In this document: positions 1 through 64,000 of the stretch, in pieces
Position numbering within the stretch: position 1 is the stretch's first letter
How the letters are laid out: each line of letters starts with the position of its first letter
IMG/VR virus record: IMGVR_UViG_3300046000_008568
Location: 1 to 64,000 of that record
Origin: a virus
DNA length: 64,000 nucleotides
Reading direction: 5' to 3' (one strand)
Notes under the pieces: generated by a model
Told to the model about the DNA's origin: nothing
What the model saw: only the letters and a program-made list of their open reading frames with translations
Database searches by the model: none
Position numbers and translations under genes: made by a program

Positions 1-20
1 AAAGAGGGATAAAGAAGTAG

Positions 21-179
21 AAACGAGCTAAAGAAAAACACCATTATTCTAGTAAAAATAAAATACTAATAGACGACAAACCAGAAACAATTGATAATTG
101 GAATAATGCTGGTGGAATAGGAATATTATATAAAAACACACCCGATACTCTTAAACAATTAAAAAAATTAGGGCTATGA
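21..179 (+). CDS. C-terminal end of a HAD-like 5'(3')-deoxyribonucleotidase (partial)
   Basis: The frame ending in TGA at 177-179 encodes a 52-residue tail with ILIDDKPETI followed by W.NAGGIGILY and a final LKKLG. This is how phage and bacterial 5'(3')-deoxyribonucleotidases of the HAD superfamily end; the DD pair would be the motif IV acidic residues. No start codon is visible, and a TAG lies in frame at 18-20, so either the gene is frameshifted near base 20 or the start of the window carries an error. The stop overlaps the next gene's ATG by four bases (ATGA). The family call is inferred from the C-terminal motif only. Confidence 0.5.
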   Translation, partial: KRAKEKHHYSSKNKILIDDKPETIDNWNNAGGIGILYKNTPDTLKQLKKLGL

Positions 180-442
180 TAGATCCATACGTAAATCTAG
201 AAACTACAGATAAACACATAATTCGCGAATTTAGTGATAAAACAGATATCATTGATTTTATGTGGCATCGTGACAATGAAGATAGATTAGTTGAAGCACT
301 TCACGATACAGATTGGCAAGTACAACTTGATAATGAATTACCCACATCGCTAGATAAACCAATATTTATACTAAGACACCACTATCATCGAGTAATCAAA
401 GGTAATGGAAATTTACGCGTTAAAATCAATAAATTACCATAA
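176..442 (+). CDS. Small conserved phage protein of unknown function
   Basis: An 88-residue protein with the segments FMWHRDNEDR, TDWQVQLDNELP and PIFILRHHYHRVIKG. I recognise this as a small protein family recurring in T4-like and marine phages, but no function is established for it. The clustered His/Asp/Glu residues and short beta-type segments could suit a cupin-like or metal-binding fold, which is inference only. It starts inside the stop of the nucleotidase-like gene and its stop (TAATG) overlaps the next start, so the three are translationally coupled. Confidence 0.6.
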   Translation: MIDPYVNLETTDKHIIREFSDKTDIIDFMWHRDNEDRLVEALHDTDWQVQLDNELPTSLDKPIFILRHHYHRVIKGNGNLRVKINKLP

Positions 443-837
443 TGGAAGATATAAATAAAAAAAAATTAAGCGGAGAAGTAACAGCAAATAAACTAGTTGA
501 TAAACTCAACTCAGGATTATTTAAGCAACTATCAGCTCACGAGTTAGATGTTTTTAAACAACATATAGCTAATCGTTTAAAATTAGTTCAAGACGGTCCT
601 CCATCAAATATAAACGAAAATAATTTATCTATTACCGAAAGACTTAAAAATATGATCCGTAAAGAACTTATGGGTGATACTGAGGATGAAGAGGTTCTTA
701 GAGACAAATACATGTATAAGTTAAATGCTTATAAAAACATGAAAAAAAATAACAGAAGTAACTTTGAAATTGACCAAGCTAGAAAAGATTTAGTAGACGC
801 CGCTAAAGCATACGGAATTAATCTACCAGCACAATAA
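442..837 (+). CDS. Hypothetical protein with an ITERLKNMIRKEL helix
   Basis: A 131-residue, mostly helical and charged protein that I do not recognise. Residues near 63-75 (ITERLKNMIRKEL) resemble the short basic amphipathic helix recurring in several other products of this genome (12368, 6051 and the C-terminus of the 847 gene). The ATG overlaps the upstream stop by one base. The next gene follows after nine bases, which makes it part of the same transcription unit. A virion-associated role is possible because neighbours carry similar tags, but nothing here proves it. Confidence 0.55.
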   Translation: MEDINKKKLSGEVTANKLVDKLNSGLFKQLSAHELDVFKQHIANRLKLVQDGPPSNINENNLSITERLKNMIRKELMGDTEDEEVLRDKYMYKLNAYKNMKKNNRSNFEIDQARKDLVDAAKAYGINLPAQ

Positions 838-846
838 CATATCTTA

Positions 847-3800
847 ATGAGACCAATAGATAAATTTATATTACACGTTATTCATAATTGGAAAAATAAT
901 CTGAATGAAGCTTATGCTCCTTCTGTTATGACTAAATTAATGGATAAGTTTAAAGAGGAAGCTGACGATTTAAACATTGAAATTAATGACGAACAATTAA
1001 AAACATATATTGAACGTTTTGATACTATGAAAAATTCTCCTAAAATCACGGAGAAGGATTTATTTAAGTATTCATTATCTCAATTAATTAAATTAGTTAC
1101 CGCTTCTCAAGGTGCTGAAGCACCCGAATCAGCTGATATTACTCCTGATGTGGTTTATCATAATGATGATAATACTATTGTTGTTTATAATGGTTCTAAG
1201 GAAGACAATTGTATTACTTATGGGCGTGGTGAAAGATGGTGTATTACTAAAGGTTCATATGCTACATATAGATATAGCGCTGATAGATCATATCCAACAT
1301 TTTATTTAGCTCAAAATAATAATTTATCAAGTGATGATGCTTTAAGCTTTGTTGCTATTCAAGTTAGAGACCCTAAAACAACATCGGAAAACCAAAGATA
1401 CGTTTATACAAATCGTCAAAATTCTCCTCATGAATCTCAACCAATGAGTTTTTCTCAATTAGAGAGAGAAGTCCCTTGGTTACGTGAAATTCCAAATGTA
1501 CAACAAGTACTTAAATACATACCATTAAACACAGGAGAAAAACTAACTCAACAATATAAAAATAAACCTATTGGTATTAGAGAATGGGTTAAATTACCAT
1601 TTAATGTTAAACAACAATATTTAGTAGTTAGAAAAGAAAAAAAATTGTTTGATGATGTTTCTAATGATGAATTTTTATCTAAATATTTATCTAAATTTCC
1701 TCAATTAGCTGAATTTATTGCTATTACTCCTGGGATAATTGAAACTGAAGAATTATTAAAACATTTAGATTCTTTTTCAAATAATGATAGAAGATCAATC
1801 ATAGCTAATATGAGAGATAAAGTAAAGTTATCTAATCTTAAATCTGAAACTTTTCCGTTTGATGTTAAAAAATTATTAACTACATTAGATAAATGGGATT
1901 TAACTAATAATGAAAGAATATACGTTACTAAAGATGGTAACGCTATTGTTAAATTAGATTTAGGAGATAATATTACTGTAGGTATCTATACTGCTGAAGA
2001 TGATTATCCTAGCATTAAATTAAATAAAAGAACATCAAAATATCTTACAGATTATCCTGAACTAGATAAAATACCATTTAGAGATTTAGCTAAATTAGTT
2101 TCTGATGAAGTAATTGATCAAACACTTTTAGACCAAACCCTAGAAGCAGCTAAAAATGATCCGGATTCTGCTATTGTAGTTAAAGATACAGATAATGGAC
2201 AAATCATTGTAGATTCAAATTCATTTGCTTCATATAAAATAGAAAATGGTAAAATAAATCAAATACCATTTGATAGTGAAGAAGTACAAGCTGTATTTGA
2301 TGAACAAGGTGATAATGAAGCTTTTCAAGAAAATGTATTAAAATTATTTAATTCTCGAGAAAATATACCTTCTCAAATAGATAGAGTAGGTTTAACTTCC
2401 ATTTTAAAATCAACTTCAAATGAAAAAAGAACAATTAGCAATGCAGACTATTCTAACTCCCCAGTAGGTATATTAACAACGGATGAAGAAAACCCACTAA
2501 TATTTACAGCTATTGCTCTTCCTAATTTTCGAGGAGAAAGTCCATTTTATGCTAAAACAGTATACGGAAAAAGAAGCGACTGGAGAGATGCATCTACTAA
2601 TGAACGCTTTACTCCAGCAATGGTAGATGCTTATTTTGCTTATTTAAGAGGATTAAATCAAACATTTACAGATGACGGTTTAATTAATGCTCTTTCATCA
2701 TATGGAATGCCAACTGATCTTAAAAGATCAATATTAACAGACCCAAATTTACCTTTACAAGACACAAATATATATCGTCCTGCAGAATATAATGGTACTG
2801 TATATCTAATTAATACCCAAAACCCAGCTAATAGTAAAAAATTATCTGATACTTCAGGTAAATTAATTAAAGCAAATATTAATGCTACTGCCGCTAGACG
2901 TTTATTAAGAACCCAACAAGCAGAACCAGAAGCAGAACCGGAAGCTGAAGCTGAACCAGGAGCAGTAGTACGTGTCCCTCGAGACAATGCACCTCAAGCA
3001 CCACCAGCTGGAGCTCCAGGAGAACGTAGAAGAGGAAGACCAGCAGGTGTCGCAAATACACCTCGTGAAGCACAACCAAGACAAAGAGGTGATGTTAGTA
3101 TATCAACTCAATTTGATGATAGAGGTTTAAGAATTGGATTTGGTGGTTTACCTAGAAGTGATTTTAGAAGATTAAATGTTGATGATGCTGTACAAGTACC
3201 TAGAATAGGGGATAGAGGAGCATCTGCTAGAGATAATCAATTAGGAAGAGCAGGTCAAGTAACTAGTGTTTTTAGTGTAGGACAAAGCAAAATATATTTC
3301 ATTAGACTAAATACTCCTGAACCAACAACAATAGCATCTATTAATATCCAACCAGGAAATAGAAATTATGTTGTAATTGGTAATAGATCTTATTCTTTAA
3401 ATTCACCACGTGAATTAATGACATTTTTACAAAACAGAGATTTAGCAGAAGGTTTGAGAACGTCTATGTTTAAATTACATTTACAAGAAAACCCTCACAT
3501 GATTGATGAAATTAAACAATTAAAAAACAACCCAACAATGGAAGAAGCATATAGCACAGAAGAAAGTTTTAAAGATTATTCAAACGATGCACTTACTGAT
3601 ATGATAATTAATTCATCTAGGTTTGAAGGTAACGAAGAGGGAATTGCAAGAGTAAAAGCTGAATTAGAACGACGTAGACAAAATAAACAAACAACAGATA
3701 ATAAAATGACTAAAGAAGATTTAAAAAACTATATAAGAGAAGCACTTAAAAAACGCTTATCTGAAAACCAACCAGCTCCTTCAAGAGAAACTAGACCTGG

Positions 3801-3954
3801 TGAGACAGAAACTATCCCTGATAAAGGTACTGAAGAAGAGAAAAAACGTCGTCGCATTGGAAATCCAAATGTTGATCCAAAACCAAAAGCGATGAATGAG
3901 ACTGAACAAGAAATGGTAAAACGAATTGTAGCACGATATAAATCTAAAAAATAA
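847..3954 (+). CDS. Large (1035 aa) hypothetical protein with a GERWCIT motif, AT-hook-like RGRP and Pro/Ala/Glu linker
   Basis: The N-terminal third holds a Cys/Trp motif (NCITYGRGERWCIT; C122 and C132) followed by aromatic-rich beta-type sequence. WC..-type motifs of this sort occur in large uncharacterised phage proteins. Residues 690-740 are a low-complexity PEAEPEAEAEP linker running into RRGRPAG, whose RGRP core (729-732) matches an AT-hook; this would suit binding to an AT-rich genome. The C-terminus carries the recurring helix KEDLKNYIREALKKRLSEN and a basic, proline-rich tail. No enzymatic family is recognised. A head-internal or ejected DNA-binding protein is a guess from size, tags and neighbours. 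It ends in TAATG, coupling it to the next gene. Confidence 0.6.
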   Translation: MRPIDKFILHVIHNWKNNLNEAYAPSVMTKLMDKFKEEADDLNIEINDEQLKTYIERFDTMKNSPKITEKDLFKYSLSQLIKLVTASQGAEAPESADITPDVVYHNDDNTIVVYNGSKEDNCITYGRGERWCITKGSYATYRYSADRSYPTFYLAQNNNLSSDDALSFVAIQVRDPKTTSENQRYVYTNRQNSPHESQPMSFSQLEREVPWLREIPNVQQVLKYIPLNTGEKLTQQYKNKPIGIREWVKLPFNVKQQYLVVRKEKKLFDDVSNDEFLSKYLSKFPQLAEFIAITPGIIETEELLKHLDSFSNNDRRSIIANMRDKVKLSNLKSETFPFDVKKLLTTLDKWDLTNNERIYVTKDGNAIVKLDLGDNITVGIYTAEDDYPSIKLNKRTSKYLTDYPELDKIPFRDLAKLVSDEVIDQTLLDQTLEAAKNDPDSAIVVKDTDNGQIIVDSNSFASYKIENGKINQIPFDSEEVQAVFDEQGDNEAFQENVLKLFNSRENIPSQIDRVGLTSILKSTSNEKRTISNADYSNSPVGILTTDEENPLIFTAIALPNFRGESPFYAKTVYGKRSDWRDASTNERFTPAMVDAYFAYLRGLNQTFTDDGLINALSSYGMPTDLKRSILTDPNLPLQDTNIYRPAEYNGTVYLINTQNPANSKKLSDTSGKLIKANINATAARRLLRTQQAEPEAEPEAEAEPGAVVRVPRDNAPQAPPAGAPGERRRGRPAGVANTPREAQPRQRGDVSISTQFDDRGLRIGFGGLPRSDFRRLNVDDAVQVPRIGDRGASARDNQLGRAGQVTSVFSVGQSKIYFIRLNTPEPTTIASINIQPGNRNYVVIGNRSYSLNSPRELMTFLQNRDLAEGLRTSMFKLHLQENPHMIDEIKQLKNNPTMEEAYSTEESFKDYSNDALTDMIINSSRFEGNEEGIARVKAELERRRQNKQTTDNKMTKEDLKNYIREALKKRLSENQPAPSRETRPGETETIPDKGTEEEKKRRRIGNPNVDPKPKAMNETEQEMVKRIVARYKSKK

Positions 3955-4958
3955 TGGCTAGACTGTTAGAGATAGAATACGAAAAGATATTTAAACCTGA
4001 AACTATGGCTTTGCTTAAAGGCAAGTCAGGTGAATCTTTACGTGACACACTTGGTACTAAAAATCTTCAACAAGTAGTACAACGTTCTGCTGAATTAGTT
4101 CCTGAAATCATAGAGGCTGAAAATGGATATCGTGATCATTTAGAATTACTTGCTGCTGATATTGTAACAAAAGCATACCCTATTATTGATTATGCTAATA
4201 TAAAAATAGATGCTAAAATAGTAACTATGGGGGATCTTAAGATTCCTGAAGAATCAGATGAAGTACCTGTAGAAGATACACCACCGGAAGCTGAACAAGC
4301 TAAACGTCGTATTATAAATGGTATTACACAAGGTGCTTCTATTAGAGGTTCATTTGCATTCTTATTGTTTAGAGATTATTTAGATGCTTTTGATGAAGAA
4401 TTAGTAGCAAAATATAATGAAATATTAAAATTATCGTTTGGTATTTACGATGACGAAAATGCAATCGCTATGTTATTAGCTATGATTGCACAACAACAAA
4501 ATATGCCGGGTGGAGAAAGTGAAATGGTTTATGATGAAGACGAAGAACAATTCGTTATCAAAGCTAGAGCTATTTGCTTTCCTATGTTAGTACATGAAAT
4601 AGTAAAAGGATTATATGAAATTGTGGGTACAGAAGGGTTTGGAGCGGATAAAGAAAAAAATCAAGCAATCGTTAATACTGTGGATAAATTATCCAATGAA
4701 CCTAATGATTTGCGTTTTGGAAAGTTTATTTACGATGCTATATCAGATATATACAATGATGGAAATATAAATGATCCTCGAGTTAGAGAGCTATTATTTT
4801 CAGAAATATATAAACTATCAGAAGAAGAATTTGTTCCATTTATTGAAAACGCTGTTAACAACATATTAACATCACAACAAAAGAAATGGGCAGCTGATAC
4901 AATGCGTGACATTAAAGACGACCTTAGAAAAGACGATACTGGATTAGCTGGATTATAG
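3954..4958 (+). CDS. Hypothetical protein, 334 aa, helical and acidic
   Basis: A largely alpha-helical protein with an acidic central segment (EESDEVPVEDTPPEAEQ near residue 100) and a second one near 195. It belongs with the 847 product as a coupled pair (one-base overlap). I recognise no catalytic motif. It ends with TAG, one of several normal amber stops in this window, which argues against TAG recoding. A late-type ATATTTAT element follows immediately, so this gene probably closes its unit. Confidence 0.55.
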   Translation: MARLLEIEYEKIFKPETMALLKGKSGESLRDTLGTKNLQQVVQRSAELVPEIIEAENGYRDHLELLAADIVTKAYPIIDYANIKIDAKIVTMGDLKIPEESDEVPVEDTPPEAEQAKRRIINGITQGASIRGSFAFLLFRDYLDAFDEELVAKYNEILKLSFGIYDDENAIAMLLAMIAQQQNMPGGESEMVYDEDEEQFVIKARAICFPMLVHEIVKGLYEIVGTEGFGADKEKNQAIVNTVDKLSNEPNDLRFGKFIYDAISDIYNDGNINDPRVRELLFSEIYKLSEEEFVPFIENAVNNILTSQQKKWAADTMRDIKDDLRKDDTGLAGL

Positions 4959-4960
4959 TT

Positions 4961-4975
4961 AATATTTATAATAAA
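4961..4975 (+). promoter_or_regulatory. ATATTTAT late-type element upstream of the 4984 gene
   Basis: AATATTTATAATAAA, the fullest form of the motif, ends 8 bases before the ATG at 4984 and begins 2 bases after the preceding stop. It has no TTTG about 19 bases upstream. Confidence 0.45.
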
Positions 4976-4983
4976 TTATATTA

Positions 4984-6051
4984 ATGAGTGATTTTAACCT
5001 ACATAACTTCTTAACCGAACATAAGTTAACTCGTAATTCGGTATTATTAGAAAATGATAATGCTCCTAGTTTTACTAAACAGGAGATGAGATTTTTTAAA
5101 CCTGAAGAAGCAAAATGGAATGGAGAAATGGATGGACTTACTCCTATTGTAACATATAAAGGACATTCATATAAACTAGATGGACCTACTGATACAAACA
5201 ATATAGAAAGAGAACCAGGAGAATCATCAGCAGCAGGAGATGCATATATGTCTACAGATAAACTACCTGGGGCTTGGTTTAAATTTAGTGCTTATTTTGA
5301 ATATGATGGTGACGGATATGGACTTGAAGATCTACTAGATCTAGAAGAAGTAGATCAAGACCCAGTATGGGAAATAGACCCAGACTCAGAAGACATCCCA
5401 GATGAAGAAGAATTTGACTTTGGTGATGAATTAGATGAACGTGACATAAAGGGTAAAGAAGAAAGAATCGTTAAAGCATTAAAAAAAACAGGAAAATATA
5501 GTAAAGACGATCCTGAACTATATAGATTAGCAGCAGGTATAATGAAAAAACAAAAATCAATGAAAGAAGATATAGATGTAGGCCATCAAGATAATGAACC
5601 ACATATGCTTAAAAGCGATGTTTATAGAACTGCTAAAATGGCAGCTATGTTATATAAGCAACTAGACAAATATGACAATGGTCAAGAAGTTGATTTTCCA
5701 CATTGGTGGCAAGCTAAAATAATTAAAGCATACGATTATTTACAAAGCGCTTATGGATATTTAGATGGTGAAGAAAAAGTAACAGCTATTGATTCAATGA
5801 TGAATGAAGTACAAGGCGAAGAATTGAGTCACGATATTGCTCTTATAGGTGGTACATTAAAAAAAATTGAAACAATGATTGACTTTGGTAGAGATCAAGA
5901 TCAAGACGTTGAAGAAGGATTACAAACTGTACTTAATATTTTAATTGATATTCAACATAAATTAGAAACAACCACTAAAGATGCCTCAGATATGGGTGGT
6001 GCTAGTAAATTTTATCAAATGGAAAATATATTAAAACAAATGGGTAAATAA
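4984..6051 (+). CDS. KLTRNS-tagged hypothetical protein (355 aa)
   Basis: The first 25 residues carry the tag [20 protein letters not shown], nearly identical to the tags at residues 1 and 575 of the 7394 product. The rest is acidic and helical, with a very acidic stretch near 115-155 ([25 protein letters not shown]). I recognise no domain. FLTE and LLE within the tag fit the (I/L)xE rule of T4 gp21 prohead protease sites. By analogy with T4 internal-protein leaders, the tag could target the protein into the prohead; this is inference. The stop overlaps the next ATG (TAATG). Confidence 0.6.
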
Positions 6052-6536
6052 TGGAATTTAAAACAAAAAAAGAACTAGAAGATTTTATTCGCGGGCGTGT
6101 ACGTCAACGTTTGAAAAAAACTGATACTGAAGCCTACCAAGGTGATCCTAGCTCCCCTATGAATATAATGTTGGCTCGTTTCCCTGAGTTAAGACAAACA
6201 TTAGAGAAGCTATTATCAATGCAATATAGATTGTTTGTTAGTGATATTGAATGGGTTGCTCCAAAACCAACTACATTTAAAATTCTATTACCTAATAAAC
6301 AATATTTTAATTTAATATGGAATACCGAAGATTTTATTGCTAAGGTATCGGGTATGAAATATGATATGCTTACTCTTCAAGAACGTGAGAGAGCGACTAA
6401 AGCTATATCGGAGTTACTTCAATTTGGCCCTGTACACGCTAATCTATCACCAGAAGAATTAGCTCAACAAGATCTAACACCAGCTAAAGGAGAAGCAGCT
6501 GCTCCACCTCCATTATCTCCAGAAGAATTAAGTTAA
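6051..6536 (+). CDS. Hypothetical protein with N-terminal IRGRVRQRLKK helix
   Basis: A 161-residue protein beginning with KKELEDFIRGRVRQRLKK, the same basic-helix type found at the start of the 12368 product. A middle region rich in aromatic residues (IEWVAPKPTTFKILLPNKQYFNLIW) looks like a small beta domain. The C-terminus is a low-complexity Pro/Ala/Glu tail (SPEELAQQ and SPEELS). It is coupled to the upstream tagged protein by a one-base overlap, and a weak terminator hairpin follows directly. Function unknown. Confidence 0.55.
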   Translation: MEFKTKKELEDFIRGRVRQRLKKTDTEAYQGDPSSPMNIMLARFPELRQTLEKLLSMQYRLFVSDIEWVAPKPTTFKILLPNKQYFNLIWNTEDFIAKVSGMKYDMLTLQERERATKAISELLQFGPVHANLSPEELAQQDLTPAKGEAAAPPPLSPEELS

Positions 6537-6540
6537 ATTT

Positions 6541-6563
6541 GGCTCCCGCAAGGAGCCTTATTA
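6541..6563 (+). terminator. Weak rho-independent terminator
   Basis: GGCTCC (6541-6546) pairs with GGAGCC (6552-6557) around a CGCAA loop, followed by TTATT. The T-tract is poor, so read-through is likely. It separates the tagged-protein unit from the exonuclease gene. Confidence 0.5.
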
Positions 6564-6572
6564 CATTTAAAC
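6561..6572 (+). promoter_or_regulatory. Weak host-like -7 box (TACATTTA) upstream of the exonuclease gene
   Basis: TTACATTTAAAC resembles the TTCGTAyATTTA boxes in front of 60267 and 62077 but lacks the CG. The ATG is at 6592. Low confidence because no clear -33 element is seen. Confidence 0.3.
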
Positions 6573-6591
6573 CCTAATTTAACATTACGTT

Positions 6592-7371
6592 ATGAACAAA
6601 AAGAAAAGATTATTTTTCGACATTGAAACAAGTCCGAACGTTGGATTTTTCTGGCAATCAGGATACAAACTGAACATTCCCTACACCAATATTATTAAAG
6701 AAAGAGCTATTATCTGTATTTGCTATAAATGGGCAGATGAAGACAAAGTATATTCTTTACAATGGGATAAAAATCAAGATGACAAGGCCATGTTAGAAAA
6801 ATTCATGGTTGTAGCTAACGAAGCTCATGAATTAGTAGGACATAATGGGGATCGATTCGATTTACCTTGGATCAGAACACGTTGTTTATTTCATGGTATT
6901 TCATGTTTTCCAACTTATGCTACTATCGACACATTAAAACATTCTCGTTCTAAATTTAGATTTAATAGTAATCGTTTAGATTATATTGCTAAATACTTAG
7001 GTGTGGGAGAAAAATCTGAAACCGGTGGTTTTGATTTGTGGAGAAATATCGTATTAGATAACGATAAAGACGCAATGAACACAATGGTGGAATATTGTAA
7101 AAATGATGTTGTTATACTTGAAAAAGTATATAATCACATTAAAAACTATGTACCACATAAAACACATTATGGTGCTTTAGAAACAGGAGAAAAAACATGT
7201 TGTCCTGAATGTGGATCAACTGATTTAAGACATTCACAAACTCGTTATTCTGCTGCTGGTACTCCACGTATCCAAATGCAATGTAATGATTGTCACAAAT
7301 ACCATACTGTTGCTAGTAGAACATATGATGCAATAATTGCTAAACAGTTTGAAGGGGAAGAGGAAGAGTAA
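6592..7371 (+). CDS. DEDDy 3'-5' exonuclease with C-terminal zinc ribbon
   Basis: RNase H-fold exonuclease related to the proofreading domain of family B polymerases. Motifs are ExoI DIETSP (D10, E12), ExoII HNGDRFDLPW (D90) and ExoIII YCKND (Y168, D172), which is the complete DEDDy set. After residue 200 a treble-clef or zinc-ribbon segment follows (CCPECGS ... CNDCHKYH), which probably binds zinc and nucleic acid. There is no polymerase domain; at 259 residues it is a stand-alone nuclease. It sits alone between virion-protein genes. It could act as repair nuclease or as proofreading partner for the polymerase-like product at 60267, the latter being speculation. Confidence 0.85.
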   Translation: MNKKKRLFFDIETSPNVGFFWQSGYKLNIPYTNIIKERAIICICYKWADEDKVYSLQWDKNQDDKAMLEKFMVVANEAHELVGHNGDRFDLPWIRTRCLFHGISCFPTYATIDTLKHSRSKFRFNSNRLDYIAKYLGVGEKSETGGFDLWRNIVLDNDKDAMNTMVEYCKNDVVILEKVYNHIKNYVPHKTHYGALETGEKTCCPECGSTDLRHSQTRYSAAGTPRIQMQCNDCHKYHTVASRTYDAIIAKQFEGEEEE

Positions 7372-7385
7372 ATATTTATTATAAA
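7371..7385 (+). promoter_or_regulatory. ATATTTAT late-type element upstream of the 7394 gene
   Basis: AATATTTATTATAAA overlaps the last base of the exonuclease stop and ends 8 bases before the ATG at 7394, leaving a very short leader. Confidence 0.42.
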
Positions 7386-7393
7386 ATATTTGC

Positions 7394-9886
7394 ATGGACA
7401 ATTTTGACTTAAAACGTTTTCTAATTGAAAATAAATTAACTCGCAACTCAATATTATTAAAAGAAAATATAAACATTGATAAACAGGGAAATCTTATATA
7501 TTCCTTAGAAGATGCAGGTATTGATTATAGTGATAGTTCTGAGATATTATTAACATGGGAAATTGATGAGATAAATCCAAATTTAATAAGAAAGTTTGAA
7601 TGGGATGATACTGAAGATACTATTCATACTTATATTGATGTTGATGAACTTAAAGATTTTATTAAAAATCCTGTAGAACTTATTAAAAAATTTGAAGCAC
7701 CTAATGGGTATGTTGTAGTAGATAAACAGGATGCACGTGATTTAATGGAATCATATTATGAAAACTTTGAGGATGAAATTGACCCTGAATTAAATGAAAA
7801 TCACTTAACTCGTAATTCACAATTAATAGATGAAGCTGTCCAAATAGCTACAGACTATCAATTTAGTCCTGAGCAATATGATGTATTAAAAAAGTTTGGA
7901 GCTAAACTTCATCTTAATGGTCGTGAACTTTTACTCCCAGCAAGAATATATGATGATTTAGAAAAACATGTTAGTAAATCTAATTTTAAACAGGAATTTT
8001 ACAAAACAGTAAAAAATATAGGAGGTGAATCTATAATTTCCCAAATATTAACGGCATTAAAATACTCATTATCTTCAGGGAATACAGCTAATGTAGAAGG
8101 TAAAACATATTACGTTTTACAAGGGAAATTAACTAGAAATGGAAATTTTAATTTTCCTAATCCTTCTAGAACTGGTGGAGCTATAGTTAAAACTAAATTT
8201 CAAGATATAGAACCAGAATCAGAACCAGAAGACATAGCAAATATATCTAAAAAATATAATAAATGGGATGTAGATGCTATAGAAAAAGAAGCTGCTAAAT
8301 ATACTAAAGCTTTTGAATTTGAAAAAGCTAACAGAAATGCCTATAGAGCTTATAGAAGAGCAGTTGACCAAGGTTTAATTCAAAACAAATTTGAAATAGA
8401 TATTAAATGGACTAAAGATGCTATAGAACAAGAAGCAGCTAAATATAACAAACCAAGTGAATTTCAAAAAGCAAATCCAAATGCTTATATAGCATACAGA
8501 AAAGCAGTCAACAAAGGTATTATCCCAAATAAATTTGAAGAACCTTTTAAGTGGACTATTGAAAAACTAGAACAAGAAGCAACCAAATATAATACATCTG
8601 GTGAATTTTCTAAAGCAAGTCCAAATGCTTATGTAGCATACAGAGCAGCAGTCAACAAAGGTATTATCCCAAATAAATTTGAAGAAAATGTTAAATGGAC
8701 TAAAGATACCCTAGAACAGGAAGCTGCTAAATACAATACAGCAGGTGAATTTTCTCAATTAAATCCAAATGCTTATGCAGCATACAGAACAGCAGTTAGA
8801 AAAGATATTATTCAAAACAAATTTGGAGAACGAAAGTATGATATAAAGTGGACCAAAGACGCTTTAGAACAAGAAGCATCTAAGCATAATAGACCAATTG
8901 ACTTTCGAAACTCAAATCCAAATGCTTATAGTTTATACCGAATAGCAGTTAGAAACGGCATAATTCAAGACAAATTTAAACAGAGTAAAACTACTTCTGC
9001 TGATCCTTCCACAACAACATCACAATCTACAAATCCAACTCAATCAAGTAATCTATATAATAATCCCTATTTTGGAAATACAACAACAACATTCGATAAA
9101 TTAAAAGAAAATAAAATGCAAGACTTTGACTTAAAACGTTTTCTAGTTGAAAACAAAATGACTAGAAACTCAAGACTACTAAATGAAAATCTTACCTACG
9201 AAACACTCCCACCAGAGGTAAAACAACGTTATGAAAATAATGGTAGAATAGGGGTTGCTTTTGTAAAAGCAAATGGAGCTGTACGACATATGTCATTTAG
9301 TAAAACACTTAAAGCATACCAACCAAGCACAGCTGCTAAAACAGATGCTCAAGCTAATTATCGTCAAAACAATAATTTATGGAGTGGGTATGATGTAAAT
9401 GAATTTATAAAAGCTAAAAAAGAAACGGGAGATGATGCTGCTGCTGCTAAACAAAGTTTTAGAAACTTTAAATTAGAAAATGTATTAGCTTTTTCTGCTG
9501 GTGGTAGAATATTTGATATGCGTGATTTAAATAACATTGTTGAAAGATTTGGTGAAGATGTAGCAGATCAATTAACCAAAACCATGATTCAATCCCTAGA
9601 AAGAGATTCAGCTGCTACTGAACCAACAGTAGATGAATCTCAATTAAATGAAAATATGTCTGATTTAGTAGTTACTTACTATAAAGATAAAGATAGTTAT
9701 GATGAAAAAGGTCTAGCTGATGGTTTTCATGAAGAAGAAGGAAAAAAAGTAAAATTCATTGTTGGGTATGATGATATGGATGAAATAGATGATATAGGAT
9801 ATATCTATTCAAAAAGTGGAAAGGATATTGAAACTGAATACACTGAAGATGATTTAGATAATACTTTTATGAATTCATTACAATAA
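7394..9886 (+). CDS. Multi-tag protein (830 aa) with three KLTRNS tags and five 48-residue repeats; possible head-internal polyprotein
   Basis: Tag 1 (FDLKRFLIENKLTRNSILL) is at residues 4-22, tag 2 (NENHLTRNSQLIDEA) at 134-148, and tag 3 (MQDFDLKRFLVENKMTRNS) at 575-593. Residues 290-532 are five tandem units of about 48 residues starting KW[TD].[ED].[IL]E.EA.K[YH] and ending AYR.AV..GII.[ND]KF; similar units occur in phage endonuclease-associated proteins and may be helix-turn-helix-like DNA binders. A Thr/Ser/Asn-rich linker (537-572) precedes tag 3. The ATG of tag 3 (9116) follows an AAAGAAAATAAA leader and could be an internal start. Each tag ends near an (I/L)xE sequence suited to a gp21-like protease. 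Function is unproven. Confidence 0.65.
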   Translation: MDNFDLKRFLIENKLTRNSILLKENINIDKQGNLIYSLEDAGIDYSDSSEILLTWEIDEINPNLIRKFEWDDTEDTIHTYIDVDELKDFIKNPVELIKKFEAPNGYVVVDKQDARDLMESYYENFEDEIDPELNENHLTRNSQLIDEAVQIATDYQFSPEQYDVLKKFGAKLHLNGRELLLPARIYDDLEKHVSKSNFKQEFYKTVKNIGGESIISQILTALKYSLSSGNTANVEGKTYYVLQGKLTRNGNFNFPNPSRTGGAIVKTKFQDIEPESEPEDIANISKKYNKWDVDAIEKEAAKYTKAFEFEKANRNAYRAYRRAVDQGLIQNKFEIDIKWTKDAIEQEAAKYNKPSEFQKANPNAYIAYRKAVNKGIIPNKFEEPFKWTIEKLEQEATKYNTSGEFSKASPNAYVAYRAAVNKGIIPNKFEENVKWTKDTLEQEAAKYNTAGEFSQLNPNAYAAYRTAVRKDIIQNKFGERKYDIKWTKDALEQEASKHNRPIDFRNSNPNAYSLYRIAVRNGIIQDKFKQSKTTSADPSTTTSQSTNPTQSSNLYNNPYFGNTTTTFDKLKENKMQDFDLKRFLVENKMTRNSRLLNENLTYETLPPEVKQRYENNGRIGVAFVKANGAVRHMSFSKTLKAYQPSTAAKTDAQANYRQNNNLWSGYDVNEFIKAKKETGDDAAAAKQSFRNFKLENVLAFSAGGRIFDMRDLNNIVERFGEDVADQLTKTMIQSLERDSAATEPTVDESQLNENMSDLVVTYYKDKDSYDEKGLADGFHEEEGKKVKFIVGYDDMDEIDDIGYIYSKSGKDIETEYTEDDLDNTFMNSLQ
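8261..8989 (+). repeat. Five tandem ~48-codon repeats
   Basis: Units begin at bases 8261, 8405, 8549, 8693 and 8846 (codons 290, 338, 386, 434 and 485). The spacing is 144, 144, 144 and 153 bases, the fourth unit carrying three extra codons. They are clearly diverged copies of one module, not recent exact duplications. Confidence 0.9.
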
Positions 9887-9946
9887 ATCTATAAACATAC
9901 AGACTAGATTCATATCCTAGTCGCTCGTAAGAGATAAATTTTAGAG

Positions 9947-9983
9947 AGATGTGGCCTCAGTTTTTGAGACCACATCTTTTTTT
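9947..9983 (+). terminator. Strong rho-independent terminator
   Basis: A 13-base arm (9947-9959) pairs with 9965-9977 with one G-U pair around a GTTTT loop, and seven T follow. It closes the tagged-protein unit and excludes a start at 9951 for the dehydrogenase, because that would place the coding start inside the stem. Confidence 0.9.
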
Positions 9984-9995
9984 CGTATATTTAAC
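9963..9995 (+). promoter_or_regulatory. Host sigma-A-like promoter of the FAD-dehydrogenase gene
   Basis: TTTG (9963-9966), a 19-base spacer, then TATATTTA (9986-9993) within TTCGTATATTTAAC. This matches the Bacteroidota -33 TTTG / -7 TAnnTTTG arrangement except for the last base. The -33 element lies in the terminator loop and 3' arm. Confidence 0.6.
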
Positions 9996-10013
9996 AGTTC
10001 AAAAATTATAAAC

Positions 10014-11342
10014 ATGAGTAAAAAAATAGTAATCGTTGGAGCCGGTGTAGCAGGTATTAATGCTGCTACAAAATTAGTAGATAATGGATATCCGGGTGAA
10101 TTAATTACCATTATTGATATGGGGAAAGATCCCCATAAACGATTACCAAGTGAAGTAATGACTGGTATGTTAGGTGCTGGTGGTTGGTCTGATGGTAAAT
10201 TAACATACCATACAGCCATTGGAGGTCAATTATCTAAGTACTGTGGTGAAGACAAAGCTATGGAGTTAATGGATCAAGTTATTACTAACTTTAAACGTTT
10301 TCACCCTAAACCTGAAGAAGTACAGTGTTCAAATCCTGTTGCTGAACCTGATTTTATTAAACCCCAATTTGGTTTACGTTTATTTCCTGTATGGCACGTT
10401 GGAACTGATTATCTATCTGAAATAGCTAAAAATTGGTATGAGTATTTAGTTGATAATGGAGTTAAATTTATTTGGGAAACTAAGGTAACCAATATTAATT
10501 TTGATGGAAATGCCTTGTTGTATGTAGATGATAATAATGGACCCGGGAATTCTGAATTAAAACCATTTTCATATGATGAACTTATTTTTGGTGTAGGTAA
10601 ATCAGGTATTGACTTTGGTAAAAAACTAGCCGAACAATATGATCTACCAACTGAACCAAAATCAGTACAAATTGGTGTTCGTTTTGAAGCACCACAAAAA
10701 CACTTCCAAAAATTAATCGATGTGTCCTATGACTTTAAGTTATATAGAAAATTTGATGATAAAGGAGTATCATTACGTTCATTCTGTACTAACAATAATG
10801 CAGCATACGTTGCAGTAGAAGAAACATACGGAAACTACTCATACAACGGCCATGCTAAGAAAGATGAGAAGTATAGAAACGATATGACTAACTTTGGTAT
10901 TATAATGGAAGTAAACGGAATCGAAGATCCATTTACTTGGAGTAGAAATTTAGTTAAAACATTACAAATTGGTAATAAAGGGTTATATTATTCTCCCTCT
11001 AGAGTACCTTCACTAACATCAGAAGGTAAATTCGTAGATGCAACTCAAATAAATGATGCTGTAATGCATGAAGTAAGAGAGGCATTTGAAGGTTATTTCA
11101 GTTACATTGATAGTTTTATTGATGGAATGAAAAAAATCTTCCCAACATTAAAAGACGATTGGGGTATGTACATACCTGAAGTAAAATATCTATCTCCTGA
11201 GCCACTTGTTGATTATACCAATTTAGCCCTGACCAAGTATCCTAACGTACATTTCGTTGGTGATGCACTTTCCGCTAGAGGTATAACAGTAAGTGGTGCA
11301 CAAGGAATCTACGTTGCCGAAGATATTTTGAAACATCAATAA
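10014..11342 (+). CDS. FAD-dependent dehydrogenase/oxidoreductase
   Basis: The N-terminus KIVIVGAGVAGINAA is a Rossmann dinucleotide-binding glycine motif (GxGxxG). The C-terminus VHFVGDALSARGITVSGAQGIYVAEDI is the second flavin-contacting segment typical of GidA/COG2509-type flavoproteins, where GD contacts the flavin ribityl chain. GVRFEAP in the middle is also typical of COG2509-like FAD-utilising dehydrogenases. The start was moved to 10014 because the longer frame from 9951 runs through a terminator and promoter. The substrate is unknown. As a 442-residue soluble redox enzyme in a phage genome it is an auxiliary metabolic gene candidate, perhaps in nucleotide, tRNA or cofactor metabolism. 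Confidence 0.8.
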   Translation: MSKKIVIVGAGVAGINAATKLVDNGYPGELITIIDMGKDPHKRLPSEVMTGMLGAGGWSDGKLTYHTAIGGQLSKYCGEDKAMELMDQVITNFKRFHPKPEEVQCSNPVAEPDFIKPQFGLRLFPVWHVGTDYLSEIAKNWYEYLVDNGVKFIWETKVTNINFDGNALLYVDDNNGPGNSELKPFSYDELIFGVGKSGIDFGKKLAEQYDLPTEPKSVQIGVRFEAPQKHFQKLIDVSYDFKLYRKFDDKGVSLRSFCTNNNAAYVAVEETYGNYSYNGHAKKDEKYRNDMTNFGIIMEVNGIEDPFTWSRNLVKTLQIGNKGLYYSPSRVPSLTSEGKFVDATQINDAVMHEVREAFEGYFSYIDSFIDGMKKIFPTLKDDWGMYIPEVKYLSPEPLVDYTNLALTKYPNVHFVGDALSARGITVSGAQGIYVAEDILKHQ

Positions 11343-11357
11343 AAATTCGTATATTTA
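11326..11357 (+). promoter_or_regulatory. Host sigma-A-like promoter upstream of the 11363 gene
   Basis: TTTTG (11326-11330), 19-base spacer, TATATTTA (11350-11357), the same architecture as at 9963-9995. The ATG lies only five bases after the -7 box, so the transcript would be leaderless or nearly so. Confidence 0.58.
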
Positions 11358-11362
11358 ACTCT

Positions 11363-11632
11363 ATGGGAAGACGTAAAATAATAAAACCAGTCCAATCGGA
11401 AAACCCAAATAAATATACTCGTGTATATGAGGATGATGAAAGTATAACTACTTGGACTTTTAATTTAGATATATTCCCTAACGGACCTATATCGGTAGAT
11501 ATAAAACATAAAACAGAATTAAACAAACCCAAAAAAGATGGAAAAAAAATTAAAGACTCCGGACGGACAAACGTTGTATCTAACACAGACGAAACGCCTA
11601 GGACACGACGTTCAAGACAAAAACGATCCTAG
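11363..11632 (+). CDS. Hypothetical protein, 89 aa, basic C-terminus
   Basis: A small protein with a beta-type middle (SITTWTFNLDIFPNGPISVDI) and a very basic end (PRTRRSRQKRS). I do not recognise it. It has its own host-like promoter, and its last 95 bases overlap the start of the next gene in another frame; both readings look like real proteins. The basic tail falls entirely in the overlap, so its composition may be partly imposed by the other frame. Confidence 0.55.
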   Translation: MGRRKIIKPVQSENPNKYTRVYEDDESITTWTFNLDIFPNGPISVDIKHKTELNKPKKDGKKIKDSGRTNVVSNTDETPRTRRSRQKRS

Positions 11633-11816
11633 AGCCAACGAAAAAATTTGGGTACTACATAATACAGAAGGCCCAGCATTAATTAAAGCAGATGGTAAGA
11701 AAGAGTATTACTTCTGGGGAATATTCCAAGGTACTACTATAGAGGCAATTAGGGAATTAAAACGTAATCATACTGGTTTACCACCAGCAAAGAACCCTTT
11801 ATTTAAAACTAAATAA
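11538..11816 (+). CDS. Hypothetical protein, 92 aa (HNTEGPALIKADGKKEYYFWG type)
   Basis: The segment WVLHNTEGPALIKADGKKEYYFWGIF matches a widespread phage small-protein style (W.N..GPA.....G...Y...G), often found as antitoxin-repeat-like or MORN-like beta units. The rest is short and helical. No alternative start lies between 11538 and the conserved part, which supports the 95-base overlap with the 11363 gene. The stop overlaps the ATG of the P-loop gene by one base (TAATG). Function unknown. Confidence 0.6.
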   Translation: MEKKLKTPDGQTLYLTQTKRLGHDVQDKNDPRANEKIWVLHNTEGPALIKADGKKEYYFWGIFQGTTIEAIRELKRNHTGLPPAKNPLFKTK

Positions 11817-12346
11817 TGAAAATAGGATTTGCAGGAACCATGAGTGTAGGAAAAACTACACTAGTAAAAGCATTAGCTGAATTACCTGAATTTAAGGATT
11901 ATTTTATTGCTACTGAACGCAGTAAATATTTACGTGATCTAGGCATTCCATTAAATACAGATTCATCTCTACCAGGACAAATTATATTTTTAGCAGAACG
12001 TGCGAGCGAGATTATGCGAGATAACGTACTAACTGATCGTACTATTTGGGATGTGTGTGCATTCACAGACAATGCAAAATCTATTGATGTATATGCGAAA
12101 TATCGCTATATAGAATTAGCAACATGTATGGGAGATCAATATGATATTGTATTTTATATATCTCCTGAAGGAATAGAAATCGAAGATAATGGCGTACGTG
12201 AGATTAATGCAGAATATAGAGATGTAATTGATGAAACTATTGTTGCTTTGATAAATAGATTTCCACCAAAACGATTAATTAACATTAAGGGTACAACAGA
12301 AGAGCGTATCGCGCTTGTGTTAGAAGCATTTTATAAATATTTATAA
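11816..12346 (+). CDS. P-loop kinase/ATPase, NadR-like (AAA_28 type)
   Basis: The N-terminal Walker A GFAGTMSVGKTT (K13) and the segment VLTDRTIWD as Walker B/lid are typical of the AAA_28/NadR ribosylnicotinamide-kinase-like family. YDIVFYISPEGIEIEDNGVRE near residue 115 corresponds to the variable substrate region, where NadR-like proteins carry P-E-...-D-G-x-R. The length (176 residues) fits a single kinase domain. It could phosphorylate a nucleoside or nicotinamide riboside; with the flavin enzyme upstream, a cofactor-metabolism role is attractive but unproven. Confidence 0.75.
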   Translation: MKIGFAGTMSVGKTTLVKALAELPEFKDYFIATERSKYLRDLGIPLNTDSSLPGQIIFLAERASEIMRDNVLTDRTIWDVCAFTDNAKSIDVYAKYRYIELATCMGDQYDIVFYISPEGIEIEDNGVREINAEYRDVIDETIVALINRFPPKRLINIKGTTEERIALVLEAFYKYL

Positions 12347-12350
12347 TAAA
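12336..12350 (+). promoter_or_regulatory. ATATTTAT late-type element upstream of the 12368 gene
   Basis: AATATTTATAATAAA lies across the stop codon of the P-loop gene, 17 bases before the ATG at 12368. It marks the switch from metabolic genes to the head-gene block. Confidence 0.47.
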
Positions 12351-12367
12351 TGTAAACTCAAATAATA

Positions 12368-13030
12368 ATGAAAATATCCGAATTAAAAGAAACTATTCGA
12401 GCTAAAGTACGCAAAAAACTTAGTGAAGCAACTATTGATGTTACTAACCCTGCTACAGAAACTCCTCAAACTAAAAAATCAAAAATAGATATAGCTAGAA
12501 GAATAACAGGAAATAAAAATCTTGGAACAGAAAAAGATCCAGTTGAATTTATTGAAGAAACCAATAAATTTACTGCGGATAGAATTAATAAAATGGGTCG
12601 TACCGAATTAATCGATTTTTTAGGTTTAACTAGAGAAGAAGCTAGAAACTGGTCGGATACTCAACTATTTGGAGCTGCTAGAGAATTAGCAGATGATATG
12701 AAAGAACCAGTAGATGAAGCAGATTATATTGATGATGACGATACTGTTCATGAAGGTGTAGATGATGATAATACTGATTTTAAAGACTACGATTCAATAT
12801 ATGAGGATATGGAAGATACTTCTCCAAATGTAGACAAATATAAATTAGGAGAAATAGAAAGAAATGATGAATTTAGAGCTAACGTTGGTTCTGGACATCG
12901 TGGAGTATCTGTTAAATCACACCCAATGGATCCTCGTTTAATAATAATATCTCAAGACAATGGACAAAGAGTTGTAGTTGAGGTTGAAGATATTAATAAT
13001 TTAATTAATGTCTTACAAGACTTAACATAA
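12368..13030 (+). CDS. Hypothetical acidic protein with N-terminal KETIRAKVRKKLSEA leader-like helix
   Basis: The first 21 residues (MKISELKETIRAKVRKKLSE followed by A) form a basic amphipathic helix ending in LSE, compatible with an (I/L)xE^A prohead-protease site and similar in size to T4 internal-protein leaders. The body is acidic (DDDDTVHEGVDDDNTD near 123-138). The C-terminal 60 residues look like a small beta domain (KSHPMDPRLIIISQDNGQRVVVEVEDI). It sits directly before the terminase with its own late-type element and a downstream terminator. It could be a small terminase partner or a head-internal protein; neither is demonstrated. Confidence 0.55.
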   Translation: MKISELKETIRAKVRKKLSEATIDVTNPATETPQTKKSKIDIARRITGNKNLGTEKDPVEFIEETNKFTADRINKMGRTELIDFLGLTREEARNWSDTQLFGAARELADDMKEPVDEADYIDDDDTVHEGVDDDNTDFKDYDSIYEDMEDTSPNVDKYKLGEIERNDEFRANVGSGHRGVSVKSHPMDPRLIIISQDNGQRVVVEVEDINNLINVLQDLT

Positions 13031-13056
13031 TTAAACACCCGTATAATAAGTTACAT

Positions 13057-13090
13057 AAAGGTCTGGCTCATTTTAAGTTAGGCCTTTTGT
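13057..13090 (+). terminator. Rho-independent terminator before the terminase gene
   Basis: Arms 13057-13068 and 13076-13087 form a 12-base-pair stem with three G-U pairs; TTTT is part of the 3' arm. It separates the 12368 gene from the terminase unit. Confidence 0.65.
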
Positions 13091-13105
13091 ATATTTATAT
13101 ATAAA
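13091..13105 (+). promoter_or_regulatory. ATATTTAT late-type element upstream of the terminase gene
   Basis: ATATTTATATATAAA follows the terminator directly and ends 8 bases before the ATG at 13114. It reads TGTATATTTAT, close to the host-like -7 box, but no -33 TTTG is spaced correctly. Confidence 0.45.
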
Positions 13106-13113
13106 AATACTAC

Positions 13114-14697
13114 ATGAGTGAACAACAAAACATAAAAGAGATAATCAAACAGGAATACATTAAATGTATGACAGATCCTGCTCATTTTATGAAAAAATAT
13201 TGTATGATTCAACATCCAACAAGGGGAAGAATACAATTTAATTTATATCCGTTTCAAGAAAAGGTTTTATTTCAATTTCAAAAAAATAATTACAACGTTG
13301 TATTAAAATCTAGACAGTTAGGTATATCAACCCTAGTAGCTGGTTTTTCTTTATGGTTAATGTTATTTCAAAGTGATAAAAATATACTTTGTATAGCGAC
13401 AAAACAAGAAACAGCTAAAAACATGGTAACAAAAGTACGATTCATGTACGATAATTTACCATCTTGGTTAAAAGGAGCCGAGAAACCCTTGGAGAACAAC
13501 AAACTCTTACTTAAATTACCAAACGGATCTCAAGTTAAAGCAGTATCAGCAGCTGGGGATGCCGGTCGTTCAGAAGCCGTATCTTTACTTATAATAGATG
13601 AGGCCGCGTTCATTGATAGTATACATGAAATATTTGCTTCTGCTCAACAAACATTAGCAACGGGAGGAGGATGTATAGCATTATCTACTCCAAACGGAAC
13701 CGGAAACTGGTTTCACCAAACATGGCAAAAAGCAGAAATAGGATCCAATTCATTTGTTCCAATTAGGTTAAAATGGAATGTACATCCTGAACGAAATCAA
13801 GTATGGCGTGATCAACAAGATGCCGATTTAGGAATTAAAATGGCTGCTCAGGAATGTGATTGCGATTTTAATACTTCCGGAGATACAGTATTCGAAGCTG
13901 ATGTAATGCAATGGGTTGAAGCAAATATTGTAGAACCTGTTGAAAAGCGAGGAACCGATGGTAATCTATGGATTTGGGAACAACCAGATTATAATAAATC
14001 ATATTTAGTAACAGCAGACGTTGCACGAGGAGATGGAAAAGATTACTCAGCATGCCATGTTTTTGATCTTGAAACATCAACACAAGTAGCCGAATATAAA
14101 GGACAAATAGGAACTCGCGATTACGGACATTTATTAGTTGGTTTAGCAGCAGAATACAATGATGCTTTATTAGCAATTGAAAATGCAAATGTGGGTTGGG
14201 ATACTGTACAAACAGCAATCGATAGAGGATATAAAAACTTATATTACTCACCTAAAACAGAAGCATACACATCAGATCAATGGGCTAGACGATCAGAAAA
14301 TCTAGATAGTTTAGTAGCTGGTTTTACAACATCAGTTAAAACACGCCCTTTAATGATTGAAAAATTTAGAGAATATACTCATGAAAAAGCATGTGTTATT
14401 AAATCTAAACGTTTATTAGATGAAATGAAAGTGTTTATCTGGAAAAACGGTAAACCACAAGCCCAAGAAGGATACAATGACGACGCCGTAATGTCATTTA
14501 GTATGGGATTATATTTAAGAGATACAGCATTAAGATTTAGAAAATCTAATGTAGAATACGATAGAACAAATTTAATGAATATGACTATGGATAGAGGTAC
14601 CATGAATGCTATAAACGCACACGGGCAACAAATGGCTAATCCATGGGCTATACAAGCAGATCATGGTAAAGAAGATATTACCTGGTTATTAAGATAA
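13114..14697 (+). CDS. Terminase large subunit (T4 gp17-like)
   Basis: Packaging motor ATPase-nuclease. Walker A-like KSRQLGIST (65-73) is the characteristic variant of T4-type terminases. Walker B is LLIIDEAAF (D162, E163), and STPNGTGNW is the coupling motif. The C-terminal RNase H-like nuclease has three acidic positions: TADVARGDGKDYSA (D302), AIENANVGWDT (E356) and YNDDAVMSF (D456/D457). The length of 527 residues is near the usual 500-600. It is followed by the portal gene after 16 bases, the standard packaging pair. No small-terminase gene is recognisable next to it. Confidence 0.96.
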   Translation: MSEQQNIKEIIKQEYIKCMTDPAHFMKKYCMIQHPTRGRIQFNLYPFQEKVLFQFQKNNYNVVLKSRQLGISTLVAGFSLWLMLFQSDKNILCIATKQETAKNMVTKVRFMYDNLPSWLKGAEKPLENNKLLLKLPNGSQVKAVSAAGDAGRSEAVSLLIIDEAAFIDSIHEIFASAQQTLATGGGCIALSTPNGTGNWFHQTWQKAEIGSNSFVPIRLKWNVHPERNQVWRDQQDADLGIKMAAQECDCDFNTSGDTVFEADVMQWVEANIVEPVEKRGTDGNLWIWEQPDYNKSYLVTADVARGDGKDYSACHVFDLETSTQVAEYKGQIGTRDYGHLLVGLAAEYNDALLAIENANVGWDTVQTAIDRGYKNLYYSPKTEAYTSDQWARRSENLDSLVAGFTTSVKTRPLMIEKFREYTHEKACVIKSKRLLDEMKVFIWKNGKPQAQEGYNDDAVMSFSMGLYLRDTALRFRKSNVEYDRTNLMNMTMDRGTMNAINAHGQQMANPWAIQADHGKEDITWLLR

Positions 14698-14700
14698 AAA

Positions 14701-14710
14701 AATATTTATA
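14701..14710 (+). promoter_or_regulatory. ATATTTAT element upstream of the portal gene
   Basis: AATATTTATA ends only 3 bases before the portal ATG at 14714. If this is a -7 box, transcription would begin at or inside the start codon. This spacing is the main argument against a simple promoter reading. Confidence 0.35.
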
Positions 14711-14713
14711 AAC

Positions 14714-16576
14714 ATGATAGATACATCCTTATTTGGTAGATTAAAACGATTATTCTCAAACGACGTAATCATTAGGAACGTTGGTGGGAGCCAAATACAA
14801 GTAATAGACAGTGATCACATCCAAGCAACTGGTGTGGTACAAACCAATATGTACCCGGAAAGATACCAACGTATCTATACTGGAGGTTTAGGCACATATG
14901 TTGGTAACTCTCCCTACTCCAACTATACAGTATTAAGACCTCAACTATATAATGATTATGAGGTAATGGATGGTGACCCAATTGTTGCTTCTGTATTAGA
15001 TATTGTAGCAGATGAGTCTACATTGAAAAATGGAGCAGGTGAAGTATTAGCTATTAAATCTGCTGACGAAAATATTCAAAGAATATTATACAATTTATTT
15101 TACGATGTACTTAATATCGAATTTAACCTTTGGGGTTGGGTTCGTTCAATGTGTAAGTATGGTGATTTTTATTTACATATGCATATTGCTGAAAAGTATG
15201 GTGTGTATCAAGTTGTTCCACTTAACGTTTATAACGTAATTAGAGAAGAAGGGTTAGATCCTAAAAATCCATCATATGTTCAATTTAGAGTTGAACCAAA
15301 TGCAGCATATACAGGTGTATTAGGTGGGTTAGATAATAAAGACATGGTTTTTGAAAACTATGAGGTAGCCAACTTCAGACTATTAGGTGATTATAACTTT
15401 CTACCTTATGGAAGATCATATATCGAACCAGCTCGTAAAATATTTAAGCAATTAGCGTTGATGGAAGATGCAATGTTAATTCACCGTATATTAAGAGCAC
15501 CACAACGTAGAGTTTATTACGTGGATACTGGAAATGTTCCACCAAATGAAATTCCTGCGTTCATGGAAAAATTAAAAGGACAAACTCAACGTACTCCTAT
15601 GGTTGATCCAAAAACAGGTGAATACAATTTACGTTACAACATGATGACTGTAAATGAGGATTTCTATATACCTGTTAGAGGTGGAAACACATCAACTAAA
15701 ATTGATACTTTACCTGGTCTTGAATACAACGCTATTGATGATGTTGTTTACTTAAGAGACAAAATGTTATCTGCTATGAAAGTGCCAAAAGCATTTTTAG
15801 GATATGAAGCAGATGTTGAAGGTAAATCTACATTAGCACAACAAGATATTCGTTTTGCTCGTACAATTGAGCGTATTCAACGTATTGTTGTATCTGAATT
15901 AACTAAAATAGCATTAGTTCACTTATATGCTCAAGGGTATACTGATGAGAACTTAACAAACTTTGAATTAGAATTAACTACTCCATCTATTGTTTACGAT
16001 CAAGAAAGAGTAGCATTAATGAAAGAAAAAGTTGATTTGGCTAAACAAATCATGGATGCTAGTTTATTCCCAACTGACTATATTTACGATTATTTATTCC
16101 ATATGAGTGAAGACAAATATGATGACATGAGAGATCTTGTTGTTGAAGATAAAAAACGTATGTTTAGATTATCTCAAATTGAAAACGAAGGTAATGACCC
16201 TGTTACAAGTGGTCAATCATATGGAACACCACATGATCTTGCTTCACTGTATGGTAAAGGAAGAAACGATATGGGTGTACCACCACCATATGATGAAGAA
16301 GTACCTGTTGGAAGACCACAAGAAAAAACATCTGTTTATAATACACAAAAACGTATATTAGGTAAAGATCCACTTGGTAAATCTAGAGATCTTAACCCGG
16401 ATACACCAGCGGCTCCAACCCCTAAAGGTGGTTCACCATTAGCGCTTGAGTCAACTAAAGCAATATATGCACAAAATAAACAAATGCTTAGTGAAATGTT
16501 TGTTAAATCTAATGTATTTAGTAAAGAAGAAACAGGTTCCTCATTATTAGATGAATCAAATCTTAAAGATCTATAA
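14714..16576 (+). CDS. Portal protein (T4 gp20-like)
   Basis: A 620-residue dodecameric portal of the T4 gp20 family. Diagnostic stretches are the N-terminal MDGDPIVASVLDIVADEST, PLNVYNVIREEGLDP in the clip/stem region, MEDAMLIHRILRAPQRRVYYVDTG before the stem, and KMLSAMKVPKAFLGYEADVEGKSTL. It follows the terminase and precedes the head-core genes, as in T4. The C-terminal 100 residues are Pro/Gly-rich (GRNDMGVPPPYDEEVPVGRPQ), as in other T4-like portals that end in a flexible tail. Confidence 0.95.
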   Translation: MIDTSLFGRLKRLFSNDVIIRNVGGSQIQVIDSDHIQATGVVQTNMYPERYQRIYTGGLGTYVGNSPYSNYTVLRPQLYNDYEVMDGDPIVASVLDIVADESTLKNGAGEVLAIKSADENIQRILYNLFYDVLNIEFNLWGWVRSMCKYGDFYLHMHIAEKYGVYQVVPLNVYNVIREEGLDPKNPSYVQFRVEPNAAYTGVLGGLDNKDMVFENYEVANFRLLGDYNFLPYGRSYIEPARKIFKQLALMEDAMLIHRILRAPQRRVYYVDTGNVPPNEIPAFMEKLKGQTQRTPMVDPKTGEYNLRYNMMTVNEDFYIPVRGGNTSTKIDTLPGLEYNAIDDVVYLRDKMLSAMKVPKAFLGYEADVEGKSTLAQQDIRFARTIERIQRIVVSELTKIALVHLYAQGYTDENLTNFELELTTPSIVYDQERVALMKEKVDLAKQIMDASLFPTDYIYDYLFHMSEDKYDDMRDLVVEDKKRMFRLSQIENEGNDPVTSGQSYGTPHDLASLYGKGRNDMGVPPPYDEEVPVGRPQEKTSVYNTQKRILGKDPLGKSRDLNPDTPAAPTPKGGSPLALESTKAIYAQNKQMLSEMFVKSNVFSKEETGSSLLDESNLKDL

Positions 16577-16583
16577 ACAAATA

Positions 16584-16596
16584 CATATTTATAAAC
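16584..16596 (+). promoter_or_regulatory. ATATTTAT late-type element upstream of the 16611 gene
   Basis: CATATTTATAAAC lies 14 bases before the GTG start at 16611. Confidence 0.4.
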
Positions 16597-16610
16597 AGTA
16601 AATTAACAGA

Positions 16611-17462
16611 GTGAAACTAAAACATAACAAATTTAAGAACACTGGTATATTATTTGAATTACTTACCAGACAGATCACCGCAGATATTATGTCTAATAAA
16701 GACTCCGCGGCTGTTGGTATTGTTAAAAAATATTTTTCTAAAGGGGAAATAGGCAAAGAATACAAATTATACCAAGCTTTAACTAAGGCTGCTTCTTTAA
16801 ACGAAGTAAAAGCTGAAAGTATTATATCCTCTACAATTAAGTTAGCGGAACGATTAAATCGTACTGCTTTACGTAAGGAAAAATATAACCTTATTAAGGA
16901 ACTTAAGCAACATTACGATTTAGAGGAATTTTTTAAAGCAAAAATTCATAACTATAAGGCACATGCCTCTATTTATAATTTAATTGAAGCTCAAATATCA
17001 TTAGAATTTATAGATCCATCATTTATAATTGATAACAAAATAACTTTACTTGAATTCTTGACAAAACAAGATATAGATAAGGATAAAGTTGAAAATCAAG
17101 TGATGCTTGAATATGCCTCTCATGATAAAGCAACTCGTGCTTTGATTTCACAAATAATGATTGAGAAATTTAATGAAAAATATGCTAATTTAATACCGGA
17201 ACAACGTGAAGTATTAAGAGTATACATTAATAAAATCTCTAATACTGTTTCTTTAAAAGAATTCATTAATGAAAACTTAGAAAGTATTAAAAATTCATTA
17301 GAATTATTACAACATAAAGTAGCAGATCAAAGAACAAAAATTAAACTTAAAGAGTTAGCATCTATAATTAAACCTTTAGATAAAAACGAACAAGTACAAG
17401 ACGAGGACATATTAAATATCCTCCAGTTTCATGAATTAATCCATGAAATAAAAGCTCTATGA
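16611..17462 (+). CDS. Conserved head-region protein (283 aa), GTG start
   Basis: The N-terminal KFKNTGILFELLTRQITADIM is a recurring opening in T4-like phage proteins encoded between portal and prohead protease. The rest is all-helical. GTG at 16611 was taken as the start because the conserved segment begins immediately after it and no ATG is available. The opening faintly recalls NusB-like helical RNA-binding proteins, but I would not assign that. The stop overlaps the next ATG (ATGA), so this and the next three genes are a coupled head-assembly block. Confidence 0.7.
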   Translation: MKLKHNKFKNTGILFELLTRQITADIMSNKDSAAVGIVKKYFSKGEIGKEYKLYQALTKAASLNEVKAESIISSTIKLAERLNRTALRKEKYNLIKELKQHYDLEEFFKAKIHNYKAHASIYNLIEAQISLEFIDPSFIIDNKITLLEFLTKQDIDKDKVENQVMLEYASHDKATRALISQIMIEKFNEKYANLIPEQREVLRVYINKISNTVSLKEFINENLESIKNSLELLQHKVADQRTKIKLKELASIIKPLDKNEQVQDEDILNILQFHELIHEIKAL

Positions 17463-17983
17463 TACCAGACAACATTAAAAAAATAATAGACGAATTACTT
17501 GATAGTGTTCTTTCAGAAGATGGTGGGGGTAGTGTTAGTACTACCGCTAGCGCTGGTGGTGAATATACTGGAAAATATTTTGGAGGTAAAGCAGATATTA
17601 GCACATATACTAAAGACGGATTTAAAAAAGTAAAACCGGGTATGCCTTCTGATTCTAAAATATATGATTACAAACAATTCCCATCAACTCCAAAACCAAA
17701 ATCTGTTAAACTTTATAAAGAAGAACAATTAAACGAAATATCTTATCGTCGTTTTAATGAAAATGTTTCTAAAGTAACTCCGGAACGTAAAATTACTCGC
17801 GCATTAGGTGAAGTAAAAAAGCGTATTAAAGAAATTGAGCAAGTAATTGAATATTCTGCTCGATTAAAAGACGAAAATGCAGTAAAAAAAGATACATTTT
17901 GGACATCTAAAGTAGAACAACTTAATGATTTGTCTGAAAGATTACATGAGTTATCTCAAAACGTTAAAAAACTATCAAAATAA
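17459..17983 (+). CDS. Head-region protein with coiled-coil C-terminus (174 aa)
   Basis: The first 20 residues (MIPDNIKKIIDELLDSVLSE followed by D) form a helix ending in LSE, like the 12368 leader. A Gly/Ser/Thr-rich stretch follows (DGGGSVSTTASAGGEYTGKYFGG). The second half is a long helix (NENVSKVTPERKITRALGEVKKRIKEIEQVIEYSARLK), a pattern I recognise from proteins in the same position in marine T4-like phages. It probably takes part in the prohead core, which is inference from position. It overlaps neighbours by 4 bases upstream and 1 base downstream. Confidence 0.65.
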   Translation: MIPDNIKKIIDELLDSVLSEDGGGSVSTTASAGGEYTGKYFGGKADISTYTKDGFKKVKPGMPSDSKIYDYKQFPSTPKPKSVKLYKEEQLNEISYRRFNENVSKVTPERKITRALGEVKKRIKEIEQVIEYSARLKDENAVKKDTFWTSKVEQLNDLSERLHELSQNVKKLSK

Positions 17984-18510
17984 TGAAAGACGAAAGTAAA
18001 AAAGTATTAAGTAAAGACCAACTTAAATCTAAATTAGACGAACTAGGCGATGAAATTAAATATCGTGTAGAAGAAGCTAAAAAATCTGGTGCTAGTATTG
18101 GTGGTGCTCATAAAACTGACATTGGTGAGTTAATGAAAGATTATCGCATAATGAAAGAAGCATATGGTCGTATATTAAACACTGAAAAAGAATCTTTACA
18201 ACTTGAAGATATTTTATCTACATTAGCTGAAGAAAAAGAAGAAGATTCTAAAAAAGTAAAGGAAAGAGAAGAAATTCAAGTATCTAGAATAGATTCATTT
18301 GGTGAACTTATTGAACTAGTTACTAAAATTAAATCTGCTTTACCTAAAGCTAAAAAAGAAACTGAAAAATATTATAAAACAAATCCTAAATCATACGCTG
18401 TAGTATTTCCTACTGACCAAATGAAAAAAGATTTAGAAGATATATTAGAAAAATTAGTAGGAAAAGATGAAACTGTTGACGAAAGCGTTGACGATAATAC
18501 TGAAGAATAA
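17983..18510 (+). CDS. Head-region charged helical protein (175 aa)
   Basis: A highly charged helical protein (Lys and Glu dominate) with a likely coiled coil in the first 110 residues and an acidic end (ETVDESVDDNTEE). The composition resembles prohead core components such as T4 gp67/gp68, but no specific homology is visible. It starts in the upstream stop and its own stop overlaps the next start (TAATG), so it is co-translated with the block that ends in the prohead protease. Confidence 0.6.
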   Translation: MKDESKKVLSKDQLKSKLDELGDEIKYRVEEAKKSGASIGGAHKTDIGELMKDYRIMKEAYGRILNTEKESLQLEDILSTLAEEKEEDSKKVKEREEIQVSRIDSFGELIELVTKIKSALPKAKKETEKYYKTNPKSYAVVFPTDQMKKDLEDILEKLVGKDETVDESVDDNTEE

Positions 18511-19853
18511 TGAAAAACATTAGCACTCAATACCAAGAGTTACAAGAAGGTAGAATGACCAAACATCAATTTTTGCGTAATGCAAGAATGATGTTTCCTA
18601 GTTTTGTTACTAACCAAAACTCATTTGCTGATTCAGTAGCTATCCTAAAAACTAAAGGAATGCTAGTAGAAGGGGATGCTGTTAAAGGTACACCTGATAA
18701 AGAACCAACATACGATTCACCAACACCAGATGCTAAAACTAAATACAAAAAAGTTGAGCAATCTCCTGAGGTAGATGAACAAGATGGTATTTATCCTGCT
18801 ACAACATTAACTGATATACCAAAAATTAAAGCAAATAAAAAAGTTAAAGATACATCTTCTGGTTTAGAGCCTATTAAAAACAACGATACTAAAAACGAAT
18901 TAAAAAAAGTTAAAGTCGTTAAAGAAGGTGTTGATACTGAGATTAAAAAATTAATTGATACTAAAAAAATTGATCCTGCAAAAGTAAAAGCAGCAGCTGA
19001 AAAAGCAATGCGTGGTGATTCAACTGAATTAGCTTTTCTAATGGCTTTTGGTGACAAAGCAAAACCAGTTGGAGAAAATGTATCACCTGAAGATCTTAAA
19101 GGCGCTGAAAAAGAAATTACTAAAAACGACGCTTCTATTCAAACAATGGCTGATAGATTAGGTATATCTCAAGAAGAATTATTTAAAATGCTATTGAAAC
19201 GTTTAGGTGGTTTAAAAGAATACAACAGCTACGATGACGAACCGTACTATAGCGATGTGCCAAAATCAACTCCAAATAAAGATTGGGATACTGATGATGA
19301 TGTATCAGATAGATATGATGACTATGAAGATATAGATGAGAATGAAAAATCATTTGACGACGTTTTAAAAAATTTCTTAGACACAGACAATTCTACTGAA
19401 ATTAAAGCATATCTTAAAGCAAAAGGTAGAGATGCTATTACTAAAATTAAAGCTAAATTACCTGCACTTAAAGATCAAGCTAGACAAAAATTAGCTAAAT
19501 TAATGAAAATTGAATTAGACGAATCTAGACTTAATAAAGAAGCTCAAACCCAAACCCCGGCAGATGCAACATCGGTAACAGCGTTACTTGGTAGAGTACC
19601 TATGATTGATCAAAAACTTCAATTAATTAATAATGCTGCTGAATTACAACCTATATTTGATTATATTTTAGATAGAGTTAATCCTTCTTTAGAAACTAGT
19701 GTTACTCAATTAAGAACAGCTCTTAACCAAGCAATACAAGTTAATCTAGATACTAAAAAATCAGAAAAATCAGGGAATAATAATATCAAAGAAAGACTAA
19801 AACCGGCAATAACAAAACTAGTTCAAGAAGTACTAGACGAAATGGGTCAATAA
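18510..19853 (+). CDS. Head-region protein (447 aa), QYQELQEGRMTKHQFL N-terminus
   Basis: The N-terminal 60 residues (QYQELQEGRMTKHQFLRNARMMFPSFVTNQNSFADSVAILKTKGMLVEG) are a conserved opening I associate with prohead-region proteins in T4-like environmental phages. The remainder is Lys/Asp/Glu-rich and probably flexible, with an acidic region near 245-285. The C-terminus IKERLKPAITKLVQEVLDEMG resembles the basic-helix tags elsewhere. LQEG and LVEG offer (I/L)xE cleavage sites. It is probably a core or scaffold-associated protein removed or trimmed during maturation, inferred from position and composition. Confidence 0.65.
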   Translation: MKNISTQYQELQEGRMTKHQFLRNARMMFPSFVTNQNSFADSVAILKTKGMLVEGDAVKGTPDKEPTYDSPTPDAKTKYKKVEQSPEVDEQDGIYPATTLTDIPKIKANKKVKDTSSGLEPIKNNDTKNELKKVKVVKEGVDTEIKKLIDTKKIDPAKVKAAAEKAMRGDSTELAFLMAFGDKAKPVGENVSPEDLKGAEKEITKNDASIQTMADRLGISQEELFKMLLKRLGGLKEYNSYDDEPYYSDVPKSTPNKDWDTDDDVSDRYDDYEDIDENEKSFDDVLKNFLDTDNSTEIKAYLKAKGRDAITKIKAKLPALKDQARQKLAKLMKIELDESRLNKEAQTQTPADATSVTALLGRVPMIDQKLQLINNAAELQPIFDYILDRVNPSLETSVTQLRTALNQAIQVNLDTKKSEKSGNNNIKERLKPAITKLVQEVLDEMGQ

Positions 19854-19854
19854 T

Positions 19855-20496
19855 ATGAGCAAACAACTATTAATAGAACGTATTTCCAATTTTACTTTAA
19901 CGCCCCAACTATTACAAGAGTCAGTTAGAGTAAATAAAGGCCGTCTTATTGTTGAAGGAGTAGTACAACGTGCTAATGCTGAAAACGGTAATAGACGTGT
20001 TTATCCTGAGGATACTTTAAGAAGAGAAGTACAGAAATATAAAGACACATATATTAAGGAAAATAGAGCATTAGGTGAATTAGATCATCCTGAATCTCCA
20101 ATTATCAATTTAAAAAATGTATGTCATAATATATTAGATTTATGGTGGCAAGGTGATGATGTAATGGGTAAAATTGAAATATTACCTACACCATCTGGAA
20201 ACATATTAAAAGAATTACTTTTAGCAGGTATTACTGTTGGTATTTCTTCTCGTGCTATGGGGTCTGTAAAACAAATTGGTGAAACAGTTGAAGTACAAGA
20301 CGATTTAGATATCGTATGTTGGGATTTTGTTTCAACACCATCAACACAAGGTGCGTTTATGGAAATTGTAAATGAATCTCTTAATCATAATGCACCAAAA
20401 CAACAACCACAATTGCAAAAAATTAACGAATTAATAACAGATATTCTTTGCAACAGAGCTGGATTTTGCTCTTGCGATTTACCAAATACCAAATAA
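19855..20496 (+). CDS. Prohead core protease (T4 gp21-like)
   Basis: Maturation serine protease of the T4 gp21 (peptidase U9) family. RALGELDHPESP carries the catalytic histidine (H78) and GITVGISSRAMGS the nucleophilic serine (S131 or S132). The opening RLIVEGVVQRANAENGNRRVYPEDTLRREV is the typical N-terminal strand pair. It lies directly before the scaffold/capsid unit, as in T4. It should cleave head proteins after (I/L)xE sequences, and many neighbouring proteins offer such sites near their N-termini. The end is cysteine-rich (CNRAGFCSCDLP), which is unusual for the family and may bind a metal. Confidence 0.93.
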   Translation: MSKQLLIERISNFTLTPQLLQESVRVNKGRLIVEGVVQRANAENGNRRVYPEDTLRREVQKYKDTYIKENRALGELDHPESPIINLKNVCHNILDLWWQGDDVMGKIEILPTPSGNILKELLLAGITVGISSRAMGSVKQIGETVEVQDDLDIVCWDFVSTPSTQGAFMEIVNESLNHNAPKQQPQLQKINELITDILCNRAGFCSCDLPNTK

Positions 20497-20497
20497 C

Positions 20498-20869
20498 ATG
20501 GAAGAATTAGCATCAATTTTATTACACTCACAAACACAAACTCATATATTTCATTTAGGAGTAAGTGGAGCTGGAGCATATGCTGCTCATAAAGCACTTC
20601 AAAAATATTATGAAAGTATTGACGGTGTAGTTGATGGGTTAGTTGAATCCTACCAAGGTAAAAATGGATTAATCGAATTTAAACCAGTAATGGGGTTAGA
20701 TAATAATTGTGATACAAGAAACATAATTGCTTATTTTGATAAAATATGTGCTATTGTAAAAACATTACGTCAAGCTCCTGATCTAGCTGATAGTTATATT
20801 CAAAATCAAATAGACACGGTTGAAGATTTAATATACTCAACTAAATATAAATTAATAAACTTACAATAA
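20498..20869 (+). CDS. Ferritin/Dps-like four-helix protein (DUF5856-like)
   Basis: A 123-residue helical protein with HIFHLGVSGAGAYAAHKALQKYY near the start and DGLVESYQGKNGLI in the middle, the layout of the phage DUF5856 family, which is predicted to be ferritin-like. Usual members have HxxH/W...SYaxHkAL; here one His of the first helix is kept and GVSGAGAYAAH replaces the more usual sequence. Whether it binds iron is unknown. It is inserted between protease and scaffold genes and may be a virion or head-assembly component. Confidence 0.7.
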   Translation: MEELASILLHSQTQTHIFHLGVSGAGAYAAHKALQKYYESIDGVVDGLVESYQGKNGLIEFKPVMGLDNNCDTRNIIAYFDKICAIVKTLRQAPDLADSYIQNQIDTVEDLIYSTKYKLINLQ

Positions 20870-20870
20870 T

Positions 20871-21146
20871 ATGCCATTTCCATCAGCTGTCCTAGTACTA
20901 GCAGGACAATCAATAACAGGCTCATATAATAGATTTCAAGTACTAGCTTCGGGTTCAGTAGTATCCGCAGGAGGATCAGCATTTGCAGTTGGTCATATTT
21001 CTGCATTAAGAGATGGTAATGGAAATGCCTTTACCTTTTCTACAAGTTCCGGAATATTCTTACCTCCAGGTACAGTTGTAGATTTAATGATAACAAGCGC
21101 TTCTTTAGATACAACAAGTGCTCCAATAATGTTTTTTCAAGTATAA
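20871..21146 (+). CDS. Small beta-rich structural protein (91 aa)
   Basis: Ser/Gly/Ala-rich beta-type protein (SAVLVLAGQSITGSYNRFQVLASGSVV ... TSSGIFLPPGTVVDLMITSAS). The composition matches phage surface proteins such as head decoration or fibre-linked subunits, not enzymes. It sits one base after the ferritin-like gene and before a small basic protein and terminator, in the head cluster. A decoration-protein role is plausible but not shown. Confidence 0.6.
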   Translation: MPFPSAVLVLAGQSITGSYNRFQVLASGSVVSAGGSAFAVGHISALRDGNGNAFTFSTSSGIFLPPGTVVDLMITSASLDTTSAPIMFFQV

Positions 21147-21164
21147 AATAATAAATTTATTCCA

Positions 21165-21311
21165 ATGGCAGCAAAGGCAAAAACCAGTTCCGTTATTAGT
21201 TATATAGCGAAACCAAAAAGAAAAAGACCAGGTGTTCATTCAAAAAATAAAACATCTAAGTTAAAAAATTCAAAAAATTACAAAAAACTATATATAGGTC
21301 AAGGAAATTAA
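21165..21311 (+). CDS. Small basic head-region protein (48 aa)
   Basis: A 48-codon frame encoding a very basic protein with KPKRKRPGVHSKNKTSKLKN and SKNYKKLYIGQGN. I recognise this pattern (KRKRPGVH.K.KTS..K.SKNYKK.Y.GQG) as a conserved micro-protein in T4-like environmental phages, where it lies close to head genes. The high positive charge suggests binding to DNA or RNA, or to the acidic scaffold. It ends 5 bases before a strong terminator stem. Confidence 0.8.
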   Translation: MAAKAKTSSVISYIAKPKRKRPGVHSKNKTSKLKNSKNYKKLYIGQGN

Positions 21312-21316
21312 AAAAG

Positions 21317-21343
21317 AACCGCAACGATGTTGCGGTTTTTTAT
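21317..21343 (+). terminator. Strong rho-independent terminator
   Basis: Nine-base-pair perfect stem AACCGCAAC/GTTGCGGTT (21317-21325 and 21329-21337) with a GAT loop, running into a T-tract. It ends the portal-to-protease head unit. Confidence 0.93.
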
Positions 21344-21352
21344 TTTATACAT

Positions 21353-21361
21353 ATATTTATT
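21353..21361 (+). promoter_or_regulatory. ATATTTAT late-type element for the scaffold/capsid unit
   Basis: ATATTTATT lies just after the terminator and about 104 bases before the scaffold ATG at 21465, much further than the usual 8-40 bases. The transcript would have an unusually long leader. Confidence 0.45.
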
Positions 21362-21371
21362 AAGGACCAAT

Positions 21372-21440
21372 GAGATATCCTTATATATCTCGTCACTACA
21401 AACACAAATCCCTATTAAGCTTTTACTCAATAAGCTTATT
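21372..21440 (+). promoter_or_regulatory. Structured leader of the scaffold/capsid mRNA
   Basis: The leader holds a hairpin (GAGATAT 21372-21378 with ATATCTC 21385-21391) and a perfect palindrome AATAAGCTTATT at 21429-21440. AGGAAAAA just before the ATG is one of the better ribosome-binding sites in the window. It may stabilise or control the most abundant late mRNA; this is inference. Confidence 0.4.
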
Positions 21441-21464
21441 CCACAAAACAAATTTTAGGAAAAA

Positions 21465-22634
21465 ATGAAAGACACAAAAGCCCTTTTAAAGGAAGCTATT
21501 GCTGATGCTAAAGCCGTTCGTGAAACCGCTCTTACACAAGCAAAACTTGCTCTTGAAGAAGCCTTCGCTCCACGTCTACAGTCAATGTTCTCTGCTCGAT
21601 TAAGAGAAGAATATGAAGCTGAAGGTCAAATGGATGAAGAATTCGACGAAAACATGATGAATGATATCCCTATGGAGGGACATGACCAAGACAACTCTAT
21701 AGACGAAATCGACCTTGACGAAATTCTTGCAGAATTAGAAAATGAATTAAACGAAGCAAAAGACGAAGACGAAGAAGAAATGATCGACGCTGAAGAAGAT
21801 GCTGAAGACATTGAAGATGATGCTAAAGAAGACGAAGAAGAGGAAAAAGAAGTTAAAGACTTATCTATGGATGAGTTAGAAAGTTTAATTAAAGACATCA
21901 TCTCTCAGGAAACTGGAGGTGCTGGTGACGGAGAAGGCTACGAAGACGAAGCTGAAGTTGACGCTATGGATATGGCTGGTGATGCAGAAATAGCTGCAGA
22001 CGAGGAAGACATAAATTTAGAAGAAGACTTAGACGACATCTTAGCTGAGTTATTAGGTGAAAAAAGAGAAAGCCGTGCTGAAAGATCTAAAGTAGACAAA
22101 TATGAATACGAAAAAGGTAAAAAAGCAGGTGAATTAGACGAACGTAAAAAACAAGGCTACGACGATCGTGAAGACGAAAGAGAAGCAGGAAAACATGGTA
22201 AAATAGGTTCAAAAGATCTTAATACTACTAAAGCCCGCAGAGATGATGCCGGATTTGAGAAAAGAATGAATGAAGAATTAGCATTAGCTTTAGAAGCTGT
22301 TAAAACTCTTCGTACTGAACTTAATGAAGTTAATCTATTAAACGCTAAGTTACTTTACGTTAATAAAATCTTTAACGCTAAAAACTTAAACGAGTCACAA
22401 AAATTAAAAGTTGTGAAAGCATTTGACAAAGCAGAATCTGCTAAAGAAGCTAAATTAGTATATGAGTCACTTTCAGAAGCATTCGTTGCTCCTACTAAAG
22501 GTAAAACTCAATTGAAAGAATCATTAGGATTCGCTTCTAAAGCTGCAGGTATGGCTCCTAGAAAACTAATCGTTGAAAACAACGAATGGATAACTAGAAT
22601 GCAAAAATTAGCAAACATAAACCAAACAAATTAA
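21465..22634 (+). CDS. Prohead core scaffold protein (T4 gp22-like)
   Basis: The helical N-terminus (KDTKALLKEAIADAKAVRETALTQAKLALEEAF) is followed by a long acidic middle (DEDEEEMIDAEEDAEDIEDDAKEDEEEEK and similar, residues 95-205) and a charged helical C-terminus. This is the composition and position of T4 gp22, the assembly core degraded by gp21. It precedes the capsid gene by 10 bases in the same unit. At 389 residues it is longer than T4 gp22, mostly because of the acidic insert. Multiple (I/L)xE sites are present, as expected for a protein digested during maturation. Confidence 0.88.
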   Translation: MKDTKALLKEAIADAKAVRETALTQAKLALEEAFAPRLQSMFSARLREEYEAEGQMDEEFDENMMNDIPMEGHDQDNSIDEIDLDEILAELENELNEAKDEDEEEMIDAEEDAEDIEDDAKEDEEEEKEVKDLSMDELESLIKDIISQETGGAGDGEGYEDEAEVDAMDMAGDAEIAADEEDINLEEDLDDILAELLGEKRESRAERSKVDKYEYEKGKKAGELDERKKQGYDDREDEREAGKHGKIGSKDLNTTKARRDDAGFEKRMNEELALALEAVKTLRTELNEVNLLNAKLLYVNKIFNAKNLNESQKLKVVKAFDKAESAKEAKLVYESLSEAFVAPTKGKTQLKESLGFASKAAGMAPRKLIVENNEWITRMQKLANINQTN

Positions 22635-22644
22635 AATTAAAAAA

Positions 22645-24312
22645 ATGGACAATTTAAACATGCTCTTAGAAGGAGCAAATCCATGGAAAAGCCAACAAGC
22701 AGAAGCAGCAAGAGTTGCTACTAAATGGCAAAAAAGTGGACTTCTTGAAGGAATCAGTAACCAAGTTGAGAAAAACAACATGGCTGTTATCCTTGAAAAC
22801 CAGGCAAAACAGTTAGTAGTTGAAACTAACGTTACTTCTGGTACAAACTCAATGTTAGGTGGTACTGGTGAAAACTGGGCTGGTATTGCATTGCCTTTAG
22901 TACGTAGAGTATTCGCTGAAATCGTAGCTAAAGAATTCGTATCTGTACAACCAATGGCTATGCCTTCTGGTCTTGTATTTTATCTAGATTTCCAATACGG
23001 AAATAATAAAACTCCGTTCCAACAAAATAAATCACTTTACGGTTCATTAGCTGATGTTCAAGCTACAAATGCTGATATCTCTAACGTTAACCCAACAGGT
23101 GGTCTTTACGGACAAGGTAGATATGGTTACTCAATGAACCAATTCTCACAATCTATAGCTTATTCTGCATCTTTAGTAAATTCATTAAGCCAAGTTAACT
23201 GGGATTCTCGTTACGAGTCTTCTACTGGGTCATTATATGTAATTAACTTCTCAGCAGCCTCAGCTTCTTTACTTACAAATGCTGACTTCTTAGCTGCAGC
23301 TGCATTTATTCCAAGTAGCTCTTTGATCAATGGATTAAACGTATTACAACAGTTTACTAACTACGTAAGTAGCTCATCAACTGCACAATTAACATTTGTT
23401 ACAACAGCTGCTTTAACGGGTGCTAATTCATCTGGTTCTTGTACAGTTTACTTTGAAAAACAAACTACTCCTGCATTAAGAGGTGATTTTGAAGCTGATA
23501 ATACTGGAATCGCTATTCCTAACTCATTGAGTGAAACTCAAATCGTTATTCCAACCGTTAACATCCAAATGAAATCAGATGCTATCGTTGCGAAAACTCG
23601 TAAATTGAAAGCACAATGGACTCCTGAGTTAGCTCAAGATTTGAATGCTTACCAAAACATCGATGCTGAAGCTGAATTAACTGGATTGTTATCTCAATAC
23701 ATCGCTATGGAGATTGACTTAGAAATCTTAGGTATGTTGACTGAAGAAGCAGCTACTACAGGATACTGGTCAGCAGAAAACAATAAAGTTTGGAATGGTT
23801 CAACATTCGTTCAAACTTCAACTACAACTGGTGGTTTCTATAACACACAAGGTGGTTGGTTCGCAACTTTAGGTACAGTATTACAATCAGTATCTAACAA
23901 AATCTTGCAAAAAACTCTTAGAGGTCAAGCTAACTTCTTGGTAATTTCTCCAGCAGTAGCTACTATCATGCAGTCTATCCCAGGATATGCTTCTGATGCA
24001 GGTGCTGAATTGGATAAAGTATTCAACTTTGGTAGCCAAAAAATTGGTTCTCTAAACTCTCGTTACAAAGTATATGTAAATCCTTACTTTAGTGATAACG
24101 TAATCCTTATGGGTTATAAAGGTGCTCAATTCTTGGAATCAGGTGCTGTTTATGCTCCATACGTTCCGTTGTTAATGACTCCACTTGTGTACGATCCTGA
24201 AACTTTCACACCAAGAAAAGGTATCATGACTCGTTACGCTAAGAAAATGGTACGTCCTGAATTCTACGGTAAAGTATTCGTTAATGGTTTAAATGCCTTA
24301 GGTATTAACTAA
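22645..24312 (+). CDS. Major capsid protein (T4 gp23-like)
   Basis: HK97-fold capsid protein of the gp23 family. Diagnostic segments are NWAGIALPLVRRVFAEIVAKEFVSVQPM, which follows the propeptide, and KSDAIVAKTRKLKAQWTPELAQDLNAYQ and DAEAELTGLLSQYIAMEIDLEIL in the core. The N-terminal ~65 residues should be removed by the protease; ILEN (near 51-54) fits the (I/L)xE cleavage rule. A Ser/Ala-rich region near residues 195-275 looks like an insertion. The length of 555 residues is close to gp23 (about 520). A strong terminator follows. Confidence 0.95.
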   Translation: MDNLNMLLEGANPWKSQQAEAARVATKWQKSGLLEGISNQVEKNNMAVILENQAKQLVVETNVTSGTNSMLGGTGENWAGIALPLVRRVFAEIVAKEFVSVQPMAMPSGLVFYLDFQYGNNKTPFQQNKSLYGSLADVQATNADISNVNPTGGLYGQGRYGYSMNQFSQSIAYSASLVNSLSQVNWDSRYESSTGSLYVINFSAASASLLTNADFLAAAAFIPSSSLINGLNVLQQFTNYVSSSSTAQLTFVTTAALTGANSSGSCTVYFEKQTTPALRGDFEADNTGIAIPNSLSETQIVIPTVNIQMKSDAIVAKTRKLKAQWTPELAQDLNAYQNIDAEAELTGLLSQYIAMEIDLEILGMLTEEAATTGYWSAENNKVWNGSTFVQTSTTTGGFYNTQGGWFATLGTVLQSVSNKILQKTLRGQANFLVISPAVATIMQSIPGYASDAGAELDKVFNFGSQKIGSLNSRYKVYVNPYFSDNVILMGYKGAQFLESGAVYAPYVPLLMTPLVYDPETFTPRKGIMTRYAKKMVRPEFYGKVFVNGLNALGIN

Positions 24313-24335
24313 TAATTAAATATTTAGTAAAGATT

Positions 24336-24366
24336 AGAGTCGAGCGCAAGCTCGGCTCTTTTTTTT
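24336..24366 (+). terminator. Strong rho-independent terminator after the capsid gene
   Basis: A ten-base-pair stem (24336-24345 with 24350-24359, one G-U) with a GCAA tetraloop and eight T. Confidence 0.93.
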
Positions 24367-24367
24367 C

Positions 24368-24376
24368 ATATTTATA
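24368..24376 (+). promoter_or_regulatory. ATATTTAT element upstream of phoH
   Basis: ATATTTATA begins in the terminator's T-tract, 20 bases before the phoH ATG at 24397. Confidence 0.42.
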
Positions 24377-24396
24377 CGAAACCAAAACGTTACATT

Positions 24397-25083
24397 ATGG
24401 CTTCAAACCATCACACCGATGAAGTTTTCACTCCAAAGAGAAAACCAAAAAACCCAATTAAGTTCAACCTTCAACTTAATGAAGAACAAAAAGAAGCGAA
24501 AGCTTTAATCGTAGAGAATCCCGTAGTAGTATTAAAAGGAATGGCCGGTAGCGGAAAAACACTTGTTGCCGTTCAAGCCGCGTTAGATATGCTATTTAAG
24601 CGCGAAGTAGATAAAATTGTAATAACAAGACCTACAGTAGCTAAAGAAGAATTAGGATTTTTACCCGGCGATTTAAAGGAAAAAATGGATCCATGGTTGG
24701 CTCCAATTTATCATAATCTTTATATGTTATACGGTAAAGATAAAGTTGATAAAGAATTAGAAAACGGCAATATTGAAATAGTACCATTTGCTTTTATGCG
24801 TGGTAGAACATTTGTTAAATCATTTGTAATAGTAGATGAAGCACAAAACGTTACACACGATCAAATGGAAACTGTTCTAGGAAGACTAGGTAAAGGATCT
24901 AAAATGGTGATATGCGGGGATTTAGCTCAAATAGATTTAAAAACTAAAAAAGATACAGGATTTTCATTCTTAACTAGAGTTGAGGAACATGTAAAAGGAT
25001 TTAAAGTATTTGCTTTAAAAGCAAACCATAGACACGAAATAGTATCTCCTATACTTCAAGTATACCAAGAATTCAGAGACTAG
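24397..25083 (+). CDS. phoH: PhoH-like P-loop ATPase
   Basis: Walker A GMAGSGKT (K54), RPTV..EELGFLPGD and KMDPWLAPIYHNL are characteristic of PhoH. Walker B is SFVIVDEAQN, and GDLAQIDL is the sensor-like motif. The C-terminus keeps the conserved HRHEIV. The 228-residue length equals the bare PhoH domain of phage versions. Its role in phages is unsettled; RNA-linked helicase/ATPase and phosphate-stress roles have been proposed. It stands between capsid and fibre genes. It ends with TAG followed at once by TAA. Confidence 0.93.
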   Translation: MASNHHTDEVFTPKRKPKNPIKFNLQLNEEQKEAKALIVENPVVVLKGMAGSGKTLVAVQAALDMLFKREVDKIVITRPTVAKEELGFLPGDLKEKMDPWLAPIYHNLYMLYGKDKVDKELENGNIEIVPFAFMRGRTFVKSFVIVDEAQNVTHDQMETVLGRLGKGSKMVICGDLAQIDLKTKKDTGFSFLTRVEEHVKGFKVFALKANHRHEIVSPILQVYQEFRD

Positions 25084-25092
25084 TAACTAGTT

Positions 25093-25102
25093 AATATTTA
25101 TC
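25093..25102 (+). promoter_or_regulatory. ATATTTAT element upstream of the fibre locus
   Basis: AATATTTATC lies 20 bases before the ATG at 25123, just after phoH. Confidence 0.42.
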
Positions 25103-25122
25103 GATAGTAATCCCACATACAC

Positions 25123-25503
25123 ATGGCCGCAGGTAAATATTCTTTTACAATTGAACAAGGTTCAACAGTTGATATCCCACTAATCTATAAAGATAATCTT
25201 GGGGTACCTGTTAATCTTACTCAATATAGTTCTAAAATGCAAATTAGAAACTCATATAGTTCTAGTATTCCTATTATTACGTTAAGTAGTAGTTTAAATC
25301 CCGATGGTACGGGATTAAACATGTCTAATGCGGTATCTGGAGGAATTACTATATACATCGCTTCATGTACTTCTTCTATGTTTAATTTTTACGATGCCGT
25401 TTATGATCTAGACATAATCTCCGGAAGTGGAGATTGTCCTATAGTTAGCAGAATACTTGAAGGTAAAGTTAGATTAAGTAAAGAAGTTACTGTAGTGAGC
25501 TAA
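25123..25503 (+). CDS. Small virion-associated beta protein (126 aa)
   Basis: The opening YSFTIEQGSTVDIPLIYKDNLGVPVNLTQYSSKMQIRNSY is the pattern of small tail/fibre-associated proteins found in many phages: an N-terminal strand, then 'D..G.PV.LTgY.akMQIR'. The rest alternates beta strands and ends with a degenerate immunoglobulin-like strand set. It lies at the head of the fibre locus and overlaps the next fibre gene by one base. It probably forms an adaptor or tip element; this is inferred. Confidence 0.65.
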   Translation: MAAGKYSFTIEQGSTVDIPLIYKDNLGVPVNLTQYSSKMQIRNSYSSSIPIITLSSSLNPDGTGLNMSNAVSGGITIYIASCTSSMFNFYDAVYDLDIISGSGDCPIVSRILEGKVRLSKEVTVVS

Positions 25504-26186
25504 TGAGTCAGATCCAAATCAATAATACAATTAATAGTGTTAATGTAGAGAGTACATTTAACACAGTAGATGTTAATAATGATATTAGCAATATACTGGT
25601 TATACCTCAACAAGTCACTAATGTTGTTGAAATTGTTACTCCTGGTCCTCAAGGACCCCCTGGACCAAGTTCGTTTACTAATACTGGATCCTTCTTAACT
25701 ACTGCATCTTTTAATTTATTTACTTCATCGTATACTACTGGATCTTTTACTGGATCTTTTACAGGTGATGGTAGTGGGTTAATCAATATTCTTAGCGCAT
25801 CATACGCATTAACGGCATCGTATTTTAGTGGTTCTATATCTAATGCTATATCCTCTTCATACGCTGAAACGGCATCTTTTGTTTTATTTAATGGTTTAGA
25901 AAATTACGTAGCTCTATTTACCTCTAATAGTGATCTTACATCAAGTAATATTTATGTTACTGAATCTGGAGTATCGGTTAATACAACATCAAGTAATGCT
26001 GCTTTAACAGTTAATTCAACAAATATTAGTAGAGATGCACTACAGATCCAAATTACAGGAAGTACATACTTTGCTGTTAATAATGAAGGAGTAATGGTCT
26101 TATCCCCATTTTACAATACACCCACAGCAATATCAGGAGGATTTATCTACTCTGCTAGTGGAGAATACTTTATTGGTGTTCCTTAA
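25503..26186 (+). CDS. Tail-fibre protein with short collagen-like motif (227 aa)
   Basis: The helical/beta N-terminus leads to the Gly-Pro segment TPGPQGPPGPS (residues near 45-55), a short collagen-like trimer seed. A Ser/Thr/Ala repeat region follows (SYALTASYFSGSISNAISSSYAETASF) of the kind seen in the 26239 and 38219 fibres. The C-terminus is a small beta domain. The fold is almost certainly a fibrous trimer. It is translationally coupled to the adaptor-like protein upstream. Confidence 0.7.
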   Translation: MSQIQINNTINSVNVESTFNTVDVNNDISNILVIPQQVTNVVEIVTPGPQGPPGPSSFTNTGSFLTTASFNLFTSSYTTGSFTGSFTGDGSGLINILSASYALTASYFSGSISNAISSSYAETASFVLFNGLENYVALFTSNSDLTSSNIYVTESGVSVNTTSSNAALTVNSTNISRDALQIQITGSTYFAVNNEGVMVLSPFYNTPTAISGGFIYSASGEYFIGVP

Positions 26187-26196
26187 TATTTATCAT
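26185..26196 (+). promoter_or_regulatory. ATATTTAT element upstream of the 26239 fibre
   Basis: AATATTTATCAT overlaps the end of the 25503 gene stop and lies 42 bases before the ATG at 26239. Confidence 0.4.
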
Positions 26197-26238
26197 CAAA
26201 AAATAACAATAATTATTAATATAAAATAATACAACATA

Positions 26239-27513
26239 ATGGCAGAATGGAAAAAGCTCGTCACGTCGGGCAGTAATATATCACAATTAAATAATGATGC
26301 TGGATATTTAACCTCAGCAACAGTACCATCTAAGAATGCATTTGCAACTGCTTCTATAAATGGAACAGTTTTAATAGCAGATTCTCCATCAGGATCTTTA
26401 AATTTTACTTCATCATCTGGACAAGGTTTAACCATCTCAGGTAACTCAGGAACGGATACGCTAACATGGGGTTTAGCAGCTATACCAAATTCTAGCTTAC
26501 TTAATTCTGGTTCTATAATTGGAACAACGCCTGTAAATTTAGGTACTACTGTAACCTCTATTGCTGGTTTAACATTAACTACTGCAGTTGTTTCTGGTTC
26601 ATTATTCGGAACTGCTTCTTGGGCAACTAATGCAATAACAGCAGCATCAGCAAGTACAGTAGCAGTAACAGATACTACAACAGGTACAGGTCCTTATTAT
26701 ATTATGTTTGCCGATGGTACAACAGGTAATAGAGCAGTACGAGTAGATTCAAGTACATTAACATTTAATGCTACAACAAACACATTAACAGTTACTTCAT
26801 CATATGCAATTAGTGCTTCTCAAGCTCTAACAGCATCATTTGCTTTAAATGCTAATTCTGATTTAGCTATTGCTGGTGATACAGGAACAGGTACAGTAGA
26901 TTTACAAACTCAAACATTAATAGTTTCCGGTACAGCGAATGAAATAACAACAACTGCTTCTGGTCAAACTATAACAATCGGTTTACCTACAAATGTTACT
27001 ATAGCAGGTGATTTAGCAGTAAATGGTGGTGATATAACAACAACACAATTAACAGCTTCATTATTCAATTCAACAGCAACTCAAGTTAATATTGGTGGTT
27101 CTGCACTTCAAATGAGAATTGGTAATGCTGCTGGAACAATTACTATTCCTGGTAATTTAACAGTACAAGGTACAACAACAACAATATCATCCTCAGTATT
27201 AGAGATTGCCGATCAATTTATATTATTAGCCTCTGGTTCAAATACAAATGTAGATGGTGGTCTTATTGTACAAAACGCAACTGATGGTTCAGGACATGCT
27301 TTTGGATATGGAACACCTGAAAATAGATGGGTAATGCAATCAAGCTTAAACAGCTTGTCTTCATCATTTGCTTCTATTGATGGGTATGTTACAACGACAC
27401 AATATGGATTATCAGGGGCTAAACCAGCTAACCCATCTTATGGTGGTGCTACTTATGGGTATGGTAACATATATACAGCCACCGATACAGGTGAAATATT
27501 TATCTACGCATAA
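26239..27513 (+). CDS. Tail-fibre protein (424 aa), WKKLVTSGS N-terminus
   Basis: It opens with MAEWKKLVTSGSNISQLNND, the same module as the 38219 fibre (MPSWKKIITSGS), likely the virion-attachment end. The middle has GSLFGTASWATNA and Ala/Ser/Thr repeats. The segment GNLTVQGTTTTISSSVLEIADQFILLASGS is a recurring fibre motif in T4-like phages. The C-terminal portion (YATPEN-like GYGTPENRWVMQS) precedes a short tip. No enzymatic domain is visible. It is probably a short or side tail fibre. Confidence 0.75.
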   Translation: MAEWKKLVTSGSNISQLNNDAGYLTSATVPSKNAFATASINGTVLIADSPSGSLNFTSSSGQGLTISGNSGTDTLTWGLAAIPNSSLLNSGSIIGTTPVNLGTTVTSIAGLTLTTAVVSGSLFGTASWATNAITAASASTVAVTDTTTGTGPYYIMFADGTTGNRAVRVDSSTLTFNATTNTLTVTSSYAISASQALTASFALNANSDLAIAGDTGTGTVDLQTQTLIVSGTANEITTTASGQTITIGLPTNVTIAGDLAVNGGDITTTQLTASLFNSTATQVNIGGSALQMRIGNAAGTITIPGNLTVQGTTTTISSSVLEIADQFILLASGSNTNVDGGLIVQNATDGSGHAFGYGTPENRWVMQSSLNSLSSSFASIDGYVTTTQYGLSGAKPANPSYGGATYGYGNIYTATDTGEIFIYA

Positions 27514-27531
27514 AAATAAATTAAATTAGTT

Positions 27532-27705
27532 ATGGCTTTAATTGATAAAGTTGAGGGACCTAAACAACCTCAACCAATTGAATACAATAAAGAAGAAATT
27601 GAATTTCTATTAAGAATAATTAAAGATGCAACTTTTAAGGGTGGGGAACTACCCTTATTAGTTAATCTAGTTAATAAACTTCAACAACAATACCAATCCC
27701 TTTAA
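27532..27705 (+). CDS. Small hypothetical protein (57 aa)
   Basis: MALIDKVEGPKQPQPIEYNK opens a short, mostly helical protein with EEIEFLLRIIKDATFKGGELPLLVNLVNKLQQQYQ. The helical pattern and position between fibre genes suggest a small assembly or chaperone-like subunit, but I do not recognise it. The frame is open with a good ATG 18 bases after the fibre stop. Confidence 0.6.
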   Translation: MALIDKVEGPKQPQPIEYNKEEIEFLLRIIKDATFKGGELPLLVNLVNKLQQQYQSL

Positions 27706-27716
27706 AATTATAAGTT

Positions 27717-27881
27717 ATGTTTACACTACAAGAACTAATTGTATTACGTTCATCTCTTGAACACATTCAAATTTTAGGAAAAGATGCTAAAGCAATTGCT
27801 TCACTTCAAACTAAATTAGAAGAATTAGTAGCTCAAAAAGAGCAATCTCAAAACGAAATTACACCACAAAGTAAAAAGTAA
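27717..27881 (+). CDS. Small helical protein (54 aa)
   Basis: MFTLQELIVLRSSLEHIQIL continues as one long heptad-like helix ending in QSKK. It is 11 bases downstream of the 57-residue gene and forms a pair with it. The pattern L..L..LRSSLE.I resembles small phage proteins with coiled-coil character next to fibres. Function unknown. Confidence 0.6.
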   Translation: MFTLQELIVLRSSLEHIQILGKDAKAIASLQTKLEELVAQKEQSQNEITPQSKK

Positions 27882-27894
27882 CTAATCGTACCGC

Positions 27895-27906
27895 CATATT
27901 TATACT
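27895..27906 (+). promoter_or_regulatory. ATATTTAT element upstream of the giant adhesin gene
   Basis: CATATTTATACT lies 50 bases before the ATG at 27957 and its 3' end overlaps a hairpin in the leader. Confidence 0.42.
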
Positions 27907-27936
27907 ATGAAACACTGTCGTGTAATAAATCATAGT
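27904..27936 (+). promoter_or_regulatory. Nested hairpin in the leader of the giant adhesin gene
   Basis: Outer arms ACTATGA (27904-27910) and TCATAGT (27930-27936) enclose a second stem ACAC (27912-27915)/GTGT (27920-27923). There is no T-tract after it, so it is not a terminator. It may affect mRNA stability or translation. Confidence 0.4.
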
Positions 27937-27956
27937 AAATAATAAAATATTCTATA

Positions 27957-30900
27957 ATGGCTCTATATAACTGGCTAGTCCAAAGTTGCTGCAATCCCTC
28001 TATTACTAAAGTTATTAAATATACCCGTATTCTATATACAGGTATAATTTTTCAAGATTCTTTAAGTAATTGCTATCAAGTAATAGCTCCAACTAACGCT
28101 ACACCAAATATATCCCTCCCAGACCTTGTACCTCTTTATAACACTTGTGATGATTGTTTAATCGATTTACCACCATGTAATCCTAAAGAACCTACTACAG
28201 TTTGGTTAGTTCAAAGCTGCTGTGATAAAGCAATTACCCAAATAGTTGTTAATAATAATATAATCCCTGGAGATATATTTCAAGACTCATTAGGTGATTG
28301 TTATACTGTATTAACAGTTACCGAAGGCAATCCTACTATAGTAATAATAGATGAAACTATATATAAAACATGTGAAGATTGTAAACCTTGTGTTTCAACA
28401 TCACCTACACCAACACCATCTATAACACAGTCACCGTTTCCTACTCCTAGTATAACGCCCTCTGTAACGGTTACACCATCACCATCTCCTGTTACGTTTG
28501 TTAATAGTTCACCTAGTCCAACACCAACAGTAACTGTTAGTAGAACACCTAGTGTAACACCATCTCCTGGAACCCCTGAATGTAAATGTATTACTTATAT
28601 TAATACTAGTGAATTTAGTTCATACCAAAGTTTTTATACAACTTGTGATGGATTTGTTGGAGCTCAGTTTACAATAGCTCCACAACAAACAATTCAAATA
28701 TGTGGTAGCAATCCATCTGCAGGAAACCCTGCCGTAACATTTTATACAGGAAGTTATTGCCAAAATGAAGAATGTGTTGCTCCTGACATTTCCCCATCAC
28801 CAACACCAACTCCATCAGCTACTTTAGTTACTGTTCCTGTATTTGAACCAGAGCCTTTATGTATGGATGTAGTGTTTGGTCCTGCACCATCACCTAGTGC
28901 AACTCCTTCTATAACAGTATCAGCAACACCATCTGTAACAGTAAGTACATCACGATATCCAGAGTTTCCTTCATTAACACCTACATCGACACCATCTGTT
29001 ACTCCTAGTATTACGCCAACTAAAACACCGTCTATTAGTGTTTCATCAACACCAAGTGTTACTCCTAGTGTGACACCAACAAAAACGGCTACACCAAGTG
29101 TTACTCCTAGTAAAACACCATCGATAACAGTATCACCAAGTAAAACACCAACACCTACACCTAGTCCGTCCTCTAATGCTTTAATAGTATCTGAGTGTTC
29201 TGTAATATATAATGGTGGGGGACCTAATCAAGTTTATGCTTATAACAGTACTACTAATGTTTCTACTTTATTAAATTTAGGTACGTCTCCACTACAAGTA
29301 GGTTCATCTGATATTGCTCATACTAATACAAAATTGTGGTTATATGCCTCTTTAAATGGTGCTACTAGTACTATTTTTGAATATAATATAACATTAAGCC
29401 CTTTTACATCTGTATATAATAGAGCTATTAATATCCCCGTAGGAATTGCTTTAGGATCAGGTATATGCGCTATTGATAATACAACCTTATTATCCTCAGA
29501 TCAATTTAATAATGATCAAATTATTCAAATTACATTAAATCCTTCACCGGATAATACTGTTGTTATAACAAATTTATTTACTTTATCTTCTGGAAGAGTA
29601 ATATCCGGAGATTTATTATACACAACAGATGGGAAGGTTATTGTAACAACACAAACGCGAAATGCTCCTTATTCATATTGGATTTCTCAATATACTTTAG
29701 GAGGAACATTAGAATTTGATTTACCTATTACTTCAACTGCTCCTTTTCCTTATGGTTTAGCTACAATAAATGGTGGTATTTATATTTTTAGTGGGAGTAA
29801 TCTTAAACAAATAAGTACTACATTTCCATATACTATTACTCAAGTAAATAATATTGGTAACGCGTTAGCCGGAGCATCACAAGTACCAAGTTGTTGTAAT
29901 GTTTCATTTCAACCAAATGTAATAGGTGTCTCATCATCACCGACACCAACGCCTACTAAAACAGTAACACCGTCAATAACACCAACACCAAGTACAACAC
30001 CGTTTAGAACGCCTACACCAACACCATCAAAATCACCACCAAATAATATACCGTGTACTGGAAATGGAGCACTACCTTTACCTGGAAATAATGTTACCTA
30101 TAATGGAGTTACTATAACAATATCAGGAACGGGAAATATTAGTTTATATCCTAATGCTTGGGCATCGTGTAACACAACAACTCCTGCTAACACAGCATGG
30201 TTAGGTTTATCCGGAGCTTTTACATATATTTTAACATTTAGTCAACCTGTTAATAATATTAGAATACCTATAACTGGTTTAAGTACTGATTTTGATGAAA
30301 ATATTTTTGAAATTTTTACATTTACTACAAGTGGAGGAACTCCAACAATAACAAGTCCTAATAATTGCTTTAGCGCAATAACAGGAAATCAAATTTCCTC
30401 TAATGGTACAGAAGACACTAATAATGGTGGAGGTTTATTTACTATTTCTTCTCCTAGCTCATTTAATACATTAACCATAACAGGTCAAGGAGGAAGTGGT
30501 GGTTCTTTATTTGGTATTGATTGTACTTCAATCCTACCAGCGCCACCGGCAAATTGTGTTTCGTGTAATACAATTGCAATGCCTCCAACTGGAACAGGTA
30601 CTATAACTAATGGAAATTTAACAGTTAGTACAACATATAGTGGCCCGGAATTAGTTCTTGGTCCGGCTAATGGTTCTCCTTTTGCTACTTGTACAAATGT
30701 ATCTCTTCCATTACCCTTTGTAATTTTAGGAGCAACTCCTGGGGCTTTTATTTATACCTTAAACTTTAACCAACCTGTTAATAATATAAAATTTTTAATA
30801 TCGGGAGCCGGAACAACTTACAATCCAACAGCACTTGAAACTTTTACATTTAATACAAGCGGAGGAACCCCTACACTCTCTACTTGTGGACCATCATGTG

Positions 30901-33900
30901 GTACTACAATAAACAATAATGTCATAACATTAGAATATGTTTCACCTAACGGGGGTGGTGCTTTAACTCAAGTAAATGCAACTAATCCTTATACTCAAAT
31001 AATAATAACAGGAAACGGTGGAGCAGATGGCTCCGGGTTTAGTTTATGTTTAGACACAGCAACACCATTACCATCACCATCTCCTTCTGCAACACCATCA
31101 ATAACAGTATCACCAAGTAAAACACCATCAGTAACTGCTACACCTAGTATCTCTATTAGTGCTACACCAAGCGTAACACCATCGATAACTGTTACTCCTA
31201 GTATAACAATTAGTCCGTCTCGTACGCCAAGTGTAACGCCGTCACCTTCTTTACCGTCGGATGTATGTCCTTTAATTTATACTACTGCTCTTCAATCATA
31301 TAATGGAACTAGTTTAACTAATGGTTATTATACTAAAAATTATACTTGGAACCCTAATACTAATGTTCAACAAGAAATAATATTATCTAATGATGTTGTA
31401 GGTAATGACATTGCCTCTACTGAAACTAAATTATGGAAAAGCTGGGGAGTATTTAATCCTATTGCTCAAACCTATAGCTATAATATCAATGAATGGAACC
31501 TTTCTGGAAACCCTCCATACACAGCAACTTTTAATAGAACACTTCTATACCCTTCAGGATACACTGCTAGTCCAGGACTAACAGCAAAAGATAATAATAC
31601 ACTTGTAGATGTTGCTTCTACTATTGTAAATGGGCAAACAGTATGGAAAGTTTATGAATTAAATATTCCTACCGCTCCGGCAACACAATTAACAACAACG
31701 TTTAAATTTAACTTAAATAGCAATTTTCAAGGTCAAGGAGATCTAATGTTAACCTCAGATGCAAATGGTAATCCTGATAAACTTTTATTAGCATGTGCTG
31801 TATCTAACCCAACCCCAGGTACTACAAATAGCATAATTGCTCTTCAACAATACGATTATAATACTGGAGCTTTTGAATATGAAATTACATTAATACCCCC
31901 AACAACCTCACCAACAGCCGGTCTTATAGCTGGTATTGCTCAATTTAATAATATAATATATGTTTTCTTTAAGGATGGTTATCCTAATTTACCTGCTTTA
32001 ACTGGGTGGGTTTATTCAATAAATCCAAATCCACCATATAACTGGACTTTAGTAAATAATATATTAGATTCGGGTGGATCAAATTCATTATTATCATGTT
32101 CTAAAGGTAAATTATTAGGGCCTAATGCTAGTGGGTGTGATACTATGTTGTATAGAACTCAAACCAAGGGATATGGTTCATATAACTTTACAACTAATAC
32201 ATCCGCAGTACTTAGTGTAACAGCAAACCCATACCCTGCTAATGATAATACAAATAATCTCCCTACAGTTATTGCTAATACAAGCAATAAAATGTGGGTA
32301 TATGCTACTGGAGCTGCTACTTCTGAAGTTAATTTAAGAGAAAGTAATATAGTATTATCTCCATTTTCTTCTACCTTTAATAGAAATATAGCTTTACCAA
32401 CTGGTCTTAAACCAAATAATGGATTATTTGCTCTAAATAATTCTACTTTAGTAGGTTCATACAAAATAACTAGTCCGGACAGTAGTGGAAATTTATATTC
32501 TCAACCTATAGTTGAAATAAATATACCGGCTGATGGCACCTCAAATCCTATAGCTACTTTTGTTACTAAATGTTTTTTACCAATACAAACAGAACCTGTT
32601 GGTGGGTTGGTAGTAACTAATGGTGTTAATCCAAAACTTATCATTTTAGTTAGAGATACAAATACTCCTACTATCATTATCCTCCTTCAGTACAATTATA
32701 CTACGGGGGATTTAGAGTTATATAAATCATTATCACCAACTATTACAACTCCTAGTGGATTAGTTGAATTAAATGGAAATATATACATTATCGGGTACAA
32801 CATGTATAAAATAGATACTGCTACACCGTATGCTCTAACGTTAGTCCAAAACCCAGGACTAGCCTTAATTAATGCTTCTCAACTATCCAATTGTATTAAT
32901 ACTAACTTTATAATACCTAATAATTGCGATACTTGTACCCCAGCGTTACTCCCTAAATTTAGTCCTGTTACGTATGGTGGAGTTACATTAACCCCATCAT
33001 TTACTGGGATTACTCCTAATTCAATGCCATATAGTGATATAGGATGTTCCGGGACTAACACAGTACTTAATGCTTCAAATACAGTCTGGTTAGGTTGGTA
33101 TCCTGGTGATTTTACTTATACTCTAACATTTAGCCAACCCGTTAATGACATAGTATTATTACTAACCGGTATGGGGGATAGTCCTATAGCTACTGGAGGT
33201 CATTATGAATCTTTTGCTTTTAATACTAATGGTGGGATTCCTTCTCTTACAGCATGTAAGGGATGTTTTGATAATATTAATGCAAATACGGTAACTGGAT
33301 CTGTTTTTGGGCTCAATAGTTTAAACCAAAATATTACAGGAGGTGGATTTCTTAAAGTACATGCAAGCAGTTTGTATACTACTTTAACTATTTCGGGTCC
33401 TGGTGGAATACAAGGTACAGTTTTTGGTATATGTGCCGCTTCTGTATTACCAGCACCAGCTGTTAGCCCATCACCAAGTCCAACACCATCTCCATCACCT
33501 CCATGTACACCATGTGCTTTACCTAATGTAATAATAGGAACACAAACATGGACAGCATGTAATTTAGATGTTACTACTTATAGAAATGGTGATGTCATAC
33601 CACAAGTTACAGATCCAACAGCTTGGAATACTCTAACTACAGGAGCTTGGTGTTACTACGACAACAACCCAACTAATGGTTGTACATATAATAAACTATA
33701 CAACTGGTATGCTGTAAATGATCCTCGTGGATTAGCTCCTGTCGGTTATCATGTACCAACAGAGGCTGAAATTGAAACATTGCGCCAGTATTTGGGGGGT
33801 ACAAATGTAGCCGGAGGTAAATTAAAACGAACAGGAACTACACTTTGGAATAGTCCTAATACAGGAGCAACAAATGAAACAGGTTGGACAGGACTACCAG

Positions 33901-34973
33901 GAGGAGGAAGAGAAAATGCCCAATTTGGGGGTATAAAATCATTTGGGCCTTTCTGGACTTCTACAGCTATCTCAACCCCTGGATATACTAATCTAGCAAT
34001 ATATGCTGATTTATATTATAATAATTCATTACTTGACCTTAAAGGATTCTCTAAAACTAGTGGATATTCCGTACGTTTAATTAAAGATATTAGTTCATTA
34101 GGATGTGTTTATTATAGCACAGGTGGTGCTTCTACATACAATTATAATATTACTACTAATACCTCAACACCAATTACGTTACCCGGAGATAATACAAGTA
34201 ATATGGTTGAAGCTCACACAACAACTAAATATTGGAAAGGAAACCAAACTAATTATATTAACGAATGGAATGTATCAAACAATCCAACAACATTAACATT
34301 TAACAGAACCATATCAATTTCTGGATATTCAGGACCCCAGTTTAATTATTTACAAGCAATAGATAATACTAATTTGCTTACTACGCTTGTTAATTATAGT
34401 TCAACATATAATCCTGCGGGACCATTTGTTAATCCTTTAGTTAAATTAAATATAACAAATAATACTGTTACGGCTACTCAAATGACAACTATGTTTAACA
34501 TATATGCTCCTTCGGGATTGGATGCCCTTATGTTAACAGCCACTAATAAAGTAATAACAGTTGGAAGACGAGCAACCTCATCAACCCAATACGTCTACTA
34601 CTTATCCCAATACTCATACCCAGATGGGGCTTTAGAATTAGATATTGATTTATCATCAACAATTCCTGCCGGGAATAGTACGTATTCCTTTAAATTATTC
34701 GAATCAAATGGAAATTTATATGTAGCTGTTAGTTCAACATACCCAAATGAAATTATATACAATATTAACTTAAACAGCCCTTATACATTTACACCGGTTC
34801 GGACTACTACTAACCCCAATCAATGGTTTGCATCATATAATTCATCAATTAATTGCAATACAGTTAACTTAAATGTAAATCCAAACCCATCACCATCGCC
34901 AACACCAACACCATCTCCATCAGCACCATCAACTGCTTTTAGAACAATATACAAATATTTAGATATTCAATAA
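27957..34973 (+). CDS. Giant mosaic adhesin (2338 aa) with Pro/Thr/Ser linkers and a Fibrobacter-succinogenes-type paralogous domain
   Basis: Modules in order: two Cys-rich repeats (WLVQSCC...FQDSL..CY...C.DC, residues 1-145); PTS linkers of T-P-S-x-T type (147-208, 307-406, 660-697, 1037-1101, 1835-1852, 2310-2327); four copies of a ~250-residue propeller-like unit (about 408-658, 1102-1391, 1394-1652, 2045-2305; each has a 'T..KLW' strand and an 'NTT' turn); three copies of a ~160-residue beta domain with SQPVN(N/D)I and FTSGGTP (700-862, 867-1037, 1658-1832); and a domain at 1855-2045 with IIGTQTW, WYAVNDPRGLAPVGYHVPTEAEIETL and GGGREN, characteristic of TIGR02145, found mainly in Bacteroidota/Fibrobacteres. 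It is probably a receptor-binding fibre or surface-adhesion protein. Confidence 0.8.
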   Translation: MALYNWLVQSCCNPSITKVIKYTRILYTGIIFQDSLSNCYQVIAPTNATPNISLPDLVPLYNTCDDCLIDLPPCNPKEPTTVWLVQSCCDKAITQIVVNNNIIPGDIFQDSLGDCYTVLTVTEGNPTIVIIDETIYKTCEDCKPCVSTSPTPTPSITQSPFPTPSITPSVTVTPSPSPVTFVNSSPSPTPTVTVSRTPSVTPSPGTPECKCITYINTSEFSSYQSFYTTCDGFVGAQFTIAPQQTIQICGSNPSAGNPAVTFYTGSYCQNEECVAPDISPSPTPTPSATLVTVPVFEPEPLCMDVVFGPAPSPSATPSITVSATPSVTVSTSRYPEFPSLTPTSTPSVTPSITPTKTPSISVSSTPSVTPSVTPTKTATPSVTPSKTPSITVSPSKTPTPTPSPSSNALIVSECSVIYNGGGPNQVYAYNSTTNVSTLLNLGTSPLQVGSSDIAHTNTKLWLYASLNGATSTIFEYNITLSPFTSVYNRAINIPVGIALGSGICAIDNTTLLSSDQFNNDQIIQITLNPSPDNTVVITNLFTLSSGRVISGDLLYTTDGKVIVTTQTRNAPYSYWISQYTLGGTLEFDLPITSTAPFPYGLATINGGIYIFSGSNLKQISTTFPYTITQVNNIGNALAGASQVPSCCNVSFQPNVIGVSSSPTPTPTKTVTPSITPTPSTTPFRTPTPTPSKSPPNNIPCTGNGALPLPGNNVTYNGVTITISGTGNISLYPNAWASCNTTTPANTAWLGLSGAFTYILTFSQPVNNIRIPITGLSTDFDENIFEIFTFTTSGGTPTITSPNNCFSAITGNQISSNGTEDTNNGGGLFTISSPSSFNTLTITGQGGSGGSLFGIDCTSILPAPPANCVSCNTIAMPPTGTGTITNGNLTVSTTYSGPELVLGPANGSPFATCTNVSLPLPFVILGATPGAFIYTLNFNQPVNNIKFLISGAGTTYNPTALETFTFNTSGGTPTLSTCGPSCGTTINNNVITLEYVSPNGGGALTQVNATNPYTQIIITGNGGADGSGFSLCLDTATPLPSPSPSATPSITVSPSKTPSVTATPSISISATPSVTPSITVTPSITISPSRTPSVTPSPSLPSDVCPLIYTTALQSYNGTSLTNGYYTKNYTWNPNTNVQQEIILSNDVVGNDIASTETKLWKSWGVFNPIAQTYSYNINEWNLSGNPPYTATFNRTLLYPSGYTASPGLTAKDNNTLVDVASTIVNGQTVWKVYELNIPTAPATQLTTTFKFNLNSNFQGQGDLMLTSDANGNPDKLLLACAVSNPTPGTTNSIIALQQYDYNTGAFEYEITLIPPTTSPTAGLIAGIAQFNNIIYVFFKDGYPNLPALTGWVYSINPNPPYNWTLVNNILDSGGSNSLLSCSKGKLLGPNASGCDTMLYRTQTKGYGSYNFTTNTSAVLSVTANPYPANDNTNNLPTVIANTSNKMWVYATGAATSEVNLRESNIVLSPFSSTFNRNIALPTGLKPNNGLFALNNSTLVGSYKITSPDSSGNLYSQPIVEINIPADGTSNPIATFVTKCFLPIQTEPVGGLVVTNGVNPKLIILVRDTNTPTIIILLQYNYTTGDLELYKSLSPTITTPSGLVELNGNIYIIGYNMYKIDTATPYALTLVQNPGLALINASQLSNCINTNFIIPNNCDTCTPALLPKFSPVTYGGVTLTPSFTGITPNSMPYSDIGCSGTNTVLNASNTVWLGWYPGDFTYTLTFSQPVNDIVLLLTGMGDSPIATGGHYESFAFNTNGGIPSLTACKGCFDNINANTVTGSVFGLNSLNQNITGGGFLKVHASSLYTTLTISGPGGIQGTVFGICAASVLPAPAVSPSPSPTPSPSPPCTPCALPNVIIGTQTWTACNLDVTTYRNGDVIPQVTDPTAWNTLTTGAWCYYDNNPTNGCTYNKLYNWYAVNDPRGLAPVGYHVPTEAEIETLRQYLGGTNVAGGKLKRTGTTLWNSPNTGATNETGWTGLPGGGRENAQFGGIKSFGPFWTSTAISTPGYTNLAIYADLYYNNSLLDLKGFSKTSGYSVRLIKDISSLGCVYYSTGGASTYNYNITTNTSTPITLPGDNTSNMVEAHTTTKYWKGNQTNYINEWNVSNNPTTLTFNRTISISGYSGPQFNYLQAIDNTNLLTTLVNYSSTYNPAGPFVNPLVKLNITNNTVTATQMTTMFNIYAPSGLDALMLTATNKVITVGRRATSSTQYVYYLSQYSYPDGALELDIDLSSTIPAGNSTYSFKLFESNGNLYVAVSSTYPNEIIYNINLNSPYTFTPVRTTTNPNQWFASYNSSINCNTVNLNVNPNPSPSPTPTPSPSAPSTAFRTIYKYLDIQ
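28395..29175 (+). repeat. Pro/Thr/Ser linker repeats (first cluster)
   Basis: Imperfect ACACCATCT/ACTCCTAGT-type repeats encoding TPSxTPS at 28395-28580, 28790-28825 and 28876-29175. Related tracts recur at 29935-30045, 31066-31260 and 33460-33510 in this gene, at 36784-36855, 37171-37315 and 37552-37645 in the next fibre, and at 45532-45725 in the gp15-like gene. They are candidate recombination points for swapping adhesin domains. Confidence 0.85.
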
Positions 34974-34974
34974 T

Positions 34975-36291
34975 ATGTTAACAGAACCAATTAAACAAAA
35001 AATAGAAGACTTATTTCAATCTACTCCCGATTATGTAGGAGTAGGATGGAGTCATAAAATTAGTAAAGATCAACCTATTGGAGAGCCTACTATAGTATTT
35101 AACGTACCTAAAAAACTACCATTAAGTGAAATACCTGAAGAAGAACATTTACCCTCAACAGTTGAAATTGATGGTGTTGCTTATAAAACAGATGTTATTG
35201 AAATTGGGCACGTTGTACCTTTATCATGTCCTCAAACTACATTAAATACTTGTTATACTTGGACTTGGTTTCAATTTCAATATCCCGCTGGAGGTCCTAT
35301 TTACCCTGCTGGAAATACACCCCCAGGAAATAGAGGTGTTATACGCCCTATGAAAGGTGGTATTTCAATAACATCTTTTAATAATGGAACTAAAGTAGGT
35401 ACTTTAGGATTTTTAGCTGTAGATAATGCAAAGAATGCATTAGTTGGAGTTACAAATAATCATGTTGTTGTAGATACTGCATTTTACACCAATTATAGAA
35501 ATGTAACTAATTCTAACGAATACCAAGATCAATACTACCAACCAGGAGAAGTAGGACCAAATTCAGATTATATGGTTGGTGAAGTAGTAAGATATGTTCC
35601 TATAGTTCCTCAACCTTCTGTAAATCAAGTAGATGGAGCTTTAGTTACAATTGATCCTAGTAAAGTAACAAACGCTGAATCATTTAAACAGTATGGAACA
35701 AGTATTTTAACTCCTATGCCGTTTGCTACAACAACAGAAATAAATGATCTTCCAATTGGAACTACTCTACTAGTTAGTTCTGGTAGATCATCGGGTGTTA
35801 AATCATCTACATCTTGTGGAATAAGACTTAAGGATACTAATGTTAGCGTACCATTATCAGTAGTAGTACCAGCACCACCCGCTGTACCATATGGAGGATA
35901 TAATCTAAATGGAACACCAACAGGAGCTAATTTTACCAACCAAATCCAATTCACCAGAACAGATCTTGAACCAAACGGAGATCCATCATGCCCTTTTCCA
36001 ATATATGGAGGGGACTCAGGATCAGCATTGTGTGCTTATATTGGAGGTGTTTGGAAAATTATAGGATTAGTATTTGCTGGATCTCAAATGTTTGGATTTG
36101 CTAATAGAATAGATAATGTAGCAGCTCAATTAAATATATCTGCTTGGGATGGTACAACTAAAAATTATTTTAATACTGGTTCAAGACAATACATAACTAC
36201 TATTGGAGGTAGCCCTGATAAAACATTACCTTGTGCTAGTAATATTTATTGGCAAGTAGGGACAACAAGTTTAATTAATCCTTGCCCTTAA
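34975..36291 (+). CDS. Trypsin-like serine protease (PA clan), virion-locus
   Basis: The chymotrypsin-fold triad appears in order: VTNNHVVVD (H163), QVDGALVTID (D220) and PIYGGDSGSAL (S348; the classical GDSGS). GIRLKDT and the final KIIGLVFAGS fit the S1 pocket strands and C-terminal barrel. The N-terminal 90 residues (PTIVFNVPKKLPLSEIPEE) may be a propeptide or adaptor. It lies between two adhesin genes in the fibre locus (1 base after the giant adhesin, 4 before the next fibre). It may process fibres or degrade host-surface protein; both are inference. There is no signal peptide. Confidence 0.85.
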   Translation: MLTEPIKQKIEDLFQSTPDYVGVGWSHKISKDQPIGEPTIVFNVPKKLPLSEIPEEEHLPSTVEIDGVAYKTDVIEIGHVVPLSCPQTTLNTCYTWTWFQFQYPAGGPIYPAGNTPPGNRGVIRPMKGGISITSFNNGTKVGTLGFLAVDNAKNALVGVTNNHVVVDTAFYTNYRNVTNSNEYQDQYYQPGEVGPNSDYMVGEVVRYVPIVPQPSVNQVDGALVTIDPSKVTNAESFKQYGTSILTPMPFATTTEINDLPIGTTLLVSSGRSSGVKSSTSCGIRLKDTNVSVPLSVVVPAPPAVPYGGYNLNGTPTGANFTNQIQFTRTDLEPNGDPSCPFPIYGGDSGSALCAYIGGVWKIIGLVFAGSQMFGFANRIDNVAAQLNISAWDGTTKNYFNTGSRQYITTIGGSPDKTLPCASNIYWQVGTTSLINPCP

Positions 36292-36294
36292 GAT

Positions 36295-38004
36295 ATGATA
36301 AATGTTACTTTTGTATATAATGGTACTATTAATGGGTATCCTTCTTGGATAGGATATGATGGAACAACTCTATTAACTATTCTTTGGACTGGGACTTATT
36401 GGGTAATGTATGGGTGGCCTTACGATGGAGAACCTAGAAATTATAACAATACCCTAAACCCAACAACGGGGTGGGCTTTATATGATAATACAACATTAAC
36501 AGCAACATTTAATGTAGTGTTAGGGGCCTGTCCTATACCAACACCAACACCAACACCAACTGGTGTAACCGGATGCACTACTTGGAATTTAACAGCACCT
36601 ACAGATCAACCATACGATATTTCATGGGTTGAATATTATGATTGTAGTTTAATTTTACAAACAAGAATAATTTTATATGGAGAAGATCCGATAGATTTCT
36701 GCGTAGACAACACACTTGGGATACTTAATAGTGTTATAAATAATGGGTCTGAGCTAACCAATACATTAGCACCATGCGGGTTAGTACCAACACCATCTCC
36801 AACTGTAACACCAGGTATAACTATAACTCCTACACCATCTATAACACCTTCTCAAATATGTAGTGCTCCGGTATTAAATAATGTTACTTTAGTTTCACGT
36901 CATTTAAGTGAATATACATTTGGTTTATTTTTTACTTCTTTACCTAATTGTAATGATGTTATTTATGAATATTCTTGCGACGGAATTAGTTGGACCTCAT
37001 GCGGTTATGATGAATGCGCTGATGGGTTTGGATGCATATCACCTGTTCAAGTAACTATAGCTGATGTGTATGGTTGTGTTATTTGTAGTGGGAATTGGTA
37101 TTTTAGAATTAAACAATGCTGTCCAAATAACTTACAAAGTAACTATTCAAATACAATAACATTTGTACCTGTATCAACATCACCATCTATAACACCTACA
37201 GTTACAAGAACTCCTAGCAGAACACCATCTGTTACGCCAACTATATCGATCACACCAACTAGAACTATTACTCCAACAACAACCCAAACCCCTACTCCAT
37301 CCGTTACTCCTGGTTTATGTCGATTTTTAGATTCACTTAGTTGTAATGTAGAAAGAGGTAATTATGTTAGAATTCAATACACAAATTGTGCTGGGGCCCT
37401 AAAGATATTTAATGTTTATTTACCTACAGGTATAAATGTTGTTGATGTTAGTTCTTTAAATATTTGTATGAAGGTTGGAACTCCTTTAACTATAATAACT
37501 GGTGCTGCTCTTAGTATACAACCAATATTTGGAGATAGTTGTACTGTAGTTGCTTCACCATCTCCAACTCCAACACCCACTGTAACACCATCTAAAACAC
37601 CATCAATAACACCATCAATAACACCAACACCTACTAGTCCATTAATACCTGTTAATTCTGTAGAGTGGTTTGGTGATGAATATGTTGCTTATAGCACAGG
37701 TGGTGGTGGTGGTGGTGAATATACAGTTGTATTAAATGGAACTGTTGAAATAATAGGAGATCCTGTTACTTTTAAAGCTTATGGATTTTGGTCGTTTTTA
37801 GGACCTAGTGACGGTTCTGTACTTACTAGTGTTTCTATAGGTGCACAAGGTAGATATGCTGAAGCAATCTTTCCAAATATACTTTCTGAATCTCCTCCAC
37901 CCGACCTAATACTTCCAGCAAATACATATGTTTGGCAAGTAATAGTTAGATTCTTTGATGATGCAACTGAAGCTGGAGAAGGTGGTATATTATGGACGCA
38001 ATAA
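36295..38004 (+). CDS. Adhesin with Pro/Thr/Ser linkers (569 aa)
   Basis: It opens with a small Trp-rich beta domain (GYPSWIGYDGTTLLTILWTGTYWVMYGWPYD), then alternates T-P-T-P linkers (near 81-90, 164-187, 293-341, 420-451) with compact beta domains. The second domain contains paired cysteines (CDGISWTSCGYDECADGFGCISPV ... CCPNN), suggesting disulfides or a metal. The C-terminal domain has a GGGGGG run (residues near 470) and a Tyr/Thr/Val-rich beta sheet. The linker style matches the giant adhesin two genes upstream. It is probably a fibre or head-surface adhesin. Confidence 0.7.
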   Translation: MINVTFVYNGTINGYPSWIGYDGTTLLTILWTGTYWVMYGWPYDGEPRNYNNTLNPTTGWALYDNTTLTATFNVVLGACPIPTPTPTPTGVTGCTTWNLTAPTDQPYDISWVEYYDCSLILQTRIILYGEDPIDFCVDNTLGILNSVINNGSELTNTLAPCGLVPTPSPTVTPGITITPTPSITPSQICSAPVLNNVTLVSRHLSEYTFGLFFTSLPNCNDVIYEYSCDGISWTSCGYDECADGFGCISPVQVTIADVYGCVICSGNWYFRIKQCCPNNLQSNYSNTITFVPVSTSPSITPTVTRTPSRTPSVTPTISITPTRTITPTTTQTPTPSVTPGLCRFLDSLSCNVERGNYVRIQYTNCAGALKIFNVYLPTGINVVDVSSLNICMKVGTPLTIITGAALSIQPIFGDSCTVVASPSPTPTPTVTPSKTPSITPSITPTPTSPLIPVNSVEWFGDEYVAYSTGGGGGGEYTVVLNGTVEIIGDPVTFKAYGFWSFLGPSDGSVLTSVSIGAQGRYAEAIFPNILSESPPPDLILPANTYVWQVIVRFFDDATEAGEGGILWTQ

Positions 38005-38218
38005 TCTGTAAAATTTAGCATATAACGCGCAAATTAACGCGTATTATATATAAAACAATACCCCATACACCTAATATTTTATCATTGTGTATTCCATGCG
38101 TCTTTCTTTAGAAATTTGCTTGGAATACTCATTTATCCTCGTATATTTATTGGTGTATTATAGACCCGTATGGGAAGTGGGCAAGCAATCTTGTAACCAA
38201 TCATAATAAATTTTATCT
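38005..38218 (+). promoter_or_regulatory. Longest intergenic region in the window; leader and hairpin before the SHAEG fibre
   Basis: It holds an inverted repeat GTATTCCA (38089-38096)/TGGAATAC (38121-38128) with an inner TTTC/GAAA stem, then a promoter-like TTG-N19-TATATTTATT ending at 38151. No T-tract follows the hairpin. A 36-codon frame at 38096-38206 overlaps these elements and has no recognisable product, so I do not call it a gene. Confidence 0.5.
38120..38151 (+). promoter_or_regulatory. Hybrid host-like/late promoter of the SHAEG fibre
   Basis: TTG at 38120-38122, a 19-base gap, then TATATTTAT within TCGTATATTTATT. It has both the CG prefix of the host-like class and the ATATTTAT core of the late class. 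The ATG at 38219 is 67 bases downstream. Confidence 0.45.
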
Positions 38219-41200
38219 ATGCCAAGTTGGAAAAAAATCATAACGAGTGGCTCTGATGCCTCGTTAAATACTCTTACCGTTATAAACGGAATTACAGGTT
38301 CTTTATTTGGAACCGCTTCATGGGCTACAAATGCTTCAAAAGTAACAGTAAGTACCAATGCAGAAGCTGTTGCATTTAAAGTACCTTTCGCAGCTACAGC
38401 TGTTTCCACTACTGGAACTTATGACTTATATCAAGACTCTGAAACAACATTTACTTATAATCCAAGTACTAATACTTTAACTGTTCCAAATTTATCAGGT
38501 ACAGCATCATTTGTTGTCTCTGCTTCAAGAGCAATATCAAGCTCATTTGCAACAAGTGCCTCTCAAGCTATAACAGCATCTTATGCTTTAAATGCAAACA
38601 GTGCTTCATTTGCCATTAGTGCTTCATATGCTACAAATGCATCTTCTTCTTTAAATGCTCAAGACATTTTAATATATGTTAAAAATGTAACTGGAGCTCA
38701 AATCGATAAAGGAAAAGTAGTAAGAATATCAGGAGCAACAGGTGACAATGCTTTAATAGCAACAGCCTCGTATGAAAGTGATGAAGTATCAGCTAATACA
38801 TTAGGTATTACTAATCAAGATATTCCTAATGATAGTTTTGGATATATTATAACAGAAGGTACATTAATAGGAATAAACACAAATGCCTTTTCAGCGGGAC
38901 AATTACTTTATTTAGGAGCAACTGGATCTATAATAGGAACAGCACCAGTAGCACCATTACATGCTGTAAGATTAGGACAAGTATTAAGAGTACAACTTAA
39001 TAATGGTTCAATGTATGTTCGTATTGATAACGGATATGAATTAGGAGAGTTACATGATGTAGTGGATACTACTACGACTTCATCATATGGGGATTTACTT
39101 GTTAAAAGTGGTAGTGTTTGGATTAATTCTAAACAATTAACTGGATCTTATGGATTAACAGGTTCTCTAGCCCAAGGGCGTGATACAACAGCATCAGCAC
39201 CATATTCACATGCAGAAGGAAACCTTACAATAGCAATAGGAGATTACTCACATGCAGAAGGATATGCCACAACAACAATCCAGTCCTATTCACATGCAGA
39301 AGGAAGATACACAACATCATCAGGACTATTCTCACACGCTGAAGGAGAATTTGCAAACTCAATAGGAGAGTATTCTCACGCTGAAGGAGGAGGTACTCTA
39401 GCACAAGGAGATGGTTCACATGCAGAAGGAGGCTTTACAGTAGCAGGAGGAAACTACTCACATGCAGAAGGAAACCTTACAATAGCATCAGGAGAAGCTT
39501 CACATGCAGAAGGGCAATATACAACATCATCAGGATTTTGGTCACATGCAGAAGGTTATAACACATGGGCATCAGGAAGCTGGTCACATGCAGAAGGTTA
39601 TAACGCATGGGCATTAGGAGAATATTCACATGCAGAAGGAGTAGGTGCTGTAGCATCAGGAGAAACTTCACATGCCGAAGGTGATACTACTCAAGCATTA
39701 GGACAAGCTTCACATGCCGAAGGAGGAGGTACAGTAGCATTTGGACAAAAGTCACATACAGAAGGAGGTCTAACAAGAGCAATAGGAAACTACTCACATG
39801 CAGAAGGATACTATACAACATCATCAGGAGAGTTCTCACACGCTGAAGGCTCAGGCTCTATATCATCAGGAGATTATTCACATGCTGAAGGAGTCAATAC
39901 AATAGCAATAGGAGATTACTCACATGCAGAAGGACAGAATACACTAGCATCCGGTTCCTACTCCCATGCAGAAGGATACTATACAACATCATCAGGAGAT
40001 CATTCACACGCAGAAGGACAGAATACAATAGCATCGGGATTTTGGTCACATGCTGAAGGAACATTCACAATCTCACAAGGAACATATTCCCATGCCGAAG
40101 GAGAGAGCACAGTATCATCAGGAGTATCCTCACATGCAGAAGGCGTTGCTACACGTTCATCAGGAGATAATTCACATGCCGAAGGATACTACACAACAGC
40201 ATCAGGAGTAGGATCACATGCTGAAGGACGTAATACACTAGCATCAGGAGAATATTCACATGCAGAAGGAAACATTACAAGAGCAATAGGAGATTACTCA
40301 CATGCAGAAGGACAGAATACACATGCATTAGGATTAGCTTCACATGCTGAAGGATCATCTACATCGGCATCAGGAAACTGGTCACATGCCGAAGGAGGCT
40401 TTGCAATCTCATCAGGAGAGTTCTCACACGCAGAAGGCTCGACTACACTAGCATCAGGGCAGTATTCACATGCAGAAGGATACCTAACGATAGCATTAGG
40501 AAACTTCTCACATGCAGAAGGACGTAATACACGAGCAGTAGGACTGTACTCACATGCTGAAGGAAGATTCACAACAGCATCAGGAGATTTTTCACATGCA
40601 GAAGGCTATGATACAATAGCATCAGGAGATTATTCACACGCTGAAGGCTCAGGTTCTACAGCATCCGGAAACTTCTCACACGCAGAAGGTAGACTTACAA
40701 CAGCACAAGGATTACACTCACATTCTGAAGGTAATTCTTCTGTAGCACAAGGAAACTGGTCACATGCTGAAGGAGATACTACACGAGCAGTAGGACAGTA
40801 TTCACATGCCGAAGGTGATACCACAAGAGCGATAGGAACTAATTCACATGCCGAAGGATTTTTTACAACATCATCAGGAGAAGGTTCACATGCCGAAGGT
40901 GATACTACAGTAGCATTAGCAAACTACTCACATGCTGAAGGTAGACGAACATTAGCATCAAGAGTTTTTTCACATGCAGAGGGAGAGTTTACACTAACAT
41001 TAGGAACAGGCTCACATGCTGAAGGAAGACTTACAACAGCTTCAGGAAATTATTCACATACAGAAGGAGATAAGACATTTGCTGGAGGACTGTACTCACA
41101 TGCTGAAGGAAGACTTACAACAGCATCAGGAGACTATGCACACGCAGAGGGTGATAATACTCAAGCACAAGGAAACTATTCACATACAGAAGGGAGGAAC

Positions 41201-42271
41201 ACAATTGCATCAGGAGGTATTTCTCATGCTGAAGGACTTAACACCTTAGCATTAGGATTAGGATCACATGCTGAAGGATGGGAAACAGTAACATCAGGTA
41301 CATATCAACACGTACAGGGTCAATATAACCTATCTTCATCCATACAATCTGCATTTATTCATGGGAATGGAACCTCAGATGCAGCTAGAAGCAATTTAAT
41401 CTTTGCATCAGGAAATACGGTTCAAGTAACAGGATCATTAAGAGTAACTCAAGGTATAACAGGTTCTTTATTTGGAACTGCTTCATGGGCGGTAAGTGCT
41501 TCTTGGGCACCAGCCACAACAACTGCAGCTACAGCTTCTTTTGTAACAGCTTCAAATGTATATGGACCTAACGGTTCAAATAGTATATTATCTGCTTCAT
41601 TTGCAATAAGTGCTTCAAATGCAGTTAATGTTTCAAGTATTGCAAATAATGTTTCAAACAACACAGACAATTACATTCTTACAGCAACAGGCGGTGGTGA
41701 TATAAACGGTGAATCTAATTTAACGTTTGATGGTAGTAGTCTGTTAGCAGAGACAGTAAGTGTTGTTGCTGGGAAGTTAAGTAGTTTAACTGCTGATTAC
41801 CAAATAATAGATGGAGTTAGTTCAATACTTACTAATCTTAATGATTGGGATGCAAATTATGCTACTGGTGAAATTCTAAGCGAAGAAATCTCAAATGTAA
41901 CATTGGCTGCAGGAGAAATTGTAGCAATGCAATCAAACAGGAAATGGTCATTAGCTGATGCATCATCTGCAGATGCTAAATCAACACATTTACTGGGTAT
42001 TACACTAACCTCTACTAGTGGTGCAGATGAAGCAATAAACGTACTACTAAATGGTTTTGTTTCTTCAGCAAATGTAAGCGACCCTGCCAATGTAGCAGAA
42101 GGTGCGCCACTATATCTATCAGTAAATGCAGGAAAAATAACTGAGAACCCACCAACAGGTACAGGAGAAGTGGTAAGAGTAATAGGCCATACATTTTGGA
42201 ATGAAACAAATCAACCAAACGGAGTTGTCATAATAAGATTTAACCCAGACAATACTTGGATAGAACTATAA
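38219..42271 (+). CDS. Long tail fibre with 50 SHAEG 14-residue repeats (1350 aa)
   Basis: The N-terminal MPSWKKIITSGS and GSLFGTASWATNA modules are shared with the 26239 fibre. Residues 329-1028 are fifty consecutive 14-residue units of the form [YFWHGAN]SHAEG..T.A.G., without insertion or deletion. This is the YadA-head type of left-handed parallel beta-roll, which trimerises into a lollipop or shaft. After the roll, a second GSLFGTASWA segment and a C-terminal domain of about 250 residues follow (GEILSEEISNVTLAAGEIVAMQSNRKW ... HTFWNETNQPNGVVIIRF). It probably forms a rigid long tail-fibre shaft with a receptor-binding tip. Confidence 0.88.
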   Translation: MPSWKKIITSGSDASLNTLTVINGITGSLFGTASWATNASKVTVSTNAEAVAFKVPFAATAVSTTGTYDLYQDSETTFTYNPSTNTLTVPNLSGTASFVVSASRAISSSFATSASQAITASYALNANSASFAISASYATNASSSLNAQDILIYVKNVTGAQIDKGKVVRISGATGDNALIATASYESDEVSANTLGITNQDIPNDSFGYIITEGTLIGINTNAFSAGQLLYLGATGSIIGTAPVAPLHAVRLGQVLRVQLNNGSMYVRIDNGYELGELHDVVDTTTTSSYGDLLVKSGSVWINSKQLTGSYGLTGSLAQGRDTTASAPYSHAEGNLTIAIGDYSHAEGYATTTIQSYSHAEGRYTTSSGLFSHAEGEFANSIGEYSHAEGGGTLAQGDGSHAEGGFTVAGGNYSHAEGNLTIASGEASHAEGQYTTSSGFWSHAEGYNTWASGSWSHAEGYNAWALGEYSHAEGVGAVASGETSHAEGDTTQALGQASHAEGGGTVAFGQKSHTEGGLTRAIGNYSHAEGYYTTSSGEFSHAEGSGSISSGDYSHAEGVNTIAIGDYSHAEGQNTLASGSYSHAEGYYTTSSGDHSHAEGQNTIASGFWSHAEGTFTISQGTYSHAEGESTVSSGVSSHAEGVATRSSGDNSHAEGYYTTASGVGSHAEGRNTLASGEYSHAEGNITRAIGDYSHAEGQNTHALGLASHAEGSSTSASGNWSHAEGGFAISSGEFSHAEGSTTLASGQYSHAEGYLTIALGNFSHAEGRNTRAVGLYSHAEGRFTTASGDFSHAEGYDTIASGDYSHAEGSGSTASGNFSHAEGRLTTAQGLHSHSEGNSSVAQGNWSHAEGDTTRAVGQYSHAEGDTTRAIGTNSHAEGFFTTSSGEGSHAEGDTTVALANYSHAEGRRTLASRVFSHAEGEFTLTLGTGSHAEGRLTTASGNYSHTEGDKTFAGGLYSHAEGRLTTASGDYAHAEGDNTQAQGNYSHTEGRNTIASGGISHAEGLNTLALGLGSHAEGWETVTSGTYQHVQGQYNLSSSIQSAFIHGNGTSDAARSNLIFASGNTVQVTGSLRVTQGITGSLFGTASWAVSASWAPATTTAATASFVTASNVYGPNGSNSILSASFAISASNAVNVSSIANNVSNNTDNYILTATGGGDINGESNLTFDGSSLLAETVSVVAGKLSSLTADYQIIDGVSSILTNLNDWDANYATGEILSEEISNVTLAAGEIVAMQSNRKWSLADASSADAKSTHLLGITLTSTSGADEAINVLLNGFVSSANVSDPANVAEGAPLYLSVNAGKITENPPTGTGEVVRVIGHTFWNETNQPNGVVIIRFNPDNTWIEL
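39203..41302 (+). repeat. Fifty tandem 42-base (14-codon) SHAEG repeats
   Basis: Exactly 2100 bases, in frame and without length variation. The core TCACATGCAGAAGG is highly conserved while the second half varies. A degenerate 51st unit (YQHVQG...) caps the array. Reverse-strand open frames in this region are artefacts of the repeat. Confidence 0.95.
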
Positions 42272-42282
42272 AATAAAAAAAA

Positions 42283-42606
42283 ATGACAACAACTTGGCAA
42301 ATCTTTGATACAACATATCAAACAGCAGATGGATTAATTATAGCAGTACACTACGGGTGCACAGTGCAATTGGAAAACTATATTGATAGGACAATTGGGT
42401 ATTTAGAATTAACAGGAGATCCTTCTGTAGAGGGATTTATACCTTATTCTGAATTAACACATGAAAATGTGTTAGGATGGATTAAATCTTCTTTAGGAGA
42501 AGAAGAAGTAACTACCATAGAAAATACTCTTCAAGATAATGTTGCCGCTCAAAAAGTAGCAAAAGACTCTCAAACAATAAAACAAGGTCTTCCCTGGAGA
42601 AAATAA
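42283..42606 (+). CDS. Small conserved fibre-region protein (107 aa)
   Basis: The N-terminal half is beta-type (TWQIFDTTYQTADGLIIAVHYGCTVQLENY) and the C-terminal half helical (ENVLGWIKSSLGEEEVTTIENTL). The pattern YxT.DGLV..VHY.C and Y.eLTe..VLGWIKssLG is one I associate with small proteins next to tail-fibre genes in T4-like environmental phages. No function is known to me. It is 11 bases after the SHAEG fibre and could be its assembly partner, which is inference. Confidence 0.65.
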   Translation: MTTTWQIFDTTYQTADGLIIAVHYGCTVQLENYIDRTIGYLELTGDPSVEGFIPYSELTHENVLGWIKSSLGEEEVTTIENTLQDNVAAQKVAKDSQTIKQGLPWRK

Positions 42607-42616
42607 TATTTATACT
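42605..42616 (+). promoter_or_regulatory. ATATTTAT element upstream of the neck genes
   Basis: AATATTTATACT overlaps the stop of the 42283 gene and lies 11 bases before the ATG at 42628. Confidence 0.42.
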
Positions 42617-42627
42617 AAAACACAAAA

Positions 42628-43800
42628 ATGGCTGATATTCCTGTATATGATGGTACCTCTCAATTTTTCCCAGGCGATACGCCTTTTGGATTCTATGATT
42701 ACCAATATGATTTTCAAACCGATGCAGATAGCGTTGTAGTATTTGTTACTAGACGTTTAGGATGGCCTATTGAGGTGGTTGAACTTCAACCTATTCAAAT
42801 TTATACTGCTTTTGAAGAAGCTGTAACTGTATATGGAAATGAAGTATATCAATTCCAAGTACAGGAAAATATGCTTTCAATGGAAGGAAATTCAACAGGT
42901 TCGGGTCCATTTAATCAATTGTTAATGACACCTTCATTAGGAGGTGCTGTTAGAATAGCAGAAAACTATGGAACTGAAGCCGGAGTAGGAGGTAATGTCA
43001 CTTATTATAGTGGAGCCCTACAAACAATACCCTATATTCAATCATACGACATGAATTTATGGGCACAACAATCTGCTTCTATAGGACCAAATGATTATAT
43101 TGAAATTAAACGAGTATTTTTTGAAGCACCACCTGCTGCAGTAAGATATTTTGATCCTTACGTTGGTATTGGATATAGTTATGAAGGTTTATTAAACAGC
43201 TTTGGATTTGGAGCATATTCGCCTGCTATTACATTTTTATTAATGCCTTTATTCTTTGATTTACAAAGAATCCAAGCAATTAAATTAAATGACCAGATTA
43301 GAAGAGCACAATTTTCATTCGAAATACAAAACAATCAATTAAAACTCTTCCCAGTACCACCAGCAAAATATAATGTTTGGATAGAATACGTTAAAGGGTC
43401 TGAAAGAGATAGCGTAGTTGGTGGAAGAAATGCGAGTGGTTCTGCGGCAACTAATTTGATTACTAATCCTTCTAATGTACCTTACATTAATCCTAATTAC
43501 AATTACATTAATTCTATAGGTAGAATGTGGATTTACCAATATACTTTAGCATTATGTAGAGAAATTTTAGGATATGTTAGAGGAAAATATAGCACTGTGC
43601 CTATTCCTGGTTCAGAAGTAACATTAAATCAACAAGATTTATTAACTGATGCTAGGTCAACTAAAGAAGCACTATTAACTCAATTAAGAGATATGCTAGA
43701 AAAAACAGGACGTCAAGCTCAATTAGAAAAATTAGCAGCTAACTCTGACAACTTAAATAAAACATTAAACGACGTTCCAATGGGACTTTATATATTTTAA
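42628..43800 (+). CDS. Neck/head-completion protein (T4 gp13-like)
   Basis: The N-terminal half (VVVFVTRRLGWPIEVVELQPIQIYTAFEEAVTVYGNEV) is the helical adaptor typical of gp13-class head-completion proteins, in which a helix bundle docks on the portal. The order 42628-44137-44637 (390, 166 and 592 aa) corresponds to T4 gp13, gp14 and gp15. YLFPVPPAKYNVWIEYVKG-like strands lie in the middle (near 245-260). The assignment rests on the RRLGxPxxxxEL signature and on position, not on end-to-end similarity. Confidence 0.65.
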   Translation: MADIPVYDGTSQFFPGDTPFGFYDYQYDFQTDADSVVVFVTRRLGWPIEVVELQPIQIYTAFEEAVTVYGNEVYQFQVQENMLSMEGNSTGSGPFNQLLMTPSLGGAVRIAENYGTEAGVGGNVTYYSGALQTIPYIQSYDMNLWAQQSASIGPNDYIEIKRVFFEAPPAAVRYFDPYVGIGYSYEGLLNSFGFGAYSPAITFLLMPLFFDLQRIQAIKLNDQIRRAQFSFEIQNNQLKLFPVPPAKYNVWIEYVKGSERDSVVGGRNASGSAATNLITNPSNVPYINPNYNYINSIGRMWIYQYTLALCREILGYVRGKYSTVPIPGSEVTLNQQDLLTDARSTKEALLTQLRDMLEKTGRQAQLEKLAANSDNLNKTLNDVPMGLYIF

Positions 43801-43801
43801 T

Positions 43802-44134
43802 ATGGGATACTTAGAACAATTATTAACCGAAGGAGCATTTGAAACCTATTTCGTTCAAATCATTTTAAAAATGAAGAATGAGGTTAACTTTACTGAAATA
43901 TATAACCAAATTCGTGGTATTAAGAATGTTATTGTTGTTAAAGTAATTGATAATGATCAACTCCAAGCAGCTTCATCTGATTTGTATAATTATTCTCTGT
44001 TAGAAATGAAATATATTTCTCAAGGAAATTCTATTGAAACCATAAAGGGTATCAAATCTGAAGCACTAAAAATCCCAGGATTAGTAAAATTTGAGGTTAG
44101 AACAAAAACAATATTAAAAATTAGAAATTACTAA
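43802..44134 (+). CDS. Small ferredoxin-like-fold protein in the neck cluster (110 aa)
   Basis: The strand-helix-strand pattern (FETYFVQIILKMKNEVNFTEIYNQIRGIKNVIVVKVIDN ... LLEMKYISQG) is compatible with a small alpha/beta sandwich. It begins one base after the gp13-like stop and is followed after two bases by the gp14-like gene, so it is certainly part of the neck operon. It has no equivalent in the T4 cluster that I can name. Confidence 0.6.
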   Translation: MGYLEQLLTEGAFETYFVQIILKMKNEVNFTEIYNQIRGIKNVIVVKVIDNDQLQAASSDLYNYSLLEMKYISQGNSIETIKGIKSEALKIPGLVKFEVRTKTILKIRNY

Positions 44135-44136
44135 TT

Positions 44137-44637
44137 ATGGCTTTATATGGTAGTTCTCGAGATATATCTTTTTTCCATGTTATCAATGCTGAGTTGTTAC
44201 ACAACATTATTGAACAAAACGTGGGATACTATCAAATATCCTTAGATGAAACAACAACTAACGTTTATGGTGAAGCTGAAGGTGGAACCAAAATGTATTT
44301 TCCTCCTGTATTAATAGTTTGTTTGATTGATAGAGGAGATTATGAAGGAGATTATGATAATCAAATAGGACCTGATTTTACTAGAAATTTTAAATTTAGA
44401 TTTTTACGTAAAGACTTAGTACTACAAAACATTATACCTCAAATCGGAGATATTGTATTATGGAATAATGATTATTACGAAATAAATTTAGTTAATGAAA
44501 ATCAAGATATAGTTGGTAAAGTACCTGAATATAATTACAATGGTGCTTATTTAGATAATTTTGGAGCAAGTTTTTCCATCATTGTTAATGCTCATTACGT
44601 ATCACCAGAATCATTAGGATTAACCCAATCTAGATAA
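44137..44637 (+). CDS. Neck protein (T4 gp14-like)
   Basis: The opening ALYGSSRDISFFHVINAELLHNIIEQNVGYYQI is a pattern seen in neck proteins of T4-like environmental phages. The middle includes FPPVLIVCLIDRGDYEGDY and the beta-type NNDYYEINLVNENQDIVGK. Its place between gp13- and gp15-like genes supports the gp14 assignment. It overlaps the gp15-like start by one base (TAATG). Confidence 0.6.
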   Translation: MALYGSSRDISFFHVINAELLHNIIEQNVGYYQISLDETTTNVYGEAEGGTKMYFPPVLIVCLIDRGDYEGDYDNQIGPDFTRNFKFRFLRKDLVLQNIIPQIGDIVLWNNDYYEINLVNENQDIVGKVPEYNYNGAYLDNFGASFSIIVNAHYVSPESLGLTQSR

Positions 44638-46415
44638 TGTCAAGACAACTCCCAATATTACCAAATACACCAGCTAGACGAGTAAATGAGCAGATTGAAC
44701 CTTATATTTCACCTGCTGATGTGCCTACTTTACCTGAAGATAGAATAACTCGTGCAAACCAAATATCTGTTGATATTGAAAATGACATCACACCACTTTC
44801 AATTGGTTTACAAGATATTGATGAGGCTGTATTTTTTTACTTTAACAATATTATTAAACCTGTAGTAGTACAAAATGGAAACCAAATATCTGTACCTGTT
44901 GCTTATGCGTCCGCTGAAAGATGGGTATCAGTCCAAAAAGATGGATATTTTAGAGATAAAAATGGGAAAGCAATGTACCCATATATTATTGTAAGAAGAA
45001 CAGGGTTTGAAAAAAATAGAACATTAGCAAATAAATTAGATGGTAATAATGTAAATAATTTTGCTGTTGCTCAAGGACGATATAATTCAAAAAATCAATA
45101 TACTAATTTTGATATTTTAAATAATTACTTACCATCCGAAAAATTCTACCTAACCCCTGTACCAGATTACATCAATGTAACGTATGATTGTGTTATTATT
45201 ACTAATTTTATACAGGAAAATAATAAAATAGTTGAAGCTATTGAATTTGCTTCAGATTCATATTGGGGTAATAAAAATCGTTATCAATTTAGAACATATA
45301 TTGATAGATTTGATTCTACTAATGAATATGGTATTAGTGATCAACGTGTAGCTAAAACAAATTTAAGTATAACATTGTACGGGTATATTATACCTGAAAC
45401 AATCAATAGGGATTTAGCCACTAATGGGCAACGCCAATTTTTTTCTAAATCAGTTGTTTCTATTACTGGAGAAACCGTAGTAAATGCTAATGGACCTGTA
45501 GGAGCATCGGCTAATCCGGGAACTGGTAGACCACTACCAAGCCCAACCCCTAGCCCATCAATTACCCCAAGCATATCAGCTACACCGGGCCTAACACCAA
45601 GTATATCAGCCACACCAAGTGTAACACCATCTATATCAGTTACACCAAGTATAACACCAAGCATAACAATTACACCAAGCATAAGCATAACACCATCTAT
45701 TACACCATCTATTACACCATCATCAGCACCAGTTTATGGAGGTAGTATAGATTTTGGTAATGAATATGGTAGATATGCTATTACTGATGTAGCTAGTACA
45801 GATTATTCATTAGGATATAATGATTTTACAATTGAGTGGTTTCAAAAATTAAGCACATTCAGTTCAGCTAACGGAGCAATAATTCCCTTCTCTATTTATA
45901 ATTCAAATACAGATTATTTACACTTTAGTATGGCTGATTATAACTCTAATATATTATTTAATTTAACATTAGTTGTAAGTTACTCTGGAATTGGTTATTC
46001 ATTTGTTACTTCTGTACCAACAACAACATTACTAGATTGGACTCATATAGCTATATCTAGAACATCAACAACATTTAATATATATGTTAATGGTGTTTTA
46101 TCAAATCCTGGAAATAGTATAGGAAGTGTAGATTTCGCTCCACTATTATCTAAATTATCTCTTGGAAATATCGGAGAATATTTCCCATTAAGCTATAGAT
46201 TCCCAGGAAAAATAACTAACTTTAATTTTGTTAATGGGACCGCATTATATACTGCTGACTTTACTCCACCAACATCACCAATAACACCATCAACTAATAC
46301 TAAATTATTATTATTAGCTACGGACAATGCTGGGTTATTGACGGATTCAAGTGGACTAAATATAACTGTAAATAATATTAGTGGATTAACTTGGAGTTCT
46401 GATAATCCTTTCTAA
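44637..46415 (+). CDS. Tail completion protein (T4 gp15-like) fused to a Pro/Thr/Ser linker and LamG-like domain
   Basis: Residues 1-290 resemble T4 gp15, the tail terminator/sheath stabiliser: VVQNGNQISVPVAYASAERWVSVQKDGYFRD parallels the 'RVPITYAS' strand, and INVTYDCVIITNFIQENNKIVEAI is the second domain. Residues about 299-363 are a T-P-S linker as in the adhesins. Residues about 370-590 have LamG/concanavalin features: YGGSIDFGNEYGRYAI, FTIEWFQKLST, WTHIAISRTSTTFNIYVNG and GKITNFNFVNGTALY. T4 gp15 is about 270 residues, so this copy carries an added surface-binding domain at the neck. Functional meaning is inferred. Confidence 0.75.
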   Translation: MSRQLPILPNTPARRVNEQIEPYISPADVPTLPEDRITRANQISVDIENDITPLSIGLQDIDEAVFFYFNNIIKPVVVQNGNQISVPVAYASAERWVSVQKDGYFRDKNGKAMYPYIIVRRTGFEKNRTLANKLDGNNVNNFAVAQGRYNSKNQYTNFDILNNYLPSEKFYLTPVPDYINVTYDCVIITNFIQENNKIVEAIEFASDSYWGNKNRYQFRTYIDRFDSTNEYGISDQRVAKTNLSITLYGYIIPETINRDLATNGQRQFFSKSVVSITGETVVNANGPVGASANPGTGRPLPSPTPSPSITPSISATPGLTPSISATPSVTPSISVTPSITPSITITPSISITPSITPSITPSSAPVYGGSIDFGNEYGRYAITDVASTDYSLGYNDFTIEWFQKLSTFSSANGAIIPFSIYNSNTDYLHFSMADYNSNILFNLTLVVSYSGIGYSFVTSVPTTTLLDWTHIAISRTSTTFNIYVNGVLSNPGNSIGSVDFAPLLSKLSLGNIGEYFPLSYRFPGKITNFNFVNGTALYTADFTPPTSPITPSTNTKLLLLATDNAGLLTDSSGLNITVNNISGLTWSSDNPF

Positions 46416-46436
46416 AAACATTTGGATATCTCAAAT

Positions 46437-46449
46437 ATATTTATTATAA
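46437..46449 (+). promoter_or_regulatory. ATATTTAT element after the neck cluster
   Basis: ATATTTATTATAA lies 24 bases before the ATG at 46474. Two very short frames starting between them stop at once. Confidence 0.42.
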
Positions 46450-46473
46450 TGAAACATAACTAATAAATGAATA

Positions 46474-46716
46474 ATGTTTAAAAAATTTAAAGAAATATCA
46501 TCAGCTTGGATAACAGCAGCTAACCCAACACCAGAAGAAAAAAAATTAGCAGAAAATAGAGCTGCTATATGTAATGGGTGTGAGTTTCGTAAAAAAAATA
46601 CAGCAGTAATAGATTTTTACTACTGTAGTTTATGTGGGTGTCCACTAGACAAAAAAATATTCTCACCAATAGATTTAAAAACAAACCCTTGCCCAGAAAA
46701 CAAATGGGATAAATAA
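46474..46716 (+). CDS. Small zinc-ribbon-like protein (80 aa)
   Basis: Seven cysteines; CNGCEF, CSLCGCPL and CPENKW give two CxxC-type knuckles characteristic of small phage zinc proteins that often lie next to tail genes. The N-terminus is a basic helix (MFKKFKEISSAWITAANPTPEEKKLAENRAAI). A metal-binding structural or regulatory role is likely, with the specific function unknown. The start follows two abortive ATGs in other frames. Confidence 0.7.
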   Translation: MFKKFKEISSAWITAANPTPEEKKLAENRAAICNGCEFRKKNTAVIDFYYCSLCGCPLDKKIFSPIDLKTNPCPENKWDK

Positions 46717-46739
46717 ATAATTAATTAAAAACCAACGTT

Positions 46740-47033
46740 ATGTTAAAAGGAAACGCAGAAACACAAACACAATCATTAGATCAATTAACAGTAGAAGAAT
46801 TAGCAGAATTTAAAAGTGTCCATGAAGGATATCAAAAAGCATTATTTGATTTAGGAATAGTAGTTCTTAATCTTGAAGAAGCTAAGAAAAAAATAGACGA
46901 ATTAAATGGAAATAGAATCGATTTAATCAACTATATTCAAGAAATTAATGAAAAACGTCTAGTATTAACCGCTAAATTAGGCGAAAAATATGGAGATAGA
47001 CAAGTTGATCTAGAAACAGGTGAACTTAAATAA
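46740..47033 (+). CDS. Small coiled-coil protein (97 aa)
   Basis: An acidic N-terminus (QTQSLDQLTVEELAEFKSVHEGYQKALFDLG) is followed by a long helix with heptads (VVLNLEEAKKKIDELNGNRIDLINYIQEINEKRLVLTAKLGEKYGD). The shape resembles small phage helical proteins near tails, with no specific match. It is followed by a possible weak terminator that overlaps its stop. Confidence 0.6.
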   Translation: MLKGNAETQTQSLDQLTVEELAEFKSVHEGYQKALFDLGIVVLNLEEAKKKIDELNGNRIDLINYIQEINEKRLVLTAKLGEKYGDRQVDLETGELK

Positions 47034-47052
47034 ACCTATTTTAGGTTTGTAA
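47032..47052 (+). terminator. Possible weak terminator
   Basis: AAACCTA (47032-47038) pairs with TAGGTTT (47042-47048); a few more T follow only after a gap. The stop codon is in the 5' arm. Weak. Confidence 0.35.
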
Positions 47053-47061
47053 GGGTTTTAG

Positions 47062-47075
47062 AATATTTATCATTA
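47062..47075 (+). promoter_or_regulatory. ATATTTAT element upstream of the tail sheath gene
   Basis: AATATTTATCATTA lies 36 bases before the ATG at 47112. Confidence 0.45.
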
Positions 47076-47111
47076 GAACAACCCTAATACAATTTAAAAT
47101 AACAACATAAA

Positions 47112-49250
47112 ATGGCAGAAGCAATTATCTCTCCTGGTGTATACACCAATGAAAACGACCAGAGCGCAGTAACACAAGGCCCTATTGAAGCTGGTGCAGC
47201 TATCATTGGACCAACGGTTAACGGTATTCCTTATGTTCCAACATTAGTCACTTCATATAGTGAGTATATTGCGAAATTTGGAACTACTTTTAGCAATGGA
47301 GCAAGTGGCTCTATGGAATATTTTACCTCATTAACAGCTAAAAATTATTTCGATAATGGAGGTACAACTCTATTAGTAACAAGAATCACACACCAAGGAA
47401 CAGGCTCAGCATTAGAATCATTCTCGTCTGCAAGTATTCCTTTAGTAGGATTAAATGCAACCTCTTCTATGAGTGTAGCAGGGCTTCACGTAAATGACCC
47501 AGGTAATAACACTATATTCTTCTTATTAACAGGTTCGGCTGCGGGTACATCAACAACTGCATCGTATGGTAAATTTGTTATGACAGGTAGTAGCACTTTA
47601 GTAGATGCTGCTCCAATATATTTTGTTACAACAGGATCAACAGCTACAGCTACAGCAACTAATATTACTGATAAAATTAATTCATTACAATCTACATTTA
47701 GAATTGCTGCAACGTCATCTATAACTGATTTAGCAGTAACAGCTAGTGTATATGAAAATGAATCATTAGGAAATTCATTTAGAATATTGTCATCAAGTAT
47801 TACTAACAACTTTGCTGGTGGTTTAACAGGAACCCAATGTTTTGAAGTTGAAACATTAGCTTGGGGTGCTCAAATGAACAACTCAGGTTCAATATTATCT
47901 TCAGGAGCTTTAGTAAGCGGTAGCGCTACTAATGTTCGTTGGCAGGTTCAAAACGTAAATACTACACAAGGTACATTTACCTTAGTTGTAAGAAGCGGTA
48001 ACGATAACGATGCTCAACCAAACGTTCTTGAAACATGGACTAACTTATCATTAGATGTTGACCAACCAAATTACATAGCTAGAGTAATAGGTAATACAAA
48101 ACCAGTTTATACTTATTCTGTAACAGACGGTCAAGGATACATTGATTATAGTGGAGATTTTCCAAATGCATCAAGATACATCAGAATTGCAACAGTAACA
48201 CAAGCTCAATTTGGTACATTCGATAATAACGGATTATACCAATCAGCACTATTTAGTGGAAGTCTACCAGCAAATGGAGATGGAGGCTTAGCAGGTGCAT
48301 TTAATGGTGGATTAATAGATACTACATTACCAAGATTCATGTATGAAAATATTATTTCAGGTGTAACAAATGCTCAAGGATTTACAACAGAAGATTACTT
48401 CCCAGCAATTAATTTACTAAATAACTCAGACGAATATATATTTAACATATTAATGACTCCTGGTTTATTCTTAGCCGGTGGAAATTCAAATATTAATATT
48501 GGTGCTAACGGCGCTGATCCAATAGCTTTATGTGAAGGAAGAGCAGATGCTTTAGCAGTAATTGACCCTGTTCCTTATGGTGGTACAGTTACAAGTGCTA
48601 AAACAGCAGCAAATGCTTCAAATTCTAGCTATGGTGCTACATACTGGCCATGGTGCCAAATATTCAGCTCCGCAATGGGTAGATTAGTATGGGTTCCAGC
48701 TTCAGTATTAATGGGTGGTGTATTTGCCTTTACAGATCAAGTAGCAGCTCCATGGTTTGCTCCAGCAGGTATTACTAGAGGTGGTATTCCAAATGTAGTA
48801 AAAGTTGAAAGAAAATTATCATTAAGCGATAGAAACAATTTATATTTAGATAATGTAAACCCATTAGCTACATTCCCTGGAAATGGTGTTGTAGTATTTG
48901 GACAGAAAACATTACAACAAAAAGCAACTGCTTTAGATAGAGTAAATGTTAGAAGATTATTAATTGCCTTAAAAGGATATATTAGTGGTGTATCTCGTTC
49001 ATTAGTATTTGAACAAAATACAGCGGTTACAAGAAACAAATTCTTAAACCAAGTAAACCCATACTTAGACTCAGTAGTACAAAGACAAGGTTTATACGCG
49101 TTTAAAGTAATTATGGATGAATCAAATAACACACCAAGTGTTGTAGATAGAAACCAATTAGTAGGTCAAATTTACATCCAACCAACTAAAACTGCTGAAT
49201 TCGTAATATTAGATTTCACAATTTTACCAACTGGTGTATCATTCCCATAA
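47112..49250 (+). CDS. Contractile tail sheath protein (T4 gp18-like)
   Basis: 712 residues, close to gp18. The opening ISPGVYTNENDQSAVTQGPIEAGAAIIGPTVNGIPYVPTLVTSY is the classic sheath N-terminus. The C-terminal part includes KALKGYISGVSRSLVFEQNTAVTRNKFLNQVNPYLDSVVQRQGLYAFKVIMDESNNTPSVVDRNQLVGQIYIQPTKTAEFVILDFTI, the conserved sheath core with the C-terminal interlocking strand. The Ser/Thr/Ala-rich middle (near 90-260) is an inserted surface domain. It is followed by the tube gene, the standard pair. Confidence 0.95.
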   Translation: MAEAIISPGVYTNENDQSAVTQGPIEAGAAIIGPTVNGIPYVPTLVTSYSEYIAKFGTTFSNGASGSMEYFTSLTAKNYFDNGGTTLLVTRITHQGTGSALESFSSASIPLVGLNATSSMSVAGLHVNDPGNNTIFFLLTGSAAGTSTTASYGKFVMTGSSTLVDAAPIYFVTTGSTATATATNITDKINSLQSTFRIAATSSITDLAVTASVYENESLGNSFRILSSSITNNFAGGLTGTQCFEVETLAWGAQMNNSGSILSSGALVSGSATNVRWQVQNVNTTQGTFTLVVRSGNDNDAQPNVLETWTNLSLDVDQPNYIARVIGNTKPVYTYSVTDGQGYIDYSGDFPNASRYIRIATVTQAQFGTFDNNGLYQSALFSGSLPANGDGGLAGAFNGGLIDTTLPRFMYENIISGVTNAQGFTTEDYFPAINLLNNSDEYIFNILMTPGLFLAGGNSNINIGANGADPIALCEGRADALAVIDPVPYGGTVTSAKTAANASNSSYGATYWPWCQIFSSAMGRLVWVPASVLMGGVFAFTDQVAAPWFAPAGITRGGIPNVVKVERKLSLSDRNNLYLDNVNPLATFPGNGVVVFGQKTLQQKATALDRVNVRRLLIALKGYISGVSRSLVFEQNTAVTRNKFLNQVNPYLDSVVQRQGLYAFKVIMDESNNTPSVVDRNQLVGQIYIQPTKTAEFVILDFTILPTGVSFP

Positions 49251-49255
49251 GAAGT

Positions 49256-49270
49256 AATATTTATAATAAA
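49256..49270 (+). promoter_or_regulatory. ATATTTAT element upstream of the tail tube gene
   Basis: AATATTTATAATAAA lies between sheath and tube genes, 22 bases before the ATG at 49293. It is the exact consensus form. Confidence 0.47.
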
Positions 49271-49292
49271 CAATTAATAAATACAACATAAC

Positions 49293-49784
49293 ATGCCTAT
49301 ATTAAACGCAAACGAAATTATGTTTACTCAATATGAACCTAAAGTACCAAATAGGTTTATAATGTATGTAAATGGTATTCCATCATATATCATTAAAGGT
49401 GTTAGTGCCGTAAATTTCGATGATGGAGAAATTATACTAGATCACATCAACACCTATAGAAAAATCCGTAGTGGAAAAAGACTATGGGGTGATATGACAT
49501 TCACATTATTTGATCCAATTGCTCCATCAGGTGCTCAAGTAGTAATGGAATGGGCTCGTTTAGCATATGAATCAATCACTGGTAGAGCTGGTTACTCAGA
49601 TTTCTATAAAAAAGACATTACATTTAATGTTTTAGGTCCAGTTGGTGATGTAGTATCAGAATGGGTTGTTAAAGGTGCTTTTATCAAAACAGCAAACTTT
49701 GACGATTACGATTGGTCGACATATACAGAAGCAGTTAATCTTACTATGACAATTGGTATGGATTATTGCATCTTAAATTACTAA
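49293..49784 (+). CDS. Tail tube protein (T4 gp19-like)
   Basis: 163 residues, the size of gp19. MFTQYEPKVPNRFIMYVNGIPSYIIKGVS, ILDHINTYRKIRSGKRLWGDMTFTLFDPIAPSGAQVVMEWARLAYE and the ending VNLTMTIGMDYCILNY are characteristic of tube subunits (beta-barrel with an inner-rim loop). Many copies would form the DNA-conducting tube inside the sheath. It follows the sheath as expected. Confidence 0.95.
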   Translation: MPILNANEIMFTQYEPKVPNRFIMYVNGIPSYIIKGVSAVNFDDGEIILDHINTYRKIRSGKRLWGDMTFTLFDPIAPSGAQVVMEWARLAYESITGRAGYSDFYKKDITFNVLGPVGDVVSEWVVKGAFIKTANFDDYDWSTYTEAVNLTMTIGMDYCILNY

Positions 49785-49785
49785 C

Positions 49786-50046
49786 ATGAATCAAATTCTT
49801 AAACAACTAATTCAAGAATGTATTTCTGAAGCACTTGACGGAAACGTAGGTTCTGACGGAAATGTAGATCAACATAGAAATAGTGTTGATAACATGCAAC
49901 GTGGTTTTGCCTATATGCTTGGTGAATTAGATGTATTAAAAGATTATAGTAAATTAACAGATAGAGAGAAATCTGAGTTTGTCTCAGGAATAAAAGGGTA
50001 TATAGATCGCTATTTCTCAGATAGAACAGATGCTCCTAGAAATTAA
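49786..50046 (+). CDS. Small helical tail-region protein with ISEA leader-like start (86 aa)
   Basis: It opens with MNQILKQLIQECISEALDG, an amphipathic helix ending in ISE^A, like the LSE ends of 12368 and 17459. It continues with a helical NMQRGFAYMLGELDVLKDYSKLTDREKSEFVSGIKGYIDRYF. It starts one base after the tube stop and is closed by a strong terminator. Function unknown. Confidence 0.6.
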   Translation: MNQILKQLIQECISEALDGNVGSDGNVDQHRNSVDNMQRGFAYMLGELDVLKDYSKLTDREKSEFVSGIKGYIDRYFSDRTDAPRN

Positions 50047-50051
50047 ATAAA

Positions 50052-50080
50052 AAACCCGATAGAAATATCGGGTTTCTTTT
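50052..50080 (+). terminator. Strong rho-independent terminator after the tube unit
   Basis: Ten perfect base pairs (50052-50061 with 50066-50075), GAAA tetraloop, then TTTCTTTT. Confidence 0.93.
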
Positions 50081-50100
50081 ACAAAAAACATAGTTTCATT

Positions 50101-50117
50101 ATATTTATATATATAAA
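50101..50117 (+). promoter_or_regulatory. ATATTTAT element upstream of the baseplate unit
   Basis: ATATTTATATATATAAA lies just after the terminator, 14 bases before the ATG at 50132. Confidence 0.45.
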
Positions 50118-50131
50118 ATTAAAATAAGTTT

Positions 50132-50887
50132 ATGACAGATTTAAAAATTCCAACGGAAACGGTTACATTACCATCAAAAGGTCTTGTTTACCCTGAAACA
50201 TCGTTGTTAGCTAAGGGAGAAATCGAAATGCGCTACATGAGTGCACGAGATGAAGATATCTTAACTAACATTAACTTCATTAAGCAGGGAACTGCTATTG
50301 ATAAATTACTAAAATCACTTATAGTAACACCAATTGATATTGATGAGTTGGTTACAGGTGATAAAAACGCAGTTTTATTTGCTGCTCGTATCTTGGGATA
50401 TGGTAAAGAATATTCATTCAAATTTAGAAACGAATCAACAGGTAACGATGATGAATATTCCTTAGATTTAACTACATTAGATGAAAAACCTTTAGACGAA
50501 AATATATTCGAAAAAGGTAAAAACGAATTTGAATTTCAATTACCTAAATCAAATAATACCGTAACATTTAAGTTACTAACAGGCAAAGACGATAAAGCAA
50601 TTGACGCAGAACTTAAAGGACTTCAAAAAATTGACCCAAATGGCTCATTCGAGAATACTACGCGTTTAAAGCGCATGATAATCGCAGTTAACGGCAAGAC
50701 TGACCTAGTATCGATTGTAGATTTCGTAGATAATTACTTACTAGCACCAGATTCACGAGCATTAAAAAAATATTATAACGAGATATCCCCAGATATTGAA
50801 ACTACAATAACTTTAAACAAAGATGGCTACGTTCAGGAGGGCGTAACTATCCCTATTGGGATTAGCTTTTTTTGGCCTGACGCCTAA
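50132..50887 (+). CDS. Tail/baseplate assembly chaperone (T4 gp26-like)
   Basis: The opening PTETVTLPSKGLVYPETSLLAKGEIEMRYMSARDEDILTN and the segment VNFIKQG..IDKLLKSLIVTPIDIDELVTGDKNAVLFAARILGYGKEYSFKF are typical of the gp26-like hub-assembly family. The following frame (50856-51134) is +1 relative to this one and overlaps it by 32 bases, with seven T (50867-50873) near the end of this gene. In other tailed phages this architecture marks tail assembly chaperones made partly by frameshifting. It precedes the tape measure gene, the expected position. Confidence 0.75.
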   Translation: MTDLKIPTETVTLPSKGLVYPETSLLAKGEIEMRYMSARDEDILTNINFIKQGTAIDKLLKSLIVTPIDIDELVTGDKNAVLFAARILGYGKEYSFKFRNESTGNDDEYSLDLTTLDEKPLDENIFEKGKNEFEFQLPKSNNTVTFKLLTGKDDKAIDAELKGLQKIDPNGSFENTTRLKRMIIAVNGKTDLVSIVDFVDNYLLAPDSRALKKYYNEISPDIETTITLNKDGYVQEGVTIPIGISFFWPDA

Positions 50888-51134
50888 ATATCGAGAATAT
50901 CTATTTTCTAGAATACATGAAATTGTATTTTACGGAAATGGAGGATACGATTGGAATACAGTTTACAATTTGCCTATTTCGCATCGTGATTTTATATATC
51001 ATAAAATTAGAGAACATTTTGAAAAACAAAATGCTGATGCTGAAAAACAACAAAAATCTATGAAATCAGCTTCATCAACAACTGTCAAACCTCCAATGAA
51101 CCCAACCTACACAGCAAAAGCCCCACGAAAGTAG
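50856..51134 (+). CDS. Downstream frame of tail assembly chaperone (frameshift product or TTG start)
   Basis: The frame encodes FGLTPKYREYLFSRIHEIVFYGNGGYDWNTVYNLPISHRDFIYHKIREHFEKQN, a conserved helical domain I recognise downstream of gp26-like genes. No ATG or GTG is available; only TTG at 50856 opens the frame. AGGAGGG at 50836-50841 is 14 bases upstream, which is far for initiation. Alternatively ribosomes reading TTT TTT at 50867-50872 slip by +1 (or -2) within the run of seven T and continue here. A minus-one slip would hit TGA at once. Its end overlaps a terminator. Confidence 0.75.
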   Translation: MGLAFFGLTPKYREYLFSRIHEIVFYGNGGYDWNTVYNLPISHRDFIYHKIREHFEKQNADAEKQQKSMKSASSTTVKPPMNPTYTAKAPRK

Positions 51135-51144
51135 GGCTTTTCAT
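51116..51144 (+). terminator. Rho-independent terminator overlapping the chaperone stop
   Basis: Arms 51116-51126 and 51131-51141 (11 pairs, one C-A mismatch) with GAAA loop; the stem's 3' arm ends in TTTT. The stop codon lies in the stem. Confidence 0.8.
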
Positions 51145-51158
51145 ATTTATCTATATAA
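51142..51158 (+). promoter_or_regulatory. ATATTTAT element upstream of the tape measure gene
   Basis: CATATTTATCTATATAA follows the terminator and lies 9 bases before the ATG at 51168. Confidence 0.43.
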
Positions 51159-51167
51159 TACACTACT

Positions 51168-53480
51168 ATGGCTAACAATCCTAACGATCCAGATTTTCAA
51201 AAAAATAATGAAGAACTAAATAGATTTAATGATTCCTTAAAAGAATCTATAGATTTATCGAGATCTTTGTCTAGAAATATTAAATCTGTTACGGATGAGC
51301 TTAAACTTTCTAAAGGAGCTAATAGTGAACTTTATAATGATTTAGGTAGATATAATGATGCTTTATCTAAAACCATTGGTTTATCTAAAAAATTAACTGA
51401 TGGACGATTAAAAGTAAAAGATGTAGAAAAATCTATTGCTAATATTGGGCAGACTTATGCCGATTATATGGCTCGAAACAATAAGTCATTTGAAGCAAGA
51501 GGTAGATTTACTTTAAGACAAAAAGACCTTCAAGAAGAACTTCTTAAATTAGAAGATAAAGAAATTAATAGAAGACTTAGAATTGGAGAAGCTGATGCTA
51601 AAATTGATGATTTACGACAACAACTAGCTGCTACTGAAGTCGCCCGCAGAAACACTAGAGAAACTGCTGATAGAGCCCTACAAACTCAAGCGATTCGAGA
51701 TATTAAAGCAAAAATTAAATATCAAGAAGATAATATAAAGATTTTAGAAAAAGATCAAAATCAAGAAGCAAAAATTACTGCTCAAAAACAACAAACTTTA
51801 GATAAAGTTGAAGATATAATAAAATCTCATAAAGGACTCCAAAAACAATATGAAGATGAAATAAAAAAACATGAAATTCTTCTTAAACTAGCAAAAGAAC
51901 AAGATACAGTAACTAATAGAATAAGTAACACATATAAAGACATATCAAAATTACTTAGCCCATTTACTGCAATATTTGCGTTTATTAAACAAATGGCGTT
52001 TGCCATATCTGATCAAACAGTAAAAATACAAAGAGGTTTAGTTAAAACTTATGATGAAGCACTTGTTATAAGACAAGAATTTAATGCTATTGCTGTTGCT
52101 TCTGGAGATATAGCAGTTACTACTGGAAGAATGGTTGCTGCTAATGCTGAGTTAGGAAAGCAATTAGGATACAACACCCAGTTTAGTGAAGACATGAACA
52201 CTGAGTTCATTAAGTTAACTAAAACACTTGGAATTAGTAATGAATCTGCTGGAGGATTAGCAAAACTTACTAAGATATCTGGACAAGAATTTAAAGATGT
52301 TAAAAACATCATTTATCAAACTACCCAACAACTCTCAGTTCAAAATGGACTTCAACAAGATCAAGTAGAAGTTATGGATGAAGTTGGTAAAATATCTGGT
52401 CAAACATTAGCAATGTTTAAAGGTAATGTACCTGCCCTAACAGAAGCTGTTGTTCAAGCTAGATTATTAGGTACTACTTTAGAAAGCGCTAAAAAATCCG
52501 CATCTGCTTTACTTGATTTTGAATCATCTATTGAAAATGAATTACAAGCCGAATTAATTACAGGAAGACAATTTAATTTAGAACGTGCTCGTGCTGCTGC
52601 TTTAACTGGAGATTTAACAACAGAAATGAAAGAGTTAGCAAATCAAGGAATTGATTTTAATAACTACTCTAACATGAACGTTATTGCTCAACAGAAGATA
52701 GCGGATATGATGGGTAAAACTACAGATGAACTTACCGATCAGCTATTAAAACAACAATATTTGGGCATGTCACATGAACAAATTGTTTCTATGAGTGGTG
52801 AGGAAGTAGCTAAAAAAGTAGAAGCATTAAATGCTCAAGAACAATTTAATCTTGCTATGGAAAAAATGCAGGATATTGTTACAAGCTTAGTAGGAGGTCC
52901 TTTAGGACAGTTAGTTGAAGCAATGGCTAGTGCACTTTCAAGTGCTGGAGGTTTATATGGTATGATGTTAGCTATTGCTGGGGTATCACTAGGGAAAACA
53001 CTAGCAACTTTAGCAACCTTAGCAATTGAATTAGAATTATCAGCTGCTGGCGCTATTGCTACTGCTTCTGCTATATCTTTTGGTCTTGCTGCTGTTGGTA
53101 TAGTAGCGGGAATTGCTGCTATGATGGGGGCATTTGACGATGCTAAAACTGATGCCACTCAACCTACATCTGCTGGAGATATGTATTCTGCTAAAGGTAA
53201 AACTATAATATCACCTAAAGAAGGTGGTTTATTTTCATTAAGCGATAATGATGAATTTGCTGCTGCTCCAGGATTAGGAGATATGATTAATAGACCAAAA
53301 CAACAAACCGCGGTTGTTCAAGATAATTCTGCCTTATTAAATGAATTAAAAGATTTAAACAAAAACACATTAATTACTAATCAACTTGTACAGCAAAGCA
53401 ATAATAAAAAATCTGACATATATATGGGACCAGATAAAGTAGGGACCTCATTGCTTAAAAGTAATTATAGCTTAGCTTAA
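51168..53480 (+). CDS. Tail tape measure protein
   Basis: 770 residues with long coiled-coil helices in the first 260 (EELNRFNDSLKESIDLSRSLSRNIKSV ... KHEILLKLAKEQDTVTNRI). A hydrophobic Ala/Gly/Leu segment at about 594-657 (GGLYGMMLAIAGVSLGKTLATLATLAIELELSAAGAIATA) and a disordered C-terminus follow. This is the composition of tape measure proteins, and the position directly after the chaperone pair supports it. The length would correspond to a modest tail by the usual 1.5 A per residue rule. The hydrophobic segment may insert into the host membrane during injection. Confidence 0.85.
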   Translation: MANNPNDPDFQKNNEELNRFNDSLKESIDLSRSLSRNIKSVTDELKLSKGANSELYNDLGRYNDALSKTIGLSKKLTDGRLKVKDVEKSIANIGQTYADYMARNNKSFEARGRFTLRQKDLQEELLKLEDKEINRRLRIGEADAKIDDLRQQLAATEVARRNTRETADRALQTQAIRDIKAKIKYQEDNIKILEKDQNQEAKITAQKQQTLDKVEDIIKSHKGLQKQYEDEIKKHEILLKLAKEQDTVTNRISNTYKDISKLLSPFTAIFAFIKQMAFAISDQTVKIQRGLVKTYDEALVIRQEFNAIAVASGDIAVTTGRMVAANAELGKQLGYNTQFSEDMNTEFIKLTKTLGISNESAGGLAKLTKISGQEFKDVKNIIYQTTQQLSVQNGLQQDQVEVMDEVGKISGQTLAMFKGNVPALTEAVVQARLLGTTLESAKKSASALLDFESSIENELQAELITGRQFNLERARAAALTGDLTTEMKELANQGIDFNNYSNMNVIAQQKIADMMGKTTDELTDQLLKQQYLGMSHEQIVSMSGEEVAKKVEALNAQEQFNLAMEKMQDIVTSLVGGPLGQLVEAMASALSSAGGLYGMMLAIAGVSLGKTLATLATLAIELELSAAGAIATASAISFGLAAVGIVAGIAAMMGAFDDAKTDATQPTSAGDMYSAKGKTIISPKEGGLFSLSDNDEFAAAPGLGDMINRPKQQTAVVQDNSALLNELKDLNKNTLITNQLVQQSNNKKSDIYMGPDKVGTSLLKSNYSLA

Positions 53481-53483
53481 TTT

Positions 53484-53498
53484 AATATTTATAATAAA
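53484..53498 (+). promoter_or_regulatory. ATATTTAT element upstream of the 53517 gene
   Basis: AATATTTATAATAAA, exact consensus, 18 bases before the ATG at 53517. Confidence 0.47.
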
Positions 53499-53516
53499 CA
53501 TTAAAACATAAATAAT

Positions 53517-53810
53517 ATGCCAACATCATTAGTAACCTTACTACAAAATCCAACATCGTACACTAATGCAGTACCTAAATGGAATGGAGGGGCAGTACCA
53601 CCAACGTTTCAACCAAACGTTAACCCAAATCCTCCAGGGTCTCGCCATGATCAATATTCAGTAAATGGAAACCCACCTATTCAAGTAATAGCAGGTGGAT
53701 TTGTACCATTTATACCAACACCATCACGTTTAGAAGAAGCCGATCCGTTAAATACGGCACCCTACAGAAACGCACCTGGACTTAAATACGTAGATTTCCC
53801 ACACCCTTAA
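53517..53810 (+). CDS. Small Pro-rich baseplate-region protein (97 aa)
   Basis: Rich in Pro and Asn (PKWNGGAVPPTFQPNVNPNPPGSRHDQYS ... GGFVPFIPTPSRLEEADPL), with few predicted secondary-structure elements, so probably an extended wrapping polypeptide. It starts the second baseplate unit and is followed by the large 53820 gene after 9 bases. I do not recognise it. Confidence 0.6.
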   Translation: MPTSLVTLLQNPTSYTNAVPKWNGGAVPPTFQPNVNPNPPGSRHDQYSVNGNPPIQVIAGGFVPFIPTPSRLEEADPLNTAPYRNAPGLKYVDFPHP

Positions 53811-53819
53811 TACTTAATA

Positions 53820-55889
53820 ATGGGTATATTCCAACAGGCTTCATTAACAAATCTAAGGAATTTAAGATACGGACGTGATACAATAGGTGGTGGTGATAGT
53901 GGAGCTCCATATATTACTACTGCTATTCCACCTGCTTTAGACCAACAAGCCGATCCTAACGACGCTGTAGGAATTGACGGTGGTTTAATTAGAGGAGGTT
54001 TTACAGGAGCAACAAATGCTTCTCAAAAAGATTTCATTCGTATTGGTAAATTCTTAAAAGATGCACCACAAGGTCCATTGTTTGTAATCAAACAAGTTGG
54101 ACTACAGTTGTCTAATCCACAGTTGGAAGCACCTCTAGGCGCTGGAGCTATATTAAATAATGTATTACAAGGAAACTTTAGTACACTTTTTGGAGGTGGT
54201 GATAATTTTAACGCTAATATAGGGAATACTCGTATCTATAATGGTGGTATTAATACATTACTTCAAGTTCCACTTAATGCTTTTGGAGGTCATATAACAA
54301 GACATGGTTTGTTGCCGATTCAATCCGATGATGCCAAATATGAAAATGTTGCCTTTAATAACAATCAAGAAGATCAAGGAGCTAACAATAGATTAGTTAG
54401 ATTAAAAGCTAAATTAGTAAAAAACCCGGATGCCAATATAGCTTCATACATTAGTGGTCCTGGTTCTATTGATGGTATAGGAATTACTACTATCCCATAT
54501 ATTTACAAAACATTAAGTAATCCTCAATATCTACCTTTAACTAAACCTCTTGAAATTTCACAAGATGGTTTTACTAACAACGCTGTAGATGAGAATGAAG
54601 ATTATTTATATGTACGCCCTGCTTTAAATCCAAACTATTATAATGCTCAAGGAGTATCATTACAATACTTATACAATTCTGAAGCTTTAATAGAATATAG
54701 TAATAATATTCTTCCTCCTTCTGAAGATCTAACAAATACTCTAGCTCAAAGTAATCAAATTGATCAAAATGCTATTAATTACGGGGCTGCCAAAACATAC
54801 TCAATATTACAAAGTGCTATTGATAGACAGACAAATAAAAATCAAATAGGAACAACATATTTTGAAAAAAATATAGGTACCACAGTTGGAGTAAGTCAAA
54901 TTAATAAGGCTAATCAAGCTAGTACACCTATTCGCTTTAATATAACTGGGAGATCTAAATATAAAAATTTAGATTTAAAAACATTTAATATAGATTCTCG
55001 CTTGGGTTTAAGCCAAGCTGATGGTTATAAAGATGAGGTTAATTTAACCCCACTATACTATGCTTCAGACGCTCCGGGCTCATCATATATTAAAATACCA
55101 GGAAACGCAAGACCTACTAGAGTAAGAGATTTAATCAAATTTAGAATTGAAGCAGTCGATAACGACTCTCCAACAAATAGTGTCTGGATGATCTTTCGTT
55201 CGTACCTTAAGGATATTACAGATAGTCCAAATCCGTCTTGGGGTACAGTTAATTATATAGGACGTGGAGAACCTTTTTATATTTACAAAGGATTTGAACG
55301 AAATATTTCATTTACTCTTCAAGTAGCGGCAATGTCTGAGGAAGAATTAAGACCAATGTGGCAAAAATTAAATTATCTATATTCAAATACAATGCCTGAT
55401 TATAGTAATAATATAATGAGAGCCCCATATATGCGATTAACATTAGGTGATTATATGTTCAGACAACCAGGAATAATTAAAAATTTAACATATTCTATAG
55501 GTAACGATTCACCTTGGGAGATAGCAATTGATGAACCAGAAAGTGGTGGAGATTTATATGAATTACCACACGTAATGACTATAACAATGACATTTGCTCC
55601 GGTACATGACTTCGTTCCTCGCAAATTTCCAACAATTTTAAATACAGTACCAGGTTCAGACGGAAAACCAGTAGCAGATTGGAAAAATCTACCAGCATTT
55701 ATGGGTGATAGACAAAGTAATCAAAATAAATGGTTAACAGATATATTTGGAAGTGATAATAAAATACCAGTGGGAGAAAATTCACCAGGAGTCCGCCCTG
55801 TATCAGTATTACCTACGCCTCAATTAGCCCCCGTAACGGGAGGTGCAACTATAAACGATATTGTTGCTCCCCTTAATATACCACAATAA
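53820..55889 (+). CDS. Baseplate/tail-tube-initiator-like protein (689 aa)
   Basis: The C-terminal half contains RVRDLIKFRIEAVDNDSPTNSVWMIFRSYLKDITDSPNPSWGTVNYIGRGEPFYIYKGFERNISFTLQVAAMSEEELRPMWQKLNYLYSNTMPDYSNN and RLTLGDYMFRQPGIIKNLTYSI, a tube-like beta domain I recognise in baseplate proteins of T4-like environmental phages (comparable to the gp48/gp54 tube-initiator role). The first half is Asn/Gly-rich and unassigned. It ends in TAATG with the LysM-like gene. The hub-top/tube-initiation role is inferred. Confidence 0.7.
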   Translation: MGIFQQASLTNLRNLRYGRDTIGGGDSGAPYITTAIPPALDQQADPNDAVGIDGGLIRGGFTGATNASQKDFIRIGKFLKDAPQGPLFVIKQVGLQLSNPQLEAPLGAGAILNNVLQGNFSTLFGGGDNFNANIGNTRIYNGGINTLLQVPLNAFGGHITRHGLLPIQSDDAKYENVAFNNNQEDQGANNRLVRLKAKLVKNPDANIASYISGPGSIDGIGITTIPYIYKTLSNPQYLPLTKPLEISQDGFTNNAVDENEDYLYVRPALNPNYYNAQGVSLQYLYNSEALIEYSNNILPPSEDLTNTLAQSNQIDQNAINYGAAKTYSILQSAIDRQTNKNQIGTTYFEKNIGTTVGVSQINKANQASTPIRFNITGRSKYKNLDLKTFNIDSRLGLSQADGYKDEVNLTPLYYASDAPGSSYIKIPGNARPTRVRDLIKFRIEAVDNDSPTNSVWMIFRSYLKDITDSPNPSWGTVNYIGRGEPFYIYKGFERNISFTLQVAAMSEEELRPMWQKLNYLYSNTMPDYSNNIMRAPYMRLTLGDYMFRQPGIIKNLTYSIGNDSPWEIAIDEPESGGDLYELPHVMTITMTFAPVHDFVPRKFPTILNTVPGSDGKPVADWKNLPAFMGDRQSNQNKWLTDIFGSDNKIPVGENSPGVRPVSVLPTPQLAPVTGGATINDIVAPLNIPQ

Positions 55890-56200
55890 TGATATACAAT
55901 AACGCAGACATATTAACAACAACTATTGATTCCCCATTCGGTGCGGGAAAACAATACTATAAAGCTAAACAATTTCCTATCATACCACCAACGGCTAATG
56001 ATTTATATGTTGTTACTGTAGAAGGGGATAGATTAGATTTATTAGCTTATACTTACTATCAAGATGCTTCATTATGGTGGGTTATATCTGCTATAAATAA
56101 TAATTGCACATTAGGATCTATGTTTCCTGTGCCTGGAACACAATTACGCATACCTACGGATATAAATAATGTTTTAACTATATTCGGAAATATTAATTAA
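55889..56200 (+). CDS. LysM-like baseplate protein (103 aa)
   Basis: The core (NDLYVVTVEGDRLDLLAYTYYQDASLWWVISAINNNCTLGSMFPVPGTQLRIP) is a LysM-like fold: Y.V..GDRLD.LA..YY.D..LWW.I...N....G...PG..LRIP. Such small proteins (P2 gpX type, T4 gp53 N-terminal type) sit at the hub or wedge and contact peptidoglycan or neighbouring baseplate subunits. It overlaps the upstream gene by one base and precedes the hub-lysozyme gene by ten. Confidence 0.8.
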   Translation: MIYNNADILTTTIDSPFGAGKQYYKAKQFPIIPPTANDLYVVTVEGDRLDLLAYTYYQDASLWWVISAINNNCTLGSMFPVPGTQLRIPTDINNVLTIFGNIN

Positions 56201-56210
56201 ATAAAATGTT

Positions 56211-59200
56211 ATGTCAATATTTAGAGAAACCTTCCCTACATTTATTCAAAACGAATTAAAACGAAGACAAGATGGGATGGCTGCTAGAACTCCCGCTTTT
56301 CTCCACCAATTAAATTCTCGCTCAGCTTGGGTAAGAATGACTTCAGGAGTTAATACTAGAGATAGTAAAGGGGGTATAACCAATGAACTAGCAAAAAACT
56401 ATGTTTTACAAGGTGGAACCTTAAATCATTCTACAAAAGAAACTAAAGATGGTATTGTAGATGTTTTTACTCAAAAAAATGGTTTAGGAAATGCATCAAA
56501 TGCCTATAGTAACAGATCTCAAGGAGGCAATTTAAACAGAACTGGTATTAGACCTATGCCGGGTATTACTAATGTAGCTATACAATCAAAGGGAGCATAC
56601 GGTTCACTTCAAGAAGCAACAGTAACATTTAATTGTTGGGATATTAAACAATTAGAAGAATTAGAACTTCTTTATATGCGTCCGGGATATACTGTACTTT
56701 TAGAATTTGGTTGGGATTTTGCTAAAATAAATGGTTATACTCCTAGCTATGATATATTAAATAAAAGCGATCTAAAATTAAATGATGCTTTTGCTCAAAT
56801 TTATGAATTAATTGATCAAAGTGGAGGAACATACGATGCCTTATTAGGGTATGTTAAAAATTATAATTGGGCTGCTAGAGATGATGGTGGATACGATTGT
56901 ACTACTTCTATTATATCACTAGGTGAAGTATTAGAATCACTTAAATGTAATTGGGTACCTGGAGAAACAATAGCATTTGATAGCTCTAACAAAGGAATAC
57001 TTCAAATACCAGGAGCTCCTTCTAATATAAATGTTGTTCAATCTTATGAAAAAGGAATTATTCCCGGATTAATCCAAGAATTATGGAACTATGCTTATAG
57101 AAGATCAGACAGATTATCAACAACTATAACTGACAGATCAGGAGACTATTATTATCTTTATAGACAAGATATTAGAGAGAATAAGGGTGATAGAGGAGGA
57201 TTAGTTAAAAACCTAGGACAAAACGATCCTAAAGCAGAAATATATATAACATTAGGTAGTTTTTGTGATTTACTTAGTACGTATGTGTTTACTAAAGGAG
57301 CTAGTAATCAACCACTTTCTGAGTTAGTAACTTATGAAACTGACTATAAATCTAAAAATTATATAAAATACGATAAGAAAAATAGCACTAACTCTCCTGA
57401 ATCATTATTTAATCCTCAAAAACCAATTAATGCATATGCTAAATCTCTTAAATGTATAGCTAGTCCTTTAGCTCTATCAACTAATCTAGGAGTATGCTAT
57501 GTTAGAAATGACAATTGGAATAACCTCTCAATTCAAGCACCTACATCACCTACACCACCTGCAAGAATAACACCTTCTAGAGATATCCAGAATGCCGTTT
57601 TTAATACCAATTTTTCTACATTAAAAAATTCTGTGCTGCCTGCAGTAGTTGAACGAATTGGTTCTAAAATGACTAGAACAGGAGATACAACATTAGGTTC
57701 TACATTTGGAGGTGGATTTGACCTTACAAATACAAAACAATATAAATATGATGGTAATTTAAAAGATGACATAACAACACTAGCTACGGATTTAGGAAAT
57801 GCTTTAGTTGGATTTACATTTCCTAGTGGAGTTCCTGAACTTGAATTTTGGAATGGAACCCGATTTTCTTCCCCTAACACAAATCCTGGATCGGGTACTG
57901 TTAATCTTTTAGATTACTTTGGAAATGTTAATAAATTATATGATCAACTATTTCGCTATGATTATGATCCCGCCCCTCCAGGGAAACCAGATATATATGA
58001 ACAAAATATTGTAGGATTTAATGAAGACCCGTTTGAAGATGGAGCTGTTTCAACTACTGATAAAACTCAAAAACAATGGTCTAAACAAGAAGTAATTGAT
58101 CTTCTTAAAACATCTCTTTCTAGTATTCCTATACAAGGAGCATTACAACAAAGTCTTATAAATCAAATCCCTGTAGTAGCAGATCAAGTTGCTAACGCAG
58201 CTTCAAATGTATCATCTAAAAGTGCTTTACCTTTTTTAGAAGATAATAATGGTGATACAAAACAATTAGGATATATTTCAAATATATATGTTAATTTAAA
58301 CTACTTATATGAACATGCAATTTCTAAAAATGTTGCTTCTAGTGATCCTCAAAATAAAAATACTATATCTATAAGGGATTATATTCAAGGAGTTATGAGA
58401 GATGTTCAAAATAGTTTAGGAAATATAAATAATTTTGATATTCAAGTAGATAATCGAAATGCTATAGGTAGAATTATTGATATTAATTTTACTGGAAGTA
58501 CAAAAGAAAAATTATTTCTTCTTCAAATGCATAATCTTAATTCTGTAGTTAGAGATTATAAATTTTCATCTAAAATATTTCCTGAAATGGGTTCTATTAT
58601 AGCTATATCTGCTCAAGATCCTGAAGGTATAGGAAAATTAGGATACGATAATGCTACTTTAGTTGCATGGAATGAAGGGATATCAGATAGATTAATACCT
58701 AAAAAGAATTTTAATTCAACTATAGAGTTAAAAAAAGATCCTAATAAACCTGATAGTCCTGCTACATTTCTTTTACCTTTTTTAACTAAGATATATAATT
58801 ATTTTCAATATATAAATGGTTCTAGTACTTTAAATAGCACAAATGATAATTTTAATTATGCTTATGGTGGGTTAGATTTTGCTTATAGAGACTTTTTAGC
58901 TAGTTTAGATAGATTTGATCCACAAAACCGTTTTAGAACTATTATACCAACAGAATTAACTATTACTTTAGATGGTATTGGTGGTATAATTATAGGAAAT
59001 TTATTTAAAATTAATCAAGACATTATACCTAAAGGATACAAAAACATAGGTAACCGAGAAATTGCATATATTGTAACTAGACTAGGACACCAACTCTCAG
59101 GAAATGACTGGACCACAGAATTAAGTGCTTATCCTGTTGTATTTGAAAATGCCACAGGAATAAAGGTTTGGAAACAATGGGATAATAACCAATATCCAGG

Positions 59201-59741
59201 AACAATTATTAAAGTAGGTAAAAATCGAATAAGGATACCAAATACAGCAGCCGCGGCCGCCAATGAATTAATAGTTTTTAATACTTTAAAAGCTGCAGGA
59301 TGGAATAAGGTACAAGTAGCAGCTGCATTAGGTAATATATCAAAAGAAACAGGAGGTTCATTTGATCCAGGAGCAGTATGGGCTAAAGATCTTAATGGAT
59401 ATCCTTCTGTAGGCTTAATCCAATGGAATGGAAAAGGTGTAGGTAACACTACAGATCCAAATGGTGTTTTTGCTATAATTGGTACAACAGTAGAAGAACA
59501 AACAAATTATTTAATTAATAAATGGCCTAATACTGCTAGATTTTTAAAAGCAACTCCTAGTACGGTAACTCCTTATACAGCAGGATTTAATTTTGCTAAA
59601 ATAGTAGAAGTATGTGCAGATTGCGGAAATTTAACAGACTACCAAAATAGCACAAGATTCCAAGCATATGAAAGAAGCACATTTGCTGAAAACTATTATA
59701 ATAGATTTAATACATCTGGAGATTCTTTATACTGGCAATAA
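56211..59741 (+). CDS. Baseplate hub protein with C-terminal phage tail lysozyme domain (1176 aa)
   Basis: Residues 1-900 form the hub part (WVRMTSGVNT...; VTFNCWDIKQLEELELLYMRPGYTVLLEFGWDFA; C-terminal LTITLDGIGGIIIGNLFKINQDIIPKGYKN), comparable to combined gp27/gp5 functions. Residues about 1015-1170 are a phage tail lysozyme: AAALGNISKETGGSFDPGAV (E1046 as likely catalytic Glu), YPSVGLIQWNG, and two Cys in VCADCGN. It should cut peptidoglycan during injection. The Ala-rich junction AAAAANE near 1015 is a flexible hinge. The N-terminal hub assignment is from position and pattern. Confidence 0.8.
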   Translation: MSIFRETFPTFIQNELKRRQDGMAARTPAFLHQLNSRSAWVRMTSGVNTRDSKGGITNELAKNYVLQGGTLNHSTKETKDGIVDVFTQKNGLGNASNAYSNRSQGGNLNRTGIRPMPGITNVAIQSKGAYGSLQEATVTFNCWDIKQLEELELLYMRPGYTVLLEFGWDFAKINGYTPSYDILNKSDLKLNDAFAQIYELIDQSGGTYDALLGYVKNYNWAARDDGGYDCTTSIISLGEVLESLKCNWVPGETIAFDSSNKGILQIPGAPSNINVVQSYEKGIIPGLIQELWNYAYRRSDRLSTTITDRSGDYYYLYRQDIRENKGDRGGLVKNLGQNDPKAEIYITLGSFCDLLSTYVFTKGASNQPLSELVTYETDYKSKNYIKYDKKNSTNSPESLFNPQKPINAYAKSLKCIASPLALSTNLGVCYVRNDNWNNLSIQAPTSPTPPARITPSRDIQNAVFNTNFSTLKNSVLPAVVERIGSKMTRTGDTTLGSTFGGGFDLTNTKQYKYDGNLKDDITTLATDLGNALVGFTFPSGVPELEFWNGTRFSSPNTNPGSGTVNLLDYFGNVNKLYDQLFRYDYDPAPPGKPDIYEQNIVGFNEDPFEDGAVSTTDKTQKQWSKQEVIDLLKTSLSSIPIQGALQQSLINQIPVVADQVANAASNVSSKSALPFLEDNNGDTKQLGYISNIYVNLNYLYEHAISKNVASSDPQNKNTISIRDYIQGVMRDVQNSLGNINNFDIQVDNRNAIGRIIDINFTGSTKEKLFLLQMHNLNSVVRDYKFSSKIFPEMGSIIAISAQDPEGIGKLGYDNATLVAWNEGISDRLIPKKNFNSTIELKKDPNKPDSPATFLLPFLTKIYNYFQYINGSSTLNSTNDNFNYAYGGLDFAYRDFLASLDRFDPQNRFRTIIPTELTITLDGIGGIIIGNLFKINQDIIPKGYKNIGNREIAYIVTRLGHQLSGNDWTTELSAYPVVFENATGIKVWKQWDNNQYPGTIIKVGKNRIRIPNTAAAAANELIVFNTLKAAGWNKVQVAAALGNISKETGGSFDPGAVWAKDLNGYPSVGLIQWNGKGVGNTTDPNGVFAIIGTTVEEQTNYLINKWPNTARFLKATPSTVTPYTAGFNFAKIVEVCADCGNLTDYQNSTRFQAYERSTFAENYYNRFNTSGDSLYWQ

Positions 59742-59753
59742 TTTAATTAATTA

Positions 59754-60227
59754 ATGAGACCAATACCTAAAAGCCGAATTCAAGAAAGTTTATATACCAA
59801 TGGTACTGGTATAGGGCAAAATATTGCTTTACGTTACATAAGTGATAAAAAACCTTATCTAGGATCATATAACATAGTTAATGGTACTAAATATTCTACA
59901 GGAAAAACATTTGATAATAATTCTCAATCATTAGAAACTTATAATGTTTTATCAAAAAATACTGCTTCTATTTTATCTGCTGGGTCCGTTCCTACTTTAA
60001 AAGATTCATTATTAAATCCTAATGTTTCCTTGTCTTCTCCTCGTTATTTTTCTAAAGACTTAAGAACTTCAAATATTTTAATTAAAGAAATAGATAAAAA
60101 CGCTTATAATCAACTAGCTGACCAATCTTCATCAAATTATCAAGTAATAATTTACGATCAAAACACTCAAACTTTAGAAGAAGTTAATAGTCAAATGCCT
60201 GGATTGACATCTTTCTTGGTTTCCTAA
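59754..60227 (+). CDS. Hypothetical baseplate-region protein (157 aa)
   Basis: A Ser/Asn/Thr-rich protein with no recognised domain (PKSRIQESLYTNGTGIGQNIALRYISDKKPYLGSYNIVNG ... DQNTQTLEEVNSQMPGLTSFLVS). It begins 12 bases after the hub gene and closes the structural block. Its short strands suggest a baseplate accessory. It is followed by the first replication-type promoter. Confidence 0.55.
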   Translation: MRPIPKSRIQESLYTNGTGIGQNIALRYISDKKPYLGSYNIVNGTKYSTGKTFDNNSQSLETYNVLSKNTASILSAGSVPTLKDSLLNPNVSLSSPRYFSKDLRTSNILIKEIDKNAYNQLADQSSSNYQVIIYDQNTQTLEEVNSQMPGLTSFLVS

Positions 60228-60246
60228 AAATTTATTCGTACATTTA
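60216..60246 (+). promoter_or_regulatory. Host sigma-A-like promoter of the polymerase-like gene
   Basis: TTG (60216-60218), 20-base spacer, TACATTTA (60239-60246) within TTCGTACATTTAGC. The ATG is 20 bases downstream at 60267. Confidence 0.58.
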
Positions 60247-60266
60247 GCGAATAAATAAATAAGGTT

Positions 60267-61541
60267 ATGTTTTATATTATCGAGAAGGAATCTCAATTAC
60301 CGTTTTTACCGCCTTTTGATAAATGTTTTGTTCATGTAATATCGAACAATTACAATTATCACCCTGCTATATCTGAAGTATCATTAGTTTATGTTAAACC
60401 ATTTGATGATAAAGGATATATATTCTGTATTAAACATAACGAATCACTAAGTCTAAAATGGCAACCACTTAAAAAATTCCTGTCTGAAAAGGAATTATAT
60501 GCTATTGATGCAAAACACACTAAATATTTTTTAAGTGGTAAAATAAACGATATAACATTAAACAGTATTGCTAAAGGCGCTAAATTAGAGCTAAGCAAAT
60601 GTGAACCTGAAATTATGTTTGATTTTTATCGTAACCACGGTTCAATAAAGAATGTTAATGAATTAATTCCAATTTCTAAACATTATGAATATTGCGAATT
60701 ACTTTACGAGTTAGTAAAACCATATATTGATAAAAATACTGATTATACAAATAAACAAATTGATGTGTTCTTTAAAATTGAAAAAGAAGGCATTAAATTA
60801 GATCGCGAATGCTTTATTAAATACCATGAAAACCATCCTACGCCGCATTTTTCAATCAAACAAGGACGAGCTTATACTAATTATAATTTATATACTCTTA
60901 CTGGTCGCCCTTCTAATTCCTTCAATAATATAAATTATGCTGCTCTAAATAAAGAAAACGGGGAGAGAGAATGCTTTGTTCCTGGCAATGACTTATTTAT
61001 GGAGTTTGATTTTAATGGTTATCACCCTCGTTTATTAGGTGATATAGTAGGATACAAATTTGATTACGATACTAGTGTATATGTTCAAATTGCCCAAATA
61101 TTAAACGAATCCGATATATCTAAAGTAAAAGAAATTACATTTCAAAATTTATACGGAGGGATACGAAAAGAATTTAAAAACAAGCCATTCTTCAAGGAAG
61201 TAGACATGTTTACAGATAGTTTATGGGATGAAATCCAATATGGTGGTTCATTTAAAACACCATCAGGTAAAATATTTCATTTAAAAGATATTGAAAACCC
61301 AACACCACAAAAAATACTTAACTACTATATCCAGAATTTCGAAACATCGCAAAACGTAGAACAACTACATGCATTATTTGGCGAGTTTAGGCCGTTAAAA
61401 TCGCGTATAGTGCTCTATACATATGACTCCGTGCTTATAGATGTATCGCGCGAAGAAACGCAGAAAATTGGGGAGATCCTAGCTAAATTAAAATACCCAA
61501 CACGAGTAAAAACAGGAACACACTATAATAATTTAAAATAG
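60267..61541 (+). CDS. Compact family A DNA polymerase-like protein (424 aa)
   Basis: The last 240 residues show the family A palm/fingers pattern: LTGRPSNSFNNINYAALNKENGERECF (212-237, like TGRLS...NLQNIP), motif A LFMEFDFNGYHPRLLGDI (D248), motif B-like KEITFQNLYGG (288-298, like K..NFG..YG) and motif C LYTYDSVLID (D387). Both metal-binding Asp are present. The first 180 residues match no known exonuclease or thumb domain. At 424 residues it is far below the usual 550-900. It is probably a replicative or repair polymerase, but activity needs proof. It starts the replication unit with its own host-like promoter. Confidence 0.78.
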   Translation: MFYIIEKESQLPFLPPFDKCFVHVISNNYNYHPAISEVSLVYVKPFDDKGYIFCIKHNESLSLKWQPLKKFLSEKELYAIDAKHTKYFLSGKINDITLNSIAKGAKLELSKCEPEIMFDFYRNHGSIKNVNELIPISKHYEYCELLYELVKPYIDKNTDYTNKQIDVFFKIEKEGIKLDRECFIKYHENHPTPHFSIKQGRAYTNYNLYTLTGRPSNSFNNINYAALNKENGERECFVPGNDLFMEFDFNGYHPRLLGDIVGYKFDYDTSVYVQIAQILNESDISKVKEITFQNLYGGIRKEFKNKPFFKEVDMFTDSLWDEIQYGGSFKTPSGKIFHLKDIENPTPQKILNYYIQNFETSQNVEQLHALFGEFRPLKSRIVLYTYDSVLIDVSREETQKIGEILAKLKYPTRVKTGTHYNNLK

Positions 61542-61555
61542 AAAAACAAACGGTT

Positions 61556-62011
61556 ATGACCCAAGAACACATATTTATGGCCAGTTATGAATTTAACGAC
61601 ATTGTTATTGATGACATGGTAGGAAATAAATTATTTTGCACCTTTATTGCTCAAGATAGATTAGATGAAGTGCTAGGTGCCCTTACAAATCGCTATTCTA
61701 TTTTATATAATAAAATATTCGTTTTATCCTCTCCGGATACTAACGAGTTGATTTTAACATATAACATTGATGTTATGAATACTACATCGAAAAATGCACT
61801 ACCTAGCACAATATTACTACATAGAAAAAAAGAATCTAATACTTTATACACAATTAATGCATTAAACGCTTTAATTCGTGAACTAAATCAAGGTGTACTT
61901 GATACTAACTACAAAGTAAACTGGCCTGACCACCGTAATGTTATATTACTTACTCAAGAAGGCGGCTTAAGAAAAGTACATACAAAAATCCACACTATTG
62001 TTGAAGTCTAA
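61556..62011 (+). CDS. Conserved hypothetical protein next to the polymerase (151 aa)
   Basis: Alpha/beta protein with NDIVIDDMVGNKLFCTFIAQDRLDEVLGAL and the conserved-looking NTLYTINALNALIRELNQGVLDTNYKVNWPDHRNVILLT. I recognise this as a recurring small protein in T4-like environmental phages near replication genes, without known function. It shares the transcription unit of the polymerase-like gene (14 bases apart). Confidence 0.65.
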   Translation: MTQEHIFMASYEFNDIVIDDMVGNKLFCTFIAQDRLDEVLGALTNRYSILYNKIFVLSSPDTNELILTYNIDVMNTTSKNALPSTILLHRKKESNTLYTINALNALIRELNQGVLDTNYKVNWPDHRNVILLTQEGGLRKVHTKIHTIVEV

Positions 62012-62043
62012 TTTGGCTTCCTAATTTTCCTTTCGTACATTTA
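62012..62043 (+). promoter_or_regulatory. Host sigma-A-like promoter of the gp32-like gene
   Basis: TTTG (62012-62015), 20-base spacer, TACATTTA (62036-62043) within TTCGTACATTTATC. The ATG at 62077 is 33 bases downstream. Confidence 0.6.
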
Positions 62044-62076
62044 TCTTACTTATAATTATTAAAATTAAAAAATGTT

Positions 62077-62889
62077 ATGGATTTATCTTTAATCAAATCA
62101 AAATTGGACTCTTTCCAAAGCAAAGGGCAAACCAAAGACAAAATTGACTATTCCAAAATTTTTTGGAAACCGAAAGTGGGAAAACACCAAGTTCGTATTA
62201 TTCCGTCAAAATTTAACAAGTCAACACCATTCCGTGAAGTTTATTTTCACTATGGTTACACTAAAGGACCTATTTTGGCCTTAACAAATTGGGGTGAAGC
62301 TGACCCAATCTTAGAAGCAGCACAAAAACTTCGTAAATCTGACAATCCGGATCATTGGCAAATGGCTAAAAAGATTACTCCTAAAATGAGAGTATTCGCA
62401 CCTGTTATTGTTCGTGGTGAAGAAGCATCAGGAGTTCGTTTATGGGAATTTGGTAAAGAAATTTACACCCAATTAATGAATATTGCAATGAACGAAGATT
62501 ATGGTGATTTTACGGACATTCAAGATGGACGTGATTTTATTGTTGAAGGAGTTGATGATACTGTAGCAGGTCGTAAAGTAGTTAAATGTCTTCTTACACC
62601 AAGAGTAAAAACTACACCTATTACAGATGATGCTGAAGCATTACAACTGTATTTAGACGAACAACCAGATATCTTTGCAATTAATAGAAAACATACCTAT
62701 GAAAGCTTAAATGAAATCTTCCAAAAATGGGCTAATCCTGAAGAAGATGATACTGACGAACCTATTGTTGCTAAAGAAGAAGAAGGTCTTAATGATATGC
62801 CTTGGGATGCTAAAGCAGAAACACCAGCGCCTAATTATACTTTAAGCACAAAACAACCAAAAGCAGATAAATTTAACGACTTATTTTAA
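62077..62889 (+). CDS. Single-stranded DNA-binding protein (T4 gp32-like)
   Basis: The N-terminal KVGKHQVRIIPSKFNKSTPFREVYFHYGYTKGPILALTNWGEADPI is the OB-fold start of gp32-like phage SSBs. AKKITPKMRVFAPVIVRGEEASGVRLWEFGKEIYTQLMNIAMNEDYGDFTDIQDGRDF covers the remaining core. The C-terminal acidic tail (NPEEDDTDEPIVAKEEEGLNDMPWDA, ending FNDLF) would bind partner proteins. The CxxC zinc site of T4 gp32 is absent. It stands two bases before uvsX, a fitting recombination pair. Confidence 0.9.
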   Translation: MDLSLIKSKLDSFQSKGQTKDKIDYSKIFWKPKVGKHQVRIIPSKFNKSTPFREVYFHYGYTKGPILALTNWGEADPILEAAQKLRKSDNPDHWQMAKKITPKMRVFAPVIVRGEEASGVRLWEFGKEIYTQLMNIAMNEDYGDFTDIQDGRDFIVEGVDDTVAGRKVVKCLLTPRVKTTPITDDAEALQLYLDEQPDIFAINRKHTYESLNEIFQKWANPEEDDTDEPIVAKEEEGLNDMPWDAKAETPAPNYTLSTKQPKADKFNDLF

Positions 62890-62891
62890 TC

Positions 62892-63992
62892 ATGGCTAAA
62901 AGAACCTTAAACGATATGGCTTCGGCCGCTATAAAATCGTCTCCTGGTAAGCCATTTGATTTAGATAGTTTTAAAAAATCAAAATTCCTATCGGAGTCAT
63001 CTAAGTTTAAAAAACAACGATGGATCCCATTTTCCCCAGCTGTACAAGATGCACTCTCTATTCCAGGAATACCCATGGGCCATGTAACAATTGCTCGTGG
63101 GGGTTCCGATACAGGGAAAACTACATTATTGATTGAGGCCGCAGTGTCCGCTCAACAAATGGAGGTATTACCTGTATTTATTATTACTGAGATGAAATGG
63201 GATTTTGCTCACGCTAAGAAAATGGGACTAGAAGTAGAAGCTATTCCTGACGGAATTACAGGTGATACTATGGATTATAAAGGATTTTTCCTATATGTTG
63301 ATAGATCATCGTTAAATACTATTGAAGATGTATCTGCATTTATTGCTGATATATTGGACGAACAAAAGAAAGGTAAATTACCTTATGATTTATTATTCTT
63401 ATGGGATTCAGTTGGATCTATTCCGTGTGATATGAGTGTTAAACAAGGAAATAATAATCCTATGTGGAATGCTGGTGCTATGGCTACTCAATTTGGTAAT
63501 TTTATCAACCAACAATTTCCATTATCACGTAAAGAAAAATATCCTTACACAAATACATTATTTGTAATCAATAAAACAGGAGTACAACCGGCTTTAACCC
63601 CGATGTCACAACCTAGAATGACAAATAAAGGTGGAAACGCAATGTATTGGGATGCTTCAATTGTAATTACATTTGGAAATGTAACCAATAGTGGTACTTC
63701 TAAAATTAATGTACAGCATAAAGGTAAAAAAGTTGAATTCGCTAAACGTACTAAAATAGCAATTGATAAAATTCATGCTGATTGTGGCATAGCAACATCT
63801 TCAACTATAATCGTAACACCTCATGGATTTATACCAGATGATAATGATGCCGTAAAAGATTATAAAAAAACATATGCTTACGAGTGGTTTACAGAAGGAA
63901 CAAATGTAGAAGAACTACAAATTGTTGAAGACGCTAGTGAATGGGATGAAAGTAGAAGTATATCTCCTATGATTGAAATAGATGATAACTAA
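62892..63992 (+). CDS. uvsX: UvsX-type RecA-like recombinase
   Basis: Strand-exchange ATPase. Walker A GGSDTGKTT (K76), the polar ITEMKWDFAHAKKMG segment, and Walker B LLFLWDSVGSIP. The 220-300 region (NTLFVINKTGVQPALTPMSQPRMTNKGGNAMYWDASIVI) is the DNA-binding loop area of UvsX. The length of 366 residues is near UvsX (about 390). It follows the SSB in the same unit, and its stop (TAATG) overlaps the next start. Confidence 0.93.
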   Translation: MAKRTLNDMASAAIKSSPGKPFDLDSFKKSKFLSESSKFKKQRWIPFSPAVQDALSIPGIPMGHVTIARGGSDTGKTTLLIEAAVSAQQMEVLPVFIITEMKWDFAHAKKMGLEVEAIPDGITGDTMDYKGFFLYVDRSSLNTIEDVSAFIADILDEQKKGKLPYDLLFLWDSVGSIPCDMSVKQGNNNPMWNAGAMATQFGNFINQQFPLSRKEKYPYTNTLFVINKTGVQPALTPMSQPRMTNKGGNAMYWDASIVITFGNVTNSGTSKINVQHKGKKVEFAKRTKIAIDKIHADCGIATSSTIIVTPHGFIPDDNDAVKDYKKTYAYEWFTEGTNVEELQIVEDASEWDESRSISPMIEIDDN

Positions 63993-64000
63993 TGTTTGAT
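63992..64000 (+). CDS. Start of next gene (cut by window end)
   Basis: ATG TTT GAT overlaps the uvsX stop as TAATG, the coupling used by many genes here. Only three codons are visible, so nothing can be said about its product. Confidence 0.4.

Follow-up and report, generated by a model that had tools for sequence, protein, structure and literature searches.

We regard it as probable that the open reading frame (ORF) at positions 7394 to 9886 of the window, which is the whole 64,000-base stretch analysed here (bases 1-64000 of a virus record of 165,861 bases), encodes several head-internal and probably injected cargo proteins as one modular polyprotein, which would be targeted by its tags and cut by the S77 prohead protease. 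The tags, their conserved LxE ends, split and fused relatives, an exchange of cassettes at LxE and the protease gene were observed directly; targeting, cutting, virion location and injection are all inferred from comparative evidence, with no proteomics. The source phage is T4-like and probably infects Bacteroidota, the host being inferred from Flavobacterium phage immuto.

Results

Organization of the tagged ORF

An 830-residue ORF carrying three tags had been described in a first-pass annotation, and both proved to be real: the ORF has an ATG start and its patterned LxE-N motif exceeds what shuffling produces, with seven occurrences of [LI]xE followed by N, compared with an average of 0.81 over 2000 shuffled versions, not one of which had as many. 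Plain [LI]xE was not enriched in this ORF (11 against 9.5 in shuffles). The tags give segments of about 132, 441 and 256 residues, in line with the split of roughly 130, 440 and 255 claimed originally, and the low-complexity linker placed before the third tag (a Ser/Thr/Asn-rich stretch) and the Met at 9116 with its A-rich leader (aaattaaaagaaaataaa) are both present. The tag boundaries of the three claimed units stand, but the units are four, the last one behind the LNE at residues 751-753; the middle unit also holds five repeats, each about 48 residues long, that had been overlooked. The features are as follows.

7394..9886, +, proposed polyprotein, ORF open for 830 codons from an ATG start, 95.6 kDa
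7394..7465, +, tag 1, residues 1-24 (MDNFDLKRFLIENKLTRNSILLKE), ending in LLKE and then N
7466..7798, +, unit 1, residues 25-135, acidic, its limits deduced from LxE sites
7790..7834, +, tag 2, a half tag, residues 133-147 (LNENHLTRNSQLIDE), LNE-NHLTRNSQL-IDE
7835..9109, +, unit 2, residues 148-572, basic
8261..8986, +, five repeats of ~48 residues each, within unit 2
8987..9100, +, linker rich in Ser/Thr/Asn, residues ~532-569
9101..9109, +, LKE site before N, junction with tag 3
9116..9187, +, tag 3, residues 575-598 (MQDFDLKRFLVENKMTRNSRLLNE)
9188..9652, +, unit 3 (U3a), residues 599-753, weak phrog_2267 match
9644..9652, +, LNE site (DESQLNE) before N, residues 751-753, module boundary
9653..9883, +, unit 4, residues 754-830

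Tags 1 and 3 are near copies, with 81% of 75 nt in common, and tag 2 is the second tag half only, with an LxE motif at either end. The LKE site at 9101..9109 is kept as LxEN in the related loci L006, L009 and L030. Additional LxE motifs lie within units, after residues 59, 119 and 717, so some of the motifs cannot be boundaries. Cuts would be expected after residues 24, 135, 147, 572, 598 and 753, releasing short tag peptides and four proteins, predicted as unit 1 (111 aa, 13.1 kDa, pI 4.1, if cut at both ends), unit 2 (425 aa, 48.6 kDa, pI 9.3), unit 3 (155 aa, 17.4 kDa) and unit 4 (77 aa, 8.9 kDa, pI 4.1). No Pfam or PHROG match to a peptidase domain was obtained in the 830-aa ORF.

Genome setting and prohead protease

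Head genes lie downstream of the ORF, namely terminase (13114), portal (14714), prohead protease (19855), a scaffold-like gene (21465) and the major capsid protein gene (22645). The terminase, portal, scaffold and capsid names were read from translations, and homologous annotated immuto genes occur in the same order. By gene order, the Peptidase_S77 gene stands beside the portal, scaffold and capsid genes:

19855..20496, +, S77 prohead protease of the T4 gp21 family (PF03420, E 2.4e-28; phrog_207, E 4e-57)

We infer this enzyme to be the cutter of the 830-aa chain, for which there are no cutting data. Bacterial genomes were searched for the protease and none was found. Further along the window, ORF 27957-34973 (2338 residues) has many Ser/Pro/Thr-rich stretches, ORF 34975-36291 has a GGDSGSA stretch and, by eye only, the look of a trypsin-type protease, and ORF 38219-42271 (1350 residues) contains a long run of SHAEG-type repeats.

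Distribution and sequence of the tag

The tag was surveyed in two IMG/VR scans and in immuto; the second scan confirmed 277 of its 384 pattern matches, and the best 80 of the 277 were used. L-numbers such as L003 and L022 designate loci on related contigs. The survey gave at least 181 tagged ORFs, at least 86 of them non-redundant after removal of near-duplicates. The non-redundant ORFs span 71-850 aa, have bodies that mostly remained unmatched and, like tag 1 of the window, mostly carry the leader at the N-terminus. More than one tag is present in nine of the 86, and an open fragment with a single interior tag (L093) is a tenth case beside these. Tags at residues 10-38 in L046, L103 and L108 were judged from the leaders to reflect over-long ORF starts and were left out of the internal tags. 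Tag carriers in immuto are gp076, gp077 and gp092, and a tag profile search found two more ORFs in the phage under study:

4984..6051, +, second ORF with the same N-terminal tag (tag 4984-5055)
139010-139492, third ORF of the phage with the same leader

The tag is about 24 residues long and usually holds two LxE motifs. Its core, FDLKKFLVENKLTxNS, is conserved as strongly as the site itself; among 19 typed tags F4 is invariant and F9, L10 and E12 are nearly so. The aromatic residues are spaced by 5, against 3 in T4 ipIII (positions 4 and 7), and tag 2 is without the aromatic half. The tag is not confined to the 830-residue protein; judged by its sequence, it is a capsid-targeting-like leader common to many unrelated phage proteins, and it offers a handle for spotting likely head-internal, possibly injected proteins among unnamed phage genes.

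At L063, L070, L103 and L110, three to four consecutive genes are tagged and have differing bodies, an arrangement resembling an unfused polyprotein.

An LxE motif marks tag ends and junctions

Because the tag profile could have selected its own last columns, the search was repeated with a model stopping at NS, in which the motif is not part of the profile. Within eight residues, [LIV]xE followed 91 of 93 tags; the background rate was 1374 of 14659 windows (9.4%). Of the two exceptions, one holds VKE within the extrapolated tag. Counted from the core, [LIVM]xE lies at most 7 residues behind it in 90/92 tags (background 1306/14524 windows, 9.0%). Another four tags lack the core pattern and had been set aside by the script; by eye, each of them ends in [LIV]xE. 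The motif is offset by 0, 1 or 2 in 3, 15 and 72 tags, respectively, by 5 in one, and is absent in one; [LIV]xE is retained despite altered spacing after the tag core. Various residues follow the tag-end E, most often Glu (18).

Ahead of internal tags, [LIVM]xE[NGAS] occurs within 17 residues in 8 of 11 cases (background 7.1%). The three without a close preceding LxE[NGAS] include tag 2, whose LNE-N falls inside the matched tag; in L039 the motif is present, but further upstream of the internal tag. Across the 86 proteins, alignments end within 5 residues of an LxE in 17 of 46 instances, against 10.9% of positions, a test that is only moderate given that the points are not independent and that many of the misses are ends inside the 48-residue repeats. 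The earlier suggestion that the tags are protease sites yielding several head-internal proteins is supported by the [LIV]xE after the tags, while cleavage itself and presence in the virion remain inferences.

Units are split, fused and exchanged among relatives

We compared the locus between the exonuclease and FAD-type oxidoreductase genes (the second name being read from sequence) and found these arrangements.

Window, L003, L005: tag, U1, tag 2, U2 with five repeats, LKEN, tag 3, U3a, QLNE, U4a
L004: same order as the window, with U4b last
L006-L008: tag, repeats, LKEN, tag, U3b
L009: tag, another unit, IKEN, tag, U3b, QIDE, U4d
L030: tag, first unit as in L009, LNEN, tag, U3b, QLDE, U4e
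L022: two separate genes, tag-U22-U4a and tag-U3b-U4d
L023, L024: single gene, tag-U3b-U4d
L025: tag-U3b
L033: tag-U3a-U4c

The idea that the third unit might be a fused gene, with relatives possibly split at the same boundaries, was borne out. In L022 the MQDFDL-tagged unit is a separate gene that starts, at the counterpart of Met 9116, 31 nt beyond where another tagged gene ends; in L033 unit 3 is a stand-alone tagged gene, 87-88% identical. Unit 4 (U4a) stands behind a different unit in L022, and the five last units (U4a-U4e) showed no mutual likeness at E 1 or better. U3b scored above the cut-off for WYL_2 (PF10902) in L022 and L023 and just below it in L030, and U3a matched weakly, below the cut-off, in L033; the WYL_2 unit stands by itself in L023, L024 and L025 and is split in L022. 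A search of the phage collection yielded no relative of unit 3, and in IMG/VR the unit was found at only four loci, three of which hold the same chain as the window.

The DNA of L004 and of the window is identical from the start codon to about residue 720 and 95% identical over the next 20 codons, then diverges around DESQL(N/D)E into unrelated last units and, by eye, is alike again past the stop codons. L033 matches U3a up to DESQIDE and continues into a third unrelated last unit. The border at DESQL(N/D)E has an LxE only, the tag being absent. We interpret the swap of last units between L004 and the window, from this pattern of identity, as a recent exchange, which reveals the fourth unit.

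A comparable situation was found in a second family. Immuto carries two distinct tagged genes, gp077 (333 aa) and gp076 (99 aa), with one base in common. In L039, L042, L115, L117 and L123 the gp077 homologue is joined to a second tagged unit; in L111 it is unfused. The fused members have a new stretch with ALQE/N, ALQE/G or ALAE/N ahead of the internal tag. In a tree of the exonuclease gene, fused and split loci occurred in each main branch; some nodes were poorly supported and two rows were partial, and no count of fusions was drawn.

Internal starts and alternative readings

The ATG at 9116 has A at -3 and -6 within its A-rich leader, and A at -3 favours initiation in F. johnsoniae (PMC6847099), so an internal start may be possible in the window, perhaps in addition to cutting. 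The leader is also homologous to a true 5' leader, the untranslated acaataaataaaaataaa ahead of the ATG of the separate L022 gene. The homologous 18 nt are translated as TIKENK in L009 and TLNENK in L030, each 16/18 identical to L022, and as KLKENK in the window and L006 (14/18); leaders of other tagged genes match the L022 leader at a mean of 9.7/18 and a maximum of 14 (n=79). A single stretch of DNA appears to exist in two states, as the leader in L022 and as the cutting site in the fused chains; in which direction it changed is not known. Such features speak for a chain that is never cut, in which tag 3 would be a fossil of gene fusion and units 3-4 would also be made from Met 9116. We find this unlikely: at tag 2 there is no start codon (the only ATG lies 15 codons before it), the internal tag of L042 has none either, the nearest being at +11, and that of L115 has none from -15 to +11, which makes proteolysis simpler than internal initiation as a means of freeing these particular units. 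An uncut chain would also leave unexplained the LxE at tag ends and junctions and at the tagless DESQL(N/D)E cassette border, and internal initiation can in any case operate alongside cutting. A weaker argument comes from TATTTAT, which within 45 nt precedes 28 of 82 N-terminal tags and 0 of 11 internal ones, weak since only about 34% of the genes have it. This heptamer is possibly a late promoter; support for the late-promoter idea (TATTTATAA) is weak, with 10 occurrences in the window against 6.1 expected.

If the tags were instead docking peptides that are not cut, for example scaffold-binding cargo signals whose copies raise avidity, the protein would stay whole in the head. The strong conservation of the core suits this possibility, as does docking in related T4-type systems, where cutting follows (PMC9026906); we give it still less credence, given that [LIV]xE is kept when spacing after the core changes and is also found at a tagless boundary where whole units swap. 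Adjacent tagged genes being common (as at L063, L070, L103 and L110), an assembly or sequencing artefact could in principle have joined neighbours into one ORF. We find this scarcely credible, as this chain recurs on L003, L004 and L005, each a separate contig, and L006, L009 and L030 have different fused chains bearing the same tag. The preferred reading, a tag-targeted polyprotein cut by the prohead protease, has its own weaknesses, in that LxE is a short motif and targeting by an internal tag is without data.

Repeats of unit 2 and function of the cargo

The repeats of unit 2 are predicted to form three-helix units (model pLDDT 82, pTM 0.48) and match phrog_20046, of unknown function; similar repeats follow the GIY-YIG nuclease domain of a Rhizobium phage protein. 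Searches of Pfam, PHROGs and solved structures gave no confident identity for them. Foldseek returned nothing below E 4.8 against the PDB and mainly unnamed phage proteins against BFVD (best E 2.1e-4). An EF-hand_2 assignment fell below the Pfam cut-off, and we put the matches to spike proteins (E 0.0056 and 0.44) down to a chance resemblance of coiled coils. It is no more than a weak guess by analogy, without binding data, that this basic repeat unit may bind nucleic acid. The function of the cargo units is unknown; that they may act against host defences is likewise a guess, made because T4 internal proteins are described (PMC3012670) as varied defence proteins sharing one targeting sequence.

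Other tag classes

Two further kinds of leader, class II and class III, were chosen by eye from N-termini. The class II leader heads ORF 12368-13030 and has an internal copy elsewhere:

3706..3765, +, class II internal tag (MTKEDLKNYIREALKKRLSE) near the C-terminus of ORF 847-3954, with LSE/N behind

This internal tag is kept in all five homologues of ORF 847-3954 that reach the region (L004, L022, L023, L025 and L033), and the ORF is a possible second polyprotein. The third kind of leader is found on ORF 139779-140075.

The third N-terminal leader (MKKQFITEAKRLQKLAGI; L013 15779-16075) has RxQKLAG in common with the C-terminus of the scaffold-like protein. ORF 21465-22634, the scaffold-like ORF of the window, has RMQKLAN at its C-terminal end (22596-22616), and in relatives the RxQKLAG motif is also at this end. 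Over all loci, overlapping ones not removed, RxQKLAG occurs nine times near N-termini and nine times near C-termini. Through this motif, cargo may mimic the end of the scaffold.

Discussion

In the mechanism we propose, the tag would carry the chain into the prohead, to its scaffold core, as does the capsid-targeting sequence of T4, and the L/I-x-E at the tag end would serve as the site for the S77 prohead protease of the phage. If so, a tailed phage fills its head by way of a polyprotein with repeated targeting signals, and the enzyme that matures the shell also cuts a cargo polyprotein; the reading predicts the exact N-termini of the products. In one lineage the leader of a downstream gene, once translated, appears to have been turned into a cutting site (L022 against L009 and L030). 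Whether Bacteroidota T4-like phages in general possess a modular cargo system, with dozens of tagged proteins, at least three tag families and protease-cut polyproteins whose cassettes are swapped at the cut sites, is in our judgement evenly balanced. In the open-access literature searched, we found no phage head polyprotein described as bearing targeting tags inside the chain.

The closest parallel is with phage T4, in which gp21 cleaves after L/I-x-E, the first ten residues of IPIII are enough for packaging, and residues 4 and 7 act mainly in targeting and 8 and 10 in processing, as reported in a review (PMC9026906). In NC_000866, T4 ipII and ipIII start with MKTYQEFIAE/A, with aromatics at 4 and 7 and I8-x-E10. 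T4 ipI, ipII, ipIII and Alt share with the tag a short N-terminal leader with an aromatic pair and I/L-x-E on unrelated proteins, and in both phages an S77 protease is encoded alongside the leaders. Tag and T4 leader follow the same order (aromatic, aromatic, hydrophobic, x, Glu), but the aromatics of the tag stand two residues further apart. Unlike the T4 leaders, the tag is longer and has little sequence likeness to them, and it occurs in internal copies, in a multi-unit chain and in tandem tagged genes; T4 tags are N-terminal, whereas tags 2 and 3 here are internal. The likeness to T4 capsid targeting is one of layout, and common descent is not shown.

In the giant phages SPN3US and phiKZ, head-internal proteins are cut after x-x-E by a relative of gp21, sometimes at several sites (PMC10052503 and PMC9026906). 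There the cuts remove propeptides and the SPN3US motif is AxE, whereas the cuts proposed here follow L/IxE and would divide the chain into several exchangeable proteins. Phages and plasmids also have polyvalent proteins, which carry many domains per chain and are packed with DNA; the authors of PMC5512222 compare them to viral polyproteins, and their release is proposed to occur via peptidase domains within the chain. The present chain differs from them in having no peptidase domain, its likely cutter being the structural protease of the head.
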